Part shown: piece by piece, positions 1 through 41,113 of the stretch
Position numbering within the stretch: position 1 is the first letter of the stretch
Layout of the letters: each line of letters starts with the position of its first letter
Assembly: GCA_026398575.1 (NCBI GenBank)
Contig: JAPLSP010000637.1
Coordinates: 1 to 41,113 of the forward strand
Length of the DNA: 41,113 nucleotides
Reading direction: 5' to 3'
Origin: Candidatus Sumerlaeota bacterium
GTDB taxonomy: Bacteria > Sumerlaeota > Sumerlaeia > JADFCT01
The notes under the pieces: model-generated
Seen by the model: the letters and a program-made list of their open reading frames with translations, nothing else
Databases searched by the model: none
Told to the model about the DNA's origin: nothing
Translations under genes and position numbers: made by a program

Positions 1-97
1 CTCGCGGGACGGGCAGGCTTTTTGATCGCGCTTATCTGATTATACCGCGTCTTGGGCGCTGCGGCAGGGATATAGGATGAACTGAGAAGGAATGATT

Positions 98-1768
98 ATG
101 GCAAAAGCAGAAAAGAATGAGACGGGCATTGGCTTCGAGGATACCCTCTGGGCCGCCGCAGACAAGTTGCGCGGCACGGTGGACGCCGCCGAATATAAGC
201 ACGTCGTCCTCGGATTCCTTTTCCTCAAGTATGTGTCTGACGCTTTTGAATCACGGCGCGAGGCGCTCAAGGCTGAACTCGAAGCGCAAAAGATCAAAGG
301 CAAACAACTCGAACTCCTTCTGGAAAGCCGCGATGAATATACCGCCGAGCGGGTCTTCTGGGTGCCGCCCGAATCGCGCTGGGCCAATCTGCGCGCCCAA
401 GCCCGCCAGCCCAATATCGCTTCGCTCATTGATGACGCCATCCTTGCGGTCGAACGCGATAACCCTAATCTCAAAGGCAAACTCCCGCGCGACTACGCCC
501 GCAGGGGCATCCCGCCCGAAAAACTCGGCGGCCTGATAGACATGATTTCCGATATCGGCTTTCATGGTGACCGCGCCAAGGCACGGGATACGCTGGGGCG
601 CGTCTATGAATACTTCCTTGGCAAGTTCGCCGCCGCCGAAGGCAAGCTCGGCGGAGAGTTCTATACGCCACGAGGCGTCGTGCGGCTGCTTGTCGAGATG
701 CTCGAACCCTACAACGGGCGCGTCTATGACCCCTGCTGTGGTTCGGGCGGCATGTTCGTGCAGTCCGAGAAGTTCGCCGAAGCCCACGGCGGACAGAAGA
801 CCGACATTTCCATCTTCGGCCAGGAATCCAACCCGATGACCTGGCGGCTGGCGCACATGAACCTTGCCATTCGCGGCATCGAGGCCAACCTGGGGCAGCA
901 ACAGGCGGACACCTTCCTGCGCGACCTGCATCCGGATCTGAAGGCCGACTACATCCTCGCCAATCCGCCCTTTAATGTCAGCGACTGGTCGGGACAGCTC
1001 CTGCGCGGCGACCGGCGCTGGACCTATGGCGACCCGCCCGTCGGCAATGCCAACTACGCCTGGATTCAGCATTTCATCCACCATATAGCCCCGCCCAATG
1101 GTCGCGGCGGCGGCGTGGCCGGATTCGTCATGGCCAACGGCTCGCTCTCCAGCAACAGCAGCGGCGAAGGCGAAATCCGGCGGCGCATTATTGAGGCCGA
1201 TCTGGTGGACTGCATCGTCGCCCTTCCCGCGCAGCTCTTCTACACCACTGGCATTCCCGTTTGTCTTTGGTTCCTGACGCGCGACAAGACAGGAAAGAAT
1301 CTCAGACACGGTGCGCCAGGGCGACCCGAAGGGCGCAAAGGCGAAACCCTATTCATAGACGCGCGCAAAATGGGAACGCTTGAAACCCGAACGCTGCGCG
1401 TGCTGTCAGGCGATGTCGAGGGCGATCCGCCGCCCGATTCCGACACCGGCCGCATTGTATATGCCTTTCGCCGCTGGCGCGGAGAGCCCAAGCCCGCCGT
1501 GTGGAATGAAAAGAAGCACGGCCCCTGGGCTTACGCCGATGTCCCCGGCTTCTGCAAGGCTGCAACGCTTGCCGAGATTGAAAAGAACAGCTTTGTTTTG
1601 ACTCCCGGACGCTACGTCGGAGCGGAAGAAATAGAGGACGACAGCGAGCCATTCGAGGTGAAGTATCCACGGCTGCTGGCGGAGTTGGAGGAGCAGTTCG
1701 CGGAGGGGGAGAAGCTGACGAAGGGGATTCGGAAGAAGATGAAGGGGCTGGGCAATGGCAATATCTAA
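98..1768 (+). CDS. hsdM: Type I restriction-modification system, DNA methyltransferase subunit M
   Basis: Modification subunit of a type I R-M complex: it transfers a methyl group from S-adenosylmethionine to adenine at the site chosen by HsdS, and is also needed for restriction by HsdR. The N-terminal helical HsdM_N domain covers roughly residues 10-150. The N6-adenine methylase core follows, with motif I (DPCCGSGG, near residue 211) and catalytic motif IV (NPPF, near residue 289). The length, about 556 residues, is normal. An ATG also lies at 92, but AGAAGG at 85-90 is only one base from it and sits 7 bases before the ATG at 98, so I prefer 98. The 3' end overlaps hsdS by 14 nt. The 91 bases before the gene show no convincing promoter. 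Confidence 0.95.
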
Positions 1769-3080
1769 AAGTATCCCATTCAAAGATCTCTTCGCAGTTC
1801 CGCTCAGAAACGGCTTGACGAGGCCGAAAGCCATTCGTGGTATCGGCGTCAGAATGGTCAACATGGGCGAGATATTCGCACACGACAGAATTCGTGCGAT
1901 TCAGATGGATCGGGTGCTCCTTGATGATCGGGAGCAAGAGAACTACTTGCTTGAGCCTGGCGACTTGCTATTCGCCCGTCAGTCATTGGTTCTTTCTGGA
2001 GCGGGAAAGTGTTCAATCCTTCTGGAGAGAGATGAGCCTGTGACTTTTGAGTCGCACATCATCCGGGCCCGTCTGGATAAGAATGTTGCTGACCCATTGT
2101 TTTACTTTTATCTCTTTCGTTCTAAGGCCGGAAGGAATTTGATCGAGAGCATAGTCGAGCAGGTCGCTGCAGCTGGGATACGTGGAAGTGACCTTGCAAA
2201 TATATCTGTTCCCAAACCATCTCTCCCTGAACAACGCACCATTGCGGGTGTGCTGGGGGCGCTGGACGACAAGATCGAGTTGAACCGGCGGACGAGCCGG
2301 ACGCTGGAGAAGTTGGCGAGGGCGATCTTCCGCGCGTGGTTCGTGGACTTCGAGCCGGTCAAGGCCAAGGCCGCCGGCGCCCGCTCCTTCCCCGGCATGC
2401 CCCAAGAAGCCTTCGACGCCCTCCCCACCCGCCTCGTCCCCTCCGAACTCGGCCCTATCCCAGAAGAATGGGAGATTCGCACTATTGGCGAAATGGTCGA
2501 GGGCATATATGATGGCCCTCATGCAACCCCGCCCGAATCAGATACAGGGCCCATATTCTTGGGCATTAAGAACCTAGCAGGTTCATATTTGGATCTTTCT
2601 GAATTGCGATACATCAGTGAAGAGAATTGGATAAAGTGGACTCGAAGAGTAGTACCTAAGTCTGGAGATATCGTCTTCAGCTATGAGGCAACTCTTGGCT
2701 TCTTCGCTTTGATTCCCTCAGGAATTCGATGCTGTCTTGGAAGGCGTTTGGCATTAGTGCGGCCGCGTAGCACAAATGGCTTTGGCAACTTCTGGTTTCA
2801 TCAATTCATTGGTGATTCATTTCAACAGTATTTGATTTCACACTCTATCCATGGCTCAACAGTAGATCGTACTCCGCTCAAAGATTTCCCAAATTATCTG
2901 GTATTAAATCCACCTGGTATCATAAAGTCTGAATTTGAATCGAAAGCCATTTCATTATGGTCAAAAATTCATGCAAGCCAAGCTGAATCCAGAAAGCTCG
3001 CCGCTCTTCGCGAATACCTTCTGCCCAAGCTTCTGAGCGGAGCGGTTCATGCAGACGCGGCAAAGAGATTATTTTGCTGA
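1755..3080 (+). CDS. hsdS: Type I restriction-modification system, specificity subunit S
   Basis: Recognises the bipartite DNA target for the HsdM/HsdR complex. The protein has the usual layout: target recognition domain 1 (about residues 1-155); a central conserved helical spacer containing [19 protein letters not shown] and AWFVDFEPV (about 156-205); recognition domain 2 starting at LGPIPEEWE (about 232-410); and a terminal helix with [11 protein letters not shown]. The DNA for recognition domain 2 (about 2500-3000) is visibly more AT-rich than its surroundings, as expected where these domains are exchanged between strains. The gene overlaps hsdM by 14 nt, so translation is probably coupled. 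The final residues after LLSG ([12 protein letters not shown]) differ from the commoner GEVRV ending, which appears instead in an orphan fragment at 5325-5408. Confidence 0.93.
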
Positions 3081-3212
3081 AGCCTACGAAACAGCATTGC
3101 GCCACGCGCCTTTTTGGGGAAATCTCTTTGCTGGAAAACATTGCGTGCCGCCGCGTTGGCGCCTAAATTAATCCTTGGAAAGATCGGCCAAGCCTGAAGA
3201 GAGGATGCTTCA

Positions 3213-4472
3213 ATGACCAAGAACCAGACAGAGACCCGGGGGAGGGACGAGCGTTCATCTCCTGCGCGGATAGAAAACTTGCGAGTACAAAACTACCGTG
3301 CCTTGCAGGACGTGGAGTTTAAGGAAATCACACCGCTGATGGTGTTGCTCGGCCCCAATGGAAGTGGCAAGTCCACGGTCTTCGATGTTTTCAACTTCCT
3401 GTCCGAATGCTTTCTGTTTGGGCTGCGACACGCGTGGGACCGGCGCGGTCGTGCGCGGGAGTTGAAGACGCGAGGCCAGGATGGCCCCGTGGTGATTGAG
3501 ATCAAGTACCGGGAACTCCCGAATCAGCCGATTATCACCTATCATCTCGCCATTGACGAAGGGGCGAAAGGACCGTTTGTCGCCGAGGAATGGCTGCAAT
3601 GGCGCAGAGGCAAGCAAGTTGGAAGACCATTCCGGTTTCTGGACTACAAGCAAGGACAAGGACGAGCCGCGAGTGGCGAAATGCCGGACGAGCAAGACCA
3701 GCGCATCGAGACGCCGCTACGTTCGCCGGACCTGATCGCGGTAAATACTTTGGGACAGTTTGCCGAGCATCCACGCGTGGCCGCGCTGCGTGAATTCATC
3801 ACGGATTGGTACGTGTCGTATCTGTCCATCGAGGATACGCGCAGCCAGCCGGAGGCCGGCCCGCAGGAGCGGCTAAGCAAAACCGGAGACAACCTGGCCA
3901 ACGTAATACAGTATTTGAAGGAACAGCATCCCAAACATTTGGCGCGGATTTTTGAGACGCTGCGCAAGCGGGTACCCCGCTTGGAACGGGTTGAGGCCGA
4001 GCCAATGCAGGATGGCCGGTTGCTGCTTCAAATCAAGGACGCTCCATTCGAGCGGCCCATTCTGTCACGGTATGCATCGGACGGGACCTTGAAGATGCTC
4101 TCCTATTTGGTCGTGCTGATGGATCCCGAGCCGCCGCAGTTCATTGGCATCGAAGAGCCGGAGAATTTTCTCCACCCTCGCCTGCTGCCTGAGCTTGCCG
4201 AGGAATGCCGCGCCGCTTCGGACAACTCGCAGTTGCTGGTGACCACGCACTCGCCGTTTTTCCTCAACGGCATTAGGCCCGAAGAAGTCCGGGTGATATA
4301 CCGGGATGAGCAGGGATACAGTCAGGCCAAGCGAGCGGTTGACCTGCAAGGCATTCCGGAATTCGTGGCTGCTGGCGCCTCGATGGGGCACCTCTGGCTG
4401 GAAGGCCGGTTTGGAATCGGGGATCCGCTGGTCAATTCAGGCGCTCCGAACAGACAGGAGAGAGCGCGATGA
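3213..4472 (+). CDS. AAA15/AAA_21-family ATPase (OLD/RecF-like), defence-associated
   Basis: Predicted ABC/SMC-type ATPase of the single-gene OLD/RecF-like group. Visible motifs are the N-terminal strand [12 protein letters not shown], Walker [10 protein letters not shown] near residue 46, the Walker B/signature region [12 protein letters not shown] near residue 310, and the H-loop TTHSPFF near residue 345. About 419 residues, typical for a stand-alone ATPase without its own Toprim nuclease domain. AGAGAGG about 8 nt upstream supports the start. The stop overlaps the start of the DUF4276 gene as ATGA. In comparable two-gene systems (known examples: OLD-type, PARIS, AbiL) an AAA ATPase senses infection and controls a Toprim-like partner. 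That role here is inferred from family and location between R-M genes. Confidence 0.85.
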
Positions 4473-5086
4473 CCATATCGCACATAGAAGTGCTTGTTGA
4501 GGAGCCTTCGATGGAGGCCGCGTTGCGCATACTGCTGCCTCGCCTGCTCGGAGAGCTAACTTTCGGGATTTATTCATACCAGTGCAAAACTAACCTGCTT
4601 GAAAAGTTGCCGGAGCGATTGCGTGGGTATCGTTCATGGTTACCCAAGGACTGGCGGATTGTTGTCATAATGGATCGCGATGATGACGATTGCTGCGCCT
4701 TGAAACAAAGGATGGAGAAGATTTCGTCCGATGCGGGGTTTGTCACAAGAGCGACCGCCAAGAGCGCTTCATACTGCGTCGTCAATCGGCTGGCCATTGA
4801 AGAGCTTGAGGCCTGGTACTTTGGCGATTGGCAGGCAGTGCGCCTGGCCTATCCAAGAGTTCCCGAGACGATTCCTCAAAAAGCCCCTTTTCGCGACCCA
4901 GACGCAATCCGGGGCGGTACCTGGGAGGCATTCGAACGAGTACTGAAAAATGCTGGCTATTGCAGGAATGGCCTCCGAAAGATCGAGGCTGCTCGCACGG
5001 TGGCGGAGCACTGGAATATCGAGGCGAATACTTCGTGCAGTTTTCAGGTTTTTCGCGACGTCTTGCGGGAAATGGTGGCGCAATGA
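4469..5086 (+). CDS. DUF4276 family protein, Toprim-like partner of the upstream ATPase
   Basis: Small acidic-motif protein that I assign to DUF4276 from its pattern. The N-terminal strand ends in VLVEEPS (Glu11/Glu12), followed by a DxD cluster [10 protein letters not shown] (Asp69-Asp74), then the family-typical [13 protein letters not shown] (around residues 108-120). A conserved Glu followed by DxD is the layout of Toprim metal-binding folds, so a nuclease-like activity is plausible but unproven. Translation is coupled to the ATPase gene by an ATGA overlap (4469-4472), which argues for a stoichiometric two-component module. I do not recognise a named defence system with this exact pair. 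PARIS AriB and AbiLii are analogous Toprim-like partners but belong to other families. Confidence 0.78.
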
Positions 5087-5324
5087 ACGAGGGCAACGTT
5101 CTTTTTTGAGACGCACCAGGAGACTGAAGGAAAGACCGCAGGGAAGCATGGATGAAATGGCATCAATGTTGGGGGCATTGCGTGGATGTGGATTGAGCGG
5201 ATGCGGAGGACTAGGTGGAGACGTCTGCGAGGGCGGCTTGCGTGTTAGTGCACAGACAGAAAGGGAACTCGCACGGGACGAACACGGACAGACATGGACG
5301 AGCAAGGAGCAAGCACAGATAACA
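5087..5324 (+). other. Non-coding gap with a short period-10 tract
   Basis: No gene is evident between the DUF4276 stop and the orphan HsdS tail. Bases 5271-5310 form four loose 10-mers around a gacacggacg consensus. Similar purine-rich short-period tracts follow the fucosidase gene and precede the helicase gene. Open frames through here carry no recognisable protein. Confidence 0.5.
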
Positions 5325-5408
5325 CTCTGCAACTATCTCCTTTCCAAACTCTTGAGCGGCGAAGTACGCGTGGCTGAAGCGGAAAAGATCGCCAGGAGGG
5401 CCGGGTAA
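5325..5408 (+). pseudogene. Orphan C-terminal tail of an HsdS specificity subunit
   Basis: This reading frame ends in LLSKLLSGEVRVAEAEKIA before a TAA at 5406-5408. It matches the canonical terminal helix of HsdS ([12 protein letters not shown]) better than the end of the intact hsdS upstream does. Only about 27 codons are recognisable; nothing upstream in frame resembles a recognition domain. The stop codon directly abuts the darT ATG at 5409, and AGGAGGG at 5394-5400, inside this fragment, serves as the darT ribosome-binding site. The simplest reading is that an older hsdS ended here next to darT, and that the present hsdS end plus the ATPase/DUF4276 pair came in upstream. Confidence 0.65.
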
Positions 5409-6068
5409 ATGCCACAATCCTCTTCTAACACGCCGCCGATCCCGACGCCGATCTATCGGATGGCGCATATTGATAACCTGCCGACTCTTCTGGAGCGCAA
5501 TGCCTTGCACGCGCCGAACCACTTGCCGCATGATGGCTTGCCTTACGTTGGCATTCACTCGGCGCAGACGCAGGCGGATCGAGGCACAAAGCCGGTTCCG
5601 TGCGGGCCGGGCGGGATCATTTCGGATTATGTGGGCTTTTATTTCGGGACGCGCTCGCCCATGCTATATCGCATACATACGGGGCACGGCGTCACACAGG
5701 TTGACCAGTCGAGCATCGTGTACCTGGTATCGAGCGCTCAGGCGGCGCAGGCGGCGGGGCTTGGGTTTGTGTTTTACGACGGGCACTCGCTCGCGGCTTT
5801 CTCGGAAGCGTTTGCAGACCTTGGCCGGTTGGACGCGGTTGACTGGACGGCGGTGAATCTTACATACTGGAACGACACGCCCGATGACATGGATCGTCAA
5901 CGCCGCAAACAGGCGGAATTCCTTGTGCATCGTTCGATGCCGTGGCGGCTAATCGAGCGAATCGGAGTCTGCAACAGCAGGGCGCGGGCCAGAGTAGCCG
6001 CGGCGCTGGCCGCGCGTCCCGAGCGGCATCAGCCGGTGATTTCGGTCGAGAGTTCTTGGTATTACTGA
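5409..6068 (+). CDS. darT: DarT ssDNA thymidine ADP-ribosyltransferase toxin (DUF4433)
   Basis: Toxin of the DarTG system: the family transfers ADP-ribose from NAD+ to thymidine in single-stranded DNA, blocking replication, and DarTG systems are known to stop phage. Family landmarks are the start PIYRMAHIDNL, the block DYVGFYFGTRSPMLY (Arg82), YDGHS (His125), and the motif RRKQAEFLV, whose Glu170 corresponds to the catalytic glutamate. The length of 219 residues is usual. The start at 5409 has a strong AGGAGGG ribosome-binding site 8 nt upstream. darG follows after 18 nt. The gene appears intact, so a functional antitoxin is expected. Confidence 0.93.
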   Translation: MPQSSSNTPPIPTPIYRMAHIDNLPTLLERNALHAPNHLPHDGLPYVGIHSAQTQADRGTKPVPCGPGGIISDYVGFYFGTRSPMLYRIHTGHGVTQVDQSSIVYLVSSAQAAQAAGLGFVFYDGHSLAAFSEAFADLGRLDAVDWTAVNLTYWNDTPDDMDRQRRKQAEFLVHRSMPWRLIERIGVCNSRARARVAAALAARPERHQPVISVESSWYY

Positions 6069-6086
6069 CGTGGAAAGGAATCCGAC

Positions 6087-7127
6087 ATGATTGAAAACAC
6101 GAAAGGCAACCTCCTGGAGGCCGACGCCGAGGCGTTGGTCAACACGGTGAACTGTGTGGGCTTCATGGGCAAGGGAATCGCGCTGCAGTTCAAGCAGGCA
6201 TTTCCAGATAATTTTAAAGCCTACCAGCAGGCATGCGCCCGTGGGGAAGTGCGACCGGGGCGAATGTTCGTCCATGAGACCGGCAGTTTCCACAATCCGA
6301 AATATATTATTAATTTTCCAACGAAGCGGCACTGGCGCGGCAACTCGCTCATGGAGGATATTGACGCGGGCTTGAACGCGCTGGTGGAAGAAATCAAAAC
6401 CCGGAACATTCGTTCGATCGCGGCGCCGCCTCTGGGGTGCGGCAATGGCGGGCTTGATTGGGCGGATGTGCGTCCGAGGATTGAGCGGGCATTGGCCGCG
6501 ATACCGGGATTACAGACACTGTTATATGAACCCGCAGGCGCCCCACCGGCGGCGGCGATGCCGGTTCGCACAGAGCGGCCAAAGATGACGGAGGCCCGAG
6601 CGCTATTCGTGAAACTGATGGAGCGATACACCGTGCTGGCGTACCGGCTGACGCTGCTGGAAATTCAAAAGTTGGCATACTTTCTTCAGGAAGCAGGGCA
6701 ACCGCTCAGACTGAAATACGAGCCGGGTTTCTACGGACCCTATGCGACCAACCTGAATAAGGTTCTCGAGCGGATAGAGGGACATTTTACGCGCGGCTAC
6801 GGCGATAGCCAGAAGCCAGATGTGGAGATTGAACTATTGGAAGGCGCCGTTGAAGAGGCGGAAACGTTCCTTGCAGGAAAAACCGAGGAGAGGGCGCGGC
6901 TGGAGCATGTGTCGCGCCTGATCGAAGGTTTCGAAACACCCTACGGGATGGAATTGCTATCGTCGGCGCATTGGGTGGCGACGCATGGGGACCCGAAGGC
7001 CACGATACCGACAGAAGGTGTGGCGGCAGTACACGCATGGAACAATCGAAAGGCGCGCATGTTCTCAGCCGCACACATAGAGACAGCCTGGACCCGATTG
7101 CAGGAACTTGGGTGGATCGCACAGTGA
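6087..7127 (+). CDS. darG: DarG antitoxin: DNA ADP-ribosylglycohydrolase macrodomain plus toxin-binding C-terminal domain
   Basis: Antidote to DarT. The N-terminal macrodomain (about residues 1-150) removes ADP-ribose from DNA. It shows the ADP-ribose-binding segments IENTKGNLLEADAEALVNT, NCVGFMGKGIALQFK and APPLGCGNGGLDW, all characteristic of DarG. The C-terminal part (about 170-346) contains IQKLAYFLQEAG and FYGPYATNLNKVLE, a pattern resembling the SocA/Panacea-type antitoxin fold. That fits the second, direct toxin-neutralising role described for longer DarG proteins. Its 346 residues resemble the two-domain form rather than a bare macrodomain. AAAGGA precedes the start. The stop overlaps the probable GTG start of hsdR (GTGA, 7124-7127), tying antitoxin translation to the restriction subunit. 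Confidence 0.92.
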   Translation: MIENTKGNLLEADAEALVNTVNCVGFMGKGIALQFKQAFPDNFKAYQQACARGEVRPGRMFVHETGSFHNPKYIINFPTKRHWRGNSLMEDIDAGLNALVEEIKTRNIRSIAAPPLGCGNGGLDWADVRPRIERALAAIPGLQTLLYEPAGAPPAAAMPVRTERPKMTEARALFVKLMERYTVLAYRLTLLEIQKLAYFLQEAGQPLRLKYEPGFYGPYATNLNKVLERIEGHFTRGYGDSQKPDVEIELLEGAVEEAETFLAGKTEERARLEHVSRLIEGFETPYGMELLSSAHWVATHGDPKATIPTEGVAAVHAWNNRKARMFSAAHIETAWTRLQELGWIAQ

Positions 7128-7789
7128 CTTTTCACGAGTCCACGGTTGAGCAGGCGGCCATCGCGGACCTTGTTTCCTGCGGCTTTACGGCGATGGAAGG
7201 AACCGCTATTCCCGACGGGCAAGGCACGCTTGCTCTTGATCGAGTCAGTGCCGCTGTGCGCCGCCTCAATACAAGCCTGCCCAGCGACGCCGTCGAGCAA
7301 GTCCTGCGCACGATCCAGGCCCCACCGCATCCGACGCTCATCGAAAACAACCGCTGGCTGTATGGGCTGCTGACTAATGGCGTGGAGGTTGAATACCGCG
7401 ACCCGGCGACGGGCGAGATGCGGGGCGGGCGGGCGAGGCTGGTGGACTTTGAGAATCCCGCCAACAACGATTTTCTGGTCGTCCGTCAACTGACCGTGAC
7501 CGCGCCCAGCGGAAAACATATCCGCCCGGACCTGATCGTCTACATCAATGGCCTGCCGATTGCGGTGATTGAACTGAAGGACCCAACCGACGAAGCGGCG
7601 GACCTGGGGGCGGCGATTGACCAGCTCCAGCGGTACACGCGCGCCGCGCCGGACTTGTTCGTGCCCAATATGCTGCTGGTGGCCAGTGACGGGTTGCTGA
7701 CGCGCGTGGGGACGATCACGAGCGGGCGGCAGCGGTTCATGCCGTGGCGTCCAGCGACGGGGGCGGCGAGCCGACGCTTGAGGCACTGA
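7124..7789 (+). CDS. hsdR: Type I restriction subunit R, N-terminal part (nuclease domain), ends at a frameshift
   Basis: First piece of HsdR. The GTG at 7124 begins [15 protein letters not shown], matching normal HsdR N-termini, and overlaps the darG stop by 4 nt. The PD-(D/E)xK endonuclease core is intact: [11 protein letters not shown] followed by AVIELKDP. After RFMPWR the expected continuation is found only in the next frame, and this frame runs to a stop at 7789. Adding one G to the G5 run at 7759-7763 restores one frame that reads through to the motor domain. Authentic coding in this frame therefore ends near 7760. The remaining residues to 7789 are out-of-frame translation. Confidence 0.88.
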
Positions 7790-10182
7790 TTCGCGGGTTG
7801 TTCGAGCCGTCGGCGTTGCTCGACTACCTGCGCTCGTGCGTGGTGTTTGAGGAGGACGAGCGAGGGAACATCTCGAAGAAGGTGGCGGGATACCATCAGT
7901 TCCGCGCCGTGAGACAAACCCGCGCCAAGGTGCTGGCCGCACTCAAACCGCCGGAGGGCGTGAACGTAACGACCGAGGCCGGAAAGGGCGGCGTGGTGTG
8001 GCATACGCAAGGATCGGGCAAGTCGCTCACGATGCTGATGCTGGCGGGGGCGCTTATCCGCGAGCCGGTGATGGCTAATCCAACCGTCGTCATGGTGACC
8101 GATCGCAACGACCTGGACGACCAACTTTTCAATACGTTCGCGGGCGGGCGGGCGCTACTGCGTCAGGCCCCCTTTCAAGCCGAGAGCCGGGCGCATCTCA
8201 AAGAATTGCTGAACCACGCCTCGGGCGGCGTGATCTTCACTACCATCTTCAAATTCACCGAAGAGCATGGGATCATCAGCGAGCGCGCCAACGTCGTCGT
8301 GATGGCGGATGAAGCGCACCGCAGCCAGTACGGCTTCGCCGAGGGCGGCGCGCGCTGGATGCGTGAGGCGCTGCCGAACGCGACGTTCGTCGGCTTCACG
8401 GGCACTCCGCTGGACCGCGACGACCGGAGCACGCCGCGCGTCTTTGGCGAGTATGCCGATATCTACGACATCCGCCAGGCGGTGGAGGACGGCGCAACGA
8501 AGCCGATCTACTACGAATCGCGAATCATCAAGCTGCTGGTGAACGAAGCGGGGGCCGCCGAAGCCGAGCGCGAGTTGGACGCGGCGGCCAAGGCCTCGGG
8601 CGCGGGCGAGGACTTGCCGGAGACGGTGCGCGTGCCGCTGGAGGCGCTGGTCGGGGCGCCGGAACGCATCGAGCGCGTCGCGGCTTTCATCGCAGAGCAT
8701 TGGGAAAAGCGCCGCTCGGCGATGGAAGGCAAGGCAATGGTCGTGACGATGAGCCGCGACATCGCCGCGCGACTCTATGAGGAAATCAAGAAGCTCAGGC
8801 CCGAGTGGCACGACCCGGACGACGCAAAAGGCGCGATGAAGGTGGTGGTGACGGGCGGCCCGAATGACGAGCAACCGCTGATTCAGCACGTGCGAAGCAA
8901 GGCGGCGCGTAGGTCGCTCGCAGCGCGCTACAAGGACCCGGCGGACGACTTCCGGCTGGTGATCGTTTGCGACATGTGGTTGACGGGGTTCGATTGTCCG
9001 CCCATGCATACGATGTATCTCGATAAGGCGCTGGCCGGGCACAGTTTGATGCAGGCGATTGCGCGCGTGAATCGCGTCTGGGGCGAGAAGCCGGGCGGGC
9101 TGGTGGTGGATTTGCTGGGGCTGGCGGACCAACTGGCCGACGCGTTGGCGACTTACACGCAGGCAGGTGGGCGGGGCGACGCCGTCAAAAAGGTGCAGGA
9201 CGAGGCCGTTCCGGCGATGCTGGCGGCATTCGAGAAATTACGGGCGTTCTTTTACGGGTTTGATTATGAGCAAGCGCTGAACGCAGCGTCCGGGGCTGCG
9301 CTTCGGGTCTATGCCGACGCCGCAAATCATGTTTATGCGCAGGACGACGGATGGAAACGGTTCCGCACGATTGTCAAGGAATTGGCGATGGGGTTTGCCC
9401 TCGCGGCGCCGCGTCCGGAAGCGGAACCTATTGCCCCGCACTTGGCGTTTTACCAGCGGGTGCAGGCGATGATCCGAAAGCGCTTGGCCGACGAGCGAGG
9501 TCCAGGCGCGGGCGCGGGCGCAAATGCCGATATTGACGCAGCGGTGCGGCAAGTGATTGGCGGCGCGGTGGAAGCCGGGGAAGTGATAGACCTGTTCGCT
9601 GCGGCTGGACTGGCGGACGCAAGGCTCGACATTTTTTCCGATGAATTCCTCGCGCGCGTGGCCGCGCTGGAACAGAAGAACCTTGCGTTGGAGACTTTGC
9701 GCAAACTTCTGACCGACCAGATTCGCAGTACCGAGCGAACCAACCTCGTCCAGAGCCGGAAGTTCCGTCAAGCCCTCGAAGAGGCGATGGTCCGCTATAC
9801 CAACAAGGCCATCACGACGGCGGAAATGATTGCGCGGTTGCTTGACCTTGCCAAGTGGATGCGTGAGGCGCAGAACCGGGGGCAGGCACTCGGTCTGAAC
9901 CCGGATGAGACGGCGTTTTACGACGCTATCGCCGAAAACGAATCGGCGCGACAGGCGATGGCGAACGATAAATTGCGGCTCATGGCGCGGGAACTGGCGG
10001 AGATGGTCAAGAAACTGCCCAAGCTCGACTGGGCCCAGCGCGAGTCTGTTCGCGCGGACCTGCGGCGGCAGGTGCGGCGGCTCCTCGCAAGATACGGCTA
10101 CCCCCCCGATCTCTCGGAAGACGCGACTCAGCTTGTCCTCAAGCAGGCGGAACTCTCGACGGCGAATGGAGAAATCGAATAG
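7744..10182 (+). CDS. hsdR: Type I restriction subunit R, motor and C-terminal part, downstream of a frameshift
   Basis: Second piece of HsdR, the ATP-dependent DNA translocase of the type I complex. Superfamily 2 helicase motifs are present in order: Walker [25 protein letters not shown] box [25 protein letters not shown], and motif VI region [10 protein letters not shown] long helical C-terminal region that would contact HsdM follows. A GTG at 7744 could in principle start translation, but homology begins only around 7759-7770 with [13 protein letters not shown], so this is the continuation of the 7124 ORF rather than a separate gene. Without frameshifting, the nuclease and motor domains would be separate polypeptides and restriction would probably be lost while modification and DarTG remain. 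Confidence 0.9.
7754..7768 (+). other. Frameshift at G5 run in hsdR
   Basis: The run of five G at 7759-7763 marks the point where homology moves from one frame to the next. One extra G would give a continuous HsdR of about 1,020 codons. A deletion, a sequencing error or a slippage site are all possible. There is no clear slippery heptamer of the X XXY YYZ type here. Confidence 0.75.
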
Positions 10183-10255
10183 GCGAGAGAATCGGCGGCT
10201 GTATTTTGGGAGCAGTCAGGAATGGTGCTGAAAGCGGCTGAGAGCGAGCGCGGTT

Positions 10256-10549
10256 TCATTTCCCGGATTTTTCATCGCGCGCTTCTTGCGACTTGCGCTG
10301 CGCTTCCATGACCGCCGCATCCGGCATCTGCGCGGGCCTTTCGTTTGACGCTGCGGCGAGCGTTCCGGCGACGCGCGGAGCGGGCATACGGCCCACATCG
10401 CGTCCCTTGACCACGGCTTGCGTCAGCGGCTGGGATTCGAATTCGACTAAACCGGCGGCCAATCCCTGCGCCTCGGCGCGGACCGCGATCTTGCCCGGAT
10501 TGGGAGTGGATTGAATCATGACAGTGGCAATGCCCAATTCCGAACGCAT
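10256..10549 (-). pseudogene. C-terminal remnant of a GH2-type beta-galactosidase-like protein
   Basis: About 97 codons. The first third (ELGIATVMIQSTPNPGKIA, then RAEAQGL) resembles the C-terminal beta-sandwich found near the end of GH2 beta-galactosidases, where a strand ending in an IRST-like motif is followed by GKI-V-AEA-GL. No catalytic domain is present upstream. The same frame carries a TGA at 10565-10567, which is also the stop of the small gene upstream. The rest of the fragment is Ala/Gln-rich and uninformative. The identification is from memory of the family pattern and is moderate at best. It points to a degraded glycosidase gene at the right border of the defence locus. Confidence 0.45.
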
Positions 10550-10564
10550 CGGATTGGCTTGGCT

Positions 10565-10753
10565 TCAGTGACAGATGAGGGCTGTACTCCGCGTTTTTTT
10601 TGTTGGCCTCACCTTACGCCGGTCAACGATCCGGCTTAAGGGATTTCGCTCCATCTTCTGCAAGGTCGCAACCATGGCGTCAATATTATAGCCATGTTGG
10701 CGGGCAAATTCATCTCTATAGCGCCAGACTTCCTCAAGGATTTCATTTTTCAT
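10565..10753 (-). CDS. Small uncharacterised protein (62 aa)
   Basis: Short acidic/basic helical protein beginning KNEILEEVWRYRDEFA and containing YNIDAMVATLQKMER. I recognise the pattern of a widespread family of 60-80-residue uncharacterised proteins (ILEEVWR-RD-A---YD--A). It is common in cyanobacteria and PVC-type genomes and sometimes neighbours toxin genes, but has no established function. GGAG about 10 nt before the ATG could act as ribosome-binding site. No toxin-like partner is adjacent. Its reading frame is the same as that of the glycosidase remnant beyond the TGA. The last 10-15 residues look unlike the family and may have been acquired when the neighbouring gene decayed. Confidence 0.6.
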   Translation of the reverse strand: MKNEILEEVWRYRDEFARQHGYNIDAMVATLQKMERNPLSRIVDRRKVRPTKKTRSTALICH

Positions 10754-10824
10754 TTTTCACTGTCTCCGCTCTCGCAACTGGCGCATATATCTGCCAAGGG
10801 ATAATGGCAATGCGGTCGGAAACA

Positions 10825-10929
10825 GCGCCAGCTTTTGGAGTAAGGTTGCTTGCCGCCTTCTTTTTAGCGCCAAAGCCATTGAAACGCCAAAAAGAAGGCG
10901 GCAAGCCACCTTACTCCAAAAGCTGGCGC
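10825..10929. repeat. Long hairpin: 45-bp inverted repeat with 15-nt loop
   Basis: The left arm (10825-10869) and right arm (10885-10929) are reverse complements with only two mismatches, both G-U compatible in RNA. The loop is 15 nt. A further short complementary pair, AATGCGG at 10809-10815 and CCGCATT at 10940-10946, suggests an outer boundary. The element lies between two - strand genes. It could be a MITE or REP-like interspersed palindrome or a strong transcript-end structure. No T-run follows either arm closely, so a simple intrinsic terminator is unlikely. Open frames across it are by-products of the palindrome. Confidence 0.85.
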
Positions 10930-10982
10930 CTCTCCTATCCGCATTAATTTCCAATCCTTACACGTGAAGTCTTATGCTAAGC

Positions 10983-12239
10983 CTACCCCAGTCTCATCAG
11001 CGGGAATGGGAAACGCGCTTTGGCGATGGTGAGGCCGCGCACGTCTATTTTCGATAGATCCGCCACGCCCAGGCCTGCCTTCTCGGCCATCAGCAGATGG
11101 TTCTCGCAATGGCCGAATGGCGCCACCCCGCGCTTGGCGCGCGGATCCGCAGCGCCCATCACTCCGGCGCCCACCGCGTCGGTGGCAACCGGATCAAGCC
11201 CCGCTATGAGCACGCCGGGCTTGACCAGTTTTACTCCTTCGTACCAGGGACCTTCGGCGCCGCTCATGGAAACGATGCCGTCTATGATCGCCAGATGAAT
11301 CGGGCGCGCGCCGCAGATATCGGTAACCGTGCGCGGCACGCGAATGCATTGATCGGTCGGCTGATTATCTTTCGTGAATTTGAATCCCGGCATCTTTATG
11401 CGCCCATACCACGGGTCCGAAGGCTCGCCGGGCGAGTGGATGGGATCGCGCCCCGCCAATGCGTCTTCGCTGCCCGCTTCACTGCCATAGAGCGCGTTGG
11501 GCGTGATTCCAAACAGGTTCTTCATCGAAAGCGTCACGCCGCAGGTCAGGTGTTGCTTGAGTTTGCACAGCGACACCATCACATCCGTCTCTTCATAGCA
11601 ATGATTGAATTGGAGGGATGAAAACATCAGGCCGCCGCCGGGTACTTTCATCTCGGCGTACTTCTTGCCTGAGCCCAGGTTGCGCGTATTCTCGAACTCG
11701 ACTTTTCCCAATGCTTCCAAGGCCTTGATGTTCCAATTGGCCCAACCCAGCGTTTCCTCCAAATCGCTTTTGCTGTTCGTGGATTCGACGAAGCGCACGC
11801 GCCGGGCGCCAGCGTCAAAGAGCAGCGCCGTCAGCGCCAGCGCGGTCGCGCAATGAGTGATATAGACTTCGCCCGCAGGCCGCCCAAAGACGTTCTTGAA
11901 ATCCGTGCCGGTCAGGTTGATTTTCACGGTGACGGTCTTGTTCTTGACAAGCGAACCAATCCCGCCGATCAGATCGAAGGATTGTTTCATCGCCGCGCGA
12001 ACCTCTTTGGCGTCATAGCCACGGCAGGAGACGATGGACACCGGCGCGCCGGCATTCTTGGGCGCTGCCGACTCGACAACCGGAGCGGCCTCGGCAGCCA
12101 GGGCGTTCATTGCATGTGGAACAATCACGGGCGCGGCAACAGCCATTGCCCCGCCCCATCGGACAAACTCGCGGCGCGTGCAGCATTGAGGCTTCAGGCA
12201 AGCGTTTGCTTCTGACTCTCTCTCATTTATGTTTTTCAT
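10983..12239 (-). CDS. Tat-exported DUF362 domain protein
   Basis: 418-residue protein with a twin-arginine signal near the N-terminus (TRREFVRWGGAMAVAAP, about residues 21-37), followed by a hydrophobic stretch and an Ala-rich cleavage region. The mature part is a DUF362 domain: VSIVSCRGYDAKEV, TVTVKINLTG, the Cys/Lys-containing VSLCKLKQH and SMKNLFGI, AIIDGIVSMSG and LAGLDPVATDAVG segments are all typical. DUF362 proteins have no settled biochemical role; Tat export suggests a folded, possibly cofactor-bearing protein outside the cytoplasmic membrane. The gene diverges from the fucosidase gene across a 244-bp intergenic region. The catalytic partner, if any, is not evident here. Confidence 0.85.
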   Translation of the reverse strand: MKNINERESEANACLKPQCCTRREFVRWGGAMAVAAPVIVPHAMNALAAEAAPVVESAAPKNAGAPVSIVSCRGYDAKEVRAAMKQSFDLIGGIGSLVKNKTVTVKINLTGTDFKNVFGRPAGEVYITHCATALALTALLFDAGARRVRFVESTNSKSDLEETLGWANWNIKALEALGKVEFENTRNLGSGKKYAEMKVPGGGLMFSSLQFNHCYEETDVMVSLCKLKQHLTCGVTLSMKNLFGITPNALYGSEAGSEDALAGRDPIHSPGEPSDPWYGRIKMPGFKFTKDNQPTDQCIRVPRTVTDICGARPIHLAIIDGIVSMSGAEGPWYEGVKLVKPGVLIAGLDPVATDAVGAGVMGAADPRAKRGVAPFGHCENHLLMAEKAGLGVADLSKIDVRGLTIAKARFPFPLMRLG

Positions 12240-12434
12240 TGTATGCTCTCGTTTATTTTCAGGGATTCATTCCAGTTGCTTTGCATGATGATAAGAAAGC
12301 CATATCACTTATCTTTCCGTGCGGCAAGCGAGACATTTTGGCGACTCAAACTTCATGAGATTAGGCTTTTCTTCAACCCATCTGATAGTCTATTGCTATT
12401 GGACACAAAGGGCAAGCATTGCAGACATTGCAGA

Positions 12435-12448
12435 CCATGATTTCATGG
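12435..12448. promoter_or_regulatory. Short palindrome upstream of the fucosidase gene
   Basis: CCATGA-TT-TCATGG is a perfect 6-bp inverted repeat centred about 42 nt before the fucosidase ATG. It is preceded by a doubled ACATTGCAGAC-like motif at about 12416-12434. The position would suit an operator. No convincing -35/-10 pair was found in the 244-bp divergent region. Confidence 0.25.
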
Positions 12449-12483
12449 CTGCCAAAACTCCCAAACCATAAAAGGATGCAACG

Positions 12484-14469
12484 ATGATTTCCAAGACCCG
12501 AATCATGCGGATCGCGCTGGCCTTGATCGCCGCCGGCGTATTCAGTTTGGGCGCACGCGCGCAGGAAGCCAAGACAACCTGTTCCCTGCCCATGGCCGAG
12601 GGCGCATTCAAAGGAGATATGGATTCGCTGAAGACCTATTCATGTCCAGATTGGTATCGCGACGCCAAGTTTGGCATCTGGGCGCACTGGGGACCGCAGG
12701 CCGTGCCGATGGACGGCGACTGGTACGCGCGCGGCATGTACGAGGAAGGCAACAAGCATTATAAATATCATCTGGAGCACTACGGGCATCCCTCGGAATT
12801 CGGCTACAAGGACATCATCCAACTATGGAAAGCGGAGAAGTGGGACCCCGACCGTTTGATGCAGCTTTATAAAAAAGCCGGCGCCAAGTATTTCGTCAGC
12901 ATGGGCTCGCATCACGATAATTTCTTCCTGTGGAACTCGAAGATTCATAAATGGAATGCCGTCAACATGGGGCCGAAGCGCGACGTAGTCGGCGACTGGC
13001 AGAAGGCGGCGCAAAAATACGGGCTGAAGTTCGGCGTCTCGGAACACCTGGGCGCCAGCTTCAATTGGTTCCAGAGCGCCCATCGCGCGGACAAAGCAGG
13101 CCCCAAGGCCGGCGTGCCCTATGACGGCGCGGACCCGAAGTATGCGGAGCTTTATCACTGGCTGGGCGATCCAAAAGACAAGGGTTGGTACAGCAAAAAT
13201 CCCGACTGGCATCAACTGTGGTACAACGAAATCAAGGAACTGATAGACAACTATCATCCCGACCTGCTCTACACCGACGGCGGCGTGCCGTTCGGCAATG
13301 AGGTCGGCCGCACGCTGATTGCGCACTTGTATAACGACAACGCCTCGCGCCACGGCGGCAAAGTCGAGGCCGTTTATAACTGCAAGCAAAAATCCGAAGG
13401 CCGCTGGATCGAAGACCTTGAACGCGGGATCATGCCGAAGATTGATCCTTATCCCTGGCAGACCGACACCTCGATCGGCGACTGGTATTACAACCGCAAC
13501 TGGAAGTTCCGCCCAGTCAGCTGGGTGATCCACATGCTCGTGGACAACGTCAGCAAAAACGGCAATCTGCTGCTGAACGTCGTGCAGCGCCCGGATGGCT
13601 CGCTGGATGAGGAAGTCGAGCAGATGCTCGAGCAATTGGCCGCGTGGAACGCGATCAACGGCGAAGGCATCTTCGGGACGCGGCCGTGGCAGGTTTATGG
13701 CGAGAGCTCTGTCAAGGTGGCGGCCGGCAGATTCAATGAAGACTACAAGTACAACGCGAACGCCATTCGCTTTACCACCAAAGGCTCGACGCTATACGCC
13801 TTCGCGCTCGGATGGCCGGAAGATAAGCAGCTGGTGATAAAATCCCTCGCGAAACCGGAAGGCGAAACCGGAAACGTCATTGAAAGCATCAGCCTCCTCG
13901 GCTCCGGCGCCAAGATCGAATGGAAGCAAAACGCCGAAGCCCTCGTTGTAACGCTCCCCTCAGAAAAGCCCTGCGACTTTGCCATCGCGCTGAAAATTGC
14001 CGGTAAAGACTTCAAAGCCATTCCCATAAAAGAAGAGCCATCCGCCGCTGCCGCAACGGTCAAGCCTGACGCCAAGGGCACGGTGAAACTGCCCGCCGAA
14101 TCCGCCGAAATGCACGGCAGCCAGATCAAGACGGAAGACCATGGCGGCGAAACGAATATTGGCTTCTGGGACAAGGGCGACGAGTGGGTTTCGTGGAAGG
14201 TGAATTTCGCCAAAGCCGGCAAGTTCAAAGTCATCGCCAGTATCGCCGCCACGAACAGCGGCGCGGAGTTTGTCGTTGAAGTCGCCGATCAGAAGCTAAC
14301 CGGCAAATCCCAGACAACCAGCGGATGGGAGGACTTCAAAGAAATTGAAATCGGCCAAGTCGAAATCAAACAAGCCGGCGATCAGGTCGTCAAAGTCCGC
14401 CCCAAAGACCCGCAAAACTGGAAGCCGATGAATCTGCGCTGGGTGAAGTTCGCGCCGGTGGGCGAATGA
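12484..14469 (+). CDS. Secreted GH29 alpha-L-fucosidase with C-terminal carbohydrate-binding-like domain
   Basis: Cleaves terminal alpha-L-fucose from glycans, by family. A signal peptide occupies about residues 1-26 (hydrophobic core IALALIAAGVFSL, then AQ). The GH29 barrel starts with DAKFGIWAHWGPQAVP and contains the expected AKYFVSMGSHHDNF and FGVSEHLGASFNW. LLYTDGG carries the likely nucleophile Asp265. A beta-sandwich follows (about 390-500), and the last ~120 residues (GDEWVSWKVNFAKAGKF, NLRWVKF) look like a sugar-binding or PKD-like module often seen at the end of such fucosidases. AAGGA about 8 nt upstream supports the start. The neighbouring lyase and the Tat protein suggest a polysaccharide-use context, now interrupted by an insertion sequence. 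Confidence 0.92.
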   Translation: MISKTRIMRIALALIAAGVFSLGARAQEAKTTCSLPMAEGAFKGDMDSLKTYSCPDWYRDAKFGIWAHWGPQAVPMDGDWYARGMYEEGNKHYKYHLEHYGHPSEFGYKDIIQLWKAEKWDPDRLMQLYKKAGAKYFVSMGSHHDNFFLWNSKIHKWNAVNMGPKRDVVGDWQKAAQKYGLKFGVSEHLGASFNWFQSAHRADKAGPKAGVPYDGADPKYAELYHWLGDPKDKGWYSKNPDWHQLWYNEIKELIDNYHPDLLYTDGGVPFGNEVGRTLIAHLYNDNASRHGGKVEAVYNCKQKSEGRWIEDLERGIMPKIDPYPWQTDTSIGDWYYNRNWKFRPVSWVIHMLVDNVSKNGNLLLNVVQRPDGSLDEEVEQMLEQLAAWNAINGEGIFGTRPWQVYGESSVKVAAGRFNEDYKYNANAIRFTTKGSTLYAFALGWPEDKQLVIKSLAKPEGETGNVIESISLLGSGAKIEWKQNAEALVVTLPSEKPCDFAIALKIAGKDFKAIPIKEEPSAAAATVKPDAKGTVKLPAESAEMHGSQIKTEDHGGETNIGFWDKGDEWVSWKVNFAKAGKFKVIASIAATNSGAEFVVEVADQKLTGKSQTTSGWEDFKEIEIGQVEIKQAGDQVVKVRPKDPQNWKPMNLRWVKFAPVGE

Positions 14470-14479
14470 TGATTGGCTG

Positions 14480-14533
14480 GCGAAGGACCACAAGGACAAC
14501 AACGACATCAAGAACCTCAAGGACCCCAAGGAC
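14480..14533. repeat. Six tandem degenerate 9-mers after the fucosidase gene
   Basis: Units gcgaaggac, cacaaggac, aacaacgac, atcaagaac, ctcaaggac, cccaaggac share the pattern -ncaaggac with a strict 9-nt period. They lie between the fucosidase stop and the insertion sequence and code for nothing recognisable. Confidence 0.7.
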
Positions 14534-14557
14534 CCTGATAGAGGCAAAGCTTGGCTG

Positions 14558-14576
14558 AAAAAAGCCCGGATCGGGC
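14558..14576 (-). terminator. Intrinsic terminator at the left end of the insertion sequence
   Basis: On the - strand GCCCG-ATC-CGGGC is followed directly by TTTTTT. The stem spans the junction: one arm lies in the insertion-sequence end and the other in flanking DNA. It would end transposase transcripts. Confidence 0.5.
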
Positions 14577-14597
14577 GCACGACATAAAAGTGGGTTT
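14573..14597. repeat. Left terminal inverted repeat of the ISKra4-type element
   Basis: This 25-bp end is the reverse complement of 16356-16380 except for one T/A difference in the middle. The transposase stop codon overlaps its inner edge. Confidence 0.9.
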
Positions 14598-15874
14598 TAA
14601 GCAGCCGCGATGGACGCCCGATCCTCCCAGAACTGCTCGAACCGCCCGGAGTATTGGCAACAGCGCGCGGCAATGATGGCGTTGGCGCCTTTGACAGTCC
14701 AAAACATCCCCGATTGTTTCAGGCGTTTTCCGATCAGCGTTTTGCATCCGGCCTCTACCACGCCCGAGCCGACGAACAGTCCCTGTTCGCGGAATTTCTT
14801 GTAGCGCATATGGTCGGCATTATTCTCGAAGTAAAGAATATGGTCTTCCGCTTCTTTGCGGGTTTTCTCATCGGGCGGCAAGAGCGGACGCATGTGCGCG
14901 GCCATAGATTCGACGTCTCCTTTGTCCAACATCGCCAGCCAATGGTTTTCGCGTTGGACGGTTCGCTCGGCCACGGGCAGGAGTTTCATGAATTTGTGCA
15001 GATGCTCGCGCGCATGAAACAGGTCTATGATATGAAGGGCGCCGGGGAAATGCTCGGTCGCGATGGATTTGTTGTAGGCGATCCCGTCGGTCAGAATGAC
15101 GACGCAGCCGGCTTGGCGCAGGCCGCGGCGGACGGCCTCGCCGTGGATATCATAGCCGAATTCATTGCTGGTTTTGATGGCGCCGACATACGTCATGCTG
15201 TCCGGATCGCGAACGGGGCGGCCTTCTTCATCCAGGATCGTTTGCGTGAACACGCAGCCGAGTTTGACCTCGCGCGATCTGGACGAACCGTCCGGCTGCT
15301 TGCCTTTGCGTCCGACCAGTTCCGTGGGGCGCATCGGCGCGCCCGTACCGTCGTAACTGATGTAGAGAACCGGGACGGGCGGTCCGGCCTCTGGCGGAAC
15401 GGCGCCGGCGGCTTCGCAACACAAGGCTTTGCCGGCTTGCCGTTGCATCCAGTTTTCGATTTGGCGTCCGGTAGCTTCGGCCACGCGTTCGACCTCTTTG
15501 GCGGAGGTCTTGAAATTGGCGTACAGGCCCAAGTCCTCGGCGGCCTCACGGAAACTTTCCCGACTTCCCGCGCGGGACATCACCCGTCGCGCGCCGGGTG
15601 AAAATCCGACGCCGGCCACGTCGAGCGCCTCGTCGGCCGGGACCCGCGACGCGCCGCACGTCTGGCACTCATAAACCGCGCGGGAGAATGTGACGGGCCC
15701 GAGCAGCGTTTGGATGGTCTTGCGCTTCAAGCCCCGGCTGCGCATTTTGCGCCCGCAGCGGCAACGCACGGATTTGTCCCGTCGTCCGGCGCCAAATCCT
15801 TCCAGCGCTTTTTCCAACACGCGCGCGCCCCAGGCCATCACGCTGGAGCGCACGTAAAATTCCATCGCCTCCAT
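14597..15874 (-). CDS. ISKra4-family transposase, downstream ORF (DDE domain)
   Basis: 425 codons from the first ATG, but the open frame extends up to the slippery run at 15956-15963. The real product is probably the fused frameshift protein of about 560 residues. A zinc-ribbon-like region (Cys38, Cys40, Cys70, Cys73) precedes the catalytic core, whose DDE residues are visible as Asp175 (ISYDGTG), Asp263 (VILTDGIAYNKS) and Glu374 (GSGVVEAGCK). This motif set is typical of the ISKra4 family. The stop codon lies inside the left terminal repeat, a compact arrangement usual for an intact element. Confidence 0.9.
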   Translation of the reverse strand: MEAMEFYVRSSVMAWGARVLEKALEGFGAGRRDKSVRCRCGRKMRSRGLKRKTIQTLLGPVTFSRAVYECQTCGASRVPADEALDVAGVGFSPGARRVMSRAGSRESFREAAEDLGLYANFKTSAKEVERVAEATGRQIENWMQRQAGKALCCEAAGAVPPEAGPPVPVLYISYDGTGAPMRPTELVGRKGKQPDGSSRSREVKLGCVFTQTILDEEGRPVRDPDSMTYVGAIKTSNEFGYDIHGEAVRRGLRQAGCVVILTDGIAYNKSIATEHFPGALHIIDLFHAREHLHKFMKLLPVAERTVQRENHWLAMLDKGDVESMAAHMRPLLPPDEKTRKEAEDHILYFENNADHMRYKKFREQGLFVGSGVVEAGCKTLIGKRLKQSGMFWTVKGANAIIAARCCQYSGRFEQFWEDRASIAAA

Positions 15875-15942
15875 GTCGAAGGCTTCTTGCTGGCAGGCGC
15901 GCTGAATGAGGCGTTCCTGTTCCGCCTCTTTTTCCGTTTCGA

Positions 15943-16287
15943 TTATCCGCGAGAGTTTTTTTTACTGTCGTCCGGATCCGAGGCGGCCCTGTCGGCCAAA
16001 CGTTGGCTGATTTGAACCAGTTCGGCCGACAGTTTTTGGAAACGGCGGAAGGATTCAATCTGCCGGCGATACAGGTCTTCCTGCTGGCGCGGCACTCGTT
16101 TCGAGATGGTCTTGTTTTTGTCCTTGTAGGAGTAAACAAGGTACGGACCCCGTCTGGTTTTGGAGCCGTCTTTGCGAACGGTTTGCAGCCATTGCTGAGT
16201 GATGCTGCCCTTGCGCATCGGCGGCAGCGAAGCCAATTCCTTGATGATTTCGTCCCGCCGGTTTTGCAGTTGCGTGGATGGATTCAT
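15943..16287 (-). CDS. ISKra4 upstream ORF, DUF6788-like
   Basis: 114-residue basic protein containing MRKGSITQQWLQTVRKDGSK and GPYLVYSYKDKNK, the pattern of the DUF6788 leader found upstream of many ISKra4-type transposases and likely involved in DNA end binding. AGGAGG lies 5 nt before the ATG. Near its end, the codons AAA AAA AAC allow a -1 shift into the transposase frame; without it, translation stops at TAA 15943-15945. Confidence 0.85.
   Translation of the reverse strand: MNPSTQLQNRRDEIIKELASLPPMRKGSITQQWLQTVRKDGSKTRRGPYLVYSYKDKNKTISKRVPRQQEDLYRRQIESFRRFQKLSAELVQISQRLADRAASDPDDSKKNSRG
15955..15961 (-). other. Programmed -1 frameshift site A AAA AAC
   Basis: In the frame of the upstream ORF the sequence reads A AAA AAC, a canonical X XXY YYZ slippery heptamer inside an A8 run. 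Slipping back one base enters the transposase frame, which is then open (KKKLSRIIETEKEAEQERL) through the ATG at 15874 to the end of the gene. Confidence 0.8.
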
Positions 16288-16306
16288 GGTTTCCTCCTAA
16301 AGAATG

Positions 16307-16321
16307 TAGTATATTATACTA
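16307..16321 (-). promoter_or_regulatory. Transposase promoter -10 region inside a palindrome
   Basis: TAGTATA-T-TATACTA is a 7-bp inverted repeat. On the - strand it contains a perfect TATAAT (16313-16318) about 26 nt before the transposase-leader ATG. A T-rich stretch stands where a -35 box would be. Binding at the palindrome could control transposition. Confidence 0.5.
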
Positions 16322-16355
16322 TACAGAGCAGGGGCAAAAAAAGAGAAAAATGCAG

Positions 16356-16380
16356 AAACCCACTTTTTTGTCGTGCGCCC
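16356..16380. repeat. Right terminal inverted repeat of the ISKra4-type element
   Basis: Pairs with 14573-14597 at 24 of 25 positions and is followed by the second CCGGAT copy. Confidence 0.9.
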
Positions 16381-16449
16381 CCGGATTGACGCTTTGCCAT
16401 CGAAGGTTTCTCATTGACTGGCGCAGGAGCCTGAGCCGAAACTTTGATG

Positions 16450-16464
16450 CCGCTTTTTGCGGCG
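16450..16464 (+). promoter_or_regulatory. Small hairpin before the lyase gene
   Basis: GCCGC-TTTTT-GCGGC is a perfect 5-bp stem 31 nt before the first possible lyase start. It could be an attenuating leader structure or an old transcript end; nothing else supports a role. Confidence 0.25.
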
Positions 16465-16494
16465 TGATTCATCTATACCGGCGGATTCATTCTC

Positions 16495-19377
16495 ATGAGC
16501 CTCCCTATTATCAACGTCGTAATTCGGCGCCTTTTCATGCGCCGCACTATCATGATTGCGATCGTCTGCGCTGTGGCGGTTGGTGCGGCTGTGACTAGCG
16601 AAGCGGCGCCAGGAGCCTCCCCCACTCTGACCAATGCCGCGCAGCGCCGTTATGGAGCGCGCGTCCAGTTGGCGGTTGGACAGGGCGCGCGCAAGGACCC
16701 GCGCACCGTGCCTGAAGACACGTTCGACGGCAACCTGCACTCGCGACAGGTGATCTCCGGCGCGCCCTACACATTCACCATCGAACTGATCGAGCCGCTG
16801 CCGATTGAGAAAATCAGCTTCGCCGATTCCGATTACGAAAACGAGTATGCGCCGAAAGAGGTTGAAATCTCGCTCGACGGCGGCGCCCCGATCAAGCAAA
16901 CGCTTGAGCTGAAGCGCCCCGCCAAACGCCAGGCGGCCTGGCAGGACGTCGCCATTGGCAAGCAGGCGAAAACGGTCAGGATCACCGTTCTCTCAAACCA
17001 TACCCCCAGCGAAAAAGTCAACTGGGGCGGCTTGGGCGAGATCGCCGTTTGGACATCGGCGGACCTGGAAGCCAAACTCAAGGTCCCTGGTTACGATCCC
17101 GCCGCGCCGGCGTTTACGCATCTGCCTCCGGCGCAGGCGGGACAAACCAGCGTCACGGCGCGCCTGCCGCAGCCGGTCAAGCGCGGCGAGCATCCGTGCC
17201 TGTTGCTGTCGAAGGCGGACGTGGCGGAATTGCGCGCGGCGCTGCAACGCTCGGATCGTGGCACAACCACGCTGGCGGCGCTGATAAGGGTGGCCGATGG
17301 CGCGCTGGCCGGAACGCTCGATTTCCCAGATCCCAAAGGCCCGCCGGGGCAGCTGAACGATCGCAGCGACGAGGTGGCAAAGAAGCATGACCGCATGTCG
17401 CTCAACTGCGGCACGCTTGGGATCGCCTATGCCTTGACGGGCGACAAGAAGTACGCCCTGCGCGCCGCCGAAATCCTGAAAGGCTACGCGCAGCGCTACG
17501 ATTCCTATCCCGAGCACAAGGGCGCCAACAAATCCGACACCGGCAAGGTGATGGCCCAGCGCCTCTCGGAAGCGATGTGGCTGATTCCGCTGATCGAATC
17601 CTATGACCATATCTATGACAGCGGCGCCCTGACCGACACGGACAAACAGCAGATCAACACGCAACTGCTGCGGGCAGCTGTATCATTCGTCCGGCGCAAG
17701 GAACCAGCGGCTGAAGTGGCCGCGCGCGACAAGGCGAACAAGGACTGGCGGACCGCGCCGCAGGGAAAGGCTGCCTCCAACTGGCTGCTGTTCTATAACG
17801 CGGCGACCATCATGACCGGCGCCGTGACGGGCGACCAAAACCTCATTGACCTCGGCGCCGCCGACCTGCGCGAACTCATTCTCCATGGAATCGGCTCGGA
17901 CGGCATGTGGGGCGAAGGGGCGATCGGCTATCAGTTCTTCGCCATCAGCGCGCTCGTGCCAGGCCTCGAGACCGCTGCGCGGCAGGGCATTGATCTTTGG
18001 AGCTTCGCCGACTGCCGCGCGAAGATGCTCTACGATTCGCCGCTGCGCTATGCCTATCCCGACGGCAGCGCGCCCGGACTTCATGACTCGGGCCGCGCCC
18101 GCTTCGGCGACTGGTCCACCATGAGCTACGATTACGCATGGCTGCGATATGGCGATCCGGCGTATGCGTTTCTGGTCAACGCCTCGCCGCGCCAGCTGCA
18201 TTTCAGCCAGGCGGTTTACTTCCCCACGCGCGTTTATGAGCCTTTGCCCGAACCCAAGGCCACGCGCTTCGGCAGCACGGTCTTCGGAAATCTCGGCTAC
18301 GCCATTCTGCGCAACGACAGCGTTTATGCGCTCATGGATTACGGCCCGCATGGCGGCGTGCACGGACATCTCGACAAACTCAATCTCGTGCTTTTCGCGC
18401 AAGGCGACGGCGGACGCGGCGACGAAATTGGAGGCGAGCCGCTCATGCATCGCTATGAAGATCCGCTGCATGATGAGTGGACCAAGCAAACGATTGCGCA
18501 TAATTCGCTGGCCATTGATGAGAGCAGCCAGGTGGCGACGGACGGCAAGTTGCTGATTTTCGAGGACACGCCGGAACTGAAAATCATGCGCGCCGAATCC
18601 GCCGGCGCGTACGCGGGAGCGGTGGTTGACCGCACGGTCGTCGTCACAGCGGACGCCGTGCTGGATATTTATCACGGACGCAGCGCGACTTCGCATACCT
18701 GGGATCGCACGTTCCGCTATCATGGCTCGCTGGCGGCATTCCCGAAGGACTCCGCAACGGCGCAGCCTTTGGGCGGGCGCGACGGTTATCAACATATCAA
18801 AGTTCTCTCGCGGCAGCCCGCCGCACAGATGTGGCAGGGCGCGTGGCAAACGAAGGTTGGCGAGTTCCTGGTATCGCTCACAGGCGCTCCCGGACAGGAG
18901 ATCATCCTCGGCGCCGGGCCGGATCATGAACAAATGGCGCTTGCGAGGCAGAAGGGCGCGCGGGCCGATTACGCCGCCGTCTATCAAATGAAGGCCTGGC
19001 CCAATTCCATACAGACGCTAAGACGGATGGCGGAGGGCGAAAGCGGCGTGCGCGCCTTCGAGCTGACGCAGAAAGACGGCGCAATTACTCAGATATTCCT
19101 CGCGGATCAGGCCGGCGCCTGGCAGTCGGGGAACTGGCGCAGCGACGCGCGCGCGCTATGCATCCGCCGCCAGGGAGACCGCCGCGTCGCGCTGCTGTGC
19201 GGCGGAACCATCGCCGAAAACGAAAAGGAAAAAATCCAGTTGCGCCTTCCGTCCGCCGGCAATGCGCTGGCCAAAGGCGAGGCAAACCAGCAGATGACCA
19301 CCGTCATGAACTGGTCGCCTGCGGAAACCGGTGGCGGCGCGGAACAGAAGCCCAAAACAGCGCGCGCCCGCAAATAA
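16495..19377 (+). CDS. Secreted heparinase II/III-like polysaccharide lyase with N-terminal discoidin-like domain
   Basis: Large exported enzyme expected to cleave uronic-acid-containing polysaccharides by beta-elimination. Residues 1-43 hold basic and hydrophobic segments; the internal Met at 16537 (RRTIMIAIVCAVAVGAAV) gives a more normal signal peptide than the first ATG, and neither start has a clear ribosome-binding site. An F5/8-type (discoidin-like) beta-sandwich follows (about 50-195), then an alpha/alpha toroid (about 225-560; HPCLLLSKADVAELRAAL, NWLLFYNAATIMTGA, GSDGMWGEGAIGYQF). The heparinase II/III beta-sandwich has the diagnostic DYGPHGG-HGHLDKLNLVL near residues 615-632. The exact substrate cannot be read from sequence. 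The IS lies just upstream and has probably replaced the original promoter region. Confidence 0.88.
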   Translation: MSLPIINVVIRRLFMRRTIMIAIVCAVAVGAAVTSEAAPGASPTLTNAAQRRYGARVQLAVGQGARKDPRTVPEDTFDGNLHSRQVISGAPYTFTIELIEPLPIEKISFADSDYENEYAPKEVEISLDGGAPIKQTLELKRPAKRQAAWQDVAIGKQAKTVRITVLSNHTPSEKVNWGGLGEIAVWTSADLEAKLKVPGYDPAAPAFTHLPPAQAGQTSVTARLPQPVKRGEHPCLLLSKADVAELRAALQRSDRGTTTLAALIRVADGALAGTLDFPDPKGPPGQLNDRSDEVAKKHDRMSLNCGTLGIAYALTGDKKYALRAAEILKGYAQRYDSYPEHKGANKSDTGKVMAQRLSEAMWLIPLIESYDHIYDSGALTDTDKQQINTQLLRAAVSFVRRKEPAAEVAARDKANKDWRTAPQGKAASNWLLFYNAATIMTGAVTGDQNLIDLGAADLRELILHGIGSDGMWGEGAIGYQFFAISALVPGLETAARQGIDLWSFADCRAKMLYDSPLRYAYPDGSAPGLHDSGRARFGDWSTMSYDYAWLRYGDPAYAFLVNASPRQLHFSQAVYFPTRVYEPLPEPKATRFGSTVFGNLGYAILRNDSVYALMDYGPHGGVHGHLDKLNLVLFAQGDGGRGDEIGGEPLMHRYEDPLHDEWTKQTIAHNSLAIDESSQVATDGKLLIFEDTPELKIMRAESAGAYAGAVVDRTVVVTADAVLDIYHGRSATSHTWDRTFRYHGSLAAFPKDSATAQPLGGRDGYQHIKVLSRQPAAQMWQGAWQTKVGEFLVSLTGAPGQEIILGAGPDHEQMALARQKGARADYAAVYQMKAWPNSIQTLRRMAEGESGVRAFELTQKDGAITQIFLADQAGAWQSGNWRSDARALCIRRQGDRRVALLCGGTIAENEKEKIQLRLPSAGNALAKGEANQQMTTVMNWSPAETGGGAEQKPKTARARK

Positions 19378-19379
19378 AC

Positions 19380-19406
19380 CGCAGAGAACTCAAAGAGCAC
19401 AAAGAA
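19380..19406. repeat. Three degenerate 9-mers between lyase and helicase genes
   Basis: Units cgcagagaa, ctcaaagag, cacaaagaa repeat with a 9-nt period in the short gap before the helicase ribosome-binding site. They resemble the tract at 14480-14533 in period and purine bias. Confidence 0.55.
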
Positions 19407-19426
19407 TTTGTTAGGAGGGGGCTATC

Positions 19427-22312
19427 ATGGCAAGCATATCAAAGCGGACGAAGCGAAACGCAGTGAAGCAAGTCGCGCCGAAAGTTCCTCGAACGCGCAA
19501 ACCGGTTGAGATGACGCTCGAGCAATGGCAGACGGCGCTGCGCCACGAGTTCGGGCGCGAGCAGCAATTCAATCTCAAGAACATCGGCTCAGAGCCGGTC
19601 TTTTCCGAATACGTTGTCACGAATCCTGAAACAAAGATGGATTATCGCGTTGCGATTCGCGGGCGCGCGCCAGGCATGAATTATTGCTCATGCCGCGACT
19701 ACGCTGTGAACACGCTCGGCACCTGCAAACACATTGCGTTTGCGCTTGCGAAAATCGAGAAACGGCGCGGCGGGAAAGCGGCGCTGAGACAGGGATTCCA
19801 GCCCGCGTACACCGAAATCTATCTGCAATATGCCGGCGAAAGAAGAGTGATCTTCAGCCCCGGAACGCAGTGCCCGCCCGCATTGAAGCGGCTGGCGGCG
19901 GAATACTTCGACTCCGAAGGCGTCTTGACGCCGGAAGGTTTCTCGCGATTCGACGGGTTCATGAAAGAAGCGAAGCAACTCGATCCTGACATGCGCATCT
20001 ATGAAGACACACTCGCTTTCATCGCCCAGATTCGAGACGACAACCGCCGCCGCGCGATTATCTCGGACGCGTTTCGCAAAGGGATTGACAGCCCGGCTTT
20101 CGACAAGCTCTTGAAAGTCCCGCTCTACGCCTATCAGCGCACAGGCGCGCTGTTCGCGGCAAGCGCGGGACGCTGCCTGCTCGCGGACGACATGGGCCTT
20201 GGCAAAACCATCCAGGCCCTCGCCGCGAGCGAAATCCTGGCGGGCGCCGTCGGCGTCACGCGCGCGTTGATCATCTGCCCCACCTCGCTCAAGCACCAAT
20301 GGAAGCAGGAGATCGAAAAATTCACCCGCCGTTCGGCGGAGGTCGTCGAGGGGCTGCTGGCCGCGCGCCAGACGCTCTACAAAACGGACACCTTCTTCAA
20401 GATCACAAACTACGACGTGATCCATCGCGACCGCGAGCTCATTCGCGAATGGGGGCCGGACCTGATCATCCTCGACGAGGCGCAGCGCATCAAAAACTGG
20501 AAGACGCGCACGGCGCAGAGCGTCAAGAAGCTCGAATCCGAATACGCCATAGTCCTGACGGGCACGCCGCTCGAGAACCGCCTGGAGGAGTTGCACTCCA
20601 TCGTTGAGTTCGTGGACCGCTTCTGCCTGGGGCCGTCGTTTCGATTCCTGGCCGAGCATCAGCATTTGGATGAATACGGCAAAGTGGTCGGCTACCGCAA
20701 TCTGTCGCGCATCTCGCAAACGCTCGCGCCGATCCTGCTGCGGCGGCGCAAGGAAGAAGTCTTGAAGGAGCTCCCCGAGCGGCTTGAAAAGAAATTCTTC
20801 GTGCCGATGACCGAGCAACAGATGGAGCATCATTCGGAGAATCAGGACCTTGTGGCAACGATTGTCAAGCGATGGAGGCGCATGGGCTTCCTGACGGAGA
20901 AGGACCAGCGAATCCTGATGATCGCGCTGCAGAACATGCGCATGTCGTGCGACAGCACGTATCTGCTCGACAAAAAAACGGATTTCGGCGTCAAGGCGGA
21001 TGAGCTGATGGCGCTGCTTGATGAGATCTTCAGCGGCGACGGCGAAGGCAAAGCCCAGGGCGAAGGCGAGGGCGTTCGCGGCGATGCGGCCAAGGTTGTG
21101 ATCTTCAGCCAATGGACCCGGATGCATGAGCTGATCATGCGGCGCTTCACAAACGGGCGGAGCTGGGGACATGTCTTCTTCCACGGCGGCGTGCCGGGCA
21201 AGGATCGCAGGCTCCTCATTCAGCGCTTCAAGACCGATCCCGAGTGCCGCCTGTTTCTTTCGACCGACGCGGGCGGCGTCGGGCTGAACTTGCAGAGCGC
21301 CTCCGTTGTGATCAACATGGACCTGCCGTGGAATCCGGCGGTCCTCGAGCAGCGCATCGGGCGCGTCCATCGCCTGGGACAGCATCGCCCGGTGCGCGTG
21401 GTCAACTTCGTCTCGCAAGGCACGATCGAGCACGGCATGCTCAACGTGCTGCAATTCAAGAAGAGCGTCTTTGCGGGCGTGCTCGAAGGCGGCTCGGACG
21501 AAGTCTTCCTCGGCGGCACGCGCCTGAAGCGCTTCATGGAATCCGTCGAGAAATCCATGGAGAACACGCCCCCCTCGATGCCGGCTTCAACCGGCGCGGA
21601 CCCGGGCGCCGTGGGTGAAGAGTCGGGCGCAGCAGGCGATGAGTCAAGCGCAGCGGATGATAGGGCGGGCGCGGCGGGCGAAAAAGCGGGCGCGGCAGGC
21701 GATGAGTTGGGCGCAGCAGGCGAAAAGGCGGACGCGGCAGGCGAAGAACCTGAATCCTCCATCGGCGCAAAAAACGGCGAGCCGGCGACCGAATCATCGC
21801 GCGCCGAAACAACAATGGCGAAAACCGCATTGGCAGAGGAGTTGGCTGAATCGCACGCGAACGAATTGTCGGCGCCGGAAGCAGTGGAAAAAGCAACAAG
21901 CGACTCCGCTGCGATTGCCGCACAGACCGCAGCGATCGCAGGCGGCGCCACTGCCCAATCCAGCGCCGGCGCAAGTTCAAGCCCCACGCCCGCGACGCAA
22001 GCAGCATGGCAGGACGGATTGAAAAGCCTCCTCGAAGCAGGCCTCGCGTTTCTTCAAAAAGCCAGTAGTTCCCGGACGCCGGACGGGACAAGTAGTTCCC
22101 GGACGCCGGACGGGAATTTCAGCGAATCCGCCGCTTCATCTGCCATTAAAGAAGACACAGCAAACGAACCCAAAACCAGCATCAGAACAGCTGCCTTCAT
22201 CCGTCAAGACGCCCAAACCGGCGAGCCCTATCTGCGCCTGCCCGTGCCAGCCCCTGATATCCTGAAAAAAGCCGCTGACTTCATCAACGCATTGATAGGA
22301 ACCAAGTCGTGA
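19427..22312 (+). CDS. SWIM zinc-finger SNF2-family helicase with long repetitive C-terminal tail
   Basis: DNA-dependent ATPase of the Swi2/Snf2 (SF2) class. AGGAGGGG about 7 nt upstream fixes the start. A SWIM zinc finger (CSCRDY then CKHIAFAL, about residues 85-107) precedes the two RecA-like lobes. The first has DDMGLGKTIQAL (near 255), LDEAQRIKNW (near 350) and LTGTPLENR; the second (about 555-690) has TDAGGVGLNLQSA and RIGRVHRLGQHRPV. After about residue 705 the protein becomes Ala/Gly/Ser/Glu-rich: a run of roughly seven-residue GAAGE-- repeats (about 725-775), then SSSRTPDG twice in a 9-residue period. A short terminal segment may fold (PYLRLPVPAPDILKKAADFI). The tail is unusual for SNF2 proteins. 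Confidence 0.92.
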   Translation: MASISKRTKRNAVKQVAPKVPRTRKPVEMTLEQWQTALRHEFGREQQFNLKNIGSEPVFSEYVVTNPETKMDYRVAIRGRAPGMNYCSCRDYAVNTLGTCKHIAFALAKIEKRRGGKAALRQGFQPAYTEIYLQYAGERRVIFSPGTQCPPALKRLAAEYFDSEGVLTPEGFSRFDGFMKEAKQLDPDMRIYEDTLAFIAQIRDDNRRRAIISDAFRKGIDSPAFDKLLKVPLYAYQRTGALFAASAGRCLLADDMGLGKTIQALAASEILAGAVGVTRALIICPTSLKHQWKQEIEKFTRRSAEVVEGLLAARQTLYKTDTFFKITNYDVIHRDRELIREWGPDLIILDEAQRIKNWKTRTAQSVKKLESEYAIVLTGTPLENRLEELHSIVEFVDRFCLGPSFRFLAEHQHLDEYGKVVGYRNLSRISQTLAPILLRRRKEEVLKELPERLEKKFFVPMTEQQMEHHSENQDLVATIVKRWRRMGFLTEKDQRILMIALQNMRMSCDSTYLLDKKTDFGVKADELMALLDEIFSGDGEGKAQGEGEGVRGDAAKVVIFSQWTRMHELIMRRFTNGRSWGHVFFHGGVPGKDRRLLIQRFKTDPECRLFLSTDAGGVGLNLQSASVVINMDLPWNPAVLEQRIGRVHRLGQHRPVRVVNFVSQGTIEHGMLNVLQFKKSVFAGVLEGGSDEVFLGGTRLKRFMESVEKSMENTPPSMPASTGADPGAVGEESGAAGDESSAADDRAGAAGEKAGAAGDELGAAGEKADAAGEEPESSIGAKNGEPATESSRAETTMAKTALAEELAESHANELSAPEAVEKATSDSAAIAAQTAAIAGGATAQSSAGASSSPTPATQAAWQDGLKSLLEAGLAFLQKASSSRTPDGTSSSRTPDGNFSESAASSAIKEDTANEPKTSIRTAAFIRQDAQTGEPYLRLPVPAPDILKKAADFINALIGTKS
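21604..21750 (+). repeat. 21-nt-period coding repeat in the helicase tail
   Basis: About seven degenerate units encode GAAGE-- or GAAGD-- heptads. Slippage within these near-identical units would change tail length without disturbing the frame. Confidence 0.6.
22064..22115 (+). repeat. Two direct 25-bp repeats (27-nt period) in the helicase tail
   Basis: Positions 22064-22088 and 22091-22115 are identical and encode SSSRTPDG twice. The core TTCCCG...CGGGAA is also an inverted repeat, so each unit could form a hairpin. Confidence 0.7.
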
Positions 22313-22419
22313 GCATCGAAAGCCGTTTCGGCAAGGAAGACACGCTTTCATCTGCAGAAGAGGAGTTGGCCAGATTATCCGATCGGAACAACGCAATAAT
22401 CTCTGTGAATTTCGCTTAG
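22309..22419 (+). CDS. Short ORF overlapping the helicase stop, possibly a truncated gene
   Basis: GTG at 22309 overlaps the helicase TGA (GTGA) and opens 36 codons beginning SIESRFGKEDTLSSAEEELA, a plausible charged helix, before TAG. The overlap suggests a once-coupled downstream gene whose remainder has been lost; the ORF stops 7 nt before the tRNA gene. I do not recognise the product, and a chance ORF is possible. Confidence 0.35.
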   Translation: MSIESRFGKEDTLSSAEEELARLSDRNNAIISVNFA

Positions 22420-22426
22420 CCTTGCA

Positions 22427-22513
22427 TGGTGCCGGGAACGGGAATTGAACCCGTACGCCCTTGCGGGCAAGGGATTTTAAGTCCCTAGCGTCTGCCAATT
22501 CCGCCATCCCGGC
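22427..22513 (-). tRNA. tRNA-Leu (anticodon UAA), CCA encoded
   Basis: On the - strand the gene begins GCCGGGATGGCGGAATTGGC and pairs its acceptor stem with ...CCCGGC followed by ACCA. The anticodon loop reads CTTAAAA, giving anticodon UAA. The long variable arm (TTGCCCGCAAGGGCG region) is typical of class II tRNA-Leu, and the T arm GGTTCAATTCC is intact. The CCA end is encoded in the DNA. Confidence 0.95.
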
Positions 22514-22629
22514 GAGGCGCGAGAAACGCAGTATTTATGCGGGTTTGATCGCTGTCAAGCCTGAATGCGCAAAACTTCGTTCCGGCCTCGTTCCGGCCTC
22601 TTTCCCGGAAACATTTCGGAAACATTTTG

Positions 22630-22664
22630 CCCCTCGGATTTCACACATCCGGGGGGCGTTTTTT
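22630..22664 (+). terminator. Possible intrinsic terminator, + orientation
   Basis: CCCC-T-CGGAT pairs with ATCCG-GGGG around a 7-nt loop, giving a 9-bp stem with one bulge, followed by CG and TTTTTT. It would stop + strand transcripts coming from the helicase side before they run antisense into the giant - strand gene. Confidence 0.4.
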
Positions 22665-22701
22665 CTCGCCCTCTTTTCTCTGCGATTTTTATGGTGTCAT
22701 T

Positions 22702-22824
22702 TCAGTCTCTTCGGCGCCACTCCGGCGCCATCAAGAATTTGGCGAAACAGGATCGGCACATTTTCGCCCCCTCGCGAATCTCCTCCGCGCAGACGGGGCA
22801 GGGCTTGTATCCAAGGCGGGACAT
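22702..22824 (-). pseudogene. Truncated second copy of the zinc-ribbon cyclase start
   Basis: Forty codons starting MSRLGYKPCPVCAEEIREG with Cys pairs CPVC and CRSC, nearly identical to the first 27 residues of the cyclase at 32265-35711. It then diverges and stops at TGA. As at the intact copy, the ATG follows 3 nt after the stop of a secreted dockerin-ended protein. The SD is weaker (AAAGAAG instead of AAAGAGG). This is best read as the remnant of a duplicated cyclase gene, though a free-standing zinc-ribbon micro-protein cannot be excluded. Confidence 0.75.
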
Positions 22825-22926
22825 AGACTACTTCTTTCGCGAAACGGGCGCTGGCTGTTTCAATATCAGGGTCTCGGTAGAGCGGGCAGTTAAGGCGACC
22901 AAATCGCCCATATCAATCACGCCATC
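22744..22926. repeat. Copy 1 of a 183-bp duplicated junction
   Basis: Matches 35631-35813 over 183 bp without gaps, with about 15 differences by eye. It covers the end of the dockerin-like domain, the 3-nt spacer and the zinc-ribbon start codon region. Confidence 0.9.
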
Positions 22927-25900
22927 GCGGTTGACGTCGCCTGCGCGTTGGTCCTCCGGCGGCAACGGCGCGATCCCGATCAGATGCTCTTTCAGCCGCT
23001 GAGGCTTCAAGGCGCCGGTGAAGTTAACGTCCATCAGATCCGAAGTTGATGGATTGATCCAACGGCTCGGCGGGCTGAAAACATATCCGGATTTGGATGG
23101 TGACATAGAGCCGGAATAAGCCATTGGAATCGAAAAAGCATATCCGCCATTTACGCCGGATGTGGCGCTGCTCAACTGGTCGGCGATGGATACCGCCGTG
23201 CTGCTGATCGGATCTCCCCAGCGCGTTTGTACCCACCCGGCAATCATGCGCAAACCGGGCGTAGGCGTGGCGGAAGCGATGGGCGTCGGCGACATGCGCG
23301 GCGTAGGTGTGTGGGTCAAGTGAGGCGTCGGCGTGGGAGTTGAATGCAGTGTGGGCGTGGGCGACGGGTGAAGTGTGGGCGACGGGTGAGGCGTAAGCGT
23401 GGGCGCTGGGATCAGCGCATAGGCGGCTGTGAAAGTGGTCACGCTGTCCATGGCCAGCGAGGCCGTAGTCGGATTCGGCGAGGGCGTTGTGTAGCCCGCT
23501 AGCGCGTTCCAAGTCAGTTCGATGACGCCGGTGGGCACGCCTGTTGTGATTGCGTCGCCCGTGCCAGTGGTGACGCGGCCATCGCCGTCGGCGAAGGACC
23601 ACGTGGCGCTTGACGGGATAACTTGGACGACGACGGTTCCGGTGGCGCGTTCGAAAACAGCTGTCAGGGCCTTGTCGGCGTCCATGACGATGTCGAGCGG
23701 GTTGTCGAGTTCGTGTCCCGGCGCCACATCGCCGGTCCAACCAACGAAGAGGAAACCTGCGTCAGCTACAGCGGTGAGCGTTACCGTTGCGCCAAAGTCG
23801 TAGGCGGCAAGATCGGGCGACTTGGCAACCGATCCGTGCTCGGCTATGATGGTAAGCGTGCAGGTATTGATCGTGAAGATCGCCGTCACGCGGATGTTGG
23901 TTGTCACGTTTGTGTCCATGCGGGACGCCGTCAGGAGGCCGTCATTCCACTGGACGAAGTGGTATCCCGTATTGGGAATCGCCGTCACGGTTGTGCCGCT
24001 GGCGCCATAATTGACCGTCTGCGTCGTCGCCCCACTGATCGAGCCATTCGCTCCGGCCGCATAGATCAGAGCGTATTGGTTAATGCCGAAATTAGCCGTC
24101 ACGGTGATGTTAGTCGTCACGTTCGCGTCCGCGCGCGATGCGGTTAGGACGCCGTCGCTCCACTGAATAAAGTGGTATCCCGTATTGGGAACCGCTGTCA
24201 CGGTTGTGCCGCTGGCGCCTTGGATGACTGTTTGCGATGTCGCGCCTGAAATGGAACCATTGGCGCCTGTATTGTAGGTCAGAGTGTAGGTGATGATAGG
24301 AGGAGGGTCATTATCCACAATCGTCAGCGTATGCAAGGACGGTTCTGCCAACGCCGCCCCCTGTGGCAGCGACAGCGCGATTACGACCGTCTCCTCCGGT
24401 TCATACAGCGCGTTGTCATTGATCGAAACTTCAATTGTGGCCGAGGTTTGGCCTGGCGCGAAAATCAAAGTGCCGCTCGTTAACGCGTAGTCCATGCCGC
24501 CGCCCGTCGCTGTGCCGCTCGTGGCCGCGTAGTCCACCATCACGATCCATTCCGCTGCGCGCGACAGCGCTAAGCTTATGGTGGCCGTCGTTGCGCCTTC
24601 CGAGACCGTCGAGGCGGCGTCCGCAAACGCCACGCCCGGCAGGCTCAGCGGCTCGCTCGCGTCGGTCATCCCATAGAAGATTGATGTCCACATCTCCGAG
24701 ACGCCGCCCGATACGCGCTCGATCTGATAGAAGTAAAGCGTCAGTGGCTGTAGACCTGATACAGCAACCTTCATGCGTCCTGGTTGCGGAGCGATGGGTC
24801 TGGCGTTGATCCGCGCGAAGCCGCTCATCTGATTCGGCAGACTCTGCTGGATGTAGAAACCGTCACCCAGAGCGGGCGGCGCGCTATTGTCCCACTCGAC
24901 CTGCATCGCGTCGCTCCCGAGCGCCGAGGCCAGGCCGTTGTTCGGGCCCGTGTTGCGCTCGAACGTCACGAAGTAGCGGAACTCGGGCGAAATGGTTCCT
25001 TGAGCCTCCACCGAGAAGAAGACCGTCTCCGCGCCCAATCCCAGCGACAGCCATGAGAATTCACCACCCGATGCGCCTATCGTCATCTCGTCCGTCTCGG
25101 TCTCATCGGGGCCGTCTTCATAGATCTTCACAACCAGATTTGAACCTGCAGGCAGCGTCATCGTCGCGAAGGCGAGCGAGAAGGGCGTCCTCGCATCCGA
25201 GATCGTCACGCACTTGAGCCAGTCCATGTTGCCAACGGCGTGTATGGTATGCGCCTGCGCAATATCGGGAGAAAGCGTGTTGCGCGTTGTGGAACTCTCA
25301 TCGTCGTTGTAAGGCGCAAGGTCATAGATATCGGGCGCGGAAGCGAGCGTTTGCTGCACGGCAAGACCGCTGAAGGCTGGCTCGCTCAATTTGTCGCTGG
25401 GCGTGTCGGGATACGCGGCGTAGAACGTCACAGAGTAGCTCCCCGACGTGAACGGCGCGGTGAAGGCGCCGCTCCAGGTCCAACTCGTCGGCGCATCGCG
25501 GGTGAATTCCACTTCGGATACCGATGAAACGGCCTGCGTTCCGCCCGCGTCGTCACATCCGGTCATCTGCGCAAACACTCGCGTCGGCTCGATGCCCTCA
25601 ATCAGACGGACCGTGTAGGACGCCGGCATCCCTCCCAGCGGCACGGTTTGCGTCGTGCTCGCTTCGAGAATGAACGGCAATCCGGCGCCTTCGGCGCCTG
25701 CAAAGGCATAGCGCCGTCCGAGATAAAGCGTCTTCGCCAATCCCCCGTCTTCAGCGGCGCTATAGAGGCCGTCGCCGTTGTCGTCCATCTGCGGCTTGAT
25801 GCGGCCACCATTGAGGAAGTATCTCAGGAACTGGTTGAAGAAAGTGTCGCCCGACTGGAAAGCCGTCTTCAGGTCATTGCCCTGGTAAGCGGCGCCGAGG

Positions 25901-28900
25901 AACTTCTGGCTGAAGCAAGTCAGTGTCGGCCACGTAAGGAAGTAGGCCGCATCGGTCTCGCGGCCGCTCGTAAAGATCGCGCGCTTCTGCCCGCCCGTAG
26001 CGCGGCAGACGGGAAGAAAGGCGCCGCTGCCCGGAGCATCCACCACGAGGACCACGGTCCAGTCTTCGCCCGGGCGCGATTGCAGCGCATCCAGAGCCGC
26101 ATCGAGCGCCGCCGCCGTGAGCGTATCGCCTGAGGCGAGCGAGACGCTCGCGCTCTCAGAGCCCGTCTCGCCTATCAAATGCACATACACTCGGCCCACG
26201 GGAACGCTCGGCAACGCGGTTACAGCGCTGAGCACGGCAGAAGCGGATGGCCATCCGCTGTTATCCGAGTCCCACCATGGGTTGATCAAATACTCAATCC
26301 AGTCCGGGCGGCTGTAGCCGTCCGGGTCCTTGAAGCGGTCGAGATAGACGCTGTAGGCATAGGGTCCCAAGTGTTCAAGGCAGGCAGCGAGCGCAAGATT
26401 GGCCGTGTCGTCCACCGCAAGGATCGCCCGGATCGGCGTCTGATCCGGATCAAGACCTTCCGAAATCACTACATGCCCATAGACCGGATTCGAGACGCGC
26501 TCATACTCGAAGCGCGCCGTGAAGGAAATCGCGTAATCCCCCTTGGCGGAGAAGAGCGTGTTGGTCGTGACTTCCCAAACACGGTAGAGCGGGCTGGTGG
26601 TCTCATCGCTCTGCCGCTTAAGGTAAAAGTGCGGCAGGTTCGTTACCGGATCGCCCGAAACGACCTCCGGCGCGGGGGGACGCACTACTGCCACGACTTG
26701 GAGCGGATTCTGGCCAAAGAACATCTTCACCCGCAGCGTCACCGCGTCTCCCGGAGAGGCGAGTGTATGGGTTGTCCATTCCTCGAACGCAGGGAAGAAG
26801 TCGTTCACATCCTGCGTGCTCTGCACCCCGTAGGCCCACGTCGCGCCGAAGAACTCCCTGTCCGCCCGCTCCGTGCTCACTGCGCCCGGCGTTGAGGTGG
26901 TGGTCCCGTCACTGAGCTGCGGTACTTGGTCCGCCACAGGAAACTCATTGAAGAACCGGCTGCCTGCACGCCATGCCTCGCCCATTGAGTTGCCCATATA
27001 GGCCGACGAGAGGAAACTATACATGAACGATGTCAAGTCGGGCGCCGGAAGAAAGACCGCCTCCTTGTCCCGCGTCGTCGAGGCAATCACGATGCGCTTC
27101 TTGCCGGCAAGGGTCGCGGGATCGTGCCCCGCCGAGCCGTGCCAACCCGCCCCGCCCGTCAGCTCCGTTGTCGTCAAGCGGCAGTCGTCCACCATCTGGC
27201 CGGAGTAGCACGAGTCCACCACCAGCGTCACTTCGGGGGCAATCCACTGTCGCGTCCCCGAGGTGTTCGCGGTCGGCGTCTGCAAGTCATCCAGCCAACC
27301 GTCGAGAGTTGTCGAAAGAAGAACTTGGGCTTCGTTCGCGCGGAACGTCATAAAGTTCTGCGTGCGCGCCCCGTGGTCTATCATCAGGATAAGAAGCCGC
27401 CCCGCGCTCTGGCCAAAGTCGCCGGTGATTGCGTCGCGGAGGTTCGCTTCGGTTGCCCATCCATCCACGTCGTTCAGCCCATCGCCGTCCGCGTCGCGCC
27501 ACGGCGCCGACTCGCCCGGAGGAACCGAGCCACTCGGAGCGGTTGGGAAGGCGGTTAGGTAGAGAATGTCCTCCGCCTCGTAGCCGCGCCGCTTGAGGGT
27601 TTTGTATGCATAGGCTGCAAGGTCGTTGGTCTGGTCGGCGATCGGGTTCCCAGCATAATCGCCGCCGCCAGCGACGATGATCGCACGGGGAGGCGAGAGT
27701 TCCCAAATGCGCGCCGTGCCGTCATACCCTCCCGTCATCACCTTCGTCCCGTCGGGCGAAAAGGCGACGGATCTGACCACAGCGGTATGCCCTAAGAAGG
27801 TGTGGATCACTGCCCCGGTCTCCGCGTTCCAGAGCTTCGCGGTCATGTCCACACTCCCCGTCAAGATCTTTGTCCCGTCGGGCGAGAAGGCGACGGAATC
27901 GACGGAATTAGCATGCCCGGAGAAGGTTCGGATCACGGCCCCGGTCGCCGAGTCATAGAGTTTGGCTCCCCCTCCCATGTACCCTCCAGTCCCCGTCAAG
28001 ATCTTCATCCCGTCGGGCGAGAAGGCAATAGGAGTTCCATATGCAGAGCCTAGGAAGGTTCGTAGCAATGCCCCAGTCGCCATGTCCCAGAGCTTCGCAT
28101 AATATTTGTTGCCTTCATTCCCTGACGTCAGAACCTTCGTCCCATCGGGCGAGAAGGCAACGGATTCGATCCCAGACGCATGCCCCAAGAAGGTCCGGAT
28201 CAGCGCTCCGGTGGCGCAGTCCCAGAGTTTCGCGGTCCCGTCTCCGTTCCTCCCTGTTAGGATTTTCGTCCCGTCGGGCGAGAAGGCGACGTGAGCAACC
28301 TGTTCAGGTTGCTCGGAGAAGGCGCGGATCACAGCCCCGGTTGCTGTGTCCCAAATCTTCGGGATTTTATCGCCTCCTTTCAAGGCTTTCGTCCCGTCGG
28401 GCGAGAAGGCCATAGAGATGACCAGATAGGAATGCCCGGAGAACATGGTACGCATAGCCCCGGTTGCCACGTCCCATAGTTTCGCGGTCTGGTCATAGCT
28501 CGCCGTCAGGACCTTCGTGCCGTCGGGCGAGAAGGCGACGGATACGACTGAGTCAAAATACCCTGAGAAGCTGCGGATCTCAATGCCAGTCGCCGCGTCC
28601 CAGAGTCTCGCGGTATAGTCATGGCCCCACCCCCCCGAATTCCCGCTCCCCGTCAGGACTTTCGTCCCGTCGGGCGAGAAGGCGACGGAGTTGACTTGTT
28701 CGATATGCCCCGTGAAGGTGGTGAGAACATCCCCCGTCGCTACGTCCCAAAGTCTTGCGGTCCTGTCTTCACTCCCCGTCAAGACCTTCGTCCCGTCGGG
28801 CGAGAAGACGACGGAGGTGACATAAGAGGTATGCCCTGAGAAGGTCTGGATCACGTTCCCGGTCGCCGCGTCCCAGAGTTTCGCGGTCTTGTCGGCACTT

Positions 28901-31900
28901 CCCGTCAGGAACTTTATCCCATCCGGAGAGAAGGCAACGGAGCTGAAACTCAGCGTACCTGAACAAGTGGCAAGAACGTCCCCCGTTGCGGCGTCCCAGA
29001 GTTTGGCAACCGCTTCATAGCGCGACCCGGTCCAAAATTGGGCACACCCCGTCAGAATCTTCGTCCCGTCCGGCGAGAAGGCGACGGATCTGACCCACGG
29101 CTTATCCGAGGATGGATCGGAAGAAGTATACCACGAGAAAGTCCGAATCTCTGCCCCGGTCGCGACGTCCCACAGCTTCGCGGTACAGTCATCCCGACCC
29201 CCCGTCAGGACCTTCGTCCCGTCGGGCGAGAAGGCAACAGACAGGGCGTAGTGTCCGGGAGCGCTGAGAATCCGCATCTGATTGCCTGTCTCAGCATTCC
29301 ATAGGACCACGCCGATACCCCCGCCCGTGGCGACGCACTTGCCGTCAGGGGAATAGGCCGCACAGTTAAGAACTCCCAATCCGCACCGCTGCAGGTGCTG
29401 CGTCTGCGTCTGTGGCGGCGACATATCATTCAGCGTGATCGTATCGCTCGAGGCCGGCGACTCGGATCCCGCGGGACTTCTCACCTTAAAATAGACGGTC
29501 TTAACTCCGTCGCCCGGAGAAAGGGGAAAGATCGGCGCGGACGAATAAGGCTGCCATGACGAGCCGCTGAAACTAGACGATTCGCTCGCTATGTATTCGA
29601 CCGGATCAAGCGTGCAAGCATTGTTCAGGGTAACGACTCGGCTCGTGGCCGTAATGGCGCCGTCGTTGATCAAGAAGGAAGAAACAACCGACGGTTCCGG
29701 TAGAATCGTATCGCTGACGCTCGCCGATTCGCACCCCGCATTTCTCACCTTGAAATAGACCGTCTTCGCGCTGTCATTGCCGGAGGAAAGGGTGAACGAC
29801 GGTGCGGACCAATAAGGCTGCCATGTCGCGCCGCTGAAACTGGACGACTCGCTCGCCATGTACTGGAACGGGCTGAGCGTGCAAACATTGTTCAAGGTAA
29901 CGACCCGACTCATAGCCATGGCGGCCCCATTGTTAATGCGAAAAGAAGTCACGCCCGGACGAAGCAGTGCGATCGTTTTACGCATGAACTGCGATTCAAA
30001 CCCAGCAGCGTTTCTCACCTTGAAATAGACTTCATTGTTAGCACCTAGTGTGAGAGTGAAGGATGGCGCAGAAGAATACGGAAGCCACGTCTCACTGGTA
30101 TAGTATGTGTCGAATGCCATGTACTCGATCGGATCGCCCGTACAAATATTGTTCAGGGTAACGACTTTATTAGTAGTCGTGTAGGCGCCGCCATTGATTG
30201 TAAAAGAAGTCACGACCGGCGCCTGCGGCAGGATCGTATCGCTCGAAACCAGCGACTCGAACCCCGAGGCATTCCTGACTGTGAGATAGACCCTCTTAGC
30301 GTCGCCACTGAGCGAGAGGGTGAACGACGGCGCAGACGAGTAGGGCATCCATACCGCACCGTGGAAATGGGACGACTCGCTCGCCATGTACTCGATCGGA
30401 TCTCCCGTGCAGGCATTGTTCAACGTAACGACCGGGCTCGTGGCCGTGGTGGCGCCGTCATTGATGGCGAAGGAGGTCACGACCGGCGCCTGCGGCTGGA
30501 TCGTATCGCTCGTTACCAGCGACTCGAGCCCCGTTGCGTTTCGCACTTTGAAGTAGACCGTCTTCGTGCCGCCAGTGACGGAAAGGGCGAACGACGGCGC
30601 GGACGAGTAAGGCTGCCATACCGCACCGTAGAAATAGGACGTCTCGCTCGCCGTGTACTCGACCGAATCGCTCGTGCAGGCATTGTTCAGCGCAACGACC
30701 GGACTCAGGGCCGTGGTAGCATCGTCGTTGATAGCGAAGGAGGTCACGACCGGCGCCGTCCCTATCGCCACCTGGTCCAGCCAGCCTGCATCTGCGCCGC
30801 GGTCTACCCCTCCGTCTTTGCTGTAGGTCCAACGCAAGGTGTGTGGGCCAGGCGAAAGTCCAATAACCTGATGATGTGTCCAGCCCACCTCGTCGCTGAT
30901 GCGAGACTCCAGGACATTGTCCACATAGAAGCTGAGAAAGTCATAGTTCGCTTCGGAAGAGACTTTCCACCAGAAAGAAACATCCACAGGTCCTTGGACA
31001 TTTGTGGCGATGAGGTTGCTGGACTGGTTGGTCCCTAGAACGCCGGTCTGGGCGGCGTCCGCGCCATCGTGAGTGACGGTTATCTGAGTGAACCAGCCAG
31101 CATTACCCGTGGTGGACCATACGAGATCGGTGGCCTCCACGGCCTCACCCAGTTCGATATCTCGGTCAAAGGCAATTGTATCGCTTGTGGCCAGCGACTC
31201 AAGCCCCAAGGCGTTCCTGACCTTGAGATAGACCGTTTTATTGCAGTTACAGCCGGAGAGGGTAAACGACGGCGTGGATGAGTAGGGCTGCCATGTTGCG
31301 TCGGCGAAAAGAATAGACTCACTTGCCATGTACTCGACCGGTTCGCCCGTACAGGCATTGTTCAGGATAATGACTCGACTTGTGGTTGTGTCTGCGCCGT
31401 CGTTGATGGCGAATGAAGCCACGATCAACGCCGTCTCTGTCGTCACTTGGTCCACCCATCCAGCATCGGCGCCGCCGACTGTCGAATCGTCCTTGCAGTA
31501 TGTCCAACGCAGGTTGTGAGCGCCGGAAGAAAGTCCGACAGTATGCTGCGTCCAGCCCACCTCGCCACTGATGCTGAACTGCGCAACATCGTCCACAAAG
31601 AAACTGAGATAATCCCCGTTTATTTCCGAAGACACTCTCCACCAGAAGGAAACTCTCAGAGGCCCCTGAACATTTTCTGCGATGAGGTCGCTGGATTGGT
31701 TGTGCGAAATAGCGCCGCTCCGGGCGGCGTCCACGCCGTCGTGGGTGGTGGCTGTCTGGCTGAACCAGTTGGCGTTGCCCGCGGTGGACGTGGTGGACCA
31801 TTCGAGGCCGGGGCAATCCAAAGCCTCGCCAAGAGCGTCGTCCGCTCTGGCAATGCGTGGGAATGCGGTCAGCAACAACAGGCAGAGCAGCGCGAGCCCC

Positions 31901-31968
31901 AGCCGTGTTGCGGAGACGATTTCTCTACTGTTCTTCCATCCGACTGAATTGCATTGCTCTGTTTTCAT
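22828..31968 (-). CDS. Giant secreted multidomain protein: WD40 propeller(s) plus C13/caspase-like peptidase, dockerin-like end
   Basis: 3046 residues with a signal peptide (about 1-43, ending IARADD). Approximate domain order: two related beta-sandwich modules (43-173, 270-400, each with SFWW-VSSE, SGAHNLRWTY/SPGPHTLRWTY and GADAGW-DQV); six ~80-residue repeats (176-263, 403-843; SFAINDGA...LNNACT...EYMASES); 13 WD40 repeats (857-1426; FSPDGTKVLTG, AKLWDVATG); a clan CD cysteine peptidase domain (1428-1716) with His1532 (IDHGA) and Cys1587 (VDSCYSG); a second, degenerate copy (1837-2090) with VDAPGSG; beta-sandwich/FN3-like region; Calx-beta (2447-2553); InlB-type repeats (2560-2777); PEGA-like segment; Pro/Thr linker (2854-2907); carboxypeptidase-regulatory-like domain; dockerin-like loop DVNRDGVIDMGDL. 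It probably acts as an extracellular peptidase or assembly platform. No clear ribosome-binding site was found. Confidence 0.88.
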   Translation of the reverse strand: MKTEQCNSVGWKNSREIVSATRLGLALLCLLLLTAFPRIARADDALGEALDCPGLEWSTTSTAGNANWFSQTATTHDGVDAARSGAISHNQSSDLIAENVQGPLRVSFWWRVSSEINGDYLSFFVDDVAQFSISGEVGWTQHTVGLSSGAHNLRWTYCKDDSTVGGADAGWVDQVTTETALIVASFAINDGADTTTSRVIILNNACTGEPVEYMASESILFADATWQPYSSTPSFTLSGCNCNKTVYLKVRNALGLESLATSDTIAFDRDIELGEAVEATDLVWSTTGNAGWFTQITVTHDGADAAQTGVLGTNQSSNLIATNVQGPVDVSFWWKVSSEANYDFLSFYVDNVLESRISDEVGWTHHQVIGLSPGPHTLRWTYSKDGGVDRGADAGWLDQVAIGTAPVVTSFAINDDATTALSPVVALNNACTSDSVEYTASETSYFYGAVWQPYSSAPSFALSVTGGTKTVYFKVRNATGLESLVTSDTIQPQAPVVTSFAINDGATTATSPVVTLNNACTGDPIEYMASESSHFHGAVWMPYSSAPSFTLSLSGDAKRVYLTVRNASGFESLVSSDTILPQAPVVTSFTINGGAYTTTNKVVTLNNICTGDPIEYMAFDTYYTSETWLPYSSAPSFTLTLGANNEVYFKVRNAAGFESQFMRKTIALLRPGVTSFRINNGAAMAMSRVVTLNNVCTLSPFQYMASESSSFSGATWQPYWSAPSFTLSSGNDSAKTVYFKVRNAGCESASVSDTILPEPSVVSSFLINDGAITATSRVVTLNNACTLDPVEYIASESSSFSGSSWQPYSSAPIFPLSPGDGVKTVYFKVRSPAGSESPASSDTITLNDMSPPQTQTQHLQRCGLGVLNCAAYSPDGKCVATGGGIGVVLWNAETGNQMRILSAPGHYALSVAFSPDGTKVLTGGRDDCTAKLWDVATGAEIRTFSWYTSSDPSSDKPWVRSVAFSPDGTKILTGCAQFWTGSRYEAVAKLWDAATGDVLATCSGTLSFSSVAFSPDGIKFLTGSADKTAKLWDAATGNVIQTFSGHTSYVTSVVFSPDGTKVLTGSEDRTARLWDVATGDVLTTFTGHIEQVNSVAFSPDGTKVLTGSGNSGGWGHDYTARLWDAATGIEIRSFSGYFDSVVSVAFSPDGTKVLTASYDQTAKLWDVATGAMRTMFSGHSYLVISMAFSPDGTKALKGGDKIPKIWDTATGAVIRAFSEQPEQVAHVAFSPDGTKILTGRNGDGTAKLWDCATGALIRTFLGHASGIESVAFSPDGTKVLTSGNEGNKYYAKLWDMATGALLRTFLGSAYGTPIAFSPDGMKILTGTGGYMGGGAKLYDSATGAVIRTFSGHANSVDSVAFSPDGTKILTGSVDMTAKLWNAETGAVIHTFLGHTAVVRSVAFSPDGTKVMTGGYDGTARIWELSPPRAIIVAGGGDYAGNPIADQTNDLAAYAYKTLKRRGYEAEDILYLTAFPTAPSGSVPPGESAPWRDADGDGLNDVDGWATEANLRDAITGDFGQSAGRLLILMIDHGARTQNFMTFRANEAQVLLSTTLDGWLDDLQTPTANTSGTRQWIAPEVTLVVDSCYSGQMVDDCRLTTTELTGGAGWHGSAGHDPATLAGKKRIVIASTTRDKEAVFLPAPDLTSFMYSFLSSAYMGNSMGEAWRAGSRFFNEFPVADQVPQLSDGTTTSTPGAVSTERADREFFGATWAYGVQSTQDVNDFFPAFEEWTTHTLASPGDAVTLRVKMFFGQNPLQVVAVVRPPAPEVVSGDPVTNLPHFYLKRQSDETTSPLYRVWEVTTNTLFSAKGDYAISFTARFEYERVSNPVYGHVVISEGLDPDQTPIRAILAVDDTANLALAACLEHLGPYAYSVYLDRFKDPDGYSRPDWIEYLINPWWDSDNSGWPSASAVLSAVTALPSVPVGRVYVHLIGETGSESASVSLASGDTLTAAALDAALDALQSRPGEDWTVVLVVDAPGSGAFLPVCRATGGQKRAIFTSGRETDAAYFLTWPTLTCFSQKFLGAAYQGNDLKTAFQSGDTFFNQFLRYFLNGGRIKPQMDDNGDGLYSAAEDGGLAKTLYLGRRYAFAGAEGAGLPFILEASTTQTVPLGGMPASYTVRLIEGIEPTRVFAQMTGCDDAGGTQAVSSVSEVEFTRDAPTSWTWSGAFTAPFTSGSYSVTFYAAYPDTPSDKLSEPAFSGLAVQQTLASAPDIYDLAPYNDDESSTTRNTLSPDIAQAHTIHAVGNMDWLKCVTISDARTPFSLAFATMTLPAGSNLVVKIYEDGPDETETDEMTIGASGGEFSWLSLGLGAETVFFSVEAQGTISPEFRYFVTFERNTGPNNGLASALGSDAMQVEWDNSAPPALGDGFYIQQSLPNQMSGFARINARPIAPQPGRMKVAVSGLQPLTLYFYQIERVSGGVSEMWTSIFYGMTDASEPLSLPGVAFADAASTVSEGATTATISLALSRAAEWIVMVDYAATSGTATGGGMDYALTSGTLIFAPGQTSATIEVSINDNALYEPEETVVIALSLPQGAALAEPSLHTLTIVDNDPPPIITYTLTYNTGANGSISGATSQTVIQGASGTTVTAVPNTGYHFIQWSDGVLTASRADANVTTNITVTANFGINQYALIYAAGANGSISGATTQTVNYGASGTTVTAIPNTGYHFVQWNDGLLTASRMDTNVTTNIRVTAIFTINTCTLTIIAEHGSVAKSPDLAAYDFGATVTLTAVADAGFLFVGWTGDVAPGHELDNPLDIVMDADKALTAVFERATGTVVVQVIPSSATWSFADGDGRVTTGTGDAITTGVPTGVIELTWNALAGYTTPSPNPTTASLAMDSVTTFTAAYALIPAPTLTPHPSPTLHPSPTPTLHSTPTPTPHLTHTPTPRMSPTPIASATPTPGLRMIAGWVQTRWGDPISSTAVSIADQLSSATSGVNGGYAFSIPMAYSGSMSPSKSGYVFSPPSRWINPSTSDLMDVNFTGALKPQRLKEHLIGIAPLPPEDQRAGDVNRDGVIDMGDLVALTARSTETLILKQPAPVSRKK
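27690..29410 (-). repeat. DNA array encoding 13 WD40 repeats
   Basis: The same 18-20-nt stretch encoding FSPDGTK recurs about every 125-150 bp, with conserved LWDVATG codons between. Repeat sequences are similar enough at DNA level to allow recombination and change in blade number. Confidence 0.85.
29430..31440 (-). repeat. DNA region encoding six ~80-residue beta repeats and one of two larger modules
   Basis: Six copies share a core encoding VVTLNNACTGDPIEYMASES and a WQPYSSAPSFTLS stretch. Copies 3 to 6 are the closest to each other. The second of the two larger 130-residue modules separates copy 1 from copy 2; the first lies just upstream of this region. Confidence 0.8.
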
Positions 31969-32264
31969 CGCGGTTCAATCTTTCGTATGGTGGATATCAA
32001 AGCCCCTGCTGTGACAGTGCCCCCATTTCAATCGCTCGGCATGTCCGAGCCATCGGCCGATAACAGAAAGAGCAGCGCCGACGCCGTTGACATATTGCCC
32101 TCGCCCGAATTGTTCTATAACCGACTTGCCTTGCCCTATTAGCGCAGAGAGTAGGAACGGAAACAGTATGCAACTTGGCCCTCTTTTTTTTGAACACTAT
32201 CTTTTTTTTGAATTCTGCTTATCCTCATTGCGCATGTCAACGATAATGTTCGCTATTTGCGGGC
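31969..32264 (-). other. 296-bp intergenic region between cyclase and giant WD40 gene
   Basis: No gene seen. It contains two runs of eight T (on the + strand) near 32186 and 32212 and a candidate promoter. No stem followed by T residues on the - strand was found, so partial read-through from the cyclase gene is possible. Confidence 0.5.
32212..32240 (-). promoter_or_regulatory. Candidate promoter for the giant WD40 gene
   Basis: On the - strand a perfect TTGACA (32240-32235) is followed after 17 nt by CAGAAT (32217-32212), four of six matches to TATAAT. It would leave a leader of about 240 nt before the ATG at 31968. Confidence 0.3.
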
Positions 32265-35200
32265 TCAACGTTCGATTGAATGCAACAACTTCTCCGCCCG
32301 CGCTTCCTCGTTTCGGTTCTGCTGGAGGCGGGCTTCGGCGATGGCTTCGCGCGCCGTTTCCAAGGCTTCCGCCGAATGGCCTGCCATCTGGCACGCCAAC
32401 GCTTTAAGGCGCAGGAGACGCGGTAACTCAAACCGATAGCCATGCTTTTGCAGCGTCTTGCGCGCGGTTTCCAGCGCCGCTCCGATCCTGCGCGTTTTTC
32501 CCTCGGCCAGCCGCAATTCGATATCCGTCAGGTCCAGTGAGAATTGCCGTTCGGCGTCGCCAATCTGGCGCGCTGCTTTCCGGCCTTCCTCAAGACAGCG
32601 GCGCGCGTCGGCGAACTGGCGAAGTAGAATGTGCGCAAGGGCCAGGTTCTCCAAAGCAATGGCGGCGCTGCGGCGGTCGCCGATTCGTTCGGCGATCTCC
32701 AGGGAACGGGCGGCGTGATCCAGGGCTTCCGCGCCGCGTTCCTGCACGAGGCGCAAGTTGGCCAGGTTGCCGTGCGCGGCGCCGATGACCACGGTAAAGC
32801 GAACCTGCTCGGCCAGTTTTAGCGATTCGAGATAGTGCTTCTCCGCCACCTCCAGCCGCCCCAGGTTCTCTTCGATGATTCCCTGGTTCATCAGCGTCTG
32901 CGCGATGAGGAATTTGTCGGCGGCTTTATGGCGCAGGCGCAGCGTTTCCTTGAACAGGTCCAGCGCCTGCCCCAGCCGGCCAGCCTTCCATTCGAGGAGG
33001 GCGAGGCCGTTGAGGGCGTCGGCGGCCAGATTGGGCTGAAGCTTTTCGAGCCGCAGGTCCCTGAGCCGCTGGAAGAAGCGCACCGCCTGTTTGAAATCCC
33101 CCCGCCCCCAGGCGCAGCTGCCCTGGCCATTGGCGACCATCCCCAGCAGCCTGCGATCCTTCAGGCCGCGAGACATGGCGGCGGCGGCGGCGAGCTCTTT
33201 TTCAGCCTCCCTATAGTGGCTCGTCTGTAACCAGGTCAATCCGACGTCGGCGCGCAAGCGGACCAAATCCAGTTTTCGCTTCAGGGGAAGGGCCACTTCC
33301 AGGGCGGCGTTAAAACACTCCATCGCGCGCGTCTGGTCGCCGCTGCGGCGCAGAATTTTGCCTTTGGCCGAAAGAATCGTCGCCCGCAGGCGCAGGTTAT
33401 CTCGTGTCGGTTTGAGATGCAGCGTTTTGGCCAGCGCATCGTCATAATACTGCACGGCGTCGTCCACCGCTCCGAGGGACGAAGCCTGGTCGCCCGCGCG
33501 CTTCAAGTATCGCGCGGCGCGGTCGTGCGCGTCGCTGCTCGCGAAGTGATAAGCCAGCAAGGCGGCCAGATCGTCCAGACGATCGGCATACTTTTCCTCT
33601 ATCTGTTGCGCGACGATGAGATGAAATTCGCGCCGCTGGTGGTCGAGGAGGCTCCGATAGGCCACTTCGCGCGTCAAGTGATGGCGGAAAAGGAATTCCA
33701 GCCCCTCCGGTGGAACCGTATCATCCTCCAGGAACTCCAAACTGACGAGCGAATACAAGTGCTCCAAAAGCCCTTCGCGAATCAGCTCGATCAGTTCGAT
33801 GATTTGGAGGGCGAACCGCCGTCCGACCACAGCGCCACATTGCAGGACCAGCTTGCGACGCAGATCGAGCATATCAATGCGCGATTGCAGCATTTCTTTG
33901 AGGGTGGGTGGCGTCCAAGACTCAATCTGGCGCGCCAATTCCCTGCTGGATACGGATTCCCGCCCTGTCGCTCCTGGCGCTTCAGCTGCCGCGCTCGCCT
34001 TGGCCGCGTCGTCGAGTTTACGGTTAAGAAGACGCATTAATTCCTGCATATAGAACGGATTGCCCTCGGCATGTTCCAGGAGGCGGTCCCGGATTTCGGG
34101 CATGATCTCGCGGGCGTTGAGCAGCGAATTGAGCAAGGCTTGGCGGCTGGCGTCATCCAGGTCGCCGACCATAATTCGTTCGAATGCGCGCAGCCCTGGC
34201 GTCTTGAGCGAAAAACCCGTGCGATGCGCGATCAGGAAGAAAACACCTCGCGCCGGCTTGGCAGACTCATCGGGGCCTCCAACGAGCGCGTCCAAGGCTT
34301 GCAAGCTTGCGGCGTCGGCCCACTGCACATCGTCCAGCATCAGAATCAGAAGGCGTTCAGCGGAAAGGCGTTCAAGGAGATCGCGGATTTGCGCGATGAT
34401 CATCTGCCGCACGCGCGCCGGAGGCAGGGCTGCGAGCAAATGAACCGCCTCCTGGAATCCCGACAGGGCTTTGAAGACGACTTGGTCGCCCGGTTCGAAC
34501 CCGAGCGCCAAAAAGGCCCGCTCCAGTTTGCCGCGAGCGGCGTCCGGCGAATCATTTGCCGCTCGGCCGCATATCTGATCAAGCAGCGAGCGCCACAAGC
34601 CCCATGGAATCTTCGCCCCATAGGGGGCGCCTTCAATAAACAGCGTCCTGGCCTTGTCGCGAACCGATTCGCAAAACTCCATTGCCAGCCGGGTTTTGCC
34701 GATGCCCGGTTCGCCCACAAAAATGGCGCCATTCGCAACCGTCGCTGCGGGCGGGGGCGAGCCGGGCGACTGCCTGTCCTGCCCATCCACGAACCGGTTC
34801 CATAACTCCCCCAGCTGGTCAAGTTCTTTCCTGCGCCCAACGAATGGCACGGTGAAATCGCGGCGCATAACCTTGGCTTCCTTCACATCCAAAACCTCGT
34901 ACGTGACAATCCGACCCAAAACGTTCTTGAATTTGCGCGGGCGCATCTTGCGCAACTCAAACACGCCCTTGACCAACTCATGCGTGGCCGGACCGATACG
35001 GATCGTATCGGGAGCGCACGCCGTCTCGATGCGCGCCGACAGGTTGACCGAGGCGCCAAACACGTCATAGGTAAGCATCCCCGGCGCAGTGATGACCGAA
35101 GAAAGAATCTCACCCGTCTCCACGCCGGCCCTGATTTGTATGCGCGCGCCATGGATGAGCGGGAACGCGCGCACGCGCCGGCGAATATCCAGACACGCCC

Positions 35201-35711
35201 GCACGGCCGACTCCGCATCGCGGTCATAGGCCACCGGCGCGCCAAAAACCGCGTGGCAGGCGTCGCCCGTGAACTTGATTACGAATCCGTTGTAGAAGTC
35301 CACCACCTGCGAGCAAATCTCATAAAACGGATTCAAGATTTCCCTTTTGATGACCTCCGCTTCCAGCTTCTCGAATAGCGACATGTAGCCCATGATATCT
35401 ATGAAGATCACCGACGCCTCGCGATGGCCTTCATCCGATCGTTCCAGGAAGGCCGCCAGGCGCTGGCGCTGCCGGAGCGAAATCTCGACGCCGGCGCTTG
35501 AAAATCGCGAATCCACCAACGCCTGCAGCGCGTCCACGAACGAACGCTCCGTCGCCGGCGTTTGTTCCCTGTAGAAACGCCGTTGTTCGGGGGGCACGGT
35601 GGGAGGCGCCGGTTCGCCGGTCAGATTGGTGAAACAGAACCGGCACATTTTAGCCCCCTCGCGAATCTCCTCCGCGCAGACGGGGCAGGTCTTGTATCCA
35701 AGGCGGGACAT
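32265..35711 (-). CDS. Zinc-ribbon / class III adenylate cyclase / AAA ATPase / TPR protein
   Basis: 1148-residue cytosolic signalling protein. An N-terminal zinc ribbon has Cys9, Cys12, Cys23, Cys26. The class III cyclase domain (about 97-280) has both metal-binding aspartates (Asp105 in FIDIMGY, Asp150 in KFTGDA), the transition-state residues Asn223 and Arg227 (VNLSARIE), and Lys146/Asp216, the pair that selects ATP. Cyclic AMP is therefore the expected product. An AAA/STAND-like ATPase follows (VGEPGIGKT, 332-340; LLILMLDDVQWADA), then about 12 TPR-like repeats to the end (YLKRAGDQASSLG, ALENLALAHILL). AAAGAGG 7 nt before the ATG lies inside the end of the preceding dockerin gene, whose stop is only 3 nt away, so the two are co-transcribed and probably coupled. 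Confidence 0.92.
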   Translation of the reverse strand: MSRLGYKTCPVCAEEIREGAKMCRFCFTNLTGEPAPPTVPPEQRRFYREQTPATERSFVDALQALVDSRFSSAGVEISLRQRQRLAAFLERSDEGHREASVIFIDIMGYMSLFEKLEAEVIKREILNPFYEICSQVVDFYNGFVIKFTGDACHAVFGAPVAYDRDAESAVRACLDIRRRVRAFPLIHGARIQIRAGVETGEILSSVITAPGMLTYDVFGASVNLSARIETACAPDTIRIGPATHELVKGVFELRKMRPRKFKNVLGRIVTYEVLDVKEAKVMRRDFTVPFVGRRKELDQLGELWNRFVDGQDRQSPGSPPPAATVANGAIFVGEPGIGKTRLAMEFCESVRDKARTLFIEGAPYGAKIPWGLWRSLLDQICGRAANDSPDAARGKLERAFLALGFEPGDQVVFKALSGFQEAVHLLAALPPARVRQMIIAQIRDLLERLSAERLLILMLDDVQWADAASLQALDALVGGPDESAKPARGVFFLIAHRTGFSLKTPGLRAFERIMVGDLDDASRQALLNSLLNAREIMPEIRDRLLEHAEGNPFYMQELMRLLNRKLDDAAKASAAAEAPGATGRESVSSRELARQIESWTPPTLKEMLQSRIDMLDLRRKLVLQCGAVVGRRFALQIIELIELIREGLLEHLYSLVSLEFLEDDTVPPEGLEFLFRHHLTREVAYRSLLDHQRREFHLIVAQQIEEKYADRLDDLAALLAYHFASSDAHDRAARYLKRAGDQASSLGAVDDAVQYYDDALAKTLHLKPTRDNLRLRATILSAKGKILRRSGDQTRAMECFNAALEVALPLKRKLDLVRLRADVGLTWLQTSHYREAEKELAAAAAMSRGLKDRRLLGMVANGQGSCAWGRGDFKQAVRFFQRLRDLRLEKLQPNLAADALNGLALLEWKAGRLGQALDLFKETLRLRHKAADKFLIAQTLMNQGIIEENLGRLEVAEKHYLESLKLAEQVRFTVVIGAAHGNLANLRLVQERGAEALDHAARSLEIAERIGDRRSAAIALENLALAHILLRQFADARRCLEEGRKAARQIGDAERQFSLDLTDIELRLAEGKTRRIGAALETARKTLQKHGYRFELPRLLRLKALACQMAGHSAEALETAREAIAEARLQQNRNEEARAEKLLHSIER

Positions 35712-35813
35712 AGACTACCTCTTTCGCAAAACGGGCGGTGGCTGTTTCAACATCAAGGTCTCGGTAGAACGAGCGGCCAAGGCGACCACATCGCCCATAT
35801 CAATCACGCCATC
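35631..35813. repeat. Copy 2 of the 183-bp duplicated junction
   Basis: The intact counterpart of 22744-22926, covering the dockerin-like end of the subtilase gene and the cyclase start. Confidence 0.9.
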
Positions 35814-38792
35814 ATTATTGATATCGGCTTGGCGCATTTGTTCCGGTGTCAGGCTTCTTCTTTGAAGCAAATAATCAATCAAAACCGGCAACGTCACCGG
35901 CGTGGGATTCGGCGTCGGAGTCAACACCGGCGAGGCTGTGGGCGACGAATGAGGCGTTGCTGTTGAGGTTGAATGCGGCGTCGGAGAGGGGGTAGGAGAC
36001 GGATGCAAAGTCGGCGTGGGCGAAGGGGTCGGGCCGGGATTGGTCATCGCAAAGAATATCTCCGTCCATTGGGTCGCGTTGTTCTGCGCATCCACAATGT
36101 CCACAAGATAAAAGTAGAGCGTGTTCTGCGAAAGCCCTGCATCGTTGAACTCGGGCAAGGGCTGCGGCGAGCTGTTGACTCTCTGGAAACTACCCAGGTC
36201 AAGGGAAAGGCCGCGACGGATATTGTAGCCCAGCGCGTCGGCGGGCTTGCCGGTCTCCTCCCACGTGCACCGCATGGAATCGCTTCCGAGCGCAACAGCC
36301 AGACCGTTGTTTGCGGAGTTGCCGCCGCTCGTGTCCACGATAAACGTATGTGTGCAATCGTCGGGGATCAGGAAACCGTCGGCTGCTGTTGCGCCTGAAA
36401 CGCGCAGCGTATTGATTCCGTCGCCCGTGTCGCTGCCGACGGAGAAGAAAGCCTGCCACGTGGTTGAGGTAATCCAGCCATTCGCGCCTCCGGCGTCGGG
36501 CAGGACGACGTGTGCCGTATAGGGCAAAGCCGCGCCAAATGTGACGGCTGGCCGGATCGCCGGGTCCATTGCTTTGCTGAAGACCAGGGTGAACGTCGTC
36601 TGCCCGACGTTAACCGGATCGTCTTGATTGGGCATGACGAACAAGAGAAATGCGGGCGCCAGAGTTGCGTCAAGCGCATTGGGCGCCGGGCTGGTACGGT
36701 AGGGCCAAACATCGAGCAGCCAATTGCCGGAGCCGTCCAGCGTGTCCTGCAGGAATGGCATGTTGTTGAACTCCGCGCTCGCCGCGAGCAGCGCCGTGTT
36801 CGACGTTCCCCACCAGTTGTTCTCGAAATTGCGGTCGCCTGAACCCGCCGTCACGTTGTCAAAGGCCTGCCAAACTCCCTTGTTGCCGTAGATATTCGAA
36901 TTTGTCAGCGACAGGATGTTGCGCGTTCCGATCCCGCTGTTGTTCAGGATTGCCGAATATGACACGGCTCCGGAACCTCCGGATGAATAGATCCCGTCCG
37001 AGCCATTTTCCGCAATCCACGAATTCGAGATCGTTCCGAAGCTGCTTAAAGAAAAGATGCCATAAGAGCCGTTGCCTACGACCCAGGAGTTTGTAAGCGA
37101 GGCCAGTCCATTGACGCCGCAGCCCGTGTTGCCGACGATGGTTGAATTGCTGATCGCTCCGCCTGTTACGCCGTCGCCAGTATTCGCGCCAACATAGGCG
37201 CCCGAGAGCATGGAAGCGCCGCTCACGCCCAGCGTGTTGCTGGCGATGGCGCAGTTCTGGACTATCGTCACACCCGAAATCGCCGAGCCCGTGTTGGCCG
37301 TGATCCGGATGTTCGAAATGGTCGAGGCGCCGGAGCCGGTCACGCCGACACCCAGGTTCCCCTCGACGACGCAATCGGAGATTGTAGAGCCGTCGGTCAG
37401 TATGCCGCCGCCGTTGTAGGATACCGTGCAACTGCTCGCCGTCCCGCCGCCGCTGATCTCAAGGCCGCGACCCGTATTGAAGCTCGCGGCACAGTTGGTC
37501 AGGTTGCCGCCGGTAGTTTTGATCCCTATGCCCCTGTTGTCGCGAGCGGCACAGTTCTGCGCTCCCGCCGTCAGCGTGAGGCCGGCGCCCGCGCAGAATT
37601 CGGACGTGGAATCTGTCGCGCTCGCGCCGCTGATGCCGTTCCCCCCGTTACTATATCCGTTTCCGTAAGCTGTGCAGGAGGTGAGCGCCATACCGCTCAG
37701 GCCGGCGCCACCATTCCAAGTCGCCGTGCAGCGCGTGAGCGGACGCCAGCTTGCAGCATCAATCCCTGGTCCAAGATTCAGCGTCGCCGTTGTATCCGAA
37801 ATAGTTGCAGTCCCGGCGGTAAAGCGCGCGCCAAATTCCGTGTTCCCCTGCAAGAGGCATTGTGTGACTGAGACGTTTGGTATTTCAGCAAGCAGTCCTG
37901 CGCCCTTTTCCACCACGCAGAAGGCGAAGTTGGCGCTTGATGCGACGTTCGTCACCCAAAGCCGGCCCCAGGCGCCACCGGGCGCCGTTGCCACGTTGTA
38001 TTCATCCGCGCCGATGTCGCATGTTGCGCCCGACCGAACGTCGCCATCCATGTCAGCAATGGGAACGCTTGAATCTGCCCCTGGACCGATTCCCGCGCCC
38101 CGGTTGGGGGACGAAGGTTGGATGTGATAATCCTCAACGCGCCATGCTTGCGGCGGGCGCACTGCTCCGCCCCGTGTCATGTCGCCCCAGACCGTGATCG
38201 TGTCAGCGGTGTTGGATAGGATAACGTAGTAATAGGTACCCACTTGTATCTCACGGCCATTCAGAGCGCCTTCCGGCAGAGGATCGCCGTGGTGGCGCAG
38301 TACGCTCGTGAATGATACTTCATCATAGCCCGCTGCGGTAACAGTGCCCCAATAAGGGGACACAACAAAGCGCGAGTCGGAGTCAATGTTGTTTCCCCCC
38401 AGTCCGCTCCACGCGGCATTGATATTGCAGTAGCTAACCGTGGGAGAGCCGGAATAAACATTTATGGGGGTACCGCCGTTCAGGCGAACCGTGCAGTTCG
38501 TGATAATGGCAGAGGCATTCCAGCAATAAATTCCGCCACCCGAATTGCTGATAATTGTGCAGTTCGTGATCGAGGGGGCGCAATTAAAGCAAGAAACACC
38601 GCCGTAATATGAGGCCGAATTTCTAGTGATCGCACAGTTCGCAATCGAGGGGGAGCCATAAGAGCAATAAACACCACCACCGCCGCCTGCTGAATTTCCA
38701 GTAATCGCACAGTTCGTGATAGAGGGGGAGGATCTGTAGCAAAAAACTCCGCCGCCGTCTCCCGCCGAATTTCCAGTAATTGCACAGTTCAC
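35715..38792 (-). CDS. Beta-helix and dockerin-like part of the secreted subtilase, downstream of a frameshift
   Basis: Reading frame of 1025 codons that begins inside the beta-helix repeats (NCAITGNSAGDGGGVFC) with no signal peptide and no ribosome-binding site, so it is a continuation and not a separate gene. A right-handed parallel beta-helix of roughly 22-24-residue coils covers about residues 1-690. It is followed by an Ig-like domain (FTLVFSKAMDPAIRP), an FN3-like domain (LPEFNDAGLSQNTLYFYLVD), a Pro/Thr/Ser/His linker (PSPTPTLHPSPTPSPTPH) and a single dockerin-like calcium loop DINNDGVIDMGDVVAL. The early coils each carry two Cys (VYC and NC). The final segment is duplicated at the end of the WD40 giant. 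Likely exported together with the subtilase domain encoded upstream. Confidence 0.85.
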   Translation of the reverse strand: MNCAITGNSAGDGGGVFCYRSSPSITNCAITGNSAGGGGGVYCSYGSPSIANCAITRNSASYYGGVSCFNCAPSITNCTIISNSGGGIYCWNASAIITNCTVRLNGGTPINVYSGSPTVSYCNINAAWSGLGGNNIDSDSRFVVSPYWGTVTAAGYDEVSFTSVLRHHGDPLPEGALNGREIQVGTYYYVILSNTADTITVWGDMTRGGAVRPPQAWRVEDYHIQPSSPNRGAGIGPGADSSVPIADMDGDVRSGATCDIGADEYNVATAPGGAWGRLWVTNVASSANFAFCVVEKGAGLLAEIPNVSVTQCLLQGNTEFGARFTAGTATISDTTATLNLGPGIDAASWRPLTRCTATWNGGAGLSGMALTSCTAYGNGYSNGGNGISGASATDSTSEFCAGAGLTLTAGAQNCAARDNRGIGIKTTGGNLTNCAASFNTGRGLEISGGGTASSCTVSYNGGGILTDGSTISDCVVEGNLGVGVTGSGASTISNIRITANTGSAISGVTIVQNCAIASNTLGVSGASMLSGAYVGANTGDGVTGGAISNSTIVGNTGCGVNGLASLTNSWVVGNGSYGIFSLSSFGTISNSWIAENGSDGIYSSGGSGAVSYSAILNNSGIGTRNILSLTNSNIYGNKGVWQAFDNVTAGSGDRNFENNWWGTSNTALLAASAEFNNMPFLQDTLDGSGNWLLDVWPYRTSPAPNALDATLAPAFLLFVMPNQDDPVNVGQTTFTLVFSKAMDPAIRPAVTFGAALPYTAHVVLPDAGGANGWITSTTWQAFFSVGSDTGDGINTLRVSGATAADGFLIPDDCTHTFIVDTSGGNSANNGLAVALGSDSMRCTWEETGKPADALGYNIRRGLSLDLGSFQRVNSSPQPLPEFNDAGLSQNTLYFYLVDIVDAQNNATQWTEIFFAMTNPGPTPSPTPTLHPSPTPSPTPHSTSTATPHSSPTASPVLTPTPNPTPVTLPVLIDYLLQRRSLTPEQMRQADINNDGVIDMGDVVALAARSTETLMLKQPPPVLRKR

Positions 38793-39160
38793 AATTGAGG
38801 GGGAGGAGCTGTCGCAAGAAACTCCGCCACCTTTAGTGTTCGCCGAATTACCGGTGATGGCGCAGTTCGTGATCGAGGGGGAGCCACCAGTGCAATAAAC
38901 ACCGCCGCCCCAATACCCCCCCCCCTATTGCCGATAATCGCGCAGTTCGCGATAAAAGGGGAGGAGTTGGCGCAATAAACCCCGCCGCCGTATGCAAATG
39001 CCTCGTTGCCGGTGATCATGCAGTTCTTGATCGAGGGGGAGCCACCACAGCAATTAACACCGCCGCCACCGCTATTGGGGTAATTGCTCGCCAAATTGCC
39101 GGTGATTATGCAGTTCGTAATCATGGTGGAGGCGCTATTACAATAAACCCCGCCGCCGTT
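38480..39160 (-). repeat. Tandem 69-72-bp repeats encoding Cys-rich beta-helix coils
   Basis: About nine to ten near-identical units encode SPSITNCAITGNSA and GGGVYC. Each unit contains G runs (C runs on the + strand); the longest is the ten-base run at 38916-38925. Confidence 0.8.
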
Positions 39161-41113
39161 GCTTGAGTCCTTCGCTAACCCTCGTGTCACGGTGAACCCA
39201 TCCAGCCGAGCATTGTTTGCCCCGACTGCGCCTTGACGCGCGCTTTCCCCATCAATGGCCGAGACATGGGCGGCGATGTCACGCGACCAGTCCGATGTCT
39301 GGAACCCGCCATAAAGGTCCACATATTCCTTCATCCAGACGACTGTGGAGCCCGTCCCCGTGTAAGTTCCCTTTGCCACGAACAGCGCATATTTCTTCGA
39401 CGCCGAGGCGTCGGTGATTTGATCAAGAGCGTACTGAATAGACCGCCACGGACTGGACGGGGCGCCGGCGGCGGGAGTATCCGTCCCTGTTGAAACGGAG
39501 ACATAGCGGATCTGCTGGTAGGAGGCGACGTTGACGGTTTCATTTTTCGGGCCGATGTTGTTCGGATCGCTGAGACCCATTCTTGCGCCAAAGCCGCCTG
39601 ACAATTTCGCCGCGGTGAAGCGAATGGGCGCTTCGGCGGCGCCCACCGCCGTCAGATCGCATCCCGTGTCCGCCTTGATGTCCATGCCCGGGTCCACCTT
39701 GAAGAGCGCGCCCGGCATAATCGTTGTGGCGCCACGCAAAGAGAGATTCCCCGTCACATGATAGGTCGTCGCGCTGGTGAAGGTCTGGCCGATTTTGACG
39801 CCGCTGATGGGCAGCTCGTTTTCGATGGGCAGATCGAAATCGAGGCTGGCAACATATCCGCCCGCTGTGGCAATGGCAAGATTGAATGCCACGCGTTTGA
39901 CGCCTGCCGTGGATAAGATGGTAATCGTCGAGAAGGGATCAGAGGCGTTGGAGGCTGAGCCGCCGTTCAGGATCGCGGGGAAAAAGGCGGTTGAATGGGA
40001 GATCGGTCCGATGTCCGGGTCCAAGGTCGAGAGCGTGACCGTGGTATCGAGGGCGTCGGCTTCGCGCGAAGTAAGCGTCACGATCAGGCGCGCCGTCTCG
40101 CCCTTATCGAGGGCGCCGTCGGTGTCATTGGCGGCATTGTAGGCCTTCGCGTCGTCAACAGTCACTGAGACGACGGCCACGTCGGGGACCATCGGCGCGT
40201 TCAACGCTGCGCCGGCGTCGAGCATCCCCGCGCCCTGCCCGTCATTGGGCTGGAACTGGCTGGACTTCTTGCAGTGGTTCAGGATGTGCCGCTCGATGGC
40301 CTGCAGGGATTGTTCGGGATACTTCGCCTTGAGCAACGCGATCACGCCGGCCACCATCGGCGAGGCGAACGACGTGCCCGTGCCATAGGTCCCGTTGAAC
40401 TGTCCGCCTGGAATCGTCGAAAAAACCGTCGCGCCGGGCGCGACGAGGTCTACGATCTTGCGCGGGGAGGATGCGCGCGAGGAGGCCTGCGCCAATGGGT
40501 TATAGCCCTGCCCCCACAGACCGTTGAAGTTGCTCCACGGCGCATGCGTCACGCCGTCGTCCTGCACGGCGCCGACACCCAGCACGCACGGATAGCTCGC
40601 CGGATAGACCGCCTTGTCGCCCTGGCCTTCATTGCCCGCCGCTGCCACCAGCGCCACTCCCGCCGCCGCGGCCGCCTCGCATGCCTCGCGCAACGTACGC
40701 GAATCCGCGTCGAAACGAAGGCTCATGTTGATCACTTGTGCCCCGTGCGCCACTGCCCAGTTGACCGCTGAGGCCGTGTCGGCCGCCGTAATCGCGCCCT
40801 GCGACGAGGTCACGTCGAGCGATATGATTTTGCATCCGAACGCCACGCCCGCGATGCCAAAGCCGTTGCCGTTCGTCGCGCCGATGATCCCGGCCACGCG
40901 TGTTCCGTGTCCGAGATCATCGCTGACGCTCGCGTCGCCATCCACGAAGTTCCAGGAATCGCTCAGCGACAGCGCGCCGCTTAAATCCGGATGAACGGTT
41001 TCGACGCCCGAATCAATCACTGCGACCTTGACTGGAGAAGCGCCGCCTGCGCCGGGTTGGGCGTCCCAGGCTTGCTCCATCCCGATCAGCGCCAAGTCCG
41101 CCGCCGTTTGGCC
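38789..41113 (-). CDS. Subtilisin-like S8 serine peptidase fused to beta-helix, 5' end beyond window, ends at a frameshift
   Basis: The frame is open through the window edge at 41113, so the signal peptide and any propeptide are not visible. The S8 catalytic triad is complete: Asp in VAVIDSGVETVHPDL, His in DLGHGTRVAGIIGA, Ser in GTSFASPMVAGVIAL. A CARDB/Ig-like region (VAVVSVTVDDAKAYNAAND) and the start of a right-handed beta-helix (DGFTVTRGLA, then NC-ITGN coils) follow. After GNRGGG the frame leaves the repeat pattern and stops at 38789. Adding one G to the 10-base G run (38916-38925 complement) rejoins it to the frame ending at 35715. The restored protein would exceed 1,790 residues. Confidence 0.88.
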   Translation of the reverse strand, partial: GQTAADLALIGMEQAWDAQPGAGGASPVKVAVIDSGVETVHPDLSGALSLSDSWNFVDGDASVSDDLGHGTRVAGIIGATNGNGFGIAGVAFGCKIISLDVTSSQGAITAADTASAVNWAVAHGAQVINMSLRFDADSRTLREACEAAAAAGVALVAAAGNEGQGDKAVYPASYPCVLGVGAVQDDGVTHAPWSNFNGLWGQGYNPLAQASSRASSPRKIVDLVAPGATVFSTIPGGQFNGTYGTGTSFASPMVAGVIALLKAKYPEQSLQAIERHILNHCKKSSQFQPNDGQGAGMLDAGAALNAPMVPDVAVVSVTVDDAKAYNAANDTDGALDKGETARLIVTLTSREADALDTTVTLSTLDPDIGPISHSTAFFPAILNGGSASNASDPFSTITILSTAGVKRVAFNLAIATAGGYVASLDFDLPIENELPISGVKIGQTFTSATTYHVTGNLSLRGATTIMPGALFKVDPGMDIKADTGCDLTAVGAAEAPIRFTAAKLSGGFGARMGLSDPNNIGPKNETVNVASYQQIRYVSVSTGTDTPAAGAPSSPWRSIQYALDQITDASASKKYALFVAKGTYTGTGSTVVWMKEYVDLYGGFQTSDWSRDIAAHVSAIDGESARQGAVGANNARLDGFTVTRGLAKDSSNGGGVYCNSASTMITNCIITGNLASNYPNSGGGGVNCCGGSPSIKNCMITGNEAFAYGGGVYCANSSPFIANCAIIGNRGGGIGAAVFIALVAPPRSRTAPSPVIRRTLKVAEFLATAPPPQL
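38916..38925 (-). other. Ten-base homopolymer (G10 on coding strand) at the subtilase frameshift
   Basis: The coil pattern GGG-(Y)WGGGVYC is restored by an eleventh G. The tract lies inside repeated DNA, a setting prone both to replication slippage and to sequencing or assembly error. Confidence 0.8.

Follow-up and report, generated by a model that had tools for sequence, protein, structure and literature searches.

An apparently exported bacterial legumain-like peptidase joined in one chain to its own dyad-less copy

The window analyzed here, a stretch of 41,113 nucleotides from a Candidatus Sumerlaeota bacterium (contig JAPLSP010000637.1), contains an ORF in which a legumain-like peptidase domain (D1) with an intact His-Cys dyad is followed by a homologous domain (D2) that has lost the dyad. 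The pairing of D1 with D2 is real and it is probably functional. The protein is best explained, with a fair degree of confidence, as an exported sense-and-cut protein in which a propeller head is combined with the active D1, and in which D2 has been retained as a partner that would scaffold or switch D1.

An earlier note on this DNA had described a secreted giant in which WD40 repeats are fused to an active and a dead clan CD peptidase domain and followed by Calx-beta, InlB-like and dockerin-like modules. The ORF exists as described and lies on the minus strand, which the note had not given (Table 1). Its N-terminus carries the hydrophobic stretch LGLALLCLLLLTAF with ARA at residues 40-42, and a simple rule for signal-like starts was satisfied by 24 of the 29 tandem proteins that have an upstream region. 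From this N-terminus, read by eye and with the simple rule, the protein is apparently exported. Repeats without a significant Pfam family span about 820 residues after the signal-like start, and the SPDG motifs of the WD40 region that follows fall between residues 872 and 1403. The WD40, Calx-beta and InlB-type modules all passed their Pfam cut-offs, while the dockerin part of the description did not hold, as the C-terminal tail reached 17.4 bits against a cut-off of 22.9 and falls short of a type I dockerin. The end of this tail is common to the ORF at 35715-38792. An fn3-like stretch between module I2 and the Calx-beta domain scored below its Pfam cut-off, and module I1, located between D1 and D2, may be a beta-sandwich.

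Table 1. Features of the propeller-peptidase-pseudopeptidase protein, with positions in the window
Feature	Residues	Positions	Strand	Basis
Whole ORF, propeller-peptidase-pseudopeptidase protein (P0001)	3046 aa	22828..31968	minus	from ATG
Signal-peptide-like N-terminus	1-42	31843..31968	minus	by eye and simple rule
N-terminal repeats without significant Pfam family	43-865	29374..31842	minus	Pfam scan
WD40 region, 13 SPDG motifs	868-1427	27688..29367	minus	Pfam PF00400 and motif count
D1, legumain-like (C13) peptidase domain (label not exclusive), intact dyad	1428-1712	26833..27687	minus	motifs, alignment, profile
D1 DADGDGLNDVD loop, calcium-loop-like	1492-1502	27463..27495	minus	sequence
Predicted catalytic His codon in D1	1532	27373..27375	minus	motif IDHGAR and alignment
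Predicted catalytic Cys codon in D1	1587	27208..27210	minus	motif VDSCYSG and alignment
Module I1 between D1 and D2, homologous to I2	1713-1845	26434..26832	minus	hhalign
D2, pseudopeptidase copy	1846-2095	25684..26433	minus	BLASTP, hhalign, alignment
Glu at catalytic His place of D2	1934	26167..26169	minus	alignment
Pro at catalytic Cys place of D2	1979	26032..26034	minus	alignment
D2 DDNGDG...DG loop, conserved among D2 copies	2062-2075	25744..25785	minus	column counts
Module I2 after D2	2096-2220	25309..25683	minus	hhalign
Calx-beta domain	2446-2554	24307..24633	minus	above Pfam cut-off
InlB-type (Flg_new_2) repeats	2561 to ~2790 (end by eye)	23599..24288	minus	above Pfam cut-off
Dockerin-like C-terminal tail	2992-3046	22831..22995	minus	below Pfam cut-off

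The central claim of the earlier note, a clan CD domain accompanied by its own pseudo-enzyme in a single chain, was confirmed. In D1 the dyad motifs IDHGAR (from residue 1530, with His1532) and VDSCYSG (from 1584, with Cys1587) occur where the note had placed them, as do the flanking patterns shared by the two domains, FLSSAYMGN at 1652 and AGSRFFNEF at 1668 in D1, and FLGAAYQGN at 2023 and SGDTFFNQF at 2039 in D2. In D2, VDAPGSG was found at 1976, and DHG is absent, with HLIGETG in its place. A single-sequence BLASTP of D1 against D2 gave an E-value of 2e-12, and hhalign of the D1 profile (28 rows) against the D2 profile (34 rows) gave a probability of 100 with an E-value of 3.4e-58 over 223 columns. 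Modules I1 and I2 are homologous as well (hhalign, 99.6%, E 9e-25), and the duplicated unit therefore consists of a peptidase domain and a module. Arg1625 and Gly1659 were invariant across both domains, in 49 of 49 D1 and 49 of 49 D2 copies.

The peptidase family of D1 was assigned with profile and family searches. In a search of solved structures with a profile built from 16 D1 domains, asparaginyl endopeptidases and legumains came out on top (6dhi, E 2.1e-5), followed by a GPI transamidase, by metacaspase-4 at an E-value of 0.0015 and by a CHAT protein at 0.017. At E up to 1, matches to Pfam C13 were obtained for 13 of the 16 D1 domains, the best at 1.5e-12, and for 6 of 14 D2 domains, the best at 1.5e-4. 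Among five whole relatives scanned, L004, L006, L007 and L008 exceeded the C13 cut-off of 22.8 bits (57.3, 39.4, 41.7 and 48.1 bits), while L012 stayed below it. The D1 of the window taken alone matched no Pfam family at E up to 10, and the D2 profile found eight solved-structure sequences at E up to 10, the best being a weak match to GPI transamidase (E 0.019). The clan CD motif order of His-Gly followed by Cys was present in D1 in 28 of 28 alignment rows and in 49 of 49 rows of a larger set. The Pfam caspase family (C14) was absent among the eight families that these 16 D1 domains matched with an E-value of 1 or below, but the NCBIfam model caspase_w_EACC1 matched 15 of the 16 with a best E-value of 1.7e-13; the D1 of the window scored 16.1 bits against this model, whose cut-off is 140. 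Of the "caspase-like" label given previously, the clan CD dyad stands, and as to the family, solved structures and Pfam lie nearer to C13 than to caspases. A C14 assignment was set aside on the grounds of the D1 profile and Pfam, while the matches to caspase_w_EACC1 speak against excluding it fully. With this reserve, D1 may be called legumain-like (C13), a label that would not be exclusive.

Two protein searches returned 27 homologues besides the query. P0005-P0012 and P0017-P0019, some of them named Sumerlaeota, share 34.8-73.5% identity with the tandem (for P0008 over the first 606 positions), and the distant tandems P0013-P0015 (24.8-27.1%) show the same dyad state as the window, active and then dead. 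Alignment A3 comprises 34 rows, 28 of them with both domains, and includes 20 of the 27 search homologues; P0016, P0024 and P0027-P0031, which are D1-only or D2-only fragments or distant, were left out. In A3 the D1 His and Cys were retained in 28 of 28 rows, and D2 lacked the His in 34 of 34 and the Cys in 32 of 34, the exceptions being L004 and L008. A scan of species genomes, with one peptide pattern containing DDxGDG, yielded at least 44 loci. Among the matches listed, active-then-dead tandems occurred, by record titles, in Sumerlaeota, Omnitrophota, Hydrogenedentota, Desulfonema/Desulfobacteraceae, a gammaproteobacterial symbiont and an uncultured bacterium. Matches to the D1 profile were present in all 14 genomes behind active-dead loci and, by phylum, in 15 of 40 genomes (the phylum of G002), 27 of 68 (G008) and 33 of 198 (G006, where part of the candidates was scored in some genomes), all of these counts including weak partial matches.

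The dyad states were surveyed in 242 loci and the proteins of the two homologue searches, merged at 97% identity into 255 ORFs. Among the 66 ORFs with two or more scored copies, 61 were active-dead, one was active-dead-dead, two were dead-active (L014 and L025) and two were dead-dead (L085 and L225), while not one held two active copies. Homologues with the same active-before-dead order, for which the earlier note had suggested a search, thus make up 62 of the 66. A catalytic second domain, which that note regarded as evidence against its reading, was found among the 66 only in L014 and L025, both of which have a dead first copy. Three further multi-copy rows lie outside the 66; the first copy is unreadable in two of them, and the third is one domain split into two. 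Of the ORFs with one copy, 125 were active, 50 dead and two unreadable, and nine ORFs gave short matches only; many ORFs end at contig ends, and the single-copy count includes incomplete proteins and tandem fragments. Neighboring copies in a chain were spaced by 317-423 aa from start to start in 51 of 53 cases. In the second copies of the 62 active-first ORFs, the residue before the His place was Gly in 58, no His occurred at that place (one gap), and the Cys place held Pro in 22, Asp in 12, Cys in four and a gap in three; in D1 the residue before the catalytic His is Asp (92%).

Neighboring single-copy genes on the same strand formed 18 pairs, 13 active-active and five mixed. L231, counted as active-active, and L186, counted as mixed, look like parts of tandems whose frame is broken, and without them 12 of 16 pairs were active-active. 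A pairing of dead with active copies in neighboring genes was accordingly not borne out. Active-active combinations in a chain and in neighboring genes (0 of 66 versus 12 of 16) differed with a Fisher p of 2.2e-11, which overstates the evidence as the rows are related.

Trees of the D1 and D2 domains, from which near-copies and truncated domains were excluded, addressed the origin of the pair. Two trees contained four changes of label between D1 and D2, three of them forced by starred branches, and two others contained four changes that were all forced, one of these after removal of the active-site columns. In the bootstrap of two trees, one of them without active-site columns, a single D2 group appeared in 0 of 200 replicates and the 5-95% range of changes was 4 to 4. 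A single D2 clade was rejected at p 0.0074 and, in a second test, at p 3.5e-5; a single I2 clade was rejected at p 0.022 in a quick tree with few columns, in agreement with the D1/D2 trees. The clans differ in their heads. Clan I, which includes the window, has WD40 heads, 10 of the 12 clan II heads matched FG-GAP, and of the 20 heads in the clan IV set 19 were NHL and one was FG-GAP, the odd one probably being L224, which the tree places with clan II. Clan III, from a gammaproteobacterial symbiont, has a head of W-N-G repeats without a Pfam name that looks like a propeller by eye. L042, a single-domain protein of the same genome, branches just outside the D1+D2 pair of that clan. In L014 the dead copy comes first and each copy has the other as its nearest relative, a further origin of a pair. 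Judged from these sequence trees, the active-plus-dead pair probably arose more than once, with D1/D2 splits having occurred three or four times.

As a somewhat unlikely but weighty alternative to separate duplications, D1 and D2 may go back to one ancient duplication and have later undergone gene conversion at the bases of the clans. The Gly before the lost His that is common to nearly all second copies is in line with it, as is the largest tree, which was built without single-domain relatives and has only three changes, clans I and II sharing one D1 and one D2 group (D2: 96, starred). The deep separate groups that D1 and D2 form within clans, unpaired by protein, and the position of L042 argue against conversion, and long-branch error would draw D2 copies together rather than apart. 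Separate duplications remain the preferred course. A bolder version, which is offered tentatively and as the less probable outcome, is that one bacterial legumain-like family gave rise to the pair on at least three independent occasions, always as propeller-type head, active domain, linking module, dead domain and linking module, with WD40, FG-GAP, NHL or unnamed repeats as heads, and that the pair would form the obligate regulatory part of a sense-and-cut machine outside the cell whose sensor head is exchangeable.

Two loops vary among these clans. The DDNGDG...DG loop, of a kind able to bind calcium, was conserved to 94-98% at four columns over 49 D2 copies, a count that is biased as some loci were found by the DDxGDG pattern, and it is partly lost by D1 of clans I and IV. 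A division of two calcium-like loops between the domains, one N-terminal in D1 and one C-terminal in D2, was considered with regular expressions; it fits clans I and IV but fails in clans II and III, and amounts to a hint.

In the explanation favored here, the beta-propeller head, here WD40, probably binds a partner or a surface, D1 would cut as a legumain-like (C13) cysteine peptidase with its intact His-Cys dyad, and D2, a dyad-less copy of D1 selected as its in-chain partner, would scaffold or switch it. Regulation through physical contact between D1 and D2, which the earlier note had suggested, is plausible. That D2 is a functionless, decaying duplicate is very improbable and largely contradicted. 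The loss of the dyad would fit decay, as would the faster divergence of D2 between proteins (mean identity of 33.1% versus 40.7% for D1, 351 pairs). However, dN/dS in ten close pairs was 0.06-0.31 for D2 and 0.05-0.32 for D1, rough ratios as many dS values exceed 1, and purifying selection acts on D2 with about the same strength as on D1. Together with the retention of D2 in dozens of proteins from several phyla, this led to the rejection of neutral decay, and D2 has most likely been preserved as a partner rather than left over as debris.

A kept D2 could also be a stand-alone binding or structural module, for substrate, glycan, metal or a neighboring protein, without acting on D1. This appears doubtful, though it draws on the conserved D2 loop, on the other adhesion-type modules of the chain and on the 50 of 255 ORFs with a lone dead copy, some of which are tandem fragments. 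The loop counts carry the search bias described above, and a binding module fails to explain why active-active pairs are missing within chains while neighboring genes often form them. Still less probable is that D2 and its module form an inhibitory pro-part or decoy of D1 that is released or moved on activation. The available text on legumain describes its restraint by a C-terminal domain (PMC4357240), and the near-constant spacing of the copies is compatible with such a role, but the legumain C-terminal domain was not among the eight solved-structure sequences found by the D2 profile at E up to 10. Partnership with D1 remains the favored role of D2. Two points count against it: a lone active copy is frequent (125 of 255 ORFs, some of them cut at contig ends or fragments of tandems), so that domains of the D1 type may often do without D2; a pseudo-enzyme may also persist as a binding module without touching its active copy.

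Known systems share some of these features. Csx29 is an intracellular protein, CspBA is of the subtilisin type and gingipain R is exported. Legumain, to our knowledge, occurs without a pseudo-copy. Legumain and GPI transamidase (C13) resemble D1 in that the D1 profile finds asparaginyl endopeptidases and legumains first and that Pfam C13 matches; unlike legumain, which has a C-terminal LSAM domain, the window protein is bacterial, has a signal-like start and a propeller head, and is paired with a dead copy. The earlier note had likened the pairing to the dimerization of caspases. According to the parts of PMC4357240 that were available, legumain is active as a monomer, and the analogy is weak for that reason, while no obvious structural reason bars caspase-type dimers. 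By analogy, Csx29 and CspBA appear to be better precedents. Csx29 (TPR-CHAT, Craspase), which is under allosteric control, combines an active caspase domain with a pseudo-caspase one, a pair said in the available text to resemble that of separases (PMC10028731). As in the window protein, a domain with a dyad and a homologous dyad-less domain share one chain, but in Csx29, as there described, the pseudo domain comes first and the active one second, the reverse of the window and the other active-first ORFs, and the clan CD family is a different one. The second domain of separase was not detected in an earlier modelling study, as far as its available text goes (PMC4626109). CspBA of Clostridioides difficile has the order of the window protein, with the protease CspB first and the fused pseudoprotease CspA second, the latter being implicated as a co-germinant sensor in the accessible part of the source (PMC6464247); it differs in being a spore protein processed by YabG.

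Among other clan CD peptidases, pseudo-orthocaspases exist as a variant of the orthocaspase itself, according to an abstract (PMC6426788), and WD40 is mentioned for bacterial orthocaspases in the abstract lines of another paper (PMC2853523). These are clan CD proteins like D1, but of caspase type, and the abstract lines mention no second in-chain domain. Gingipain R (C25), likewise a clan CD peptidase, has an extra N-terminal subdomain with four strands in the available text (PMC4357240), a partial sheet as described there, while D2 is a complete dead copy that has a module of its own. In the titles and abstract beginnings searched, a selection with most subscription papers and preprints outside it, an active-dead tandem of this kind was not announced. 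The window protein is best regarded as an active-plus-pseudo protease pair of a known sort with reversed order, apparently exported and legumain-like.

The survey also points to a large group of legumain-like peptidases, apparently exported and encoded by uncultured bacteria, a description of which was not found in the literature searched. This one family offers dozens of natural active-dead pairs, along with single active and single dead copies, and probably several origins of the pair. It therefore allows direct tests of whether one active site has to be lost when a domain is duplicated within a chain, and of the role that the dead copy plays.

The 3046-residue propeller-peptidase-pseudopeptidase protein and P0003, a beta-helix protein encoded in the same window, have a common C-terminal end, with identity at 29 of the final 40 residues. 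This end is dockerin-like, with a Pfam score below the cut-off in both proteins. P0003 consists of a beta-helix and the dockerin-like tail, while the neighboring P0004 carries a subtilase S8 domain and the start of a beta-helix, and the two reading frames overlap by a few bases. P0004 and P0003 look like a single gene whose frame was broken, either genuinely or by sequencing.

Features of the window with their positions, strands, and content or basis of assignment
Feature	Position	Strand	Content or basis
Defence island	92-10182	plus	type I restriction-modification genes (M, S and R)
UPF0236-family gene	14597-15874	minus	
Common C-terminal end, 3046-residue protein	22828-22950	minus	identity of last 40 residues
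Guanylate/adenylate cyclase, AAA ATPase and TPR protein	32265-35711	minus	adjoins the gene of the 3046-residue protein
Common C-terminal end, P0003	35715-35837	minus	identity of last 40 residues
P0004 and P0003	35715-41113	minus	reading frames overlapping by a few bases

Two pairs were located between the restriction-modification genes of the island, namely an AAA ATPase with DUF4276 and DarT with a macro-domain protein. Some members of the UPF0236 family are transposase-like.

Dead copies, which lack the His-Cys dyad, also occurred outside the usual D1-D2 pair of intact peptidase domain and dyad-less copy. Single-copy dead proteins with motifs of the YLIGxVE and LEGSQS type were present at loci L016, L021, L128, and L131, the first three of which each hold an active protein as well. 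At L001:1114-9912, one chain contains a third copy, dead and diverged, whose start lies 1363 residues past that of D2.

The homologues P0012 and P0020-P0023 terminate in W-x-L-Y-E-stop. In 40 genomes from the phylum of genome G002, the corresponding DNA pattern gave 87 matches, spread over 27 of these genomes, compared to one match in the backward-read control. This ending is possibly a short C-terminal sorting tag.
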